A stretch of DNA of 64,000 nt, taken from assembly GCA_961205875.1 (NCBI GenBank), contig OY540815.1, positions 13,949,638 to 14,013,637 of the forward strand, in the 5' to 3' direction. The notes beneath the pieces are model-generated. The model did no database searches. It was given only the letters and a program-made list of their open reading frames with translations, and was not told the origin of the DNA. Made by a program: the position numbers and the translations under genes. The stretch comes from Sialis fuliginosa (taxonomy: Eukaryota > Arthropoda > Insecta > Megaloptera > Sialidae). Numbering within the stretch: the first letter of the stretch is position 1; every line of letters starts with the position of its first letter. Below are positions 1 through 64,000 of this stretch, piece by piece.

Positions 1-844
1 CGCTAATTTTGATGAATTTTAAAATTCATTAACGATATATTGTCGACTAATATCCGGTATTCATTGCCCCATTAATAAAATATAACAAAATCAATATTGC
101 CTCGCAAATTGATATAGATGTCAGCAGTTGTAATATGGGTAAAATCGGAAGTTTTATTATTATATTTGGCTGGAATTTACTTTTTTATTACCTGCGATAT
201 TCTAACGGACTTACATAAATGCGATATAGAGGAAAATATACGTTACTGAATAATCTATGGCGAACTGATTGATGGGAAATTGAAAAAAATATTTTATGTA
301 AAACCAATCAAAAGCTTACCAACGATTTTTTCCTCTTAACCCTTTACTACCAAATTATATAGAAATAAAAGCTTAAACGTTCATGAATCTACCTTTCACT
401 TGCCAATTTATTAGTTTTTTTATAGAAAACCACCGTGTTTATTAATAGACTGATTATAAACCTACATATGTATACATATTATATAAATACCAACATAATA
501 AATTCCATAGCGAAAGAGAGGATTAAGAAGAGAGATTAAGAATCTAAAATAAAAATATATTTCTATATCGAAGAACTAATTTCTAATTGATCGCAACTCG
601 CAACGCTCATTGAGAAAAATTTTCAGAAGACGATAAAAAACCGATATATACGGTCAATAATCACGGTATTGTAAAATCAAGCTTTTTTGAGATACTTTGA
701 TGTTAATCCTGATTTTATCTAATTGTAAGACTTATTTTATATATTTAAACATTGACTTCATTAAATTAGATGTAAAGTCTTAAAAAGGGTTAGGAGGACC
801 TATTAAAATTAGTCCATCAAAATATATTGAAAATATATATAATT
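1..844. other. intergenic, nothing recognised
   Basis: This is AT-rich DNA with many stops in all frames. I see no gene, RNA or clear repeat. Confidence 0.6.
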
Positions 845-982
845 TACAGTTTGTCTCAAGATAGATGTAACAAGAGGTGTAATGAACAAATTTTTTTTTC
901 GGAATGCCATTAAATGTCATTCCGAAATTCGAAAAAAAGTTGTTCATTACACCTCTTATTACATCTATCCTGGGACAGTCTA
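845..982. mobile_element. small foldback MITE, mariner-like ends
   Basis: Two arms of about 60 bp are inverted copies around a short centre. The left arm carries GATAGATGTAA and GGTGTAATGAACAA and the right arm carries their reverse complements. The outer ends read TACAGTTTGTC and GACAGTCTATA, which resembles Tc1/mariner-type ends next to TA. There is no coding capacity. A 76-residue minus-strand reading frame here is only a by-product of the hairpin. The inverted repeat is seen directly; the superfamily is inferred. Confidence 0.75.
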
Positions 983-2912
983 TATACATGACATAAATTA
1001 CTTTCAATCTACATATGTACCTACATCATCAATATAAATTTCATACGTGATAAAAAACACGTCATTGAATTATTGAGTTAATAAAAAAGCTTAAATTCAG
1101 GAAACTGTTCCCATCTAACTATTTATAAAGATAAAAAATAAATTGATAAAAATAGTGTTAATTTATTTTTAATTCGGTAAGTGAGTCCGTTAATAGTCAA
1201 CCAAGAGGTACAAAAAACAATCGGCCAGTTGTCTGATCTTTACCACTTAAGCCAATTGACCCTCTTGATCTAATTCAGCCCCTAGTAATTATTTTTAACT
1301 AACCATTGCGTCATTTTTACGTCCATGCAGGGCCATGTGTCAGTTGAATTGGATTGATGCAATGTCACCATGAAATGTATTATTACTACAGATATTGTTC
1401 GTTCAATTTTAATTCTTTTTGTTTATTGAAAACAATGCAAACTGAAACAATCCTATTGTAATAATTTGAAACTTTTACGTTCAAAAACGGAATAAACTTT
1501 TTAATTAAAGAGGCGGTAAGAAGGAATCCCTTATGCTAAAACAAGCAATTCAATTTTTATTACCAACTGTTCAGAAACAAATTTTTTATTGAAAAAGAAA
1601 ATATTATTGGTCAATTAAAACTTGTATTAGATTATGAAAATTAGAAATCGTAGCAACAGCGCAAATTAATTGGTAAGTAGTTGTATTGTAGCGATACACA
1701 TATACACACATCTTACGTATAGAAGCTATGCAACGTTGCCAAACTTCTTAACTTGTGCATGCCTACACTTTTGAAACGGGACAGAGAAAAAAAATTCACG
1801 TGATAAATCATTGTTTCTAGTTCATGATCGATTTAAAAAATTTTTTTTTTACTATTTTAAGATAGTGCATCGCCATAAGAGCCTGTGTAACTTTGATAAA
1901 TACAGAATAGAATTTCAATAGAACTGTGACTATCCACAATAAAAATTTAAGATCTAATTAACTAATTTTGAATTCGGTAGCCAATCTCTTTAATATGATA
2001 CAAGACTAAAGAATCATTTTTAAATTCCTGTATATCTCGATATCCACAACTCTTATTTTATTGATTACTTTTCTGACTATGAAAAAAGGACATACTTTTA
2101 TGTATTTATTTATTTATTTTCTCTACACATTACTTATATCCATAAAACAAAAATTATAAGTATGCATAACACATAAAATTGTTGTTTTAATCTTTAATAA
2201 TTAAATAACGTGTACATTTTTTATTAACATTGAATTTTTCTTTGTTTAATAATTATTTCTCTGTATTTACATTAAAAAAACAATATCAATATCAATAAAA
2301 ATTAATATAATAAATACGGTTAGTCGGTCCATATGCATAAAACAATATAAATATAAAGATATAGAACAATTGTATTGTGGACATTGTGTAATATGGTTTA
2401 TTTTCGGTCTATTGTTCAACACAGCAATTAATTTAATTAAAATAAACAATAGTCCTAACCAATTACATTCCCATATGTGTAAATAAATTGGTTCCACATA
2501 AACATGTGTATATTATTTACATAGAAGGCTTTGAATTCAGAATGAATTGGCTTTATCTGAGAAACTAGAAAATCTCAATCAAGTCCATATGATTGTTTTC
2601 AACTAATCGTTAGACATTCCCCGCGACTTCATCAGCATTCTTTTTGATATAAAATCATTTATCAATTATCTATTGACAACCTTTTTAATTTTTATACAAA
2701 AAATACTATTGCAAATTTTCCTAAATACAGGTCTACCCTAATAAAAATGATCATATAGTCTCAACTAATTATAGGGTCTTAGGCTTATGAACGGTGACAG
2801 TCGCATTAAAAGTTTTCGTATATAGTTGAAAGAAATATAGACAGAAATTCTAAAATTATATGTATCGCCTGTAAAACGATGATTAAGTAAAAGTTTAAGG
2901 TTGAATGGTACG

Positions 2913-2956
2913 TACAGTCTGAGTCAAAAATAATGTAAATCTAGATGTAATGAACG
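2913..2956 (+). repeat. single end related to the 845-982 MITE
   Basis: The stretch begins TACAGTCTG and continues to AGATGTAATGAACG, matching the outer part of one arm of the foldback at 845-982 with some changes. No second arm is visible, so it looks like a solo or decayed end. Confidence 0.4.
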
Positions 2957-4029
2957 ATCAAAATCAAATTATGAATTATTCATTTTAAATGCTTATAAGA
3001 AAGTCAAATTGGTTTATACACTAAATAAATTATAAAAATACTTTTATTTAAAACCTTATTTCCCATTATTGACTATTATTTTAGAATTTTAGCCAAAAAA
3101 TTAATATTTGTGCTGATAATACAAAAAAAGTTTACTCTGAATTCATCTGTCAGACATAAAAACAAAATAAGTATTTTATTATTAGGAATGGCAACACTAT
3201 TTAGAACATATGTTGGAACATACAAATGCAATGAAAATAATAATATTAGTACTTCATATGCTTACATATATGAAAAAGTATGTAATAAAAACAAATCATT
3301 ACATTTCAGTACGCCATTTTTTTTTTTAATATTTTTCAGCAACAATTATTTTTTTCTCACAATTTAGTTACTGTATATGTATAATTTTTTTTTAAATGAA
3401 ACTTGTTGCTAATTATGCAAGTGACGTGTTGTGAAAATTTCAGATTTTTCTCGATGCTTGAACCATGTGTTTTATTGGACTTTAACCGTCAATACACCAT
3501 TCTGCCATAATCTAAAAAATAACTTTCAAACTATGTTGAAAACCTTTTGAAATTTTGTGTGGGTACTTAAGATTTATTAAATAGTAACTTCTCCAAATTT
3601 CAACTATATCGCATTGAAATTAGATACCTGCCATACATCCTTAAATATTTACATTATACAGTTAGAGCATACATACGAGTGTCTATTAATATATTAGTAT
3701 TAATAACTAACTGCAACATTTAGAACAAAATAATAAAATAGAGAAACATCGATATTTTTATATTAAACCCGAGTAATTAAGATATGAGAATCAAAACCTT
3801 TATGGAAACTGATAATAAAGCATCTATTATATAACATACTCAAACCAACACACCGGAAAATTGAATTAACATTTCTATATCAACTCCATTTAATCACTGA
3901 TCTACATAACTAAAAAAACATTGTTTTGGTACACCATTTTGACATGCACTGACATCCATGCATTTAGAATATGTAGTGAATACGAAATTGCACCCACACA
4001 CATTCTCGTTCACAAATCGATGTAATGCG

Positions 4030-4210
4030 CTTACGGGTCTATCGGATCATTATGTTCCTATAATGTTACCTGTAATGCATGTCTATCGGCTTTGAATGCA
4101 CCGAGCAGGATGTGCGAGACGCAAGGGAGGATAATAAACTGTGCAACTGTTATTAACTTGTTCTTTTGTCTACAAGTTACCAACAGCAACTTTGGCAGAC
4201 AGTTCATTGG
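4030..4210 (+). repeat. diverged direct repeat, copy A
   Basis: Shared blocks with 4965-5150 include AATGTTACCTG, a following ACGTCT/ATGTCT block, GCAACTT and CTTGTTCTTTT, in the same order and orientation. Similarity is patchy, so this is an old duplication or two decayed copies of one repeat. No reading frame is shared. Confidence 0.45.
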
Positions 4211-4260
4211 TTTGTGTAGATTTATTTATCTCGATATTTATTGTCTATAGCGTAGGTAGG

Positions 4261-4526
4261 TAACGTACCGGCACCAGTTATGGCCGCTATAAGAGCAAGG
4301 TTTACTGTTTTTGTGATTGACGAGCTTCTTTTTTGTAATTCTCATAAACTCATTTGACACCTATTGGCCGATTGTCATCAAATCACGCTGTAAGATAGTT
4401 AAATATATATAGATTAATATTCAGAAATGGTAGTAATCAAATATTAACAAATATTTCTAATTCAGTACATTTAATTAAAGAATAGCCATTACTGGGGTCA
4501 TATCTAAGACTGGTGCCAGTACCTTA
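4261..4526. mobile_element. MITE with GTACYGGCACCAG termini
   Basis: The left end reads TAACGTACCGGCACCAG and the right end, reverse-complemented, reads TAAGGTACTGGCACCAG. This is a terminal inverted repeat of about 14 bp with TAA/TTA at the outer edges, compatible with a 3-bp TWA target as used by PIF/Harbinger-type elements. There is no coding capacity. The right-hand 175 bp recur at 18660-18833 in the same orientation with only scattered differences, showing it is an interspersed repeat. Confidence 0.7.
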
Positions 4527-4619
4527 TGCATCAATGTACTTTTCAACTGTTGTTATAAAAATTAAATTAAATATAATAATATGTTCAAACTCTACATTTT
4601 GATATACTATTAGAAAAAA

Positions 4620-4877
4620 TAAAAAAGAGGGTCAAATTTCACTGGTTTAGTTACACATTTTGACGTGCCACATGCCTTGATATGAAAAAATATTTTTTTC
4701 GGTTAACTTTACCTCTTTAGCACCCCCCCTGATTTTTTTCTACATATTTTAACATCTTTTACATGTTGAGTGAAAATTTCAAGTATCTAGCTTATATAGT
4801 TTACGAGATATTTTGTTTGATTGAAAAGGACGGATACATGTATAGACAATAAAGTTAGTAGGGTTTCTTTGGAACCC
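4620..4877 (-). repeat. partial copy of the GGGTTCCG element
   Basis: Reverse-complemented, this segment follows the first 260 bp of the element at 14434-15098. It has GGGTTCC at the outer end, then a TCCTTTTCA block, the AAAATATCTCGTAAACTAT block, a run of G and a TATTTTTTTATA-like stretch. The other end of the element is missing. Confidence 0.65.
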
Positions 4878-4964
4878 TAAAAAGAAGATAAAAGTATAAC
4901 TTCATTACTATTTCCTCACCATTAACATATGTATATCTAATTGTTATAATTATGAATAACGGTT

Positions 4965-5150
4965 CCACCAGATAATTACTTTCCTTTAATGTTACCTGCA
5001 AAGCACGTCTCAGAGTTTTAGTTGCATCGGTCTCCCACTATGAATGTAGAAGACAGGAGATGAAAAACGAGAAAGGGTAAGACGCTTAGGAAACTGCAAC
5101 TTGTTCTTTTACCAAGGAGTTAGTTGCACTAGTGAGTTCTGTAGTTAAAT
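4965..5150 (+). repeat. diverged direct repeat, copy B
   Basis: This is the partner of 4030-4210, with the same ordered blocks from AATGTTACCTG to CTTGTTCTTTT. The two copies flank the MITE at 4261-4526 and the element fragment at 4620-4877. Confidence 0.45.
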
Positions 5151-5393
5151 ATGGTATAAAGTATAAACGAACAAAATGATCTTCTTTACGATTGTAATAA
5201 TAGGAATGATAATAATGTAAAATATTATAGGTACTTAGATTTCTTATATATTATGACATGATATTATAAATTATAGTTGTGGTCCTTTAATGTTATTTTA
5301 CTAATATAATATCATCCAGCAATAAATATACCTATAGAATTCCTAAAATCACCAGGCAATGTGTAAAATCAATTTAATTATATACATTTCGAT

Positions 5394-5520
5394 CAGCGGT
5401 TCTAAAGCTTATATGGTCTAGGGACCCCTTTTTGAATAATTATTTTTTATGGAACCCTCTCCTCCGGATAGAAAAACAAAAAAGGTCGTTAGATACTAAT
5501 TAATACTTTAAGAACCACTG
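5394..5520. mobile_element. very short hAT-like MITE
   Basis: The ends read CAGCGGTTCTAAAG and, at the right, TTTAAGAACCACTG. This is an imperfect inverted pair of the CAGNGGTTCT type known from hAT-derived elements, and the phrase TCTAGGGACCCC follows the left end. No 8-bp target duplication is evident. A relative with worn ends is at 35176-35268. Confidence 0.55.
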
Positions 5521-7590
5521 GTATAGACTACCTAATTGATAGCCGGAAATATATGATCAATATAAATAGAGTTAAGGGACCTATATATGAGCATTGTATA
5601 AAATTCCTAAGAAATATATAGAATGCCTGAATTACATACTTTGCCGGTAACATATACATACATATGTTATATATCGGTTTATTTCGTAATAGTTTTGTAA
5701 TCTGCGGTGTCAAAAGAAAGAAAAAAACTGAAGTTAGTATAATATAAATGTCATGTTTAATGAATAACCTCGATTTCAAATATTATTTCAAACACAAAAG
5801 TCAAATAAATTTAAGAATCATTAAATCAACAATTTTATGGTAAATAAAAGCTATACAATCTAAGAATAATATAATTACAGAATATACATATATATGAAAG
5901 ATATCAACATAATTGCTAATTTTCTTTTTGTAGATGCTTAAAGTACAATTTTCCAGATACAATTTGGCAACCACAGCTACCATTAAATTTTTCGCTCATT
6001 AAATCTTCAGGTGCCATATTTCAATTGTATAAAAATAAAACATAGCGTCATTCATTTATTTTCACGCCTGAAGATAAACTAATAAAAATGTTTACTAATA
6101 ATTCGTTGACAAAAAATTGCACATTAAATGTGGTTGAAAATAACGAAACAATAAATTTAAATATATTACGAAATTAACAACGACGGATGGCAATTAAAGT
6201 AAATTATAGGGTCAACATATCTTCACCTACTGTATTCTTTTAGAGTTGTTTCACACTGATATATTTGACAGTCTAATCTCAATGTGATAATCGTAAACGT
6301 ACATACATACACAGGTTTCAACTAATTGAAATACCTAATTACAGATATATACATAATTTGAAACTTCAGTAGTGATTGAATTTCAAAAGCCAACCATTGG
6401 TCATCAAATGTAGCTAACAGAAAATAATTATACTATGTATATATTTAGAGATAATTATATTAAATGACCGTGTGGAGTAGTACTGAGTCTACTAATTTGA
6501 TTTTTTTTTTACTAATTTACAGCACCTACGAGAATAATAAAACTAATTTTTACTACCTACTCATTTTCCACGAATGATTATAGAAAGTTAGACTAGATTT
6601 TAAAAGTATTCTGACGTACATACATACATATGTACTGACAGAAATTCATAGAATATCGTAAACTTGCTTAACTTGAAACACACAAATGTAAGAAAACAAA
6701 AGAATACTTGGTGATATTTTTCGGTCTACTAAGCTGAAGATCCTGTCAACAAAAAAACAATAATAACTAACCATAAATGTACTTTTACATTATAAGTACA
6801 GAATAATAAGCACGTCCAGAAATATTTTATGAATTGTAAACAATAGTAGCATTACAGTAATTTTAATTTACTCAAAACATAAATGAAATGTTAAAAAACT
6901 GAAATACAGAAAATGTTATCATGATAAAGAAACAATAATAAAAACAACATACCCACATATATTTTACACATAAAATTATAAAAAGAAATAGAACTCATAT
7001 GAAAAGAGATTATACACGGGCCATTTTAAAAATGATAATATTTTTAGACGGTTGCTGATACTACATACGTGCAAACCCGTAAAAGTATAACTAATTTTTA
7101 TAGAATAAAGCCTTAACAGCTGTGTTGTTATCTGCATGATTAAAAATGAAAAAAGTACTTATAAAAAGTGAAAACGCTAATTTATAAACGAAGATAGGAG
7201 CATGACAGAAGTGAGGAAGTCGAACAGGGCAGGATTAAGTCATTTAATATTTACAGTTTAAATACTCTAGTACATAAATATATGTTTTCTATTTTTCCCC
7301 TTAAACGAATTATATAATTTGACAATTGAAGACGAAAAATCGAATAATTTATATATATAAATATACGAGTAGATATATTAAAAAAACGTACCAATCGTTC
7401 ATTTTAAAGATTCATTATTAAATTCACCTATAAATACCATAATTAGTTATTTTTCTTTAATTAAAATCTTAAATTACATAATTATGTTTAGTTTATCATA
7501 CAAAAAATAAATATTAATTACAGTATAATACACTAAAAAATGATCAATCACAATGGAGGGTTTATACTTTTGTGTAAGCAACCATATAGA

Positions 7591-7700
7591 GCAGAGATCG
7601 GCAACCCAGCGCCCGCCGATGCCATGGCGGTCAAGGTGGATTTTTAATGCGCCCTCACTGGTCAAGACCCCCTACACTAGCGACTTTTAGTAGCGCAACT
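7591..7700 (+). repeat. hAT-like single end
   Basis: The GC-rich start CAGAGATCGGCAACC is of the CAGAGNTCGGCAAC type seen at hAT transposon ends in insects. Proline- and alanine-codon-like GC sequence follows for about 90 bp and then fades into AT-rich DNA. No matching right end was found nearby. Confidence 0.35.
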
Positions 7701-8799
7701 ATCGCGTACATTCATTTTGCATTGTTTTATATGTAAATCGCAAAACTTATACACACTGGCGATTTAAAAATCTACAGGTGCAAGGTCAGGTAAATAAAGA
7801 GGATGAAATATATTTTGCCAATTTTAAAATAAACTCGGTAAAAACAAAAACTTCATGTGGAAACTTTATTTTAAACGAAGCGTTAAAACGCCATCATTCA
7901 GAAAATATATATCATCATAACCTTACATTACTCGTAAGTGTTTCACTTCCACAAGAATTGCAAACTATCTCTTGAAATCCGCTCCAAACTTTTCAAACAA
8001 CCTGATACAATAGAAAATATTAACATAATTTGTTTATCGATTTATTTCTATTTAAAAAAATAAATACGAAATTTTCAGACAGGAATCATTTCAATAATAA
8101 ATTTGTCAAGTGTGAGTCAAGTCTCGCGTACTAGTGTTCCGTAGCGAATTTTTTTTCAATTTATATTTAATTTTAATTAAAAAAAACACTTATAGTTTGT
8201 CTATTAGAAAACAAGCTCCTGTACTATATATTTTTATAACAAATTTGAAGTGCTGATAATTTTCATGTGACCTTTGTATCATTATACATATTCTCATTTT
8301 TGTTGCCACTAGTCACTATTACTGTTTAGAATAATATTTATTTTGAAAATATACTAACCGAAATTTTTAATAATGACAAAACGTTTACATATGTATTTAA
8401 AATTGTCAGTTTTAATTTGATACATCGCTAATAGAAAATGGTTTGGTAACCCATTTGCCCCTCTCCAAAAGCGCGAAAAACTGAAAATTTTAATGTTACT
8501 CGTTAGGTCAAACTGTTCAGTATCTAGAATGTTGTAACAGACAGACAATGTTAACTGTTTTCTGATTTCTACAAATGGTCTCGAAAAAAAAACATTCGTT
8601 GAACACTGATGTATAATTTCAATAATTCAAGAAAGCTTTATTTTATAATCTAGTGCTCTTAGGGGTATAATAGGAGTAATAATCAAGAGTAAGTATCAGC
8701 TGTAATTGAAAACATGACACTTTGAAAAAGTACATTACAGATATTACACATACCTATATTTGAGTGTTTGTATTCGACACAAAGTAACAATAAGAGCTG

Positions 8800-9060
8800 C
8801 GACAGTTTGCACACAATAACTCAGAAGTAATTATACGACTCGAGTTGGGACGACCCTGTACGCGCAGGTAACACAAAGTGTCACACGCCACGCTAATGGA
8901 TTCGAGCGCCCGCACGTAATGGAGCGTGAGTATAAGTTTTAATATCAACTTGTTCGTGAACACAGATGACACTCGACTGCGAGGCAGAGGAGTGTTGTAA
9001 CAACACTATTCCCAAAACACATCGTCGAGGTGTGGAACAGGACGGGTTTGTTTTTATCCC
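8800..9060. other. GC-richer unique island
   Basis: About 260 bp stands out from its AT-rich surroundings and matches no repeat elsewhere in the window. It contains CpG-bearing words such as TACGCGCAG followed by GTAACA at 8868, which could be a splice donor on the plus strand. No open frame on either strand is convincing. It may be a non-coding exon, a regulatory element or an unrecognised repeat. Confidence 0.3.
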
Positions 9061-9176
9061 GATTAAATGACCTAAATTGCGATAAGTATATGATTGATTG
9101 TAGATTTTTTTTTATAATCATATTGCTTATGTTTTTAACGTTAAGATGTACGATCAATGCAATTTTTTTTACGATA

Positions 9177-9400
9177 GGCATGATGCCTAATTTTTAAAAA
9201 CTATTTTATGATGATCTTACGTGTCTCTTATTTCCAAAAAAGGCTTATTTCTGCAGAAAATAAAGGTTTAATCACAAAAATTGACCCTTTTAAAACTAAT
9301 TTTGAATTTGACGCCAAAACGCTCGCAGGTGTCATGGCGCATTTTTGACGTCATATTTAAAATCATAATTTCAGTGATACTTTGTTACTGGCATCATGCC
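9177..9400. mobile_element. MITE with GGCATGATGCC ends, TA target
   Basis: The element starts GGCATGATGCC and ends GGCATCATGCC, an 11-bp inverted terminal repeat, with TA on both outer sides. It is non-coding. The whole body is found again in reverse orientation at 42550-42990, where an extra stretch of about 240 bp sits near one end. The TA target fits Tc1/mariner-like or related elements; the family is inferred. Confidence 0.7.
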
Positions 9401-9471
9401 TATTAGCTCATATTATGAGTTAACAATGGAAGTATTTTCGATATACTCCACAGTTTGTTTATTTATTTTTT

Positions 9472-10460
9472 CTTCCTTCCAATATTGTAGATACGAGAAG
9501 CTTTGTGATCGTTTTAGAATGAGACAAAAAAATTGTTCTCTGATTTCAAAATTTTAAATTGATCTTTCCGTTCCAGGTCAAGACAATCACTTTTCGTTCC
9601 GGGTCTCTCTGTCTGTGTGTCTGTCTGTCTATCCCCTGAATCCTTGTCACACGTATAACTCATGAACCACTGAACTGATATTAATAAAACTTGGTTGGCT
9701 GGTTGGGTCTGGCTTGAGAACGGTCCCATTTCAATTATCAAAATCGTGTGTAAGGAGGAGGGATGACATCCCAAAGTATTAATATATACATTTTTAAAAG
9801 CGTTTGAAAAAAAAACATCTTCCAAGTAAATGCACAGTGCTTCTTCGTGCCAAATTCAAAATTGAACAATTTAAATAAAAACCGTGTGCTCAGATAAATT
9901 GCCTAGCATTGGTTAACCATTTAATTTTTATACAATTTTATTTAAAAATATTAGTTCGAAACTTTTCTTTTAATATGTTAAAGTAAATATCAATTTTAAA
10001 AAACAAATCACGATTTTTAAAAACAAATTGAGATAAATCTTTGTAAGGGAATATTTTACAACGTTGTAAACCTATATTAATGGAAATTGAATGCTCTACA
10101 AAAAAGATCCTATAACATTTTTATGTAACATGTATCGTTCTTGAAATATCTTGAAAAAATAAATATTTTGGGATGTCACCCCTCCCCATTACACACGATT
10201 TTGATAATTGAAATGGGACCGTTTTCAAGCCAGACCAAATCAGCCAACCAAATTTCATTAATATCGGTTCAGTGGTTCATGTGATATGTGTAACAAGGAT
10301 TCAGGGAACAGACAGACAGACAGACAGACACGGGACGAAAAGTGTTTGTCTTAACGTGAAATGGAAAGATCAATTTAAGATTATGAAATCGGAAAACAAT
10401 TTTTTTGTCTCGTTCTAAATCGATCACAAAGCTTCTCGTATCTTCGATATTGCGAGGAAG
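9472..10460. mobile_element. foldback element of about 1 kb with 300-bp arms
   Basis: The left arm (about 9472-9790) and right arm (about 10165-10460) are inverted copies. Both carry TACGAGAAGCTTTGTGATCG, the runs of gtctgtctgtct / gacagacagaca, the block GAAATGGGACCGTT and ACACACGATTTTGATAATTG. The outer ends are CTTCC and GGAAG. The centre is AT-rich and non-coding. Parts of the centre recur in reverse in intron 2 of the LRR gene (30276-30532) and more weakly at 11340-11530. Open frames of 77 and 103 residues within the arms are by-products. Confidence 0.8.
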
Positions 10461-10893
10461 CAAAAATAAGTCACGAAAATCGATGTTAATACATATATAC
10501 ATATGTACCTACTTATATAATTAGCAAAAAAATGCGCCAAAACTGGTAGCACTATTGATACGCTACTGTTCATATATGTACATATACACAGCTACAAAAA
10601 TGCAATGTTCGCGCTCATTGTACAGTATGAATGTTAATGAAGCGTGTCTGACATCACATCCTAAATTATCATGTCAATATTCTCAACGTTTTATGCCGCT
10701 CGCGGATTATGCAGACACGTTCATCAGATGTTCCACTTGCGTTGCAATTAGATTTTCATTCGACGCTACGCACATGTACATACGTATGTACGAGTATGTG
10801 TTATAACATACGTATGTGAGTTTAATGTATGTGGTTTGCACACGAGCGTACCTACATTTATCAAGTGAAATGTACATTTTATAATAAAAAATA
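10461..10893. other. intergenic, TACATATG-rich
   Basis: The region holds short TACATATG and TACGTATG runs and a moderately GC-rich 200-bp patch at about 10590-10800 that is open on the plus strand for 83 codons. That frame has no recognisable domain and is most likely chance. Confidence 0.4.
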
Positions 10894-11277
10894 GTCGAAT
10901 ACAGGGCTTCGAACCGTTATTTTTTTCGTTTCGGTTTTTGTTCCGGTTCGAGTAAAAAAATATATTTCGGTTCGGTTCCGGTTTTCGTTCCGCAAAAATA
11001 ACGGTTTTTCCGGTTTTCGGTTCAGCTCCGAGTGATTAATTAAAAAAAAAATTATTTGTATTAAAAAAAAATTTTCTACCATAATTTAGAATATTTTATG
11101 GTACCCGAACGACAATTGAAGTGGGAAATAAGATAATGTTAACGCGCGTATTTTAACATGTACTGAACCGTAAAAACCGATATTTTTATTTCGGTTCTGT
11201 TCCGGTTTTCGTTCCGGCAAAAAATAACGGGTTTTCCGGTTTTCGGTTCAGTTCCGGTTCGAAGCCCTGGTCGCATA
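10894..11277. mobile_element. hAT-type MITE with 8-bp target duplication
   Basis: The element proper runs 10902-11269 with perfect 15-bp inverted ends, CAGGGCTTCGAACCG and CGGTTCGAAGCCCTG. It is flanked by GTCGAATA (10894-10901) and GTCGCATA (11270-11277), an 8-bp target duplication with one difference. CAGGG ends with an 8-bp duplication are the hallmark of hAT elements. The interior repeats the word CGGTTTTCGG on both sides and codes for nothing. Age looks moderate, since one target base has changed. Confidence 0.88.
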
Positions 11278-11339
11278 GTACATCGTTGTGCTAAATTCTG
11301 CAAAAGAAGATTATTTTCGAAGAAACTAAAAGAAAAGTT

Positions 11340-11530
11340 GTAATTACCTCTTTTATAGAAAATTTAATGCTCTACAAAAAGATTATATACAATTTTCACG
11401 TAACAAGCGTCGTTCTTTAGATATTTCGTAAAAAAAACTATTTTGTGATGTGAAGAGGATCTATGGAACATACACGGAACGATGTGGTTTTTACCTGAAA
11501 CAGAAAGATCGAATTGACAAAAAAAATGTC
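11340..11530 (+). repeat. fragment related to the 9.5 kb foldback centre
   Basis: The ordered words AATGCTCTACAAAAA, CGTTCTT and ATTTTGNGATGT, then a match to the outer arm words around GAAAGATC, follow the right half of the 9472-10460 element with considerable divergence. No inverted partner is present. Confidence 0.45.
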
Positions 11531-11645
11531 TACTTTCATAAATAAAGTTACTTAAATTTTTTTATTGGAAAGTAACTGGTCCGTAATTCATTTAAAGTTT
11601 ATGTTTAGAACTATTAAAATAACTACTTATTTCTATAAACTTTTT

Positions 11646-11804
11646 ATTATTCGGTTTTATTCCGCGTTGCACTTTAATGTCTTACACATGTTAGCAAACG
11701 TCAACACCTTCTGGACTCGACACTTCACTTCTGAAAAAGACCACGAGATGCTGGTCAAAATGTCAAGTGACATTAAAGTACAATGCGGAATAAACCCCAA
11801 TAAT
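11646..11804. mobile_element. short foldback MITE with ATTATT ends
   Basis: The left arm ATTATTCGG...TTTATTCCGC followed by GCACTTTAATGTC is mirrored at the right by GACATTAAAGT...GCGGAATAAA...AATAAT. The arms are about 40 bp with a loop of about 80 bp. Overlapping open frames on both strands (112 and 77 codons) are explained by this structure, so I do not call a gene. Confidence 0.6.
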
Positions 11805-11809
11805 AAAAA

Positions 11810-14430
11810 GTTTATGCAATTGAACAACCGCGAAATTCTACGTTCAAAAATACTTGTTTCTATTTTGTTGAAAAGATATGTGTATAACAAAATAGCAGTT
11901 TAGTTATTCACATACAATACATGCTAGTACTCGTATAAATACATATATGTTTTATAAAATTATCACTTTGTCATATGTAATATTATACACGCCATATTAT
12001 CATATTACAGTTATTTTATTTTTTACATTTAGTATAATGTATTTTAAATATTTCCATTGTATTCTGCACCTCGAGCTGATTATTTTCTGAGAATGAAAGG
12101 CAAAATAATTTAAATTCGTGATTCACCCAAAATTTGCAGTTGTCAGTTCCTATACAATATGATTCATATATTATATATAATATTGTATACAGAGGTAGCC
12201 ATAAATTATAAATAATTCAATAGGATTTTTAAGCCGCGACAGATTTTTACCGGTCTGCATAAAACGTTAAAAATGATTAAATTACAATATCGTTTAGATA
12301 AATGGTAATAATCTTTTTTGAAATAACAACCAAAACTTTCGCCGTTACGATATTATTTCTGATACCCAAATGTTTTTTTGAATTTTCGATAAAATTTTAA
12401 TTCTCTCTCAAGGTTTATAATTATATCATAATGTACACTGTACAATGTACATGCTTTAATTTGATGCTGTGAATTTCCCCTTTAAAATCCATATTTCCCG
12501 AAAAATTTGGCCGGACATTTAAAATATGACATCCTTCATACAATGAAAATATATACCTCTCTTTTTTACAAATACTTTTTAATCCTTGGCATGTGCCACC
12601 GCTGCACATCCAATATGCATTTAATACAGTATAAAAACATATTCAGAATATCTGAATAGTATGCTATGGTAATTTGCTTTTATGAATTAACTACGGCAGC
12701 TCGTATAATACCCCAGTAAAGCGCGAGTGCACACAGTAGAAGATTAACTTAACTAGACTATAAATGAATCTATTAAATAAATACAACGAATAAAGAAAGC
12801 ATGGTTGCACTATAGAAATAAAAAATGAATAAGATATTTTTAATTATACTCCTTAAAATTTATTTCAACTTTAGGGGTTTTCTATTAATTTATACACCCT
12901 ATCATCAAACGAATGATAAAAAATAAAAATAAAACGGTCAATTAAACTTAATTAATAAATGCGTATCAACAAATGGAAATGAATCGTAATTACGCACTTA
13001 CAATTAGGTAAAAACTCAAGTAGGTTAATCTAGGGTCTGAACAGGTTCTTTAATAAATAATTATTTGTTATTATTACTGACAACAGAAACAAATTAGCAG
13101 CTTCCCAAAGCCAGACAACCAACATACATTTATAATTATTTGAACGACAGCAAACTATTTCGATTGGCCTGTTTTCATGTTTCCAATATTCTCAGGACAG
13201 TTCTTAAAATAGCTAATAGTTTAAAGTCAACTGTTCTGTTATCCAATTTTATGACAGTTGACAGTCTTATATTCGACGTTCAGTTCTCTCTTGATCAGCT
13301 CCAATACAATAGGTATACCTATTTGAACAATTTCACACACAAAATATATTGAACGAAAAATAAATATTTAGTAGTTTTGATAATATGGATATGATTGCAT
13401 TTATTTTAATTTAATTTTTGATTCATTTATAGAATTGTGAATGATCTTTATATCCATATCGATATTTTAATACAGTGGTTCTTAAATATTTTTTTAATTT
13501 GTACAAAAAATATAATAATAAATATATAATTGGTTATGGGAGATCACAATTTTTTTTATTACAAAACCCGCGGTTTTATTACGAATTCGAGAATTTAGTG
13601 TAGTTCAAATACCCAGTACAATTTTTTCTTCATTGCAACTTTTGTTTCAAACATTTTAAAATGGAACAACCTGTATATTTAACTTTATCAATTAAACTGT
13701 AACCCACACAAACGACCGTAAACAATATATTTGATAACTTTACAATCCTAAATGTATACATACTATAATGTTTAGGGCATGGAATATATATGTACATATA
13801 CATATATACATATACACATACATCAAACACCTGAGAGTAACACCTGGATATTACCCGTACGTCACTAATAGGTGTAACTAATTATTCAGATCTCGATAAT
13901 CATCGACGCACTCAGCCAATAACCCACCCTTGCACATCACCCCCACCTCTCCTGCCACCGGTGTCGTGTATAATGACTAACTTAACGACCGAACTTTCGT
14001 TCGATCCTAACTTCAGCAAACATTAATTTATGTGCGTGAAAAGTAATATGGATCTTATATGTTTCAAAGTCGTATACATGTATTAATTATTACATACATG
14101 TTTTGTTTACGCATGTAAGATAATTATCGAAAGTGATACTGTATGAGAATTTATAATGTGTACCTTCTGACTATACATATGTACAGTGAAACTATGTTGT
14201 ATAAGTGGTAGCAGTTTTGGAAACTTATGTGTAAAGTTATATACATGTATGAAGAGTGGGCTGTTGTAATTAAAATGTTTGAAGGTTTATATACTCTCTT
14301 GTCTTGTTTTAATATAGATATACATATATAATTATCGATCTTTAAGATACAGATTCATTACATTTAAATTTCTCTTGCATGTTTCTTACAAAAAAACATT
14401 TATATCACCACTGTTCTAATACTGCTCTTT
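11810..14430. other. intergenic DNA without a supported gene
   Basis: Mostly AT-rich. A TACATA/TATATA simple-sequence run lies at about 13785-13822. At 13890-14000 there is a C-rich non-repetitive patch that stands out, but it has no reading frame and no clear promoter elements. A short CCGGACATTTAAAATATG phrase near 12510 looks like part of a dispersed repeat but has no second copy here. Confidence 0.5.
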
Positions 14431-15101
14431 TTAGGGTTCCGGAAAACCCCTATTAATCTCACTTTCTCGTCTGTCCGTCCGTCCTTTTCACTCAAAGCAA
14501 AATATCTCGTAAACTATATAAGCTCGAAACTTGAAATTTTTACTGAATATGTGAAGATGTACAAATTTGATGAAACAATAATTTTTCAGGGGGGGGGGGC
14601 ACTAAGGAGCTAAAGTTAGGTAAAAAATATATTTTTTTATACCAAGGTAGGTGTACGTTAAAATGTATAACCAAATCAGCAGAATTTGACCTTCTTTCTT
14701 ATTTTTAATCAAAAATGGCGCCTGCAGAGGGCTTTAAAGCAAATCCAAAAAACAAAAACAAAAAAATTGTATACCAAGACTCAAAAATGGCGCCTGTAGG
14801 GGCCTTTAAGCAGTAATTTATTTTGTCTACCCCCTTTAACTCGGTATAACTACTGGCTCAAAAAATTTGAAAAAAAACTGGAAACGAGGCTTTGATGAGA
14901 CTACCAACGACAAATACTCAAGTCAACAATATCAATTCAAATTTTGGAGAAATAGGGAGGGGCGTCATAATTTTTTTATTTTCTTATTTAGACATGTGGG
15001 GTATCAAAATGTAGATATCAATTAGTAGAATATGACACTTTCTTTTCTAACTCAAAAATGCACCTATGAGTGGTTCCAAACAACTTACTTCGGAACCCTT
15101 A
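14431..15101. mobile_element. TTA-flanked element with GGGTTCCG ends
   Basis: The element proper spans 14434-15098, beginning GGGTTCCG and ending CGGAACCC, with TTA directly outside both ends. A 3-bp TTA duplication with short G-rich inverted ends suggests a PIF/Harbinger-like non-autonomous element. Inside are gtctgtccgtccgtcc, a run of ten G at about 14590, and two near copies of AAAAATGGCGCCTG (14713 and 14785). There is no transposase. A partial inverted copy lies at 4620-4877. Similar GGGTTCCG elements are familiar from lepidopteran genomes, which is general knowledge and was not searched here. Confidence 0.65.
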
Positions 15102-16009
15102 TGACATATGTATGTAGGTACATCCGTGTACGTCTACGAATTATTTACTTATTGTTAATACGCATTTACCCTGTTCAAAAATTTTGCAGAAGAACTTTCT
15201 TTATAATACCACTAATACCAGGCATTATTATTACAAAATAGATAGAATAAATGATGATATTTTATAGATATTTATGTATTTATTCTTTAATTATCTATAA
15301 TGAAGGCAACCCTATATTTAACAAGACATTACAAAAACCTTATTTAATAAATATTACAAGTAAACTGTTTATAAGTGACAGTAGCTATTTATAATGGCTA
15401 TGTCAAAAAGACAAACATCACGACAATTATAAAATTAATGTCGCATGTACATTGTCGTTTTACAAACCCAATTTTACGTCGCACAAAACGTTTTCAGTGA
15501 AAAACAAACTACAAACTGTTGTGCGAAAAGTTAACGTTGGAAAAATAAAGTTAGGAATGATTTGTTTTTACGAACTTCCAGTATAAACGTGGATTTTACG
15601 TGCCCTTAGGGTATCCGAAATATTATAATTAAAAGTTTACAAAAATGAATAATATCTGTACGATGCCCGTTTTTGTTTCATTTTTCTTTAATGTAGAAAA
15701 TTTTGAGTATGTTGGAGTTATATTTTTTTATACATTTTCTTTTTTCTTTTATATAAAATATAAATAAATTCTATGATTTGAATTAAGATGAAATTAATTT
15801 TAAAAAGCATATTAAATTACATCGACAATTTTTTAAATTGTTTCTAATTTCTATAGTCTATTTCAATTAAGATTGCAGCGGTAGCTAACATATACGCGCT
15901 CCTGATTGGGCAAAACGCCAGACAGATTCACAATAACACAATTTTCACTGACGCAATACATCATGTTACCTTGGAAACAAATACAATTAAATTCAAATTG
16001 TCAGATTAG
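15102..16009. other. intergenic, nothing firm
   Basis: AT-rich with no supported gene. The last 150 bp may be the decayed upstream part of the LINE remnant at 16010, but I could not follow a frame there. Confidence 0.45.
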
Positions 16010-16258
16010 TTACTCTATACAACCCCTTACTGCCAATTTGACAAAAAAGAGCACCTGATAATTCAATGTCCATTATACAACAAGGAAATAGAAAAACTAA
16101 AACAAAACAAGAAAAAAAACATCACCTGGCAAAAAGAGTACAGCGAACTAATAAGAAATAAAACGGCCTACTCACACATTATAGAATACACAAAAAAACT
16201 GCAATTTAAAACTATAAAAGTAATAAAAAAAAACCATTTCATCCATATACCAAAGTGA
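16010..16258 (+). pseudogene. 3' end of a non-LTR retrotransposon ORF2
   Basis: The frame ending at the stop 16256-16258 encodes about 80 residues. It includes CQFDKKEHLIIQCPLYNKE, followed by a lysine-rich stretch and a tail with TWQKEYSELI and YTKKLQ. A Cys then Glu-His then Gln-Cys-Pro pattern is typical of the zinc-knuckle-like C-terminus of LINE reverse transcriptases of the CR1/Jockey/R1 groups. The frame is not followed upstream, so only the tail survives. A C-rich 3' region follows to about 16450 and may be its 3' UTR. The exact clade cannot be told from this piece. Confidence 0.6.
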
Positions 16259-18659
16259 CCCTAACCCTCAAATCACATGTAACAGGCCCCCTATACCTAT
16301 GATCCTGCGATGATTGACCCATCAGCAAACTCCCACTCCGTCAGACATTCCTTGTGAAACAATCTAACTACACAGAAATGACAAAAACACCACTGAGCTG
16401 TTGGAAAAGGAGTAATCCAGCTGACAAGAAATGCATCTCATCATCATATTCATAATACAAAGATGAGTTTTATTTCTTACAAATTTCATTAAAAGTTTTC
16501 ATATACATATAAAAAAAATTATTCATAGACATTTCACAGACACTGCAAACTTAAATGAAACAAACCATAGGTGTAAATCATGATTTTGTTAATAATTTTT
16601 AGCTAATTTTTCATCGCATATTCATTAATTATAATATTTATGTTTTATTCTGTATATTTATTTCAAACTCTTAATAATAAATAGTGTTATGTTAAAAATA
16701 ACAATGAGTGTGTTTTTCATACATTCCTTAAAAACAAATTAAGTAAAATAGACAAAGTGAATAACACTTGGATTTACTTAAGAAATTATTACCAATCCAG
16801 TGCCCGGTGCTAACCAACATAACCTGACGCAAAATAAATCTAAAAGATGTAACACTTTCTTGTGAAAATGTTTCCTCATATTTGTTAATACCTTAAATCC
16901 ACAAAAAATAATTTAAACGAGAAAGCAAGAACTGTGTAAATATGTAGAGTATTACTTTTGAAGTTTACAAAACTGGCAAATAGAGTAACGAGAGTACATT
17001 CATATTTTATTAATTTTATTTATTATTCATGCTATAAACTCTCTTACAGTTCAGATGCTAAAGCAACCACAGTCGAACAAATAAGTAATTTTCTACAATT
17101 TAGTTGGAAAAAATTAAAGAACATTCAATTAATTTGAATTTTAAGGCGGATTTAGGTTTAAAATTTTAACAATTTTCTAAGTGTTTACTTTGCCGTGGTC
17201 AGGTTTTAATTAATTTTAACTGAATTATTTTCAAACTTTTTAAATTGTTAATATATAATGTATGTAGGTATCCATTGTCACTGACACGACTATTTTTACA
17301 TTTGTTTCATTAAAATCGGTTTAGTAATTTGTAAAATATTAGATATAATTATGCGTTAAATATAACATTATTAAAAATATCGGTGCAAATATAATAATTA
17401 TTATTTATTTATTTACCCTTATAGCTATGATCTGAATACAGTAGCACAGGAAATATGCGTAGAGTGGCAAAAACATAATATTTAATAATAATATTTTCAA
17501 ATTTTTCATACACTACAGACACTACATACCTACATTACATCAAACTAAACAATTCTGTCCAAATGTCCTTCACAAAATCTACTTCCGTTTTACATTTTTA
17601 TGTTGCCTATAAAAGTTCTTATATATTCCCCCATATAAAACATAATGAATTGCTTTACCCTTCCAATTCTATTACTGCAAAAAGTTTCGCGTGTATTGTA
17701 AAGTGAAATAAAATAAAGTAGACGCATTTTAATAATTCACTTAGTTATTTCAATTCATATTCCTTTATTTACGTAAACTACTATGACATATACGACTGGT
17801 ATGCAAATTTTATATGCAGTTGTAACACTGAGAAAAGTTTATGTACACCAACGAATTATTTAGATTTCACAAAGTCCCCCGTTTGCTTTGGACGTCAAAA
17901 CATTACGACTGTATATTTTGTTCATTACTCTTGCTACCAGAAAACTTTTTATTCCGATCCGTACGTATAGTAGTATAGTACAGCATTACACGCTTTTTAT
18001 TTCGCTCTTACAATTTTATTTTACTTTTTTTAATGTACGTATATACATATGTAGATCAGTAGCCTAACTTCAGAACAAACTTCTGAATGTTTAGATCAAA
18101 TGTTTAAAATAGTTTACATTTGTAAATTGTAAAATTCCTAATTTTGTACGAAATTTTATTTATTTTAACTGGTGAACTTTTCTTGATCGTGAAGGCAACC
18201 AAATTAGGAAAATGGTATGTAAAATATTTCAGATGGCCCCCGAGTTAATCCGGTCCTTCATCTAAATTATTTACCCAATACTGAACTCAAACACGTGATT
18301 CAGCAACTGTTTCTCCTACATTTTTATTTTAGTGTACAATGATTGACGGGCGTCTTTTTTATGAATTCATGTTACTAATAAAACAAGTAACTCTTTATTT
18401 AATCTATTTAATTACCAGCAAATAAAGTTTATTTTTTATATTATAAAATTTTATTTCGTTCGCGTTTTTTCTCCAATAATGGATAAAGTGAAACCAGTAA
18501 TGAGCACGCAGTGATAGATACTTACTAATGATTACAAAATGATAAGTACTACGCTATAAAAGAAAGAATCGTCAAATTTGAAGTAATGTAAAGCAGTTGC
18601 TATGATAATATAATAATTAATAAATGAATTATACTAATAATTAGTTGAAATGCCCACCA
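16259..18659. other. intergenic DNA, likely LINE 3' UTR then featureless
   Basis: The first 190 bp are less AT-rich than the rest and probably belong to the LINE remnant. After that I see AT-rich sequence with no gene. The phrase ATTAAAATCGGTTTAGTAAT at 17310 resembles the tails of insect retroposons. Confidence 0.45.
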
Positions 18660-18833
18660 TTTTGATACCTATTGGTCGATTGTCATCAAATCACGCTGTA
18701 AGACAGTTAAATGTATTTAGATTAATATTCCGAAATGGTAGTAATCAAATATCAACAAATATTTCTAATTCAGTACATTTAATAAAAGAATAGCCATTAC
18801 TGGGGTCATATTCAAGGTTGGTGCCAGTACCTT
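18660..18833 (+). repeat. second copy of the GGCACCAG MITE, left end lost
   Basis: The sequence from CCTATTGG to GGTGCCAGTACC matches 4350-4523 almost base for base in the same orientation. The left end found in the first copy is absent, so this copy is truncated or recombined. Confidence 0.75.
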
Positions 18834-20703
18834 ATAACGAGAGATTGGAAAAATAGTTATTATTTTCAATGAAATAGTTACTAATTCAATTTTTTTTTTC
18901 GGAAAATAGTTGATAAATAGTTTTTTTTTACGATTTAATAATAATTAGTGCAAACGAAGTAGTAAAAAATCTCGCAAATAGTTTAAAAATAGTTGGAATA
19001 GTAGTTGCAAATAGTTGATTTCAAATTGTGTTCAATCAAACCAGTTTTCTGAAAACGGTGGAGATATGTAATAAATATTACAATAAATGCATTTTTACGC
19101 GATAGTTGAAAAACAATTTTTTTAATCTCTACTTATAACTAAACTTATTAAAAATAAATCAAGTAACTTTATAATCAGCTCATACTAGAAAATAGACACA
19201 TTAATAGCATACGTAGAATAACGTCTTCTTAGATACAACTGTATGGAAGTAGGGGTATATATGTATGTACATATAAGTACCTAATAAGAAACATTTGACG
19301 AACTGAATTAATTCACCTGTGACAGACGCGACATACTCGAGCGATGTAACACACGTCTCAAGACAATTAAACACACGATCACTTAATTTCTGATTGCGTA
19401 TATGCAAGTTAAGCTGTTTACAAATAGTCAATATAGATTTTTGTTTACCGTGTTAATTGTCATTAGTCGTAGTGTGCTTTGAAATGTATGTGAAGTTAAA
19501 TAACTGAATAGTTTTGTAATGTTTAAATAGGGTAATGTACTGTACTCACTTACGATATGTCTAAAATAATATTGAGTGTGATGTTTTCATTGTAACAAGA
19601 CACAATTAATGCAGGATCGAGCTGCTTAAGTTACTAATGTAGTTAGTTCACATAAGCCTTAACATGCCTAAAAAGAACTTAAACACTGCAATGCTCACTG
19701 GGGGCTGATTTAACCTTAAAAATTAAACGCCGCGAAAAAATAACTTCATGTATTTAATAAATAATAATAAAGGAGTTCCAGTGCTAATAATGATAATAAT
19801 AATATATAGTTTATATCGTATAATAAACAGTAATAAGATGGGTAAACACCGGGAAAAACTGAAAAAAAAGAGTCAATCCAGACTATCGATCTAGTTTCGA
19901 ACCGGTCTCGCTCCAATCAAATATAAATAAACAATAAACAATGAAATTATTCACACTATAGGTATCAGTCAGGTCTTGGTCCGATCTCGCTCCGATACAG
20001 CATAGTGCAAAGAATATTTTACTGGAATGTGATCGAACCTGGCATGGATTGTACCGAGACCGGCCCGAGAGCGACTCGTTAATGAGAATATCATAAGATT
20101 TGATTTTTATATAAGATAATACTAATTTTAGTTGTGTCCCATTTATGATTTAATTAATTAATTATCTGACGATCCCTAGGTGGGGTCTAGGCGAAAAAAT
20201 AACCTTGCTAACTAGTAACTCAAAGCTGAAGTAACAAAATAAAATAAAATCGATAGGTTCGTTTATCTTATTTTAGCTTTTATGTCTATAATCGATATAG
20301 AGAGAAAAACAAGTTAAATAAAAACTTAAATAACAGAATACGTCAATAAAACAGGCGTAACATCTATATCGACATTCAATCACTAAGTTGCGTTAGTAGA
20401 GACTTTACATGGTTAATTGACATGTCCACGCCGCCGTCCAAAAGGGTCCTTCCCATGCGTCATTCCATCTAAATCAGTTACGTCGCTGTCTGACACATCA
20501 CCGGCAATCAATAAAAATATCACACAGCGCAAATTCAACAATGGGAACTCTATAGAGCAGTATTGGTTGCACACTTTGATTCGGATAAAATTGTGATGAT
20601 ATTTTGACAGATTTTAAAGCATATAACTATTTATAATAATATTGTAATGAAATATAACAAATTGTTCAGTATTTTGTTTGTAATAATAAATTGTAGTTCT
20701 TCT
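18834..20703. other. intergenic, low-complexity and weak islands
   Basis: At 18850-19020 the word AATAGTT is repeated many times in an irregular way, probably part of an old repeat. The minus strand of 19320-19430 has a CACAG|GTGAAT donor-like site, and 20400-20530 is slightly GC-richer. Neither supports a gene call. Confidence 0.4.
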
Positions 20704-20950
20704 TTTCCAATATTGAAATTGAAATTGAAAGGAAGGTTTGTTAGTGACATTTCGACCCTCAAAACAGCTTCAACACAAGCACTAGAGGCAAATGAGCTAG
20801 AACACGCATTTGAATCACTGTTGAATCGCTGTAACAAGTTTGTTGAAACTGAAGGAGAATATTTTAAATAAAAAAATCGAAAAATATTCAGACTTATTGT
20901 TTCAATGATGTTTTCTACGGCCAGTCTCAAAATTTATTTGTTGCACTGTA
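20704..20950 (+). pseudogene. mariner transposase C-terminal remnant
   Basis: The frame 20704-20874 encodes FPILKLKLKGRF, then an intervening stretch, then FESLLNRCNKF and EGEYFK before the stop. Mariner transposases end in the same way: a Phe-Pro-Lys-Leu-Lys block followed by Lys-Gly-Arg-x-Phe, a helix with Arg and Lys-Cys near the end, and Gly-x-Tyr-Phe. The catalytic domain is absent. About 75 bp after the stop, CACTGTA followed by TA is a plausible right terminus. An ATG at 20647 makes a 74-codon frame whose first 20 residues look like a signal peptide; I regard this as chance fusion of AT-rich DNA to the remnant. Confidence 0.65.
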
Positions 20951-22394
20951 TATGTCTGTATGGGGTATTAATATTTGTGAAAATTGTAGTTGAAATTATG
21001 TTTCATACATGATTAACATTATGCCCCAATTATTATTAGTGAGATTTGTTTTTTTTTCAAATCAGATGGCTGTAGCAACTATATGTTTAGAGCAACCAAT
21101 CGCGTGAGCCTTAACCGATTTCAAAATACACCCAGGTAATGCCATTGGAGAACCATTATTTGTAAATATATATATTTTTTAAACAAAAATAGCATTTTAA
21201 AATAAAGATTATTTGTACAGTTTAATTATTCAGTTTTTTTTTAATCCCAAACAACATGGCTCTTCTTTACATTACAAAGTAAATAAATATTTCGTCTTTG
21301 CAAGTAAATACCATACGATCAAAGAAAACTTCATAAAATAATTTATAAAAAATCTCTTTGATGATTTTATTATCATCACATCGCTTTAATTAGATGCAAA
21401 TTAAAACAACAAATGGTAAATTATAATTACTAATTAAGTTAAAAAAAATGTTCATGTTTCGATCATTAACTCGAAAAAAATCTGTCAAAATCACATTTTC
21501 TTAATGTTAAAAAGTTAATATTTTTATAAAAATATATATAATACTTTAATGGCGCCTGTAAAAAATTGATTACCTCACAAAAGTTTCATTAATAAATTTT
21601 AATGAGTTCATTAAAAATTTCATTAAATATGATTGAGATTCATAATATACTCATTGTCAGTGAAAATTAAATAGATATGTGTATTAAAATTTTATATTAC
21701 ATTTCTTTGATTTACTTATCATCTAGCTTTTCTTAAAAAATTAATAATAATATGAGTAGGTATAAAAAATAATTTTACTCCTACTCCTTTGGGAGAATGT
21801 TTCAGTCCATTTCTAAATAAACACTTAATTAAAAACAAATTAAACAAACAAACAAATCATACGTTTTCTACAGAAAGACATTTTGTATATTTCAAAAAAC
21901 CTTTTAGAGATTTGCTTAACTGTATATACATTCTGTAATAACGCTGAAAAAATAAACATATAAAGTAATGTCACTCATTAACATGAAAAAGATTCAACAT
22001 AAATTACAAACATCAAAAAAAGTTTTTAAATATATAAAATATAAATAAAATATACATAATACCTATGTATAAAAATATATCTCATAAATTCTAATCTATA
22101 TATATTCGTCATTTCAAAAATTATTGAACTAGTATTATCTAGAAGAAGAAAACGAATAAAATGTCACAAATTTATTAATTAGGTACTCGAAATAAAATTT
22201 CTCGAGAATTGATAATTTTTTTCTCGAGAAGAAACAAAAAACAATCAATACTGGAAACCTAACAAAACCATTCTGGGAGAGTTAGTTATAAATACAATTG
22301 ATATAAAAATTATTTTATTCGTCAATATGCTTTCTTAATCTTTATTTAATTGCAAATAATTTAATTGTAATAAAAGCTTCAATTCTAACATATA
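20951..22394. other. intergenic, nothing recognised
   Basis: Strongly AT-rich with short TATA and AAAT runs. No gene, RNA or clear element. Confidence 0.55.
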
Positions 22395-22716
22395 CAGGGT
22401 GTTTACAGGAATCAAGTGATCATTGCTTATTTTGTTATTATCGGAGTTAGAAGATCGGTTAAATGGGCAAAGTATCGGTATTTTTTCAAGGATGAATAAG
22501 GACGGTATAAAAAATAGAATTTCGTATTAAAATATTCTAATTCAATAGATTAAAAACTTTATATTGTCAACATTATGTGTCCACGTTAGGCGTTTGATAC
22601 ATTATACAATGAAGTAAATAAACTGCATACAAATCACGGCCTGAAGTCTTAATGATACGCCACTGTTTACAAAACGTAAAAAAATACATTTGTGCGACAT
22701 TTCGTGAAACACCTTA
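22395..22716. mobile_element. mariner-like MITE, CAGGGTGTTT end
   Basis: The left end reads TA-CAGGGTGTTT and the right end AAACACCTTA-TA, a 10-bp inverted pair with one or two changes and TA on both sides. This is the form of many insect Tc1/mariner-derived MITEs. The interior is non-coding. Confidence 0.6.
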
Positions 22717-23641
22717 TATGTTACATTATCAAATATAAAGGTAATTTATGATTAAGGTGAATATTTTAACATCTGTATACATTGAAAAGGTACCGCGGAA
22801 TATGCGTACCTAGTGAAAAGGTCCGTATGTATAAATAAATAAAAGCATTGCTTTATTCGAAAGTAAATTATGTGTATTCAAATTCCCTTTGGGAAACATT
22901 AATGGTAAGTTGGCAGCCAAAGTGCCTGTGCCTGGAAACTTATTACAGGTGTCAAGAGAAATATAATGAGGAATAAATTAGTCTCTCAAAAACGAACATA
23001 TTCACTTGCTTAAAATGCTCTTTTATAATACTATTTATTATTACCTACATGTATGCAATCTCGACGAATATATGTATATGGAATTGTATAAATAAGTACT
23101 GCGGAATAGCATTGGAGTTAAAAATTTTATTAAACATAAAAATTGGAAATGAAATAAGTACACACTGGCACATCTACATATTGAACGCTTTCAAAAAAAA
23201 TGTTTCATCCATTGTCCTTAAATGTAGTAGGTACTAGTCTAAGTAGTGGTACTCCGATATTATAAATAATTTTTAAAATAATAATAAAAAGTTGTTATCT
23301 TGAGTATGGTGTACATGAATCACCACTGCTTTTAGACCGCATGCGCCATATCGTTACTGTTATTTAAATTTAATATCCTGCCGAAAGCGTTTAATTAAGT
23401 TTTGTTTTGGACCAAATTCTTTATAATTCCAGACATTAAAGAAACAGGTAAGACTTCCACCACTGCTGTATGAGCGTCACATTTTAGATTCAAATGAATC
23501 CTGGCAAAAAATTGTAGATACGATGAAAGGCAACAAATATTTTTTAGAAAGGATTTTAAAATTTAAAACTAAATATGGGAAAGGGGCTTGTATATAACAT
23601 TATCTCGGAAGGGTAACGATTTAGCTTTTCACTCTTAGTAG

Positions 23642-24648
23642 TACGTATAAGAAAGTCCCGTGGCTCCCATAGCAAATATTTTTATGTTAGAAGTCATACA
23701 ATTCTTGTTAAATCATTTAAAAGCTTTCGTCTAAAATATATGTACCAATAAATCAAAATAGACATTCTTCAATAATTATTTTTATTGAAAGAACGTATAA
23801 AACATTTCTATCATAATTATATTTACGAACTTTTAATATTGTTATAATTGATTTATACCTTGCGAATAAAGTTATCACAACTAATCTAAAACAGATTTGC
23901 ATCTGAGCTAATCCGTAGAACTACAAGCCGAACCAAATCTGAAACTGGGGACTGTTTTCTTATCTGAATCACGTTGATTATGTAATCTTGTTAAAAGGAT
24001 TAAATTTTACACTTGACGGCAAACAAGTGGGGGGAGGGGGGGCAAGAAACTTTTGCAAAGATGCAAAGATCGCTACTTGCAACTCTCGATAAAGAAGAGA
24101 GGATGGATAAGTTTGGTAAGTTTTTTTGTTAATCTAGATGCCAAAATCAGTGCAGTTTCTGAAAATCTGTTTTAATTTTACAAGTGCAAATGAAAAAAAT
24201 ATTTAGAGAAAGTGGAAGCGAATGCGAAAACGAATATATTTTAGTCGATTGTGGACTTTTGTACGTATAATAATTACGAAAAATGGCTAAAATTCTCTTA
24301 GAACGGATGTAGAATCATCATATAAGGTAGGACACGGTTTGATAAATATATATTCATTTTAAAAATTGGAGACAAAGGCGCGTTACACAGCAGGCCCTTT
24401 AGGCAACTACCTACGGCCCCGAGGTAAAAAGAGGTCCCCGAAAAGTGGAAAATGCGTTGTAAATATATAAGCTATGTTTTTTTAATGATGGAAAAAAACT
24501 CTATCGCTATAACTCGCCTTTGAACGAAGAGTAAATACCTCTTATTTGAATAGCTCGACATAAATAATATTAGGTTTGTATTTAGTATATTCTAACGATG
24601 CCAATTAAAAATATCTGCCATGGGAGCCACGGGATTTTCTTATACGTA
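23642..24648. repeat. inverted pair of the 40-bp GTATAAGAAAGTCCC motif
   Basis: 23642-23684 reads TACGTATAAGAAAGTCCC and on to ATATTTTTA. 24605-24648 is its reverse complement with few changes. The pair is about 1 kb apart and could be the ends of one element, with the outer edge marked by TACGTA. The same motif occurs five more times at 38.3-38.6 kb and 57.1-57.2 kb. Confidence 0.5.
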
Positions 24649-24659
24649 ATTCTGACAGT

Positions 24660-24790
24660 GAACAGTGTAAAAATAGGTTTTCTTCCCAGACAAAAATTAA
24701 TCTTAAATAGAAAATTTCACCCTTCTACGATTTGTCGTATTTGAGTTACAGTGCTTATAAACCGGCCGACAGACAGACAAAATAAAAACA
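24660..24790 (+). repeat. dispersed retroposon-like tail
   Basis: The ordered words TTTTCTTCCCAGACAAAAA, TTAATCTTAAATA, TCACCCTTCTACGA and TTTGAGTTACAG, then gacagacagac, recur at 38840-38960 and in worn form at 27030-27130. Such blocks ending in gacagac runs are common tails of non-autonomous insect retroposons; the family is not identified. Confidence 0.5.
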
Positions 24791-27029
24791 AATATTGATA
24801 AGTATCTGTCAGCAAAATAGGGAAATGACAAATTTAACCATTATCGAACAAATTGTACGGTCCTTCAAAACCGGGACACCTGTATATAAACTTATATTAA
24901 AAAGAGGCAACGCCGGATACAACAGCTAAATATTCTAATAAATGTTCTACGAAAAAAGTTTGCTCATTTTGTTTCATTCTTTATGGTAAAAGTATCATAA
25001 TCATTGAGTAAATTAATAATATAAAATTAACTACATCGCCCTTTGTTTAAAAAAATGCTGCACATTATTGACAAAATTATGATATTTGTTTTAGAAACAA
25101 CGATTTAAAGAATGATTAATTCTTTATAAAAATTTTGAACACCTGCGTCTCGGGGATTTTTATAATAATTAACTGAAGCATTTAGGAGTAAATAACAAAA
25201 AAATGGGACAAGTTAAAACTTATTTATATTTTTATCGAGGTAGGATCAAAGTAGGAAACTTATATAATATTATATATGACTCAATTGAAAATTATGGTTC
25301 GATATAAAAATTAATACGAAATATAAACTTTTCTTATATTGTGTAGATATTTACGTAAAAAAACGCTAAACTTACAATTACTTAAAGAATATAAGCTTTC
25401 TTAATTTTATATGTAAACTGACTATTTACATCAGCAATACATCAAGAAACATGTGAAATTATATAAAATAAAAAAGCTATAAAATATAATAAAATATTTT
25501 CCAATTTCCATTTTAAATATCATAAAAAAATCTTCCATAATTGAGAATTCAATTTAGAACTTTTCCATTCTTTTTAATATTTTCTTCTTTCACGCCTTTC
25601 ATATCTAACAAAGCGTACTCGGAGTTATGAATATACATATTATCTAATTTAATACCAACCCTTGGCGATCAAAAATGTTGGTAGAAATTTTATTAATAAA
25701 TTTTTTAATTATAAAATTCTGCTGCATTTCAAATGTATGCAAATTATTTAAAAAGATATAGGTATTACATGAAATATTTAAGTTGCACCTTTTTTGTTTT
25801 TGTGGCCAATCATATATCAGGAATATTCGCTCGCAAGCAAAAGTAAACCAAAATCTTTCTACGATTTATTATCTTGTCTATGGTTTTCAACACAGGCTAA
25901 ATCCGTAAATATTAACTAATACAATTAATTATCTTAAGGGGTTACATCTAATGAATTAATTAATTTTTTATCCTTCTTTTAAATTGGCTTAAATGATTTA
26001 TAAACATCTTAAAAATGATATTCAAAAGGAATTATAAGCAAAAAATGTTTTTTTTTCAATTTTTAGAGTTCACTTTCCAAAGTGTCTCTAAACAAACGAA
26101 ACAACCGAGATGGTGAAAATGGTGAAAAAGAGTGATAATGAGTATTTCATTTAAAACAATTTTTTGTGTATTTTGAGACATATACAATAAACCCTCCAAA
26201 TTTCATTGATTTTTTTAATATTCTAAAAAAAATCTTTAAAAAGTCTCACTTTCCGAAGTGATAATTAAATGAAACCCCTTAAGTAATATAAAAATTGATG
26301 CAGCTTAATGTTATTAAACCTTAATTATCATCGTTTTATAAATATTAATAATAAATTTACCCTCACATTTTCAAATCGTACAAATATATCCTTGAGAATA
26401 TCACAATACAATGTGAATTTAAAGCACTGAAATAAATTGAAGCACTCCTAAATATTTATATTCATTCTCAAGAATTCATTAATATTTTATTCAACACAGA
26501 TATTGTCGTCAAGATGAAACGCCCGTCGTTTAAAGAGATAAATACTTAATAAAGCGGTGTCGAAATCCTTGATTTATTTTCTTATATATGAAGATATTAA
26601 ATATTGACGTTTATTTTCAGGTACTTATACCAAATTTCAGTGTTTTGCAAAATTCAGGACACCGCAAATACCTTATGAAAAATGGTTTTCAGGCACAATC
26701 TTTTGTTCTGTAAATGCTGTTTTGATACAGAGAAGACTGTTGTCAGTTATGACAAATAAAAATAGTGTACTTAATTGTGACTCGATTAAATACAACTAAA
26801 ATTTCAAATTCAGTTAGACCTAATTTAATGTTTATTTTTGTAATAGCTAATGTACTTAAATACTGTTTGTTATTTGAAATAAACAATCCAATTGACTTCA
26901 ATTGACACCGGGTTAGGTTCAATTGAAAGATTGACTTTTGGTTATCAGAGTTAAATTGAAAGTTAAGTAAATATGACAATCAAGATACTAAATAAATAAT
27001 ACAACAAAATAAAATAACTGAGTAAGTAA

Positions 27030-27130
27030 AATAGGAGATTTTCTTCCCAGACAAATACGTATCGATCTTAAATATAAAATATCATCATTTTTGCTGTTTT
27101 TGAGTTTCAGATAAACAAACAGACAATCCC
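27030..27130 (+). repeat. worn copy of the TTCTTCCCAGAC tail
   Basis: This stretch has TTTTCTTCCCAGACAAA, ATCTTAAATATAAAATATCA, TTTGAGTTTCAG and a short cagacaa end, matching 24660-24790 and 38840-38960 with more changes. Confidence 0.45.
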
Positions 27131-27731
27131 TGGGTGTTTTAAACCAAATTGACAAAATACAAAAATATATAGGTTTTGTTTTTTTTGTGTTTTATTATAA
27201 TTCCGCAATGCGTGTTGTCTTAAGTATACTTACAATTAGCGACATTTGCCTTAGTAAGTATCTGTATATATTTGATTATTTAAAAAAATAGCGAAAGTCC
27301 GACAACACATGCATAATTTTACATATTCACAATTTTTTTTCATTGACACTTTTGAGGAACAACAAACGTGTGACAGACAGTCAGACATTGTTAAATAAAA
27401 AAGAACATAACGAAATAAATACCTTTACGAACCTCTATAAAATTGTAATGTAAATATTCACAAAAAAAAAACTAGAGAGTATAATTTTTCACCGCCTTAA
27501 TTGAAAAGGCACAACATATCGCGACCGCTTGTATTTATGTTAACGCCGGAGTATTGGTTACATAACGGCCATTTGAATTTTAGATGCGCGCCCAAAGCCC
27601 GTGAGGTCACTTTTGAATATATTTAGCGCCTGCGATGGCCACGTGTTAAATATTCTATGCGAGTATGAATTTTGCATGATATAGACACTGCGGTGGGTAG
27701 TTTATCTTCGCAAACTTGTGGCAGCCACAGG

Positions 27732-27779
27732 GTTAAATAAGCTTTCGAGTGTTAATGTAAATCGAAAGCTTTATTTAAC
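27732..27779 (+). repeat. near-perfect 17-bp hairpin
   Basis: GTTAAATAAGCTTTCGA is followed after 13 bp by TCGAAAGCTTTATTTAAC, its reverse complement with one extra T. It lies alone in a moderately GC-rich patch. It is too short for a MITE and has no partner elsewhere in the window. Confidence 0.5.
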
Positions 27780-28049
27780 GGAAAAATACATATTAAAAAA
27801 TACACCCCGCGTAATGCAAATATGTATTTTACAATTATATTTACCCACATTTATGTTGACTTTTGTTCGTTGTAGAAAGCAACGTGATGGGATCAAAAAG
27901 GAAACTCAATATAAAATAATACAATTTATTAAAGTTTACATGATGTCTGTCACATAAAAGAATATTCATATTGAATTTCAAATTTAATTTTACTAAATAT
28001 CAAGAAAAATATGTATTTGTATTCACATATACACACACATATATACATA

Positions 28050-28350
28050 TATAAAACGAGCGGACGCGTCCTAGTTTCGCACGGGAGTTATTATATCACC
28101 CCCTGTCACGTAAGGAGGGTTGTAATTGTTGTTTTAGCTAACCCGACAAAAATTGTTTTGCAAAAAAATTATATGTTTAAAAATTAGACCATAAATACAC
28201 ATTTTCGTAAATATCTCGACTTCAGCGCCATCTACCGGGTCCAAAAAAAACGGAGCACTAAACGAACATATAGTGTGAATATGACTCCGATACGTCCAGT
28301 GGTTTAGGCCTGATGAAATCACAAACAAAAACCAACGTTTTTATATATTA
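28050..28350 (+). repeat. non-LTR retroposon 3' tail, RTE-like
   Basis: The words CGCGTCCTAGTTTCGCACGG, CAGCGCCATCTACCGGGTC and AGTGGTTTAGGCCTGATGAA followed by an AT-rich end resemble the 3' untranslated parts of RTE-type elements common in insects. There is no open frame. The assignment rests on phrase recognition only. Confidence 0.45.
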
Positions 28351-28866
28351 AGATTTAAACTCGGAAAGAAAAAACATTTACGAAAAAAAATATAGAACGA
28401 AACACTTTTCATTTTACAGTTTATATATACTAGAAAGTAATTACTTTAAAATATAATACCTGCTCGTTATGTAATATTTTAAAAGCCGAATCAATTTTTC
28501 TCAGAATTTATATCTGTTCTGTTTTTAATTAAACATTATTTTTTTATATAAGCGAAGTAGGTTTCACATTGTATCAAAATAAATACAAAAAAATATTTTT
28601 ATTTTTCATTTACAGACAATAACAGACAAAGATATTCATCATCTCATTGTATTTAAAATTTAGAAGATAAATCTAAAAAAATAATGTTAATATATGTGCT
28701 ATAATATGTAGGTATATTAATTTCGGCTTGGTGAAATTTTTTAATTAAAAATTAAATAAACATCTATTTTGTTTATATGGAAAATTAAATTAAAATTTTT
28801 ACCTTGGCCTTTACAACTTGACGGACATTTGTATTTGTTAACCGGTCTAACTACAATGCAGCGTTC

Positions 28867-28929
28867 TCAGTTCATTATACATCTTCAGAGAGTTCAATAG
28901 TTCCATTGCAAATATTTAACAACAATAAG
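28867..28929 (+). promoter_or_regulatory. probable promoter and non-coding first exon of the LRR gene
   Basis: TCAGT at 28867-28871 is the arthropod initiator. A short exon would run from it to a donor AAG|GTAAAA at 28929/28930. The matching acceptor, TTTTCCCAG, ends at 29008, three bases before the ATG at 29012, leaving a 79-bp intron in the 5' leader. No TATA box is seen. The acceptor so close to the start codon is the main reason to expect a leader exon. Confidence 0.4.
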
Positions 28930-29011
28930 GTAAAATATTTATAGTTATATAATAAAAGATCTTTATAAATGTTACATTTTTTTCATATCATCAATATTCT
29001 TTTCCCAGAAA

Positions 29012-32000
29012 ATGAAGCATTTATTATTTCTCTTATTGTTTTCTTCGGTATTCATTTCAAGAACCGAATCATTTTGTCATCGAAAAATTCCTAAAATTCA
29101 TTGTCAGGAGACTTTTCTCGAAGAAATTAATTCTCTGAATGGAAAGGTAAATAACTTTATTTAATAAATTTAAATATTTTTTTAATAGATCAACAAACAT
29201 TATTCAATTTATTTAACAAAAGTATCGTTGAATTTATTTTTGATATACACGTTTGGATAAAACTCGTATCATATAAATTATTTCTAATATACATTTAAAT
29301 GAATAATGTTTTTTAACGCATTTATAAAATACAGGTTGCACTTTTTTACAATTAGTTTTTATTTACTTATCACCATGTATATTATTTCCAGGAGGAATGT
29401 AGACTTTTGTCAGCATCATTCATAGATGGTACAATTCTTCCAAACAATGCTTTTCTATACCCAAATCTAAATGAATTAGAAATTAGAAATGTCAATGGAA
29501 TGGCTTTATCTGTTTTTCGAAATCTTCCAGTTTTAATCAATCTTTATATATCTGACAGTGAGGTGAGTATATTTTTTAACTATTTAAATACCTACTTATT
29601 TATGCTTGGTGGCAAAATCGCAAAATTTTCTTTGTTTCAATTGTTTCAATAAATAACAATTATTCCTAATGACAAAAATTAGTGTCATTGTCGGAAAAGC
29701 CCTTAATTTCACAAAAAATGTTAAGTGTTTGACGTTAAAAAAATATTGCTGGAAAGTTTTGACTCACGTAGTCATCTATATACTACATACCACAATTTCT
29801 ACGGCGCGACAAATTTTAATTTCGTTTAGTGTTATGTACAGAATATGCCGCTACCGACATCACAACTATCAAATACAATCAAATATCACGTGTTGATGTG
29901 TTAAAATAGACCTAACCAAACCTAACCTAACGAAAACTAACCAATCCAAAACTATTCAACTCGATTTCACCCCAATAGATTGCCCTAAAAACTTTAAGGA
30001 ACACAAAACAAACATACATACATATATTATTATACGCCTTTGCCGCATCAATAAAATATCTGACAGGACTAGACAATATGGCGATTAAATTTAAGTGTCA
30101 TTTTCAAAAAATAAAATACTATTTCTAGATTACTGGTAGGTTTTTATAAATCCTCCCCCCCTTTTCGTAATGTAGGTGTTCTAAAGAATATAATAATATG
30201 ATTTAATATATGATTTTGGAATATTTCAATCAGTGGAAGTCATAATGCCAAGGTCCAGCGGTACCTACTATTCCCTTACAAAGATTTATCTCAGTTTACT
30301 TTAATAAATCGTGTTTTTTTTTATTGTCAAAAAATGAAAAATATACGAAAAAATAATCAGGTGCGTCTTATGAAAAATTTCGAACTAATATTTTTTAGTA
30401 AAATTGTATAAAAATTAAATGGTTAACCAATGGCCGGCAATTTATCCGTTTTTATTTAAATTTTTTAATAACTCACTACCTTTGGTCAATTTAGTACGAG
30501 GAAGCATTGTGCATTTATTTGACAGATGTTTTTTTATTGTCAACATCAAAACTAAAATATACTAAAAGCCAATAATATTATTTCAGTTGACCAATTATAA
30601 AGCCCACGACAACTGTAGAAGTTACTGCGATGCATTCCCTGTTGGATACTTCTACAAACAACAGTATTTAAGAAAACTACATTTAACCAACAACAACATC
30701 AACACATTCTTCGTCGGAGCTCTTGACGGAGTTCCAATTTTGCAAGAGCTATCGTTATCAAACAACAAAATAATCAACATATTCAACGGGGTTTTTGATA
30801 CTCTGATTCATCTGCAAAGACTTGACCTTAGTTACAATCTAATCGAAGGACTCGGTGATATCATTTTAAACTCAACTGTTCATCTTCAGGAATTTAACAT
30901 TGCTCATAACCAGATCTTGGCTCTACCTGATTACGTATTTGCACCAGTCATACATTTACAAAAACTCAACATATCTACAAACCTCATTAGAGGATTACAT
31001 TTTGAAGTATTCTTCCCATTAGTCAATTTACAAAAATTAGACTTGTCAAAAAATCTACTTTACAATTTACCTGATGTTTTATTCAATACATTAGTCAATT
31101 TACAAGAACTGTACTTATCGGGAAATCTTATAAATGGATTGCCTAATAATATTGTAAGAAATTTGGTAAATTTACAAATATTAGATTTTTCTAGAAATAA
31201 TATTAGAGGTCTTCCGGATAATATATTTAATACATTGACTATGTTACAAAAATTGGATTTAAGTAACAACCAAATTGAATCTCTCCCCGATAGTTCATTT
31301 ACTAACTTAACTGCTTTAGATTGGTTAGATTTATCAGATAATAAACTAGCATCACTTCCAGATAACATTTTTAAAGATTTATCAAATTTAGTGTATTTGA
31401 ATCTATCACACAATAGATTTTTAACTTTATCAAAAACTGCGTTTAACTATTTACATCGACTGCAAGAATTAGATTTGTCAAATAATAACATCTCTCTGTC
31501 TGGACCAATATTCAATAATGATAAATCAGATCTTAAATATTTAAATTTAGCTGGAAATTCGCTTACGAATTTACCGATTGATTCGTTTAATAATTTATAC
31601 AATTTAGAAGTTTTAGATATTTCTAATAATATGATCACAAGTATCCCCGATCAGTTATTCAAAAATTTGAATAAATTGAAAAAAATTATACTAGCTAATA
31701 ACAATATAATTAATGTACCTAATATACGTAATGTATTACCGAGTTTGGAAAGCTTAGATCTATCTAATAATTATATAGAACACATTGAAAGAATGTTTGA
31801 AAATCACCAAACATTGAAAGAAATTAAACTTAGTGGAAATTCACTACAAACTATACATTCTAACAATTTTGATGGTACGACTGAATTGATTAATCTCCAT
31901 CTAGATAACAATGTACTGTTTTATATTGAAAAAAATACATTTAAAAATTCTGCTGTGAAATATTTAGATATTTCTAGTAACAGCCTCACTTCTTTAGATC

Positions 32001-32275
32001 CGTCAGTTATAATTAATTCTAGAATAAGAAAAATCAGCATCAGTAATAATCCATGGCAATGTGCTTGTTTGTTAAATGAAATAACTGAAGCTCTTACTAC
32101 CAAAAATGTCAAACATACATTAGATGATTTTTTCAAAGGAAAAGCGCCAAGTTGTCTAGTGTATGAAAGTACATGTGTACAAAACACAGAAATTGTAAGT
32201 GATTTATACAGTAAATATAAAAACTCTCTAGAAACATACAGCACACTACCACACATTAAAAAATACAAGCATTAA
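29012..32275 (+). CDS. secreted leucine-rich repeat protein, three coding exons
   Basis: Coding exons are 29012-29146, 29392-29562 and 30587-32275, joined in phase 0 by GT-AG introns of 245 and 1024 bp, giving 664 residues. Residues 1-20 form a hydrophobic signal peptide (MKHLLFLLLFSSVF...). Cysteines at 22, 31 and 48 suggest an N-terminal cap. From about residue 71 to 589 there are about 20 repeats of roughly 24 residues with the LxxLxLxxNxI pattern. Residues from 590 form a C-terminal cap starting NPWQCAC with two further cysteines. No membrane span or GPI-type tail follows; the protein ends in a basic HIKKYKH. It should be an extracellular binding protein, but the ligand is unknown. Repeat 2 contains an extra segment with C112 and C116 at the exon 2/3 joint. 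Mosquito LRIM/APL1 proteins, chaoptin-like proteins and Toll ectodomains share this architecture, but I see no feature that picks one. Opposite-strand frames here are shadows. Confidence 0.9.
30276..30532 (-). repeat. copy of the 9.5 kb foldback centre inside intron 2
   Basis: Reverse-complemented, it follows 9815-10055. Shared words include AAATGCACA, TTGGTTAACCATTTAATTTT, ATATTAGTTCGAAA and GATAAATCTTTGTAAGGGAA. The arms of the foldback are missing, so only the centre is represented. It ends about 55 bp before the exon 3 acceptor. Confidence 0.75.
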
Positions 32276-32446
32276 TAATTTAAAATTTGGCAAAAAAAAA
32301 CTATTCAGTCATTTCAATTATTCTCTATTTATATATTTCGTAAGATAGATGTTCTTGAAACTGTGTGCATTTATTTTATAAATGTTATTATAATAGTTTG
32401 AAACAACTTTATATTACATATAACTTTTAATGTAAAGTATTTACTT

Positions 32447-32452
32447 AATAAA
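32447..32452 (+). terminator. poly(A) signal of the LRR gene
   Basis: AATAAA lies 172 bp after the stop codon in AT-rich 3' sequence on the coding strand. It is the first AATAAA after the stop that is well placed, although any AT-rich stretch will contain such hexamers by chance. Confidence 0.5.
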
Positions 32453-32459
32453 TGAAAAT

Positions 32460-34693
32460 ACATTCAGACGGATTTGATTTAATTTAACAGAACTAACAAA
32501 TATTTCCACAAGTACATTAAAAAGAAAATAGGTAAATACTGAATGTAGTTAGATTTAATCTACGTTTAAACCACGACAAACATTTTCTTGCGAATGAAAC
32601 CTCAAACAAAACCATTTACCTGTAAAGTTTGTAGACTTTCCCAACTGACAAGATAAGATATATAGACCCATTCCCGTCCTTAATAAATTTTGAAGTTTCT
32701 AACTATTTATAAGATATTATATAGAAGATAGTATGTACGGTAACAATGTTATCAAATAGAAAGAACTTCATATAAATATGTGGATGAATGAAAGTAAGTT
32801 TTTGTAAGAAGTTTTAAAAAACGCACCTCTTGGAATATTTATATTGATGTTGATACAACATTTCTAAGAATGTTAACGAAAGTAGGTACGTTTAAAGATC
32901 TTAGTTATCCAGCATAAATTGTTCTTGTAATCGAAAAAATGTTAATAATATAAAAAAATAATAAATACGAATAAATAAATAAATACTTTAAACAAATACG
33001 TACCTATTAAATTTTAACTATACCTAATATTGGCCTAGCACCCCGAAAGTTGTGAATTATCCGTATTTTTTTCAATTAAAAAAAAGATTTGATGTCGAAA
33101 AGTTTAGTTTTTAATTTATACATATGCAGAACACATGTACATTTAATAGAATGTTTTTATTTATTATAATTATGTATGTATATTTTACCAACTCGCTATC
33201 TCTTTTCTACAGTACATTAGACTATATCTTTAATATATACTATGGCCTCGCCAACTGTAATTTGTTGCACTTGCACACGTTGTTTGTAAGTCGTATTCTA
33301 TTACTTTTACGGATGCGTCTTTACCAACGCTGTCATGGCAGAGTGTTATCTTACTAGTTTGTCATTACTTTGAATAAATCTGGTTCTGAAACTATACGTG
33401 AATGTATGTGTTTTATAATTTTTATAGTATTTAAAAGGGTTGAAGTTTCGAATAATCAGTTTTTAAAACGTCTCTGTATAGAATTTCAATAAATAGAGCG
33501 CTTCCGGCGAGTTTTCTCATTTACCATGTATTACTCTATTTTTAATATCCAATTACTCAAAAACCATAGTCCAATATTAAAAAAAAAATAGTAAAATATA
33601 TGAGCTATCCATAAATAATATATTAAATTTTTAGACTTTTATCTATAAATTACTCTGACGATTAAATAACCTTAAGAATGTTAATTTCGAGTATTTTACT
33701 TGGGTATACCTACTTGGATAATTGAAAAGTTAGCTTTCATAGAAATTTGATTGTACTAGATAAAGATGCAAATACGTAATACTATTATTATATATTGTGT
33801 GAAGCGTGTCTTCTCTCTCTATTATTGTAACTGTATACATATTTCATGAGGCAACTCTAACAATTTTGCTTTACATGTACTATAAGCAAGAACTATAACA
33901 CGGTACTATAATAACGCAAGTTGTAATTTTGTGGTTTAAGATACATTGTTCATTGAAAATGTTTTTCATGCTATAAATTTACATTGTGCGGTATGCTATT
34001 TTCAGTGTTAATGAATTGAAATATGTATTTATTAAAATATTAATAAATCTTACAGCACTTCGCAAGAGTTTAATTTTTTATGGTAAGCTTTAATGATACA
34101 GTGGTGTCTTTTTGGTAGTATTTACGGCCAATACTTTACAATAATTTTGTGAACAATATATACAGTATACACACAATAAACTTTTTTTTTGTTTTTAAGT
34201 TAAATACAAAATTTCTAGAGCGACCCTTGGTTTTCTTAAGACAACTAATCTTAAACATTGTTATCTGTATTGTTCCTATAACAGGGACATGAAATAGATT
34301 TTAATTATCTTTATAAACGTCGCTGACAAGAAATATTTACTCCTTTACAATTCATCAAAGGAATCAACTTGCAAAGTTTCGTTTCAAACAATTAATTGTA
34401 TAATTAGATATTCCACTACGGATTATTCCAACTTTGAGTCGCTTGTTATCTTTTATATTTCACAATAATAGAATATAATCATGCTTTTATTTAAAATTTG
34501 TAAGTTATGTCAAAATTTTAATACTCATTTTGATGTTTATTCAAATTTACGTATTATTTTATGGCAAAATTCAGGAAATTCTGTAAATATTAATTAATCT
34601 TATTACACAAAAAGATGATAACGAGAAAATAGTAATACGGATATATCACAAGTTCTCTAAATTTTAATAAGTATTATTTAAGGTATTACATAG
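32460..34693. other. intergenic, nothing recognised
   Basis: AT-rich DNA with no supported gene. A 77-codon frame at 33124-33357 lacks any recognisable feature. No repeat shared with the rest of the window was noticed. Confidence 0.5.
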
Positions 34694-34971
34694 AAACTAA
34701 AAAAAAATCAAGAGTAAGTTTCAATTTTGTAAATAAATATAAAATGATTTCAAAATCCTGAAATGATTCACCATCTATGAGCAAAGATATCGTTAAAATA
34801 AAATCAATAAATTTAAGCATTGGCGGGCATATATACTCGCAATGTTAGATTTATTGATTTTATTTTGACGATATCTGTGCTTATAGATGGAGAATCATTT
34901 CAGGATTTTGAATGGAGCTTTTTATAATTTTAGTTATTTACAAAATTTGAGCTTACCCTTGACTTTAGTTT
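34694..34971. mobile_element. foldback MITE with AAACTAAA ends
   Basis: Arms of about 120 bp are inverted copies: AAACTAA, TCAAGAGTAAG, ATTTTGTAAATAA, TCCTGAAATGATTC and AAAATAAAATCAATAAAT on the left, with the reverse complements on the right around a short loop at about 34825. The ends read AAACTAAA and TTTAGTTT. There is no coding capacity and no other copy in the window. Confidence 0.75.
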
Positions 34972-35175
34972 TATTTCGTGCAATATTTCACTTTTTCTAT
35001 CATATAGCGAACCTTGTTGCTCGTCGAGAAATACCTTAATATCTAACTATGTATATAAACAAACATGTATGTGTATATAAAAAAACAACAATTTGTAAAA
35101 AATGTTAAAAATGTACACTATTGTTTTACTCTTAAAATAATAGATACCAATAAAAATATGCATTCATTTACCACA

Positions 35176-35268
35176 ACGGATCTTAAACTTATGTGGTCCT
35201 AGACCTTTTGAACAATTATTTTTCAGGGACCCCCCCTGAGAGAAAAAAAGAAGGTTGAATAACCGCTG
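35176..35268. mobile_element. worn hAT-like short MITE
   Basis: The sequence runs from CAACGGATCTTAAACTTATG through GTGGTCCTAGACC and CAGGGACCCCCCC to AATAACCGCTG, the same plan as 5394-5520 with more changes at the ends. Confidence 0.4.
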
Positions 35269-35731
35269 ATTTAGCATATTTATTACAAAAAAAACATACA
35301 TTATTTTAATTTTCTAGTTTCACATTAAAGCACAATCTTTGAAATTTGACCACTTTATTGAAACTGGCATAGAAACAGTTGTAAAAAGCTAAACAGAAAA
35401 CGGAACAAAAGATGTTACACAATCAAAGGAACGCGCAAAAACCGTTGATGTTAATATAGAAAAACTTCATATCTGATTAAAAGTGAATTTCAAACAGAAT
35501 ATCATTTACAGTAAAAAGAGTCGACGCACAAAAGGAATCACAAATATCCTATATTATTATAATAATAATAATAAGTCTATTTCACGTTCAATTACAGTTA
35601 AAACTCTTCAGCTGCAAAGTATATACCCATGCATAAAAGAAGTTTATGAGAAATTAAATTGAAGCTATTAAAATGTTACGAGTATTTTTTTAAAATAAGA
35701 AAATGGACAGAAATAGAATAAATAAATAATG

Positions 35732-36023
35732 CCCGGTATATTATAAAGAATTTGCTTGAGTGCAAATGCAAATTAGCTTCCAGCTAACGCTATCTGTTAG
35801 GTTTCAAACTGTTATGAAATTGCTCGATATTTTAAAGCATTGGTAATAAATGAATAATAATGTAATGTGATTGTACTTATCGCGCATGTGTCAAGGTGAT
35901 GATATGTACGATTTCATTCGCTACATCTGTGAGTGTGTTGTCATTTATATTTAATTCCTAGAAAATAGCGTTAGCTGGAAGCTAATTTGCATTTTCACTT
36001 AAGCAAATTCTTTGATACCGGGG
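35732..36023. mobile_element. MITE with CCCGGTAT ends and 60-bp inverted repeats
   Basis: The left end runs CCCGGTAT, AAAGAATTTGCTT, GCAAATTAGCTTCCAGCTAA and CGCTAT; the right end is the reverse complement with few differences and finishes ATACCGGG. The centre of about 170 bp is non-coding. The target duplication is unclear. The family is not identified. Confidence 0.75.
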
Positions 36024-38281
36024 ATAAGTCAGTCGCTTCTGCTAACTTATTATTAAAGAGTATGCAAAATAGTTTAAATTAGTATTGAATACCTCAACAA
36101 TAACTTTTTAAATTTTATATGTTCTAATTACAATCGTGAAAGAAAATTTTAAAGAATCAAAACCCAGAACCACGTTAAAAATAGGTTCTGTAGGTTCCAT
36201 ATGCCGCTGAATATCGCAGATTCAATTGGCTATTATCACCGTCTAGTCAAGCGTTTTATAAAAAAAAAAAACTGTAATTTAAACTTGATGGCGATTATTT
36301 TTTCTCGAGTATCATTTCTGTACTATATACAAAAGATAAAAAAAAAATATAAAAACATCCCACAATTATCTTTAAGAGAGGTGATAGTTGATAATATACA
36401 TGTATCGGTCAAAGAAGCATCTTCATCATTTAACTACATATTTTTAGATACCTACAATTAATAAAATCGATAGCGATTTCTGTTGTACAATAAATAAAAT
36501 TTTGATTTTTGTTTCAATAATTTTATATATTCATTATTTTATATATTCAAAAATAAACCTTTATTTGAAAAAATATATTTTTTATGTTAAAAAATAAAAC
36601 ATTAATTTTGAAATCAAAAATAACATTAAAACCCTCGGTACAAACCCATAACATGTACTACAAAATGCCCCTATAAAACAGCCTCTTAAATTTGCACATA
36701 AAATTCAAAATAAACTTACATTATCTAGGAACATAAATAAGATTTATTTAATATGCATAAAAGATATGATCAATTTAAATTATGTGTGTAATTCTGTTTA
36801 AGAGAGAATGCAATGTACGCTGTATTGTGATATAATGCTCTTTGCCGTTCAAATGAAACTTTGTAGAATAGTTTTACCGCGCATATAAGATTTTGCTAAA
36901 TGAGGTAAATACAGAAGTTTTATGAGTAGTTTATGCGCTAATTAAAATGGTAATTATTAATTAACAGCGTCAAATTAAAATGTAAAACAGTATACGCCAT
37001 AGCATTTTATTTTCTCTTCAAGTACATATTGTAAAAATTAAAACGAAAATTGATTCATAGGAAATTATAAAGTAAAATGGCAGATATCTATACACTAGAA
37101 TTCAGAGTAATAAGAAGTTCTGTCTTTTTGCTATAAAATGTATAGTATTTGTCAATAATTAAAATTAAAATTAAATTAAAACTTCAAAAATATGACATTT
37201 CTAGAACATAGGTAAATACGATTGCAATTTAACAAACTTCGAATACATGTATGCTAATGTAAATATAGGCAGCAAACATCAAAGAAGTAGAGAGAAAACA
37301 ACCAAGATTATGATTAAAAATTACATACGTAGAAAAATAAAGGAATCGGCTCGAACATAGCCGTTTGAAATTGTCGGAGAAATCTTAGAGTAATATTAAC
37401 AAAAGAACGACGACCGAATAAATTTAATCAAGAACCGTATAACTTGAGTAAACATACCAAATACTCCTTACTACTATAAACTAAAGTTATTATTATTCAT
37501 TTCGTTTCACACAAAAGACATGTGAGATTTTCATTTACCCTCTATTGTATGCATATCTATATAACAACGTCAGATGTAGAAGATTTTATTATGTAGAGGA
37601 TTGCAAAAATGTGTACTTTAATACAATGTAAAACAGCTAACTAATGTTGCGCACTGCATTTTTATCTAAATAAAAATATCCAATTTTGATCATAATTTTC
37701 ACGTTTTAATTGCAATTTTTTTGAATCTATAAATTAGTCATATAAATAACAAATTATGTATATTATATTTTTAATAAGATATTTTATATTGATTTTTTAA
37801 ATTAGAATTGATAACAATAAAATATCTAAAAATGATATTTAACTTTTGTTTATTTCTCCACAACAAAATATACAAAATTTTTAATAAAAATTATGTTTTG
37901 TATAGAAAAGTATACATCAATAAATATAATGATTCAATTCATTTGAAATAAAAATCAAATTCAACTATTATAGACCCTATTGAAAATAGTCTAGGCACGA
38001 CCGCCGCGCGCCTAAACTCGCGACAGTAATAGGCGCGCCTAACGGAGGATTAATTTTGTGATTATGTTAAATAAACTCGACTTTAGAAGATAGAGTTGGA
38101 TAAAGTAAAAACATCAATAATAAAGCGATGTATAAAGGTGTTATGTATTCATTACAAAAAACTGACGTTTGAAATTTCTTGGTAAGTAAAGTCACAACAT
38201 AGTCAGTACCATCAAACATGCGTAAAACAATGCCTAATAATTACGTATTTTTTGAATTTTTATTAATAAATAGTCACAGAT
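36024..38281. other. intergenic, nothing firm
   Basis: AT-rich with no supported gene. An 86-codon frame at 36201-36461 shows no domain. A short CpG-rich patch at 37995-38045 includes the perfect palindrome TAGGCGCGCCTA (38030-38041); its meaning is unknown. Confidence 0.5.
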
Positions 38282-38668
38282 AAAAAATATCTGCCTTGGG
38301 AACCACGGGACTTTCTTATACCTAACCTAACCTAACAGTGAATTGTATACGTGATTCTTTGTTTATTAAAACATTTCTAACAAACTAACAAGAAAGAACA
38401 AAATGAATAATTTTATATTTATATAACAAGTGATTTTTTTTAACGTAATAACTGAAAACGGATGTTTACTCTTGTAAATTTTTGGATTTTTTTATGTAAT
38501 TATTTAGATTCACCTACACAGTTCACTCTCAGTATTACGTATAAGAAAGTCCCATGTAACCTACGGCAAATACACACACTGTTCAATCTCTGTAATACGT
38601 ATAAGAAAGTCCCATGACACTCATGGCAGATATTTCTCCTCTGTTATGAACCATTTGAATTATAATCT
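38282..38668. repeat. repeat block with three copies of the 40-bp motif
   Basis: 38282-38322 carries the motif on one strand (ATATCTGCC...CTTTCTTATA). 38534-38570 and 38595-38635 carry it in the opposite orientation as a direct pair about 60 bp apart. From about 38435 to 38668 the block matches 57062-57436 in reverse, apart from about 120 extra bases in that copy. CCTAACCTAACCTAAC interrupts the first motif copy. Confidence 0.6.
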
Positions 38669-38839
38669 TTTTTTTTTCAAAAATTCGTTTTTACGAACAA
38701 AATGAATACAACACAAATTATAGATATAGATATTACCTACATTTTTTAACTTGACCATTTTTCTCTATTTCGCACTGTTTCAGAGTAATTCGAAAAATTA
38801 AAAAACGACGTAGGTAAACATCCGTATCCGGTTGAAAGA

Positions 38840-39090
38840 TCGTTTTCAAAAATAGGACGTTTTCTTCCCAGCCAAAAATTAATCTTAAATATAAAATATC
38901 ACCCTTCTACGATTTGTCGTATTTGAGTTACAGCGCTTACAGACAGACAGACAGACAGACGGACACACATACATCATGGCGAAAATAGTCAGAATGGATT
39001 CAGGGAAGGTCAAAATAGATAATTCCGTCAAAATCCGGAGTTCGAAAAAAATCGGCTTCACTATACTTACTTATACTAATGTATATTTCA
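38840..39090 (+). repeat. dispersed retroposon-like tail, longest copy
   Basis: The same block as 24660-24790 (TTCTTCCCAGCC, TCACCCTTCTACGA, TTTGAGTTACAG) is followed by gacagacagacagacagac and then by TGGCGAAAATAGTCAGAA and TTCGAAAAAAATCGGC, the usual order at the 3' end of insect non-LTR elements. No open frame. Confidence 0.5.
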
Positions 39091-39218
39091 TATACATGGT
39101 ATAAGAAAATAAAAATGATAAATTTGTAAATGATGAAAAATTGTGTAATGTAAAGTTTGCATAGACATGAAATAAATCTATTTATTTTGTAAAAATGTAT
39201 TTTATCAACTCGTGATCA

Positions 39219-39416
39219 TCATAGATGTCTATCTGGGAATAGAGTAGTACTAGTACAATGTAAGTTAGTCGTTTTTTTCTGCGGAATGTCGCCGGATGAT
39301 TTAATGAGGCGAACGAGGTCCGCGAGGGCAGATATATGGCGCAGACGGAATTTCCCAAACGGCTCGTATTTATGTTCTAATTTTCGTAGTTCCACAAGTA
39401 CTAGCTCATATAACAT
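39219..39416 (-). CDS. uncertain short reading frame, unidentified
   Basis: A 65-residue minus-strand frame begins MLYELVLVELRKLEHKYEPF and continues with a mixed charged and hydrophobic sequence. It sits in DNA that is clearly less AT-rich than its surroundings. Upstream the frame stays open for about ten more codons. The composition looks more protein-like than the other short frames, but I recognise no family, and no splice partner is obvious. It could be a retrocopy or an exon fragment, or chance. Confidence 0.25.
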   Translation of the reverse strand: MLYELVLVELRKLEHKYEPFGKFRLRHISALADLVRLIKSSGDIPQKKTTNLHCTSTTLFPDRHL

Positions 39417-40259
39417 TCGTCTTTGATTGCTTGCGAATTATGTTTTTATGATGACGAGATGAAAAAATTCAAATAAAATATTTATAACTAAGTGCTGTTA
39501 TACTTTATCATACTTCATTGGAGTGTTTTGCGGTTGTTAAGACTTGTCGCGTAAAAATTGTATTTTAACTTCTTATGGCGTGTTCACACCGAAAAAACAA
39601 AACACGAACATCGTGTCTTTTAGACAAAATGTCAACAAATTTTAAAAACAGAGTGTTCACACCGAAAAAACACTCGAAAAACGACAAAACAGGAACATGT
39701 TTTCACGGACAAAATTGCAACTTTTTACCAACATTTCGCCAACAAGACCTCATTAAGGGGATAACAAAATATAAACATGTCATTTTTGGCGTTTACACCA
39801 ACAAAAACAAAACAGCAACATATTTTGATTGACATTTTAACAACATGTAATAAAACAGACCCTTAGTATCGGATAGATTTGTACAAAAAAGACACTGTTT
39901 TTGTTATCCATCTCATATGGAAAACAAATTGTGTTTTTTATTTTATATTGGAGAAATACGTACTATTTTCAACCGTTGAGTTATCAGTTTTTTGATAGTA
40001 TCAAAATAAAACTAGTAATTACATTTTTAATAACTTATAAAATATAACGCAGTAACAAAATCCATCAACAAATTTTAATTATCTAATTCAGTAATTGATT
40101 AATTAATTAAATACTAAATAATAATAACCTTAACATTAGAAAACATTTCAAAGTTTATTATTATTAATAATTTAATAAAATATTTTCTATAAAGGAAATT
40201 TAATATATTATTATATTATTTATATGTATATGTTGTATAAATATTTTATATAATTACTT

Positions 40260-41730
40260 ATAGAGCAAGAGCCCGTGAGTGCCAGACCTTCGGATTTTTA
40301 TAAAAGCTGAAAGTTCTTCTATGTGTGTCCCTAGTACAGGTAAGAATGATCCCCACTCATGAAGCTGAGGCAGCGGTGGCTTTGGCAGGTAACAGGTAAC
40401 AAAGGTGTGTAAAATTCCATCTCAAATTCATCATGAAATAAAACTGAATTTTTTTATATTTGATTCATAATAATATCAAAACTCGCGTTACTCATTGCCA
40501 GACAGTTAGTATGGTTACAACCCTCTGCCGGACACCCCTAAACTATTATAATTTATAATTATACTTACGTTATATTATAAAACCTAAATTTTATATATAA
40601 TTTTTTGGGAGCCTATTAAACTATGTTTACATAGTAGCCGGACAGTTTCGAAGGTTCTATCATCTTGCCAGACGCATTCAAAGTGAGCAGTAATCGGGAG
40701 AGCAAGGAGCGTATACAGTAACTAGTGCGAGTGAAACAGAGCGCTTGGTCTATTGCGGCCCTTCACTGCGCATCAGCTGCTGTTTATTGTAATCATTTGG
40801 TGAACGGTTATGCTCATAATAAACGTATTATTTTTCTGTGCAGTTTATAAAATATGGATATATTGACGATAACGATGAAAATGATGAAAATATTTAGATT
40901 TAATTAAAATAAATGAATTTCTCTGTAAATTTCTTATCTAAAAAAAATGTGTCCTTTGGTTTAATAAACAATAAAATTTGATTTACTTTGATTCATTGGC
41001 TTTATAATTTTAATAGCATTGAAAATAATAAACTTCTTAAAAATGAAAAATAATATCAATTAAATTATTAGATTTTCGACATGATTGACATTGTATTAGA
41101 AAAATTTAACTGAGTATTATTTTAAATATTTGTTATTCAAACTGTAAAAATTTATTTAATGAAATTTCTGGATTAAGAAAAAAATAAACTGCACAATTTG
41201 AAATTAATAACAGTGGATGCACAGTGAAGGGCCGCAATAGACCAAGCGCTCTGTTTCACTCGCACTAGTTACTGTATACGCTCCTTGCTCTCCCTATTAC
41301 TGCTCAATTTGAATGCGTCTGGCAAGATGATAGAACCTTCGAAACTGTCCGGCTACTATGTAAACATAGTTTAATAGGCTCCCAAAAAATTATATATAAA
41401 ATTTAGGTTTTATAATATAACGTAAGTATAATTATAAATTATAATAGTTTAGGGGTGTCCGGCAGAGGGTTGTAACCATACTAACTGTCTGGCAATGAGC
41501 AACGCGAGTTTTGATATTATTATGAATCAAATATAAAAAAATTCAGTTTTATTTCATGATGAATTTGAGATGGAATTTTACACACCTTTGTTACCTGTTA
41601 CCTGCCAAAGCCACCGCTGCCTCAGCTTCATGAGTGGGGATCATTCTTACCTGTACTAGGGACACACATAGAAGAACTTTCAGCTTTTATAAAAATCCGA
41701 AGGTCTGGCACTCACTGGCTCTTGGACTAT
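40260..41730. mobile_element. large palindromic foldback, two 515-bp arms
   Basis: 40260-40774 and 41216-41730 are inverted copies of equal length with only a handful of differences by eye. They start ATAG..CAAGAGCC and end GGCTCTTG..CTAT. The 441-bp loop is AT-rich. The arms contain the repeated CAGGTAACAGGTAACA, several GCCGGACA/GCCAGAC words and an inner GC-rich part with GGTCTATTGCGGCC. No frame is open across the arms. Equal lengths and few changes point to a recent origin or gene-conversion between the arms. Confidence 0.85.
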
Positions 41731-42549
41731 TATATTATATTTTAAATAATTATAATATATAATATGTAAGTACTATAAAGTTTACCAGAGACTCACGACT
41801 CTTTTATTATTATTAAACGGTGAGAGATATTTAAAAAAATGTATAAACAAATTTCAGTTAAAAAAAATGATGTATAATTTTAATTGATGTAAATAGTTCT
41901 AATAGATTTTCAAATAAAAATTTAACACTTTATAGGTGTCCTAAAATTCACTGTTAAATACCTGCTACGTTTCCGAAATCGGTTAGTTTTCAAATAGGAG
42001 TACAGATGGTTTATGATTTATTATTCATTTGTATGCATATACAAATGAATTTGTCTCAACCGTAGATCAGTGTTTCTTAACCGTTTTATGCTCCCAAATA
42101 TCTTTTAATACATATTAAAATAATTTGCAGAATATTTGCTTTTTTCTCTTACCAAAAATATAAATTCACCTGATATAGTAAATATAAATAACTTTTTTGC
42201 TTAGTTTCTTTATTACGCTCATTGAAAGAAAATAATATTAACATATTATTTTATTTTAAACCATTAAGATGGCAATGACATTGCATTAACATAAATATAC
42301 TTATATGGTATATTAATTTTAATTTATATAAGATATTAAAAAAAAAAGATATTCAAATTTTAAATATTGAAAAATCAAAACTAATTAACTAAATACTTTT
42401 TAAAATACTATAATATATCATGCACGTGCAGAGTATAGAAAAAATGTATTGTTAAAATATTATTACACATAGGCAATAAATCAACCTTTTCTCAGTTTAT
42501 ATTTCTATAGATGTATATGACAATACAGGGGTGTACAATCAGTACAATA

Positions 42550-42990
42550 GGCATGATGCCAGTAACAAAGTATCACTGAAATTATGATTTTAAATAATGA
42601 AATAGGTTAAAAAGATTCTAAAAAATGTATTTATTTTTATATTAAAAGTGAGATTAATATAATTTTTTTTAAAATAAAAACACAAAATACAGCAATCCGC
42701 CATGTTTAATTATTATTATAAATAATTTTATGATTTTAAATTAGCAGTTTGCTCAGTTTTGTGTTACCAAAATTAAAACCGAGAAACGTTAGCGATGGAA
42801 AAAGGATTTATTATTGTTGACAAGGAGTGTTTATATAGGCGTGACGTCAAAAATGCGCTATGACATCTGCAAGCGTTTTGGCGTCAAATTCAAAATTAGT
42901 TTTAAAAGGGTTGATTTTTGCGATTAAACCTTTATTTTCTACAGCAATAAGTATTTTTTTTGGAAATAGGAGACACGTAAGGTCATCATA
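42550..42990. mobile_element. longer inverted copy of the GGCATGATGCC MITE
   Basis: It starts TA-GGCATGATGCC at 42548 and follows the 9177-9400 element in reverse. A stretch of about 240 bp (42600-42837) not present in that element separates the terminal 50 bp from the rest. The far end, near GGTCATCATATGATG, has lost the clear terminal repeat. Confidence 0.65.
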
Positions 42991-43870
42991 TGATGTAAAA
43001 TTTAAATAAAAATTAAAGATCTAGTTTCCGAAACTATTAAATGTTATATTTTGCGAAAGATAGTTTGCTTCTAATCAACATTTAAAAAAAGATAAAGTTA
43101 TAAAGAAAAGCATACACAATGTAAAATATAACATAATAATTTTATATAACATTTAGTAATAGATTATAGTTAAAAACATATTTAATAATTTTCAATCAGA
43201 AAACAGAGTTAAGTATACATATGTACACTACATACATATACATATATTATATTTTATTATTTCTTTGGACTTCTTGGTGGATAAAAAATATAAAAAAAAA
43301 TGTATTTACATATGTGTTTCTTTGGCAAAGGTTTCGTAATTACTATCCCTCCGTTGGTAATAATAATACATTTTTACTGCATAGTATACGTTTAATAAAA
43401 TTCATAAAAATCAATATAAAAAACATAAAACTTTTCATTTTTTTACAAAAATAGTGATAATTTCTAATTTTTATTATACTTCGTATTACATTAAAGTAAA
43501 ATTAAAATAACATTCTAAATATTATGTTGGACAACCCTGTATTCTTGTCTATAGAAACATGTTTTTTTTGGTGTGAACGCTCTAAAAACATTTGTCAAAA
43601 TTTTGTTAAAATGACGTGTTTGTGTTTTGTTTTTTAAGAACAAAACACAAACTCTGTCAAGAGAGACAAGTTGCAATTTTGTTGTAAAAATGTTCCTGTT
43701 TTGTCTTTTATCAACTGTTTTTTCGGTGTGAACACCACATTAGAACCGAAAAACTTGTTTACGGTTATACAGTTGAACATTCATGACGATAATAAAAAGT
43801 TTTTAAGTGCGGTCTTTAAATTATTCATGGTTTCTAGACATAAACTACATCTTCATGATTGAGATTATTC

Positions 43871-44132
43871 ATTCCATTTTTACGAATTCGTTCAAAAATT
43901 AATGAAAACATCCACTGACCGAATGTACAACCAAAATGACGCACATATAAAAAAAATATATTTTAATGAATAAAAATAATAATTAAGTCAAAATGTACAA
44001 ATTAAAAAAATCATTATTCTTTCCATTTTTACAGCTTCGTTCAAAAACTAACGAAAACATCAACTAATGAAAATAATATTTTAACAAACAAAAATAATAA
44101 TTTTGAAGTCAAAATGTACAAACTAAAAAAAT
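43871..44132 (+). repeat. diverged two-copy tandem repeat, unit about 159 bp
   Basis: The words TTCCATTTTTAC, TTCGTTCAAAAA, AACGAAAACATC/AATGAAAACATC, AAAAATAATAATT and GTCAAAATGTACAAA occur in the same order starting at 43871 and 44030. The second unit lacks part of the middle. Confidence 0.65.
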
Positions 44133-46392
44133 CCAATACTCCATTACGATAAATTTTCTCATTTAAAAAAAGTAAATTTAAAAATACATATATATTTATA
44201 CACCCCAACCATCGATAAGACCTAGAACCTCTGGAAAAGCCATAAGAAAGAAAACATACCTATTGGATTAAAAAGATATTAAAATCAATCATTTGAATAT
44301 AGCTACTTTTGTTAAATGCTCCACGCCCCACCACATCGGGTTTGGGATTTTATGAAAAGCTTTCAATTTTGTTTTCAAAATGATCGGAAGTTCGTGTATG
44401 ATTGAAAGGTAAACGCGTTTCCGCTCCCATTTCCCTCTGAACTCAATACCTATATTTGATTTTATTCATGGCTCAGATGAAGACATAATGGGAAGAAGTC
44501 AGGAATTTTTTATCCGGCTTTCGAATCGGAATTCAAAATGATGTTGGCAAATTTACGATGGGAAATACTATTTGAAAGACGAGATATTTATTTTAAATAT
44601 CGAACTCGTTAAGATGTTATGTTTATATTTATAAATAGCAATTTACCGGAGTGTATGAAATTGAAAGAAAGAATAGATTTATCAAAATGTATGAATTTAT
44701 TTCTTACATTATTTGAAAAAAAAACTCGAACGAAATATTTCAAGTATGATTACGTCAAGAAATTTGCTTTTAAATAAAATGAAATTTTTGTAAATACAAT
44801 GAATAAATGAAACCAATAAATGCATCAACATTTGTTCCATCATTATGTTACTATTAAATATAGAATAAAGATAAAACATAGTAGGTACCTACATTGTTTA
44901 GAAGTCAAAAATCATTCATTGTATCAACAGCATTCTTTTACACTTATTACAACAATTTCAAAATGTCTGTGAAATAACAATATCAATAGTGCAAGTAACT
45001 GCATCAACAATAGCTTTATATTTGTACATTGTAGTTCGTTCTCTGACAGACGGATTGAGAAACTGTTGTAGATACATAACATATAACTGAACACCTACAT
45101 ACACGATTACTGTTTATCGTAAATATATTCACATTTTTATGTACATGTATGAAAAATATCTGTCGAGATAAAGATATTTACAATCGTTTGTGTCGACTAC
45201 CAATAAATTATATAATATTTCGAGGAGAAAGGATTTTTGAAACAGTTTATTATAAAGGTCTGCATAGACAAAAACAATAGGAGAAAAATATTTTTTTCCA
45301 ATGTCTAAAAGAACTTGGCTTAAACTGTATTTTCGTAAAAAAATCTGGAAATGGCCTTATTCATTTTTATGTTAAAATAAGAACATCCTGACTAAAAAAA
45401 TTTGCTTGAACAAAAATACAAATCACCTGCTTAACATTTGTTTTATAAATCTTATAATAATAAAATATATTTTTTTTACTCTTAACGTTTGTACCAATGA
45501 AAATTGGAAAATATAGATAATTCAATTTTATTTTATAAAAATTAAATTTACAAAATAACATCCAACACATGTTTTCTTGCGCAACGCTGGAAAATTGTAG
45601 TCATTTTAATTGCATCTTCCAATACTTGATCTAACATGTACATATATTAATATTTCGGCCATTTTTGCTCAAATGTTGGTTAAAAGTCACTTCAGAGTTT
45701 CTAGTTTGTTTACATAAACTGATATTTTAAAATTAATTTTGCTTGGAAAGACGTCATAGTTTCTCTTACTGTGTGTGTTGTCCTACCATCCTGATTCTTG
45801 ATCCATCATATTAGAACTAAAACTAAAACTAATCTAGATTTCCTACTTCATTCTGGAAAAATTATGCCTCCAACCACAGACCATGCCACATCATTTCTTT
45901 TATGAGCATTGGTTTCATGTAAATATTTTTGGTGTTTTCAGTTCCCAGAACTTACATATATTTATTTATAGATCCACTCATCAGTTGGTGGAGTTTAATT
46001 AACATATCGTAATCAAAATTCTGTTTGTGTAGTAATTATTGAATTATTTCTTGCGTATAGCAATACGATTTGGGCTCGTTATTGCAGTGTGTACCTACTC
46101 TCGATACTAAAATTTTTCGAGTTAACAATAAATTTTAAAAAATATAGACAAAATAAGTAGAGTGACTTATTATGCCCCACTATAAAGACGATAATATATA
46201 ATACATATATACAATTTCAGTATCCGACATAATTTAAAATATGTTTGTTGTACATTGTACATATATAGAAGAGCTGTTATGTTACATATTCAATGTTATA
46301 CATATAATTAATTATATGATGATAAACTAAAAAATATTGTACATTTTTGCTAATAGATACCTCTGAAAACATTGTTCACGAATGTTAACAAG
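44133..46392. other. intergenic, nothing firm
   Basis: AT-rich DNA. A slightly GC-richer, unique patch lies at 44320-44560 but has no usable frame. No gene, RNA or repeat was recognised up to the satellite edge. Confidence 0.5.
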
Positions 46393-46405
46393 ATGCAATT
46401 AAGGG
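46393..46405 (+). repeat. left 13-bp flank of the satellite
   Basis: ATGCAATTAAGGG directly precedes the first TTAA of the array. Its exact reverse complement CCCTTAATTGCAT follows the last TTAA at 56904-56916. Confidence 0.8.
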
Positions 46406-49400
46406 TTAAGAGCATCACGCACTTAAAGACCTTCGCGTGCTACTTCCCTTTTTAAAAACAAGTTAAAACTAAAAAAACAAATAAAAACTCATACGCTAAC
46501 AAAGAAGTAAATTGAATAGTTAATATCTCAGCTTGGTGCGATCGAGGAGACTCCAATTTTTTTTTTAAATGTAGCTTACACTATTATCTTTAAGAGCATC
46601 ACGCACTTAAAGACCTTCGCGTGCTCCTTCCCTTTTTAAAAACAAGTTAAAACTAAAAAAAAACAAATTAAAACTCATACGCTAACAAAGAAGTAAATTG
46701 AATAGTTAATATCTCAGCTTGGCGCGATCGAAGAGACTCCAGTTTTTTTTTTAAATGTAGCTTACACTATTATCTTTAAGAGCATCACGCACTTAAAGAC
46801 CTTCGCGTGCTCCTTCCCTTTTTAAAAACAAGTTAAAACTAAAAAAACAAATTAAAACTCATACGCTAACAAAGAAGTAAATTGAATAGTTAATATCTCA
46901 GCTTGGCGCGATCGAAGAGACTCCAGTTTTTTTTAAAATGTAGCTTACACTATTATCTTTAAGAGCATCACGCACTTAAAGACCTTCGCGTGCTCCTTCC
47001 CTTTTTAAAAACAAGTTAAAACTAAAAAAACAAATTAAAAATCATACGCTTACAAAGAAGTAAATTGAATAGTTAATATCTCAGCTTGGCGCGATCGAAG
47101 AGACTCCAGTTTTTTTTTAAATGTAGCTTACACTATTATCTTTAAGAGCATCACGCACTTAAAGACCTTCGCGTACTCCTTCCCTTTTTAAAAACAAGTT
47201 AAAACTAAAAAAACAAATTAAAACTCATACGCTAACAAAGAAGTAAATTGAATAGTTAATATCTCAGCTTGGCGCGATCGAAGAGACTCCAGTATTTTTT
47301 TTAAATGTAGCTTACACTATTATCTTTAAGAGCATCACGCACTTAAAGACCTTCGCGTGCTCCTTCCCTTTTTAAAAACAAGTTAAAACTAAAAAAACAA
47401 ATTAAAAATCATACGCTTACAAAGAAGTAAATTGAATAGTTAATATCTCAGCTTGGCGCGATCGAAGAGACTCCAGTTTTTTTTTAAATGTAGCTTACAC
47501 TATTATCTTTAAGAGCATCACGCACTTAAAGACCTTCGCGTGCTCCTTCCCTTTTTAAAAACAAGTTAAAACTAAAAAAAACAAATTAAAAATCATACGC
47601 TAACAAAGAAGTAAATTGAATAGTTAATATCTCAGCTTGGCGCGATCGAAGAGACTCCAGTTTTTTTTTTTAAATGTAGCTTACACTATTATCTTTAAGA
47701 GCATCACGCACTTAAAGACCTTCGCGTGCTCCTTCCCTTTTTAAAAACAAGTTAAAACTAAAAAAAACAAATTAAAAATCATACGCTAACAAAGAAGTAA
47801 ATTGAATAGTTAATATCTCAGCTTGGCGCGATCGAAGAGACTCCAGTTTTTTTTTTTAAATGTAGCTTACACTATTATCTTTAAGAGCATCACGCACTTA
47901 AAGACCTTCGCGTGCTACTTCCCTTTTTAAAAACAAGTTAAAACTAAAAAAACAAATAAAAACTCATACGCTAACAAAGAAGTAAATTGAATAGTTAATA
48001 TCTCAGCTTGGCGCGATCGAAGAGACTCCAGTTTTTTTTTTAAATGTAGCTTACACTATTATCTTTAAGAGCATCACGCACTTAAAGACCTTCGCGTGCT
48101 CTTTCCCTTTTTTAAAACAAGTTAAAACTAAAAAAACAAATTAAAACTCATACGCTAACAAAGAAGTAAATTGAATAGTTAATATCTCAGCTTGGTGCGA
48201 TCGAGGAGACTCCAGTTTTTTTTTTAAATGTAGCTTACACTATTATCTTTAAGAGCATCACGCACTTAAAGACCTTCGCGTGCTCCTTCCCTTTTTAAAA
48301 ACAAGTTAAAACTAAAAAAACAAATTAAAACTCATACGCTAACAAAGAAGTAAATTGAATAGTTAATATCTCAGCTTGGTGCGATCGAGGAGACTCCAGT
48401 TTTTTTTTTAAATGTAGCTTACACTATTATCTTTAAGAGCATCACGCACTTAAAGACCTTCGCGTGCTCCTTCCCTTTTTAAAAACAAGTTAAAACTAAA
48501 AAAACAAATTAAAAATCATACGCTTACAAAGAAGTAAATTGAATAGTTAATATCTCAGCTTGGCGCGATCGAAGAGACTCCAGTTTTTTTTTTAAATGTA
48601 GCTTACACTATTATCTTTAAGAGCATCACGCACTTAAAGACCTTCGCGTGCTCCTTCCCTTTTTAAAAACAAGTTAAAACTAAAAAAACAAATTAAAACT
48701 CATACGCTAACAAAGAAGTAAATTGAATAGTTAATATCTCAGCTTGGCGCGATCGAAGAGACTCCAGTTTTTTTTTAAATGTAGCTTACACTATTATCTT
48801 TAAGAGCATCACGCACTTAAAGACCTTCGCGTGCTCCTTCCCTTTTTAAAAACAAGTTAAAACTAAAAAAACAAATTAAAACTCATACGCTAACAAAGAA
48901 GTAAATTGAATAGTTAATATCTCAGCTTGGCGCGATCGAAGAGACTCCAGTTTTTTTTTTTAAATGTAGCTTACACTATTATCTTTAAGAGCATCACGCA
49001 CTTAAAGACCTTCGCGTGCTCCTTCCCTTTTTAAAAACAAGTTAAAACTAAAAAAACAAATTAAAACTCATACGCTAACAAAGAAGTAAATTGAATAGTT
49101 AATATCTCAGCTTGGCGCGATCGAAGAGACTCCAGTTTTTTTTTTAAATGTAGCTTACACTATTATCTTTAAGAGCATCACGCACTTAAAGACCTTCGCG
49201 TGCTCCTTCCCTTTTTAAAAACAAGTTAAAACTAAAAAAACAAATTAAAAATCATACGCTTACAAAGAAGTAAATTGAATAGTTAATATCTCAGCTTGGC
49301 GCGATCGAAGAGACTCCAGTTTTTTTTTTAAATGTAGCTTACACTATTATCTTTAAGAGCATCACGCACTTAAAGACCTTCGCGTGCTCTTTCCCTTTTT

Positions 49401-52400
49401 TAAAACAAGTTAAAACTAAAAAAACAAATTAAAACTCATACGCTAACAAAGAAGTAAATTGAATAGTTAATATCTCAGCTTGGTGCGATCGAGGAGACTC
49501 CAGTTTTTTTTTTAAATGTAGCTTACACTATTATCTTTAAGAGCATCACGCACTTAAAGACCTTCGCGTGCTCCTTCCCTTTTTAAAAACAAGTTAAAAC
49601 TAAAAAAACAAATTAAAACTCATACGCTAACAAAGAAGTAAATTGAATAGTTAATATCTCAGCTTGGCGCGATCGAAGAGACTCCAGTTTTTTTTTTAAA
49701 TGTAGCTTACACTATTATCTTTAAGAGCATCACGCACTTAAAGACCTTCGCGTGCTCCTTCCCTTTTTAAAAACAAGTTAAAACTAAAAAAACAAACTAA
49801 AAATCATACGCTTACAAAGAAGTAAATTGAATAGTTAATATCTCAGCTTGGCGCGATCGAAGAGACTCCAGTTTTTTTTTTAAATGTAGCTTACACTATT
49901 ATCTTTAAGAGCATCACGCACTTAAAGACCTTCGCGTGCTCTTTCCCTTTTTTAAAACAAGTTAAAACTAAAAAAACAAATTAAAACTCATACGCTAACA
50001 AAGAAGTAAATTGAATAGTTAATATCTCAGCTTGGTGCGATCGAGGAGACTCCAGTTTTTTTTTTAAATGTAGCTTACACTATTATCTTTAAGAGCATCA
50101 CGCACTTAAAGACCTTCGCGTGCTCCTTCCCTTTTTAAAAACAAGTTAAAACTAAAAAAACAAATTAAAACTCATACGCTAACAAAGAAGTAAATTGAAT
50201 AGTTAATATCTCAGCTTGGCGCGATCGAAGAGACTCCAGTTTTTTTTTAAAATGTAGCTTACACTATTATCTTTAAGAGCATCACGCACTTAAAGACCTT
50301 CGCGTGCTCCTTCCCTTTTTAAAAACAAGTTAAAACTAAAAAAACAAATTAAAACTCATACGCTAACAAAGAAGTAAATTGAATAGTTAATATCTCAGCT
50401 TGGCGCGATCGAAGAGACTCCAGTTTTTTTTTAAAATGTAGCTTACACTATTATCTTTAAGAGCATCACGCACTTAAAGACCTTCGCGTGCTCCTTCCCT
50501 TTTTAAAAACAAGTTAAAACTAAAAAAACAAATTAAAAATCATACGCTTACAAAGAAGTAAATTGAATAGTTAATATCTCAGCTTGGCGCGATCGAAGAG
50601 ACTCCAGTTTTTTTTTTAAATGTAGCTTACACTATTATCTTTAAGAGCATCACGCACTTAAAGACCTTCGCGTGCTCCTTCCCTTTTTAAAAACAAGTTA
50701 AAACTAAAAAAACAAATTAAAACTCATACGCTAACAAAGAAGTAAATTGAATAGTTAATATCTCAGCTTGGCGCGATCGAAGAGACTCCAGTTTTTTTTT
50801 TAAATGTAGCTTACACTATTATCTTTAAGAGCATCACGCACTTAAAGACCTTCGCGTGCTCCTTCCCTTTTTAAAAACAAGTTAAAACTAAAAAAACAAA
50901 TTAAAACTCATACGCTAACAAAGAAGTAAATTGAATAGTTAATATCTCAGCTTGGCGCGATCGAAGAGACTCCAGTTTTTTTTTTTAAATGTAGCTTACA
51001 CTATTATCTTTAAGAGCATCACGCACTTAAAGACCTTCGCGTGCTCCTTCCCTTTTTAAAAACAAGTTAAAACTAAAAAAACAAATTAAAACTCATACGC
51101 TAACAAAGAAGTAAATTGAATAGTTAATATCTCAGCTTGGCGCGATCGAAGAGACTCCAGTTTTTTTTTAAAATGTAGCTTACACTATTATCTTTAAGAG
51201 CATCACGCACTTAAAGACCTTCGCGTGCTCCTTCCCTTTTTAAAAACAAGTTAAAACTAAAAAAACAAATTAAAAATCATACGCTTACAAAGAAGTAAAT
51301 TGAATAGTTAATATCTCAGCTTGGCGCGATCGAAGAGACTCCAGTTTTTTTTTTAAATGTAGCTTACACTATTATCTTTAAGAGCATCACGCACTTAAAG
51401 ACCTTCGCGTGCTCTTTCCCTTTTTTAAAACAAGTTAAAACTAAAAAAACAAATTAAAACTCATACGCTAACAAAGAAGTAAATTGAATAGTTAATATCT
51501 CAGCTTGGTGCGATCGAGGAGACTCCAGTTTTTTTTTTAAATGTAGCTTACACTATTATCTTTAAGAGCATCACGCACTTAAAGACCTTCGCGTGCTCCT
51601 TCCCTTTTTAAAAACAAGTTAAAACTAAAAAAACAAATTAAAACTCATACGCTAACAAAGAAGTAAATTGAATAGTTAATATCTCAGCTTGGCGCGATCG
51701 AAGAGACTCCAGTTTTTTTTTAAAATGTAGCTTACACTATTATCTTTAAGAGCATCACGCACTTAAAGACCTTCGCGTGCTCCTTCCCTTTTTAAAAACA
51801 AGTTAAAACTAAAAAAACAAATTAAAACTCATACGCTAACAAAGAAGTAAATTGAATAGTTAATATCTCAGCTTGGCGCGATCGAAGAGACTCCAGTTTT
51901 TTTTTAAAATGTAGCTTACACTATTATCTTTAAGAGCATCACGCACTTAAAGACCTTCGCGTGCTCCTTCCCTTTTTAAAAACAAGTTAAAACTAAAAAA
52001 ACAAATTAAAAATCATACGCTTACAAAGAAGTAAATTGAATAGTTAATATCTCAGCTTGGCGCGATCGAAGAGACTCCAGTTTTTTTTTTAAATGTAGCT
52101 TACACTATTATCTTTAAGAGCATCACGCACTTAAAGACCTTCGCGTGCTCCTTCCCTTTTTAAAAACAAGTTAAAACTAAAAAAACAAATAAAAACTCAT
52201 ACGCTAACAAAGAAGTAAATTGAATAGTTAATATCTCAGCTTGGCGCGATCGAAGAGACTCCAGTTTTTTTTTTAAATGTAGCTTACACTATTATCTTTA
52301 AGAGCATCACGCACTTAAAGACCTTCGCGTGCTCCTTCCCTTTTTAAAAACAAGTTAAAACTAAAAAAACAAATTAAAACTCATACGCTAACAAAGAAGT

Positions 52401-55400
52401 AAATTGAATAGTTAATATCTCAGCTTGGCGCGATCGAAGAGACTCCAGTTTTTTTTTTAAATGTAGCTTACACTATTATCTTTAAGAGCATCACGCACTT
52501 AAAGACCTTCGCGTGCTCCTTCCCTTTTTAAAAACAAGTTAAAACTAAAAAAACAAATTAAAACTCATACGCTAACAAAGAAGTAAATTGAATAGTTAAT
52601 ATCTCAGCTTGGCGCGATCGAAGAGACTCCAGTTTTTTTTTAAAATGTAGCTTACACTATTATCTTTAAGAGCATCACGCACTTAAAGACCTTCGCGTAC
52701 TCCTTCCCTTTTTAAAAACAAGTTAAAACTAAAAAAACAAATTAAAACTCATACGCTAACAAAGAAGTAAATTGAATAGTTAATATCTCAGCTTGGCGCG
52801 ATCGAAGAGACTCCAGTTTTTTTTTTAAATGTAGCTTACACTATTATCTTTAAGAGCATCACGCACTTAAAGACCTTCGCGTACTCCTTCCCTTTTTAAA
52901 AACAAGTTAAAACTAAAAAAACAAATTAAAACTCATACGCTAACAAAGAAGTAAATTGAATAGTTAATATCTCAGCTTGGCGCGATCGAAGAGACTCCAG
53001 TATTTTTTTTAAATGTAGCTTACACTATTATCTTTAAGAGCATCACGCACTTAAAGACCTTCGCGTACTCCTTCCCTTTTTAAAAACAAGTTAAAACTAA
53101 AAAAACAAATTAAAACTCATACGCTAACAAAGAAGTAAATTGAATAGTTAATATCTCAGCTTGGCGCGATCGAAGAGACTCCAGTATTTTTTTTAAATGT
53201 AGCTTACACTATTATCTTTAAGAGCATCACGCACTTAAAGACCTTCGCGTGCTCCTTCCCTTTTTAAAAACAAGTTAAAACTAAAAAAACAAATTAAAAA
53301 TCATACGCTTACAAAGAAGTAAATTGAATAGTTAATATCTCAGCTTGGCGCGATCGAAGAGACTCCAGTTTTTTTTTTAAATGTAGCTTACACTATTATC
53401 TTTAAGAGCATCACGCACTTAAAGACCTTCGCGTGCTCCTTCCCTTTTTAAAAACAAGTTAAAACTAAAAAAACAAATTAAAACTCATACGCTAACAAAG
53501 AAGTAAATTGAATAGTTAATATCTCAGCTTGGCGCGATCGAAGAGACTCCAGTTTTTTTTTAAAATGTAGCTTACACTATTATCTTTAAGAGCATCACGC
53601 ACTTAAAGACCTTCGCGTGCTCCTTCCCTTTTTAAAAACAAGTTAAAACTAAAAAAACAAATTAAAAATCATACGCTTACAAAGAAGTAAATTGAATAGT
53701 TAATATCTCAGCTTGGCGCGATCGAAGAGACTCCAGTTTTTTTTTTAAATGTAGCTTACACTATTATCTTTAAGAGCATCACGCACTTAAAGACCTTCGC
53801 GTGCTCCTTCCCTTTTTAAAAACAAGTTAAAACTAAAAAAACAAATTAAAACTCATACGCTAACAAAGAAGTAAATTGAATAGTTAATATCTCAGCTTGG
53901 CGCGATCGAAGAGACTCCAGTTTTTTTTTTAAATGTAGCTTACACTATTATCTTTAAGAGCATCACGCACTTAAAGACCTTCGCGTGCTCCTTCCCTTTT
54001 TAAAAACAAGTTAAAACTAAAAAAACAAATTAAAACTCATACGCTAACAAAGAAGTAAATTGAATAGTTAATATCTCAGCTTGGCGCGATCGAAGAGACT
54101 CCAGTTTTTTTTTTTAAATGTAGCTTACACTATTATCTTTAAGAGCATCACGCACTTAAAGACCTTCGCGTGCTCCTTCCCTTTTTAAAAACAAGTTAAA
54201 ACTAAAAAAACAAATTAAAACTCATACGCTAACAAAGAAGTAAATTGAATAGTTAATATCTCAGCTTGGCGCGATCGAAGAGACTCCAGTTTTTTTTTAA
54301 AATGTAGCTTACACTATTATCTTTAAGAGCATCACGCACTTAAAGACCTTCGCGTGCTCCTTCCCTTTTTAAAAACAAGTTAAAACTAAAAAAACAAATT
54401 AAAAATCATACGCTTACAAAGAAGTAAATTGAATAGTTAATATCTCAGCTTGGCGCGATCGAAGAGACTCCAGTTTTTTTTTTAAATGTAGCTTACACTA
54501 TTATCTTTAAGAGCATCACGCACTTAAAGACCTTCGCGTGCTCTTTCCCTTTTTTAAAACAAGTTAAAACTAAAAAAACAAATTAAAACTCATACGCTAA
54601 CAAAGAAGTAAATTGAATAGTTAATATCTCAGCTTGGTGCGATCGAGGAGACTCCAGTTTTTTTTTTAAATGTAGCTTACACTATTATCTTTAAGAGCAT
54701 CACGCACTTAAAGACCTTCGCGTGCTCCTTCCCTTTTTAAAAACAAGTTAAAACTAAAAAAACAAATTAAAACTCATACGCTAACAAAGAAGTAAATTGA
54801 ATAGTTAATATCTCAGCTTGGCGCGATCGAAGAGACTCCAGTTTTTTTTTAAAATGTAGCTTACACTATTATCTTTAAGAGCATCACGCACTTAAAGACC
54901 TTCGCGTGCTCCTTCCCTTTTTAAAAACAAGTTAAAACTAAAAAAACAAATTAAAACTCATACGCTAACAAAGAAGTAAATTGAATAGTTAATATCTCAG
55001 CTTGGCGCGATCGAAGAGACTCCAGTTTTTTTTTAAAATGTAGCTTACACTATTATCTTTAAGAGCATCACGCACTTAAAGACCTTCGCGTGCTCCTTCC
55101 CTTTTTAAAAACAAGTTAAAACTAAAAAAACAAATTAAAAATCATACGCTTACAAAGAAGTAAATTGAATAGTTAATATCTCAGCTTGGCGCGATCGAAG
55201 AGACTCCAGTTTTTTTTTTAAATGTAGCTTACACTATTATCTTTAAGAGCATCACGCACTTAAAGACCTTCGCGTGCTCCTTCCCTTTTTAAAAACAAGT
55301 TAAAACTAAAAAAACAAATTAAAACTCATACGCTAACAAAGAAGTAAATTGAATAGTTAATATCTCAGCTTGGCGCGATCGAAGAGACTCCAGTTTTTTT

Positions 55401-56903
55401 TTTAAATGTAGCTTACACTATTATCTTTAAGAGCATCACGCACTTAAAGACCTTCGCGTGCTCCTTCCCTTTTTAAAAACAAGTTAAAACTAAAAAAACA
55501 AATTAAAACTCATACGCTAACAAAGAAGTAAATTGAATAGTTAATATCTCAGCTTGGCGCGATCGAAGAGACTCCAGTTTTTTTTTTAAATGTAGCTTAC
55601 ACTATTATCTTTAAGAGCATCACGCACTTAAAGACCTTCGCGTGCTCCTTCCCTTTTTAAAAACAAGTTAAAACTAAAAAAACAAATTAAAACTCATACG
55701 CTAACAAAGAAGTAAATTGAATAGTTAATATCTCAGCTTGGCGCGATCGAAGAGACTCCAGTTTTTTTTTAAAATGTAGCTTACACTATTATCTTTAAGA
55801 GCATCACGCACTTAAAGACCTTCGCGTACTCCTTCCCTTTTTAAAAACAAGTTAAAACTAAAAAAACAAATTAAAACTCATACGCTAACAAAGAAGTAAA
55901 TTGAATAGTTAATATCTCAGCTTGGCGCGATCGAAGAGACTCCAGTTTTTTTTTTAAATGTAGCTTACACTATTATCTTTAAGAGCATCACGCACTTAAA
56001 GACCTTCGCGTACTCCTTCCCTTTTTAAAAACAAGTTAAAACTAAAAAAACAAATTAAAACTCATACGCTAACAAAGAAGTAAATTGAATAGTTAATATC
56101 TCAGCTTGGCGCGATCGAAGAGACTCCAGTATTTTTTTTAAATGTAGCTTACACTATTATCTTTAAGAGCATCACGCACTTAAAGACCTTCGCGTGCTCC
56201 TTCCCTTTTTAAAAACAAGTTAAAACTAAAAAAACAAATTAAAAATCATACGCTTACAAAGAAGTAAATTGAATAGTTAATATCTCAGCTTGGCGCGATC
56301 GAAGAGACTCCAGTTTTTTTTTTAAATGTAGCTTACACTATTATCTTTAAGAGCATCACGCACTTAAAGACCTTCGCGTGCTCCTTCCCTTTTTAAAAAC
56401 AAGTTAAAACTAAAAAAACAAATTAAAACTCATACGCTAACAAAGAAGTAAATTGAATAGTTAATATCTCAGCTTGGCGCGATCGAAGAGACTCCAGTTT
56501 TTTTTTTAAATGTAGCTTACACTATTATCTTTAAGAGCATCACGCACTTAAAGACCTTCGCGTGCTCTTTCCCTTTTTTAAAACAAGTTAAAACTAAAAA
56601 AAACAAATTAAAACTCATACGCTAACAAAGAAGTAAATTGAATAGTTAATATCTCAGCTTGGTGCGATCGAGGAGACTCCAGTTTTTTTTTTAAATGTAG
56701 CTTACACTATTATCTTTAAGAGCATCACGCACTTAAAGACTTTCGCGTGCTCCTTCCTTTTTTAAAAACAAGTTAAAACTAAAAAAACAAATTAAAACTC
56801 ATACGCTAACAAAGAAGTAAATTGAATAGTTAATATCTCAACTTGGCGCGATCGAGGAGACTCCAGTTTTTTTTTTAAATGTAGCTTACACTATTATCTT
56901 TAA
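46406..56903 (+). repeat. satellite array, about 57 units of about 184 bp
   Basis: Head-to-tail units run from TTAA-GAGCATCACGCAC to ACTATTATCT before the next TTAA. Unit lengths I measured are 183-186 bp, differing mainly in the T run after GACTCCAG. Total length 10.5 kb corresponds to a whole number of units. Conserved landmarks are CCTTCGCGTGCTCCTTCCC, CATACGCTAACAAAGAAG and CTTGGCGCGATCGAAGAG. Recurrent variants are GCTTACAAAG for GCTAACAAAG, GTGCTCTTTCCC with GGTGCGATCGAGG, and GTACTCC for GTGCTCC. The edge units (first and last) are the most divergent, as expected for arrays kept uniform by unequal exchange. No frame of note is open. Confidence 0.97.
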
Positions 56904-56916
56904 CCCTTAATTGCAT
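56904..56916 (-). repeat. right 13-bp flank of the satellite
   Basis: CCCTTAATTGCAT is the exact reverse complement of 46393-46405, so with the shared TTAA the array is bracketed by a 17-bp inverted repeat. Confidence 0.8.
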
Positions 56917-57045
56917 GATTTTTTTTATTTTAACGAAATATTAATTTTTTGAAGCAGAAGTAGGCTAGATTTAAGGGAAAAATAGTAAAAAAAATCTTTT
57001 TTTGAAAATAAAAGTTTATTTCATTTTTTTGACTTTGTAAACAAA

Positions 57046-57436
57046 TGTTAACGTCATGCAATTTTATTATAATTCAAATGGTTCATAACAGAGGAGAAAT
57101 ATCTGCCATGAGTGTCATGGGACTTTCTTATACGTAGTACAGAGATTAAACAGTGTGCTTCTTTGCCATAGGTACCATGGGACTTTCTTATACGTAATAC
57201 TGATAGTGAACAGTGTAGGTGAATCTAAATAATTACATAAAAAATTTCTTTCTGGCTAAATTATAAATGTTGGAAAAAAATGTATAGGGAATTAATTATA
57301 GATAATAACATACTCGACATTTTTTATCTAAAACATTTTTTCTTAATTCAAAAATAATTCGTTAATTCAAAAATTTACAAGAGTAAACATCTGATTTCAG
57401 TTATTACGTTAAAAAAAATCACTTGTTATATAATGG
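57046..57436. repeat. repeat block, inverted partner of 38.4-38.7 kb
   Basis: 57062-57436 matches 38435-38668 in reverse orientation. It includes two copies of the 40-bp motif (57098-57137 and 57162-57197) and the tail word AGTGATTTTTTTTAACG read in reverse. An extra 120 bp at about 57245-57365 is absent from the other copy. At its left edge AATGTTAACGTCATGCAATT closely resembles the sequence just left of the satellite (46382-46400). Confidence 0.65.
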
Positions 57437-57884
57437 AGAGAATAATATTACCTTTTTTTTATTATTAAAATTATATTTTTATAAATTATATAATTATTAT
57501 TAACTATAAACAATGAGGATATGTACATTCGTTAACAAAACTTAGTTTTATTGCTCTTTCGACAAGTGCATGATGTAAACATACGTTAACAAATAAAAAC
57601 CATTACATAAATATCAGAACCGAAACAAAAAAATCAAATAAATAATATGAATCACAATATACATACCTGGTAAACACTATACAAAAAGGTAATTAGCAAA
57701 ATCACGCGTATTATAAAAATTAGACGATACTTCTTCAGCGACAATTCGCTCTAATTTAAAAAAACGGTTACTCTGATGAATGTAACAATATATTTTGTTT
57801 AATTTGCCATCCGTTCATCATTATTGATAAATTTTCAATTTATTAGAATCTATAGATTGGTTTAATACTTGGATAAGTAAGAAA

Positions 57885-58576
57885 CAGGGCCGGCCGAACG
57901 GCCAGGCGACCCAGGCGACAGCCTGGGGCGCTAATTTCGTGGGGGCGCCAATTATTTTAAACTTTTTTTCTATGTTCTGTTCTAGGGCGCCAAATTTAAG
58001 CTATATATATTTTTTGAATAATAGTTTTGATTTTTTCTGCAAAATAATTCATTTTACTTAATAAAATGCTTAATATCAAAAATAAATTATTTATTAAACA
58101 TTTTTTTACTAAACTTGAAAAGCACAGTGCCAAATCTGTGGGTGGCTTTGCTAATTCTTGTAACAATTCCGGTTAGTGTAGCTAGTGGTGAAAGAAGTTT
58201 TAGTAAATTAAAATAATTCATAAAAACTTATTTGCAATCGGCTATGATAGAAGATAGGTTGAATAATTTGGCTATTCTTTCAATTGAAAATAAGGTTGTA
58301 GCAAACCTCAATTTTGAGACAGCAATCGATAATTTTGCAGATATGAAAGCCAGGAAGAAATCTTTTATATAATTTTAGTTATATTATATATTATTTATCA
58401 ATTATATGTTATATTATATTATTATATTACACTAATGAATTAATAACAAGATAATTATCTCACGCTTTTTTTTTTTTGTGCGGATAATTTTTAATGATCG
58501 TCACTGTGGCGGTGGAGGGGGGGGGGCGTCCAAAAAAATCTCGCCTGGGGCGTCAGAATCGCAAAGGCCGGCTCTG
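57885..58576 (+). mobile_element. hAT element, internally deleted
   Basis: The element begins CAGGGCCGGCC and ends GGCCGGCTCTG, an 11-bp inverted repeat with one change. GC-rich subterminal sequence with GGGGCGC and GGCGCC at the left, and GGGGGGCGTCC with CTGGGGCGTC at the right, is typical of a common insect hAT group. It keeps only the C-terminal piece of its transposase (58118-58372). The flanking eight bases do not form a clean duplication. Confidence 0.75.
58118..58372 (+). pseudogene. hAT transposase dimerisation-domain remnant
   Basis: The frame reads VPNLWVALLILVTIPVSV, then ASGERSFSKLK, an in-frame stop at 58214-58216, then IKTYLQSAMIEDRLNNLAIL and a lysine-rich end before the final stop at 58370-58372. 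The Ser-x-x-Ser-Gly-Glu-Arg-Ser-Phe-Ser core and the following Arg-Leu-x-x-Leu helix are the hallmark of the hAT C-terminal dimerisation region of the ZMYM/ZBED-like type. The catalytic and BED-type zinc-finger parts are absent. Confidence 0.85.
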
Positions 58577-59348
58577 TGATGATATAAAAACGGAACCACT
58601 AATTAGAGTATGCGTACAATATATTATGATGTACATTATTATTAAACAATACGCCCATTATAACATAGTTACAATTACAATACATATTCATGAGTTTATA
58701 TAAATAGCTGACATTATTTGTTAGCTAGTATTGAAATACTGCTGTTATGATTCAAAATAACAACAGTATATATTTATTGTAAAAATAATAATAACAATTC
58801 CATAATATTTAACAGGTCTACATATTATTTAAATACAAACTAGAATTTCCCCGCAGTTTCGCCTACGTGTATTCTAAAAAGAATTAATTCCCTCTAAAAC
58901 ATAGGCACCACTACAATAGTAATAATTTAAAAACATCAACATTATAACTACAAATAACAATTATTTTTATTATTATTATAAGAAAAACATTTTTTCCAGA
59001 ACCAAAAACTTTAGTTTGTTTTTTTGAAGGTTTGGTGCATAACAAAAAGAAACATTAGTATCGAAATCCAATTTTGAGAATTAACAATATAGCTGCCTCA
59101 AGTATGAAAGCACAAACCGTCACTGACAATGAGCTATTATACAACCACAGTATGTAAGTATGTAGCAGGATTTTTTATCAGTTTCCGTTAATGGTGTATT
59201 TCTTGTATAATAACAGCATCAACACATAGCTACGCAACATAAATTTACAATCTGCACTAACGTATATTATACATAAAGACGAAAACAGGTATTTCCGGTA
59301 AACCGCAAGTAATTCCGGAAGTACGTTATCAAACTAAACCCCTGGCGG
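58577..59348. other. intergenic with a retroposon phrase
   Basis: AT-rich. At 58845-58872 the words TTTCCCCGCAGTTTCGCC and CTACGTGT match a phrase common in 3' parts of insect non-LTR retroposons. No gene. Confidence 0.4.
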
Positions 59349-59528
59349 TATATAAGTGCATTAATATTTAACTACGTTACCTTAACGTTGGCGAACAATG
59401 CGGAGCGCTGCAGAAGGGCCATACTCCCTTGCCAGCGTGATTATACGCTAATATCCTACAGGACTCCGACGCAACGACGCGAGATAAGATTTAGAGTCGG
59501 CCGATTCGCGATACTCATCATCATAGTG
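59349..59528 (+). promoter_or_regulatory. candidate promoter and non-coding exon
   Basis: TATATAAG at 59349-59356 is followed by a distinctly GC-richer, unique segment (about 59385-59520) that ends at a good donor, AGTG|GTAAGC at 59528/59529. The only ATG in it (59399) opens a short frame. The order TATA box, GC-rich leader, donor is what a 5' untranslated exon would show. There is no downstream exon I can identify in the window. Confidence 0.3.
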
Positions 59529-61018
59529 GTAAGCATTTCGAATATCATGTCATAAATGATATCTTTTAAATTTCAATTTCCGAAACTAAATGTTTTATTT
59601 TATTATATTATGAAATACTGATAATGGTAAAAAGATTGTTGCCGCAAGGTATATCACATCAAAGAAAAATATTTGAAATTAGTTTAGTGTAGCTATCAAT
59701 ACACTTTTTCAAAGAATTTGCAGCCTACTGGATATATTATGCAATTGTACTTAATTGCAGTAAAGGTGATGATCTTTACTTGATTACTACAACATAGAGC
59801 ACTCCTCTGTTAATAAGAGAATATATAAGTACCCACTGCACATATGAAAACGAATATACATAGTGTCCCCAAAAGCCTGTAAACGGTCAAATATCTCTAA
59901 GGAGTTGTTTTGGTAAAACATTTTCGTACAAAAGTTTCAGGGTATAAAATTATGATCGTAGATATTTATTTGACCTAAGAATGATCTAAATTGGCATCGT
60001 CAAGGTATACTTTTATATTTTTTATGGAAACAAATATATAATAAATATATTATTCTAAATATCGAAAATTCTCAATAATATATACATAAGTGTTACAGAA
60101 CTAATGCCAATGTATAATTTACATTATACATAGTATAGGTACAGTGAAATGCAAAAGTGGTCGACCAGTTTTCATTCATATTCACTTATCACAAATTTAG
60201 TAGGTTCCACCCATTTGATTATTATAATATTTAAATTATTTCTCCATGTACCAACAAAGACAGATATTTTTAAATACATTTTCTAGATAAATAAGTAGGT
60301 ACTCTTCGTTTAGGTATAGTACTCATATATATTAGTGCGATTAAATTATTATGTAATCTATTGAAAATTGTATAAGTAAATTTTGCGGCAATAAATATTG
60401 GATATTCCAAATTTTAATATTTAAATATGTTAAACTTCATATAAAATTAATTAATGAAATGGACGTATATTTGTGTTTTTATTTAAAATGATGTAACTAT
60501 ATAAGCTCCGCCTTACAAACAGATAACCGATGATGTTTGTCTATATTTTCGAATCTGTTGTAAGTTGTAAGCGATTCTGACCTTTACGGTGTTAGACGAC
60601 TTCTGAAGCCCATAGTACATAATATTAACTATATATATATACATATATTCGTACAGAGCTACGAATGAGGATGTTTAGAACAACGCATTTGAGAACGTTT
60701 AAATAATTTAATTAAAAAATATATTTTATGTGAATAAGATAATTAATAATTATATAAATAATTGCCTATTGGTTGTAAAAACTAATTTTTATTTCGATAG
60801 CTGCCAACTTGTTTAAATGCCACAAAAAAAATTACATCAATCTTCAAAAGCTGAGCCAAAAACCTTGTAAAAGGCATTTTTTCAGATTTCCAAACAAGCC
60901 GTTTTCAACTGCAACTGGGACACCCTGTATAGTTTCTATATATGCATGTATTACTATACATATTGTCTATGTGTGTGTGCTATTCACAACACGGTCAAGA
61001 GGTTAAGTGAACAAGAGC
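59529..61018. other. intergenic with possible mariner-like ends
   Basis: At 59862 ACATAGTGTCCCCA and at about 60921-60934 TGGGACACCCTGTA form a weak inverted pair of the CAGGGTGTCCCA type, which could delimit a decayed element of about 1.07 kb. At 60141 TACAGTGAAATGCAAAAG resembles a Tc1-type end. No gene is supported. Confidence 0.35.
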
Positions 61019-61140
61019 TATAAAAGCCGGACACAAGACACGGCCGGCACTCGGGACGCGGTACTCTGCCGGTACTGCAGCTACACGAAATGTGAATCAA
61101 GCGAATTACCGGACTCAAGAGTTCGCGCAACTGTTGTGTC
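61019..61140 (+). promoter_or_regulatory. candidate TATA promoter with GC-rich leader
   Basis: TATAAAAG at 61019-61026 is a canonical TATA box. The next 100 bp are GC-rich and unique, with GGCCGGCACTCGG at the expected start about 30 bp downstream. The ATGs that follow are closed at once, so any exon here would be untranslated. It lies 1.7 kb after the similar island at 59349. Confidence 0.4.
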
Positions 61141-62874
61141 TTCATTACCTCTCATGTTGTAATCAAACTACATCTACCTATAAAACGGATCCTTTTGTCC
61201 ACGCGCATGCACTTACTTATATGTTCGTGCACCTTTATTATTAACTCACCTTTTTATATTGTTTATTTGTAAGAATTGATTTTATAAACTTTATTTATTT
61301 CAAAGTTTTCTTTCTTTCCTTAAATTTTTTCTCTTTTTCGGTAATACAGCGTAATAGCGAAAAAAATTGTATATTTACATTTAAAACCGTAGAAGGGATA
61401 ATAGCTTTACATTATAATAAATTTAATTTCACTGCTCTAAAATCCAGATCAAAATCATAACGATTTGACACCTCACAGAAAGCAAGATAAAATTCTTTAT
61501 ATAACTGGAAAGATCGAGATAACTCGTTCTGTATCAAAATAATCGAATGTATATCAGTTGAGAATCTATTAGATGAAAATTACCCATTATTGTTGTGTAG
61601 AAACATAACATAAATGTTATTGCTGGTTTCTTACTGGTTTGAGAATTCCTCGAATTGCTCAATTCGAATCTGTTCAAATTTTGATAGTGTTGAACATAGT
61701 ATTGAAACTAGCATGACCCTTATATAGGGTGACCAGATTTTAGTTTTGGTAAACCCTGAGATGTAAATGAAGACCCATTTTTTATAAACATATTGTTCTG
61801 AAAAAACCATCAATATGCCAATTATAATATACCGTGCCGTATACACAAAGAAGTATCTACATAATTAATTTAAAAATTGTAACTCTGAGAACTTTTTATA
61901 AACAAAACAAACATAGAAATAGTTTCGATAATATTTTACATGTGGAAACGTATTTAATGAAATAGCTCATAGAGTAGCTAACTAATTAATAAATTCCAGT
62001 CAAAGCATATAAAGTAAACACTTAGGTATAAGTAATTAAAATGATTGATTTTTCATCACGTTTGTACATTTAGTTTTAAACAGTTGATTGTTATCGATTT
62101 TATTGTGATTTATCTAAATTGTTTTATTTATGACAGTAATTTTCTTATAAGAAATATTTCACATGCAATTTGAAAATAACATTCCGATGTGTGACACGAT
62201 AGCATTTTAATATATACTTATCGTAAAAATATATAGCATTCAAATATTTTTCATTATATTAATAAATTGACGTGTTTTTCATATTAGATATACATGAACG
62301 CAGACATTTTTCGTTTAATTTTATTTATTTATATTACAACACTGGCTTTTACTGACAGTTTTATCTATATAACCCTAACTAATTCTAGCTTGTCTAATTA
62401 TAAGAGTAAAAGTTTAATCAAAATCGGTTCAGTATCTTTAAAAATTTAATTACTCAGAACAAACAGCAGACAGATAAAAACTCTTGGTCGAAGTAAGCTC
62501 TATTATTTTTTATGCATTAAAGCACATGTGGACAGTGAGAGCCACTCGGATGCATTTCCGTTGTTTTCAGTTAGTCAATTATTCAAAGTGCACAACGTTC
62601 TCAATTACACTTGTTAAATATTTAAAGTGTTAAGTATCAATGGTGCTTCAATGTCTAAATATACATAATACACTCGATAGTGTCCATTAGATATTTGCAT
62701 TCAACAGTATCCAGGTAATTGTGCACTAATACTAGTTAATTATAGAGGATAATTGATATTGTACTTCTGTGTTTGGTATATACACAAAATATAAAAGTCA
62801 TTATACTAAACTTTGTTTATAAATTCAATGAAATTTAAATCGACTTTAACAATAATCTATAAACCTAAGAAATT
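61141..62874. other. intergenic with retroposon scraps
   Basis: AT-rich. ATAGGGTGACCAGATTTT at 61725 looks like a transposon end without a partner. At 62415-62480 AAAATCGGTTCAGTA followed by AGCAGACAGATA resembles a retroposon tail. No gene. Confidence 0.4.
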
Positions 62875-63121
62875 CACTTTTGACTTCGGCCAAGAAATCC
62901 TTGTTTTATATAGGTATTTATAACAAAAACAATATTTTCTTAATATTAGCATATATTCTTAATACAAATATTATATTATTGTTTTCGTCCGACAAAATTG
63001 CTTTCAAGAAAAACAATAATATAATATGTAGTTGGATTAAGAGTATATTCTTATATTAGGAAAAAAATTGTTTTCGTTATATTAGTATAAAACAAAAATT
63101 TCTTGGCCCAAGTCCAAGGTG
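62875..63121. mobile_element. foldback MITE with CAC..GTG ends
   Basis: Arms of about 110 bp are inverted copies. The left has GACTTCGGCCAAGAAAT, TTGTTTTATA, ACAATATT and ATTATATTATTGTTTT; the right has the reverse complements, ending TTTCTTGGCCCAAGTCCAAG. The short centre holds TCGTCCGACAAAATTG. There is no coding content. Confidence 0.7.
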
Positions 63122-63174
63122 TATAAAGACAAGATAGTCTCATCAGCTCCTAGACCAATCAGCGATAGCGTAGG

Positions 63175-63525
63175 AATTGACGTCACCACGAAGACATATT
63201 CAAATGTTGGAAATGTATAATAGAATATCAATTATAAAAAATCCTTTATTTATTCTTGTTTTCGTATTTTTTGATATTTTAACAACACATACAATAAAAA
63301 AAGTACACATTCGACATTGCAAAATCATAAAAAAGCTGTCACAGACAATTTGGTCTATTCGATTCTAACAGCTTTTTATGATTTTTCAATGTCGAATGTG
63401 TACTTCTTTGATTGTATGTGTTGTTAAAATATCAAAAAATACGAAAACAAGAATAAATAAATAATTTTTTTTAATTGATATTCTATTATACATTTCTAAC
63501 ATTTGAATATGTCTTCGTCAATTTT
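63175..63525. mobile_element. foldback MITE with 160-bp arms
   Basis: Left arm words CGAAGACATATTCAAATGTT, AGAATATCAATT, TCTTGTTTTCGTATTTTTTG, TTAACAACACATACAAT, GTACACATTCGACATTG and ATCATAAAAAAGCTGT are all mirrored on the right around a loop of about 30 bp at 63340-63366. The left end has about seven extra bases (GTCACCA) compared with the right. Arms are nearly identical, suggesting a fairly young element. A 63-codon frame here is a by-product. Confidence 0.8.
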
Positions 63526-64000
63526 TTCCTGTGTAATTGACGAAAGGTATATACTATATTTTTCTCGGACAAAATCAGTACTTAACTTTTTTTTCTTTTG
63601 AAGGGAAAACCGAAAAAAACATTTTTTGTTTAAAATATTGTGTGAGAAAAACATTTAAGGTTATTTTTAACTGTAATATTTAAATTATTATAATTAAAAT
63701 CCACATTAAGTACATAATATTTATGATTTAGTTAGTTAGATAAGTTTAAATTATTTACGTTTTATTTGCGATCCAATTTTTAATAATTATATAATATATT
63801 TTGTCATAAGACACATCGATTAATTCAAGAATGGTTTAAGTACCTGAGTTACATATTACAAAATGCATCGTAAATCCACCGTTGCTTCGTCTCAAAACTT
63901 TGTGTATTATTCCCGCGACGTAACTAAGAAAACCTCATTAAATAAATATGGCGACGCATTCGACTGTAGATTTTAAGTCAGTCTTGCAAAATAACGCGAC
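63526..64000. other. intergenic, nothing recognised
   Basis: AT-rich to the end of the window. The last 120 bp are slightly richer in CpG and unique, but too short to interpret. Confidence 0.45.

Follow-up and report, generated by a model that had tools for sequence, protein, structure and literature searches.

A TTAA-framed satellite array between exact inverted arms in Sialis fuliginosa and its possible growth inside a small inverted-repeat element

The analysed window (64,000 nucleotides of contig OY540815.1) is AT-rich (GC 24–33% in 2-kb steps) and contains a 10.5-kb array of near-identical 184-base repeats, enclosed by short inverted arms (Table 1). Besides the array, we found a single clear coding stretch, for a leucine-rich-repeat protein (30566–32275; 569 codons without a stop; Pfam LRR_8, E 1.3e-78; 8 of 33 frames scanned), and tRNA and Rfam searches returned no matches in the window. 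None of the window's 33 stop-to-stop frames of at least 80 aa lies inside the array, and the Pfam scan of 8 of these 33 frames matched only LRR, in one frame, with no transposase match. A non-autonomous element would have no transposase gene. The right flank carries an interspersed repeat (57066–57433) with a second copy on the other strand at 38419–38666 (94–96% identity); the copy beside the array contains 119 bp more (57245–57363), and the repeat carries a repeated motif around GGGACTTTCTTATACGTA, with related copies at 23625 and 24604. TTAAGGG(G) followed by A-rich sequence, perhaps marking the ends of another TTAA-associated repeat family, occurs at 56971 (+), which is 54 bp beyond the right arm, and also at 7304 (−) and 39753 (+). 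Also present in the window are at least five MITE-like repeats that are near-palindromic and 126–331 bp long (63188–63518, 34693–34977, 62872–63124, 852–977, and 11635–11815), an inverted pair of ~578 bp with 95% identity (40211–40788 and 41202–41778), and a candidate Kolobok- or MITE-like element of ~350 bp that is bounded by TTAA and whose inverted tips are imperfect (TTAAGGGGTTACATCTAAT / TTAAGGGGTTTCATTTAAT; 25934–26282).

Table 1 Positions of the array, its inverted arms, and the units discussed in the text, numbered from the first base of the window.
Feature	Position	Strand	Remark
Satellite array	46406–56903	+	57 units of ~184 bp, each starting TTAAGAGC, plus closing TTAA 56900–56903
Left inverted arm ATGCAATTAAGGG	46393–46405	+	End of left flank
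Right inverted arm (CCCTTAATTGCAT on + strand)	56904–56916	-	Exact reverse complement of left arm
Outer TTAA, left; candidate target-site duplication of GGG-tipped element	46399–46402	.	Partner 56907–56910
Outer TTAA, right	56907–56910	.	Partner of 46399–46402
Units 22–31, 10-unit block	50273–52113	+	Variant order identical to units 39–48
Units 39–48, second copy of 10-unit block	53402–55242	+	17 units downstream
Unit 57, last unit	56716–56899	+	3 of the array's 6 private variants

TRF reported one array over exactly the interval given in Table 1, with a period of 184, 57.0 copies, and 98% matches. When the array was split into units, all 57 started with TTAAGAGCATCA, unit length ranged from 183 to 186 bases (184 in 46 of the 57), and the last unit was followed by a single TTAA and then by the right flank. 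Based on a mean pairwise identity of 98.3% among the 57 units (minimum 95.7%), this is the long, homogeneous tandem array expected of a satellite. The unit contains seven TTAA sites. A strong hairpin in the unit was considered and rejected (z −1.60 for the first 41 bases, with equal folding in 13 of 200 shuffles; z 0.63 for 141 bases). Relatives of the sequence were looked for in several collections: three unit/arm patterns had no exact match in the viral collection, the region 46393–46600 had no match among phages, and the unit sequence, taken as 6 pieces, did not occur in the text of the openly licensed papers searched. A 20-base match in a Lachnospiraceae genome was attributed to chance, its surroundings not continuing the unit. 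A relationship between the unit and other parts of the window was also rejected (the best among the matches listed had E 0.02 and was AT-rich), and the left flank had no match in the window at E 1e-4.

Coded by their variants, including variants of homopolymer length, the units follow the order ABCDEDFFGHIJKLMJHMNHOOJMLOJHOOJPMOQEEJOJMLOJHOOJMMOQEJMRS. In 2,000 shuffles of this order, no repeated block exceeded 6 units, compared to the 10 observed (Table 1), and unit-pair matches were most frequent at lag 17 (14 of 40), followed by lag 4 (11 of 53) and lag 8 (10 of 49). A block of ~17 units was thus probably duplicated within the array, and because the 10-unit block recurs at offset 17, array growth appears to have been block-wise. 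Five of the six private variants are located in edge units (units 1 and 2 carry one each, that of unit 2 being an extra A in an A-run, and unit 57 carries three), and the sixth lies in unit 19. The array edges are therefore less homogenised than the interior, and weaker homogenisation at satellite edges is often reported (PMC5139131).

The inverted arms adjoin the first and last TTAA directly and are exact over 13 bp, or over 17 bp with TTAA; the self-complementary TTAA belongs to the satellite and accounts for 4 of these 17 bp, which leaves 13 bp as the independent inverted part. Together with the common start of all units, this confirmed the description given by the sequence-only reading, that of a TTAA-to-TTAA array within a 17-bp inverted repeat, and such arms match the terminal inverted repeats expected of a MITE/TIR element that bears tandem repeats. 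On the outside, the inverted match is broken at the next base beyond the arms; on the inside, it ends with TTAA and does not extend into the core. With a complementarity rate of 0.297 per single position at random window points, 13 complementary positions in a row at two fixed edges have a probability of about 1.4e-7, and the longest complementary run in 400,000 random point pairs was 12, seen once. The significance of the arms depends on their position exactly at the array edges: an unanchored comparison of the 300-bp flanks gave a best inverted score of 13 (+1/−1, mismatches allowed), a value reached or exceeded by 88 of 300 shuffled pairs. The exact 13-mer does not occur elsewhere in the window (46 kb to the left and 7 kb to the right of the array), nor does any match within 1 mismatch, whereas matches within 2 mismatches are found at three places (the two arms and 29700–29712), with 2.27 expected from shuffles. 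By eye, the candidate target-site duplications are TTAA and AT, beyond which the next flanking bases differ; both are self-complementary, and they would therefore resemble target duplications under any history. The flanks also share a direct 25/32 match (46369–46400 vs 57032–57063), ending in ATGCAATT, with a score that one of 300 shuffled pairs equalled; being a post hoc find and lying away from the right arm, it was not used as a longer target duplication.

The whole number of units had previously been taken as an argument for a transposon, and this argument fails, since in-register unequal exchange shifts copy number by whole units. By reasoning, tandem duplication between two short direct repeats gives the form repeat-(core-repeat)n, and subsequent in-register exchange gains or loses whole units with the outer edges unchanged. 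Unequal exchange from a duplicated start thus predicts an array such as this one, with 57 units plus 4 bp, and transposition is not needed to produce it. The same reasoning gives an identical form for a unit circle that is joined at a single TTAA.

Our preferred reading, which we consider plausible and hold tentatively, is that the array is an expansion inside a short, non-coding, MITE-like inverted-repeat element and grew by block-wise exchange. The ancestor would have been an element of ~214 bp, an ordinary size for a MITE, with one 180-bp core between ATGCAATTAAGGG-TTAA and TTAA-CCCTTAATTGCAT. TTAA reads the same on both strands, so the inner 4 bp of each arm double as a 4-bp direct repeat around the core, and the first tandem copy may have arisen by slippage or microhomology-mediated repair between these TTAA repeats. 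In-register unequal exchange of multi-unit blocks would then have enlarged the array to 57 units, while the outer arms stayed put. We infer the role of the arms as mobile-element ends, the one-unit ancestor, and the first duplication step; the exact 13-bp arms at both fixed edges are observed, the 57 units plus TTAA are as duplication between 4-bp direct repeats predicts, the repeated block at offset 17 points to block-wise growth, and the concentration of private variants in edge units is expected if edges are less homogenised. Xmix, miDNA4, and Tetris are precedents. Against the preferred reading, the window holds no second copy of the arm above chance, the candidate target duplications arise by construction, the inverted match reaches no further than TTAA and does not enter the core, and inverted flank matches of equal score are common if position is left free. 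Growth from a single TTAA-bounded unit between inverted ends, as the sequence-only reading had suggested, fits best and is retained, without the whole-unit and piggyBac arguments that had accompanied it.

The main rival is that an older, perfect 30-bp palindrome, ATGCAATTAAGGG-TTAA-CCCTTAATTGCAT (ATGCAATTAAGGGTTAACCCTTAATTGCAT), received the satellite at its central TTAA, perhaps as an excised whole-unit circle; such a site would be fragile and hairpin-forming, and its arms would be unrelated to a transposon. A circle joined at one TTAA automatically gives whole units and one extra TTAA, so that edges, whole units, and arms would be explained in one step; the joined arms fold into a perfect hairpin with a 13-bp stem, and palindromes are reported at satellite junctions in a mollusc and a parasitic wasp (PMC5139131). 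This history is possible, yet we regard it as rather doubtful, given that it requires a rare pre-existing site (counting palindromes centred on TTAA, perfect complementary arms of at least 8 bp occur at 0 of the 788 TTAA sites outside the array, and arms of 7 bp at 2), that the choice of one among seven TTAA sites in the unit is left unexplained, and that the number of private variants in unit 57, the largest in the array, speaks against a very fresh junction. A further rival, which appears unlikely, is a Kolobok-like element with TTAA as its target and GGG tips, in which the outer TTAA is the target duplication, the array grew inside, and the outermost 6 bp belong to a palindromic target (ATGCAA-[TTAA]-GGGTTAA...TTAACCC-[TTAA]-TTGCAT). 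GGG does lie inward of the outer TTAA on both sides, and the element at 25934–26282 would be a second TTAA-bounded candidate, there with GGGG tips; however, the 6-bp outer palindrome needs chance (about 7e-4) or target preference, and the TTAA duplication is present by construction. A tip common to the array arms and the element at 25934 was rejected, since the similarity did not exceed controls (score of 20 or more in 18.6% of 2,000). Three outer limits can accordingly be drawn: the whole arm as TIR, an outer TTAA target with a GGG tip, or a 30-bp palindrome split by the array. Sequence alone cannot choose among them, given the self-complementarity of AT and of both TTAA copies in the arms. 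We moderately prefer the whole arm as TIR, because under the GGG-tip limit 6 bp must be put down to chance or to a preferred target and because the palindrome needs a site that the 788 other TTAA sites in the window do not approach. Under either of the two element limits (whole arm or GGG tip), the inner TTAA serves as inverted and direct repeat alike, from which the first duplication could start.

It had also been proposed that the whole 10.5-kb array moved as the cargo of a TIR transposon, with TTAA next to CCC recalling piggyBac. The support for such a move is limited to the arms, which enclose the array exactly; no independent target-site duplication was seen, no second copy was found in the window, the most private variants lie in an end unit, and the tips are oriented in reverse of piggyBac, all of which makes cargo transport very unlikely. 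In piggyBac elements, the tips read TTAA-CCC inward, and in beetles CCCT is the 5' motif found most often, together with TTAA duplications (PMC12732532). The locus shares with this family a TTAA adjoining CCCTT, but here TTAA-CCCTT reads outward from both edges, so that an array carried as cargo would have TTAA-GGG tips. The CCC pattern is thus present and points away from the array on both sides, and the array therefore does not qualify as piggyBac cargo in the normal orientation. An array lying between two piggyBac elements was likewise rejected, as far tips adjoining TTAA were not found in the window (no arm match with up to 1 mismatch); the 2-mismatch match at 29700–29712 has an orientation that would fit a left element, lacks a preceding TTAA (tip at -29706), and is at chance level. 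Finally, the edges may be an assembly artefact of a collapsed or expanded array. A 10.5-kb array with 98% identity is hard to assemble, its copy number may be wrong, and the unit variants include differences in homopolymer length. Nevertheless, the edge units differ between the two edges, misassembly does not explain exact inverted arms unless one flank was mirrored, and the flanks beyond the arms show no inverted match above shuffles, making an artefact highly improbable.

Satellite birth is mostly inferred from old, eroded arrays, whereas the exact edges, inverted arms, and whole units of this locus may record a starting structure, and its origin thereby becomes testable: one-unit elements or an empty palindrome are predicted in related genomes. 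A self-complementary inner TIR end such as TTAA would let a core duplicate in tandem without further homology, and it is conceivable, although we would bet against it, that this constitutes a general route from transposon to satellite. If true, elements that end in TTAA would be prone to turn into satellites whose edges are exactly framed. In those parts of the openly licensed literature covered by our search, we did not find it stated that a self-complementary TIR end seeds duplication.

Satellite expansion inside MITE or foldback elements has been described for Xmix/Xstir, miDNA4, Tetris, and pearl elements, and the array is probably a member of this described kind. The locus is treated as a candidate, since such elements are defined by dispersed copies, of which the window showed none above chance, and by a target duplication, for which all candidates seen are self-complementary. 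Among the closest known systems is Xmix/Xstir of Xenopus (a T2-MITE of Kolobok type), a TTAA-target inverted-repeat element with a tandemly amplified internal segment; Xmix is a predominant MITE family with a TTAA target, an AGGRR tip motif, and amplified internal Xstir (PMC6004289, PMC12628747), whereas a single locus is present here, with no second copy in the window and with putative tips. Kolobok itself has a TTAA target and an RR tip (PMC6004289), and would fit if the outer TTAA were the target followed by a GGG tip, with TTAA duplicated by construction in our case. In Xenopus tropicalis, the Tc1/mariner MITE miDNA4 contains its satellite as a single monomer or an array, flanked by short AT-rich direct repeats of at least 5 bp for which microhomology is proposed (PMC12628747). 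The core of our array similarly lies between short direct repeats, except that the inverted arms themselves would supply the direct repeat, as their 4-bp self-complementary end. Tetris of Drosophila virilis, a foldback element with 8–10 bp target duplications, carries TIR-220 satellite arrays that expanded within the element to as many as 66 copies, the repeats lying within long TIRs (PMC4079207), whereas the array described here fills all the space between 13-bp arms. Coincidence of array edges with a palindrome is shared with the mollusc satellite phBglII400, in which a 12-bp palindrome holds 13 of 16 breakpoints and a 10-bp palindrome the remaining ones, and with a parasitic wasp in which palindromes occur at junctions between satellite arrays (PMC5139131); the phBglII400 palindrome is part of the satellite monomer, whereas ours is formed by the two flanks. 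If the element reading is right, the locus works like Xmix/Xstir, miDNA4, Tetris, and pearl elements, and what may be new is its exact frame, in which the array occupies everything between the arms and has their self-complementary end in common with them.
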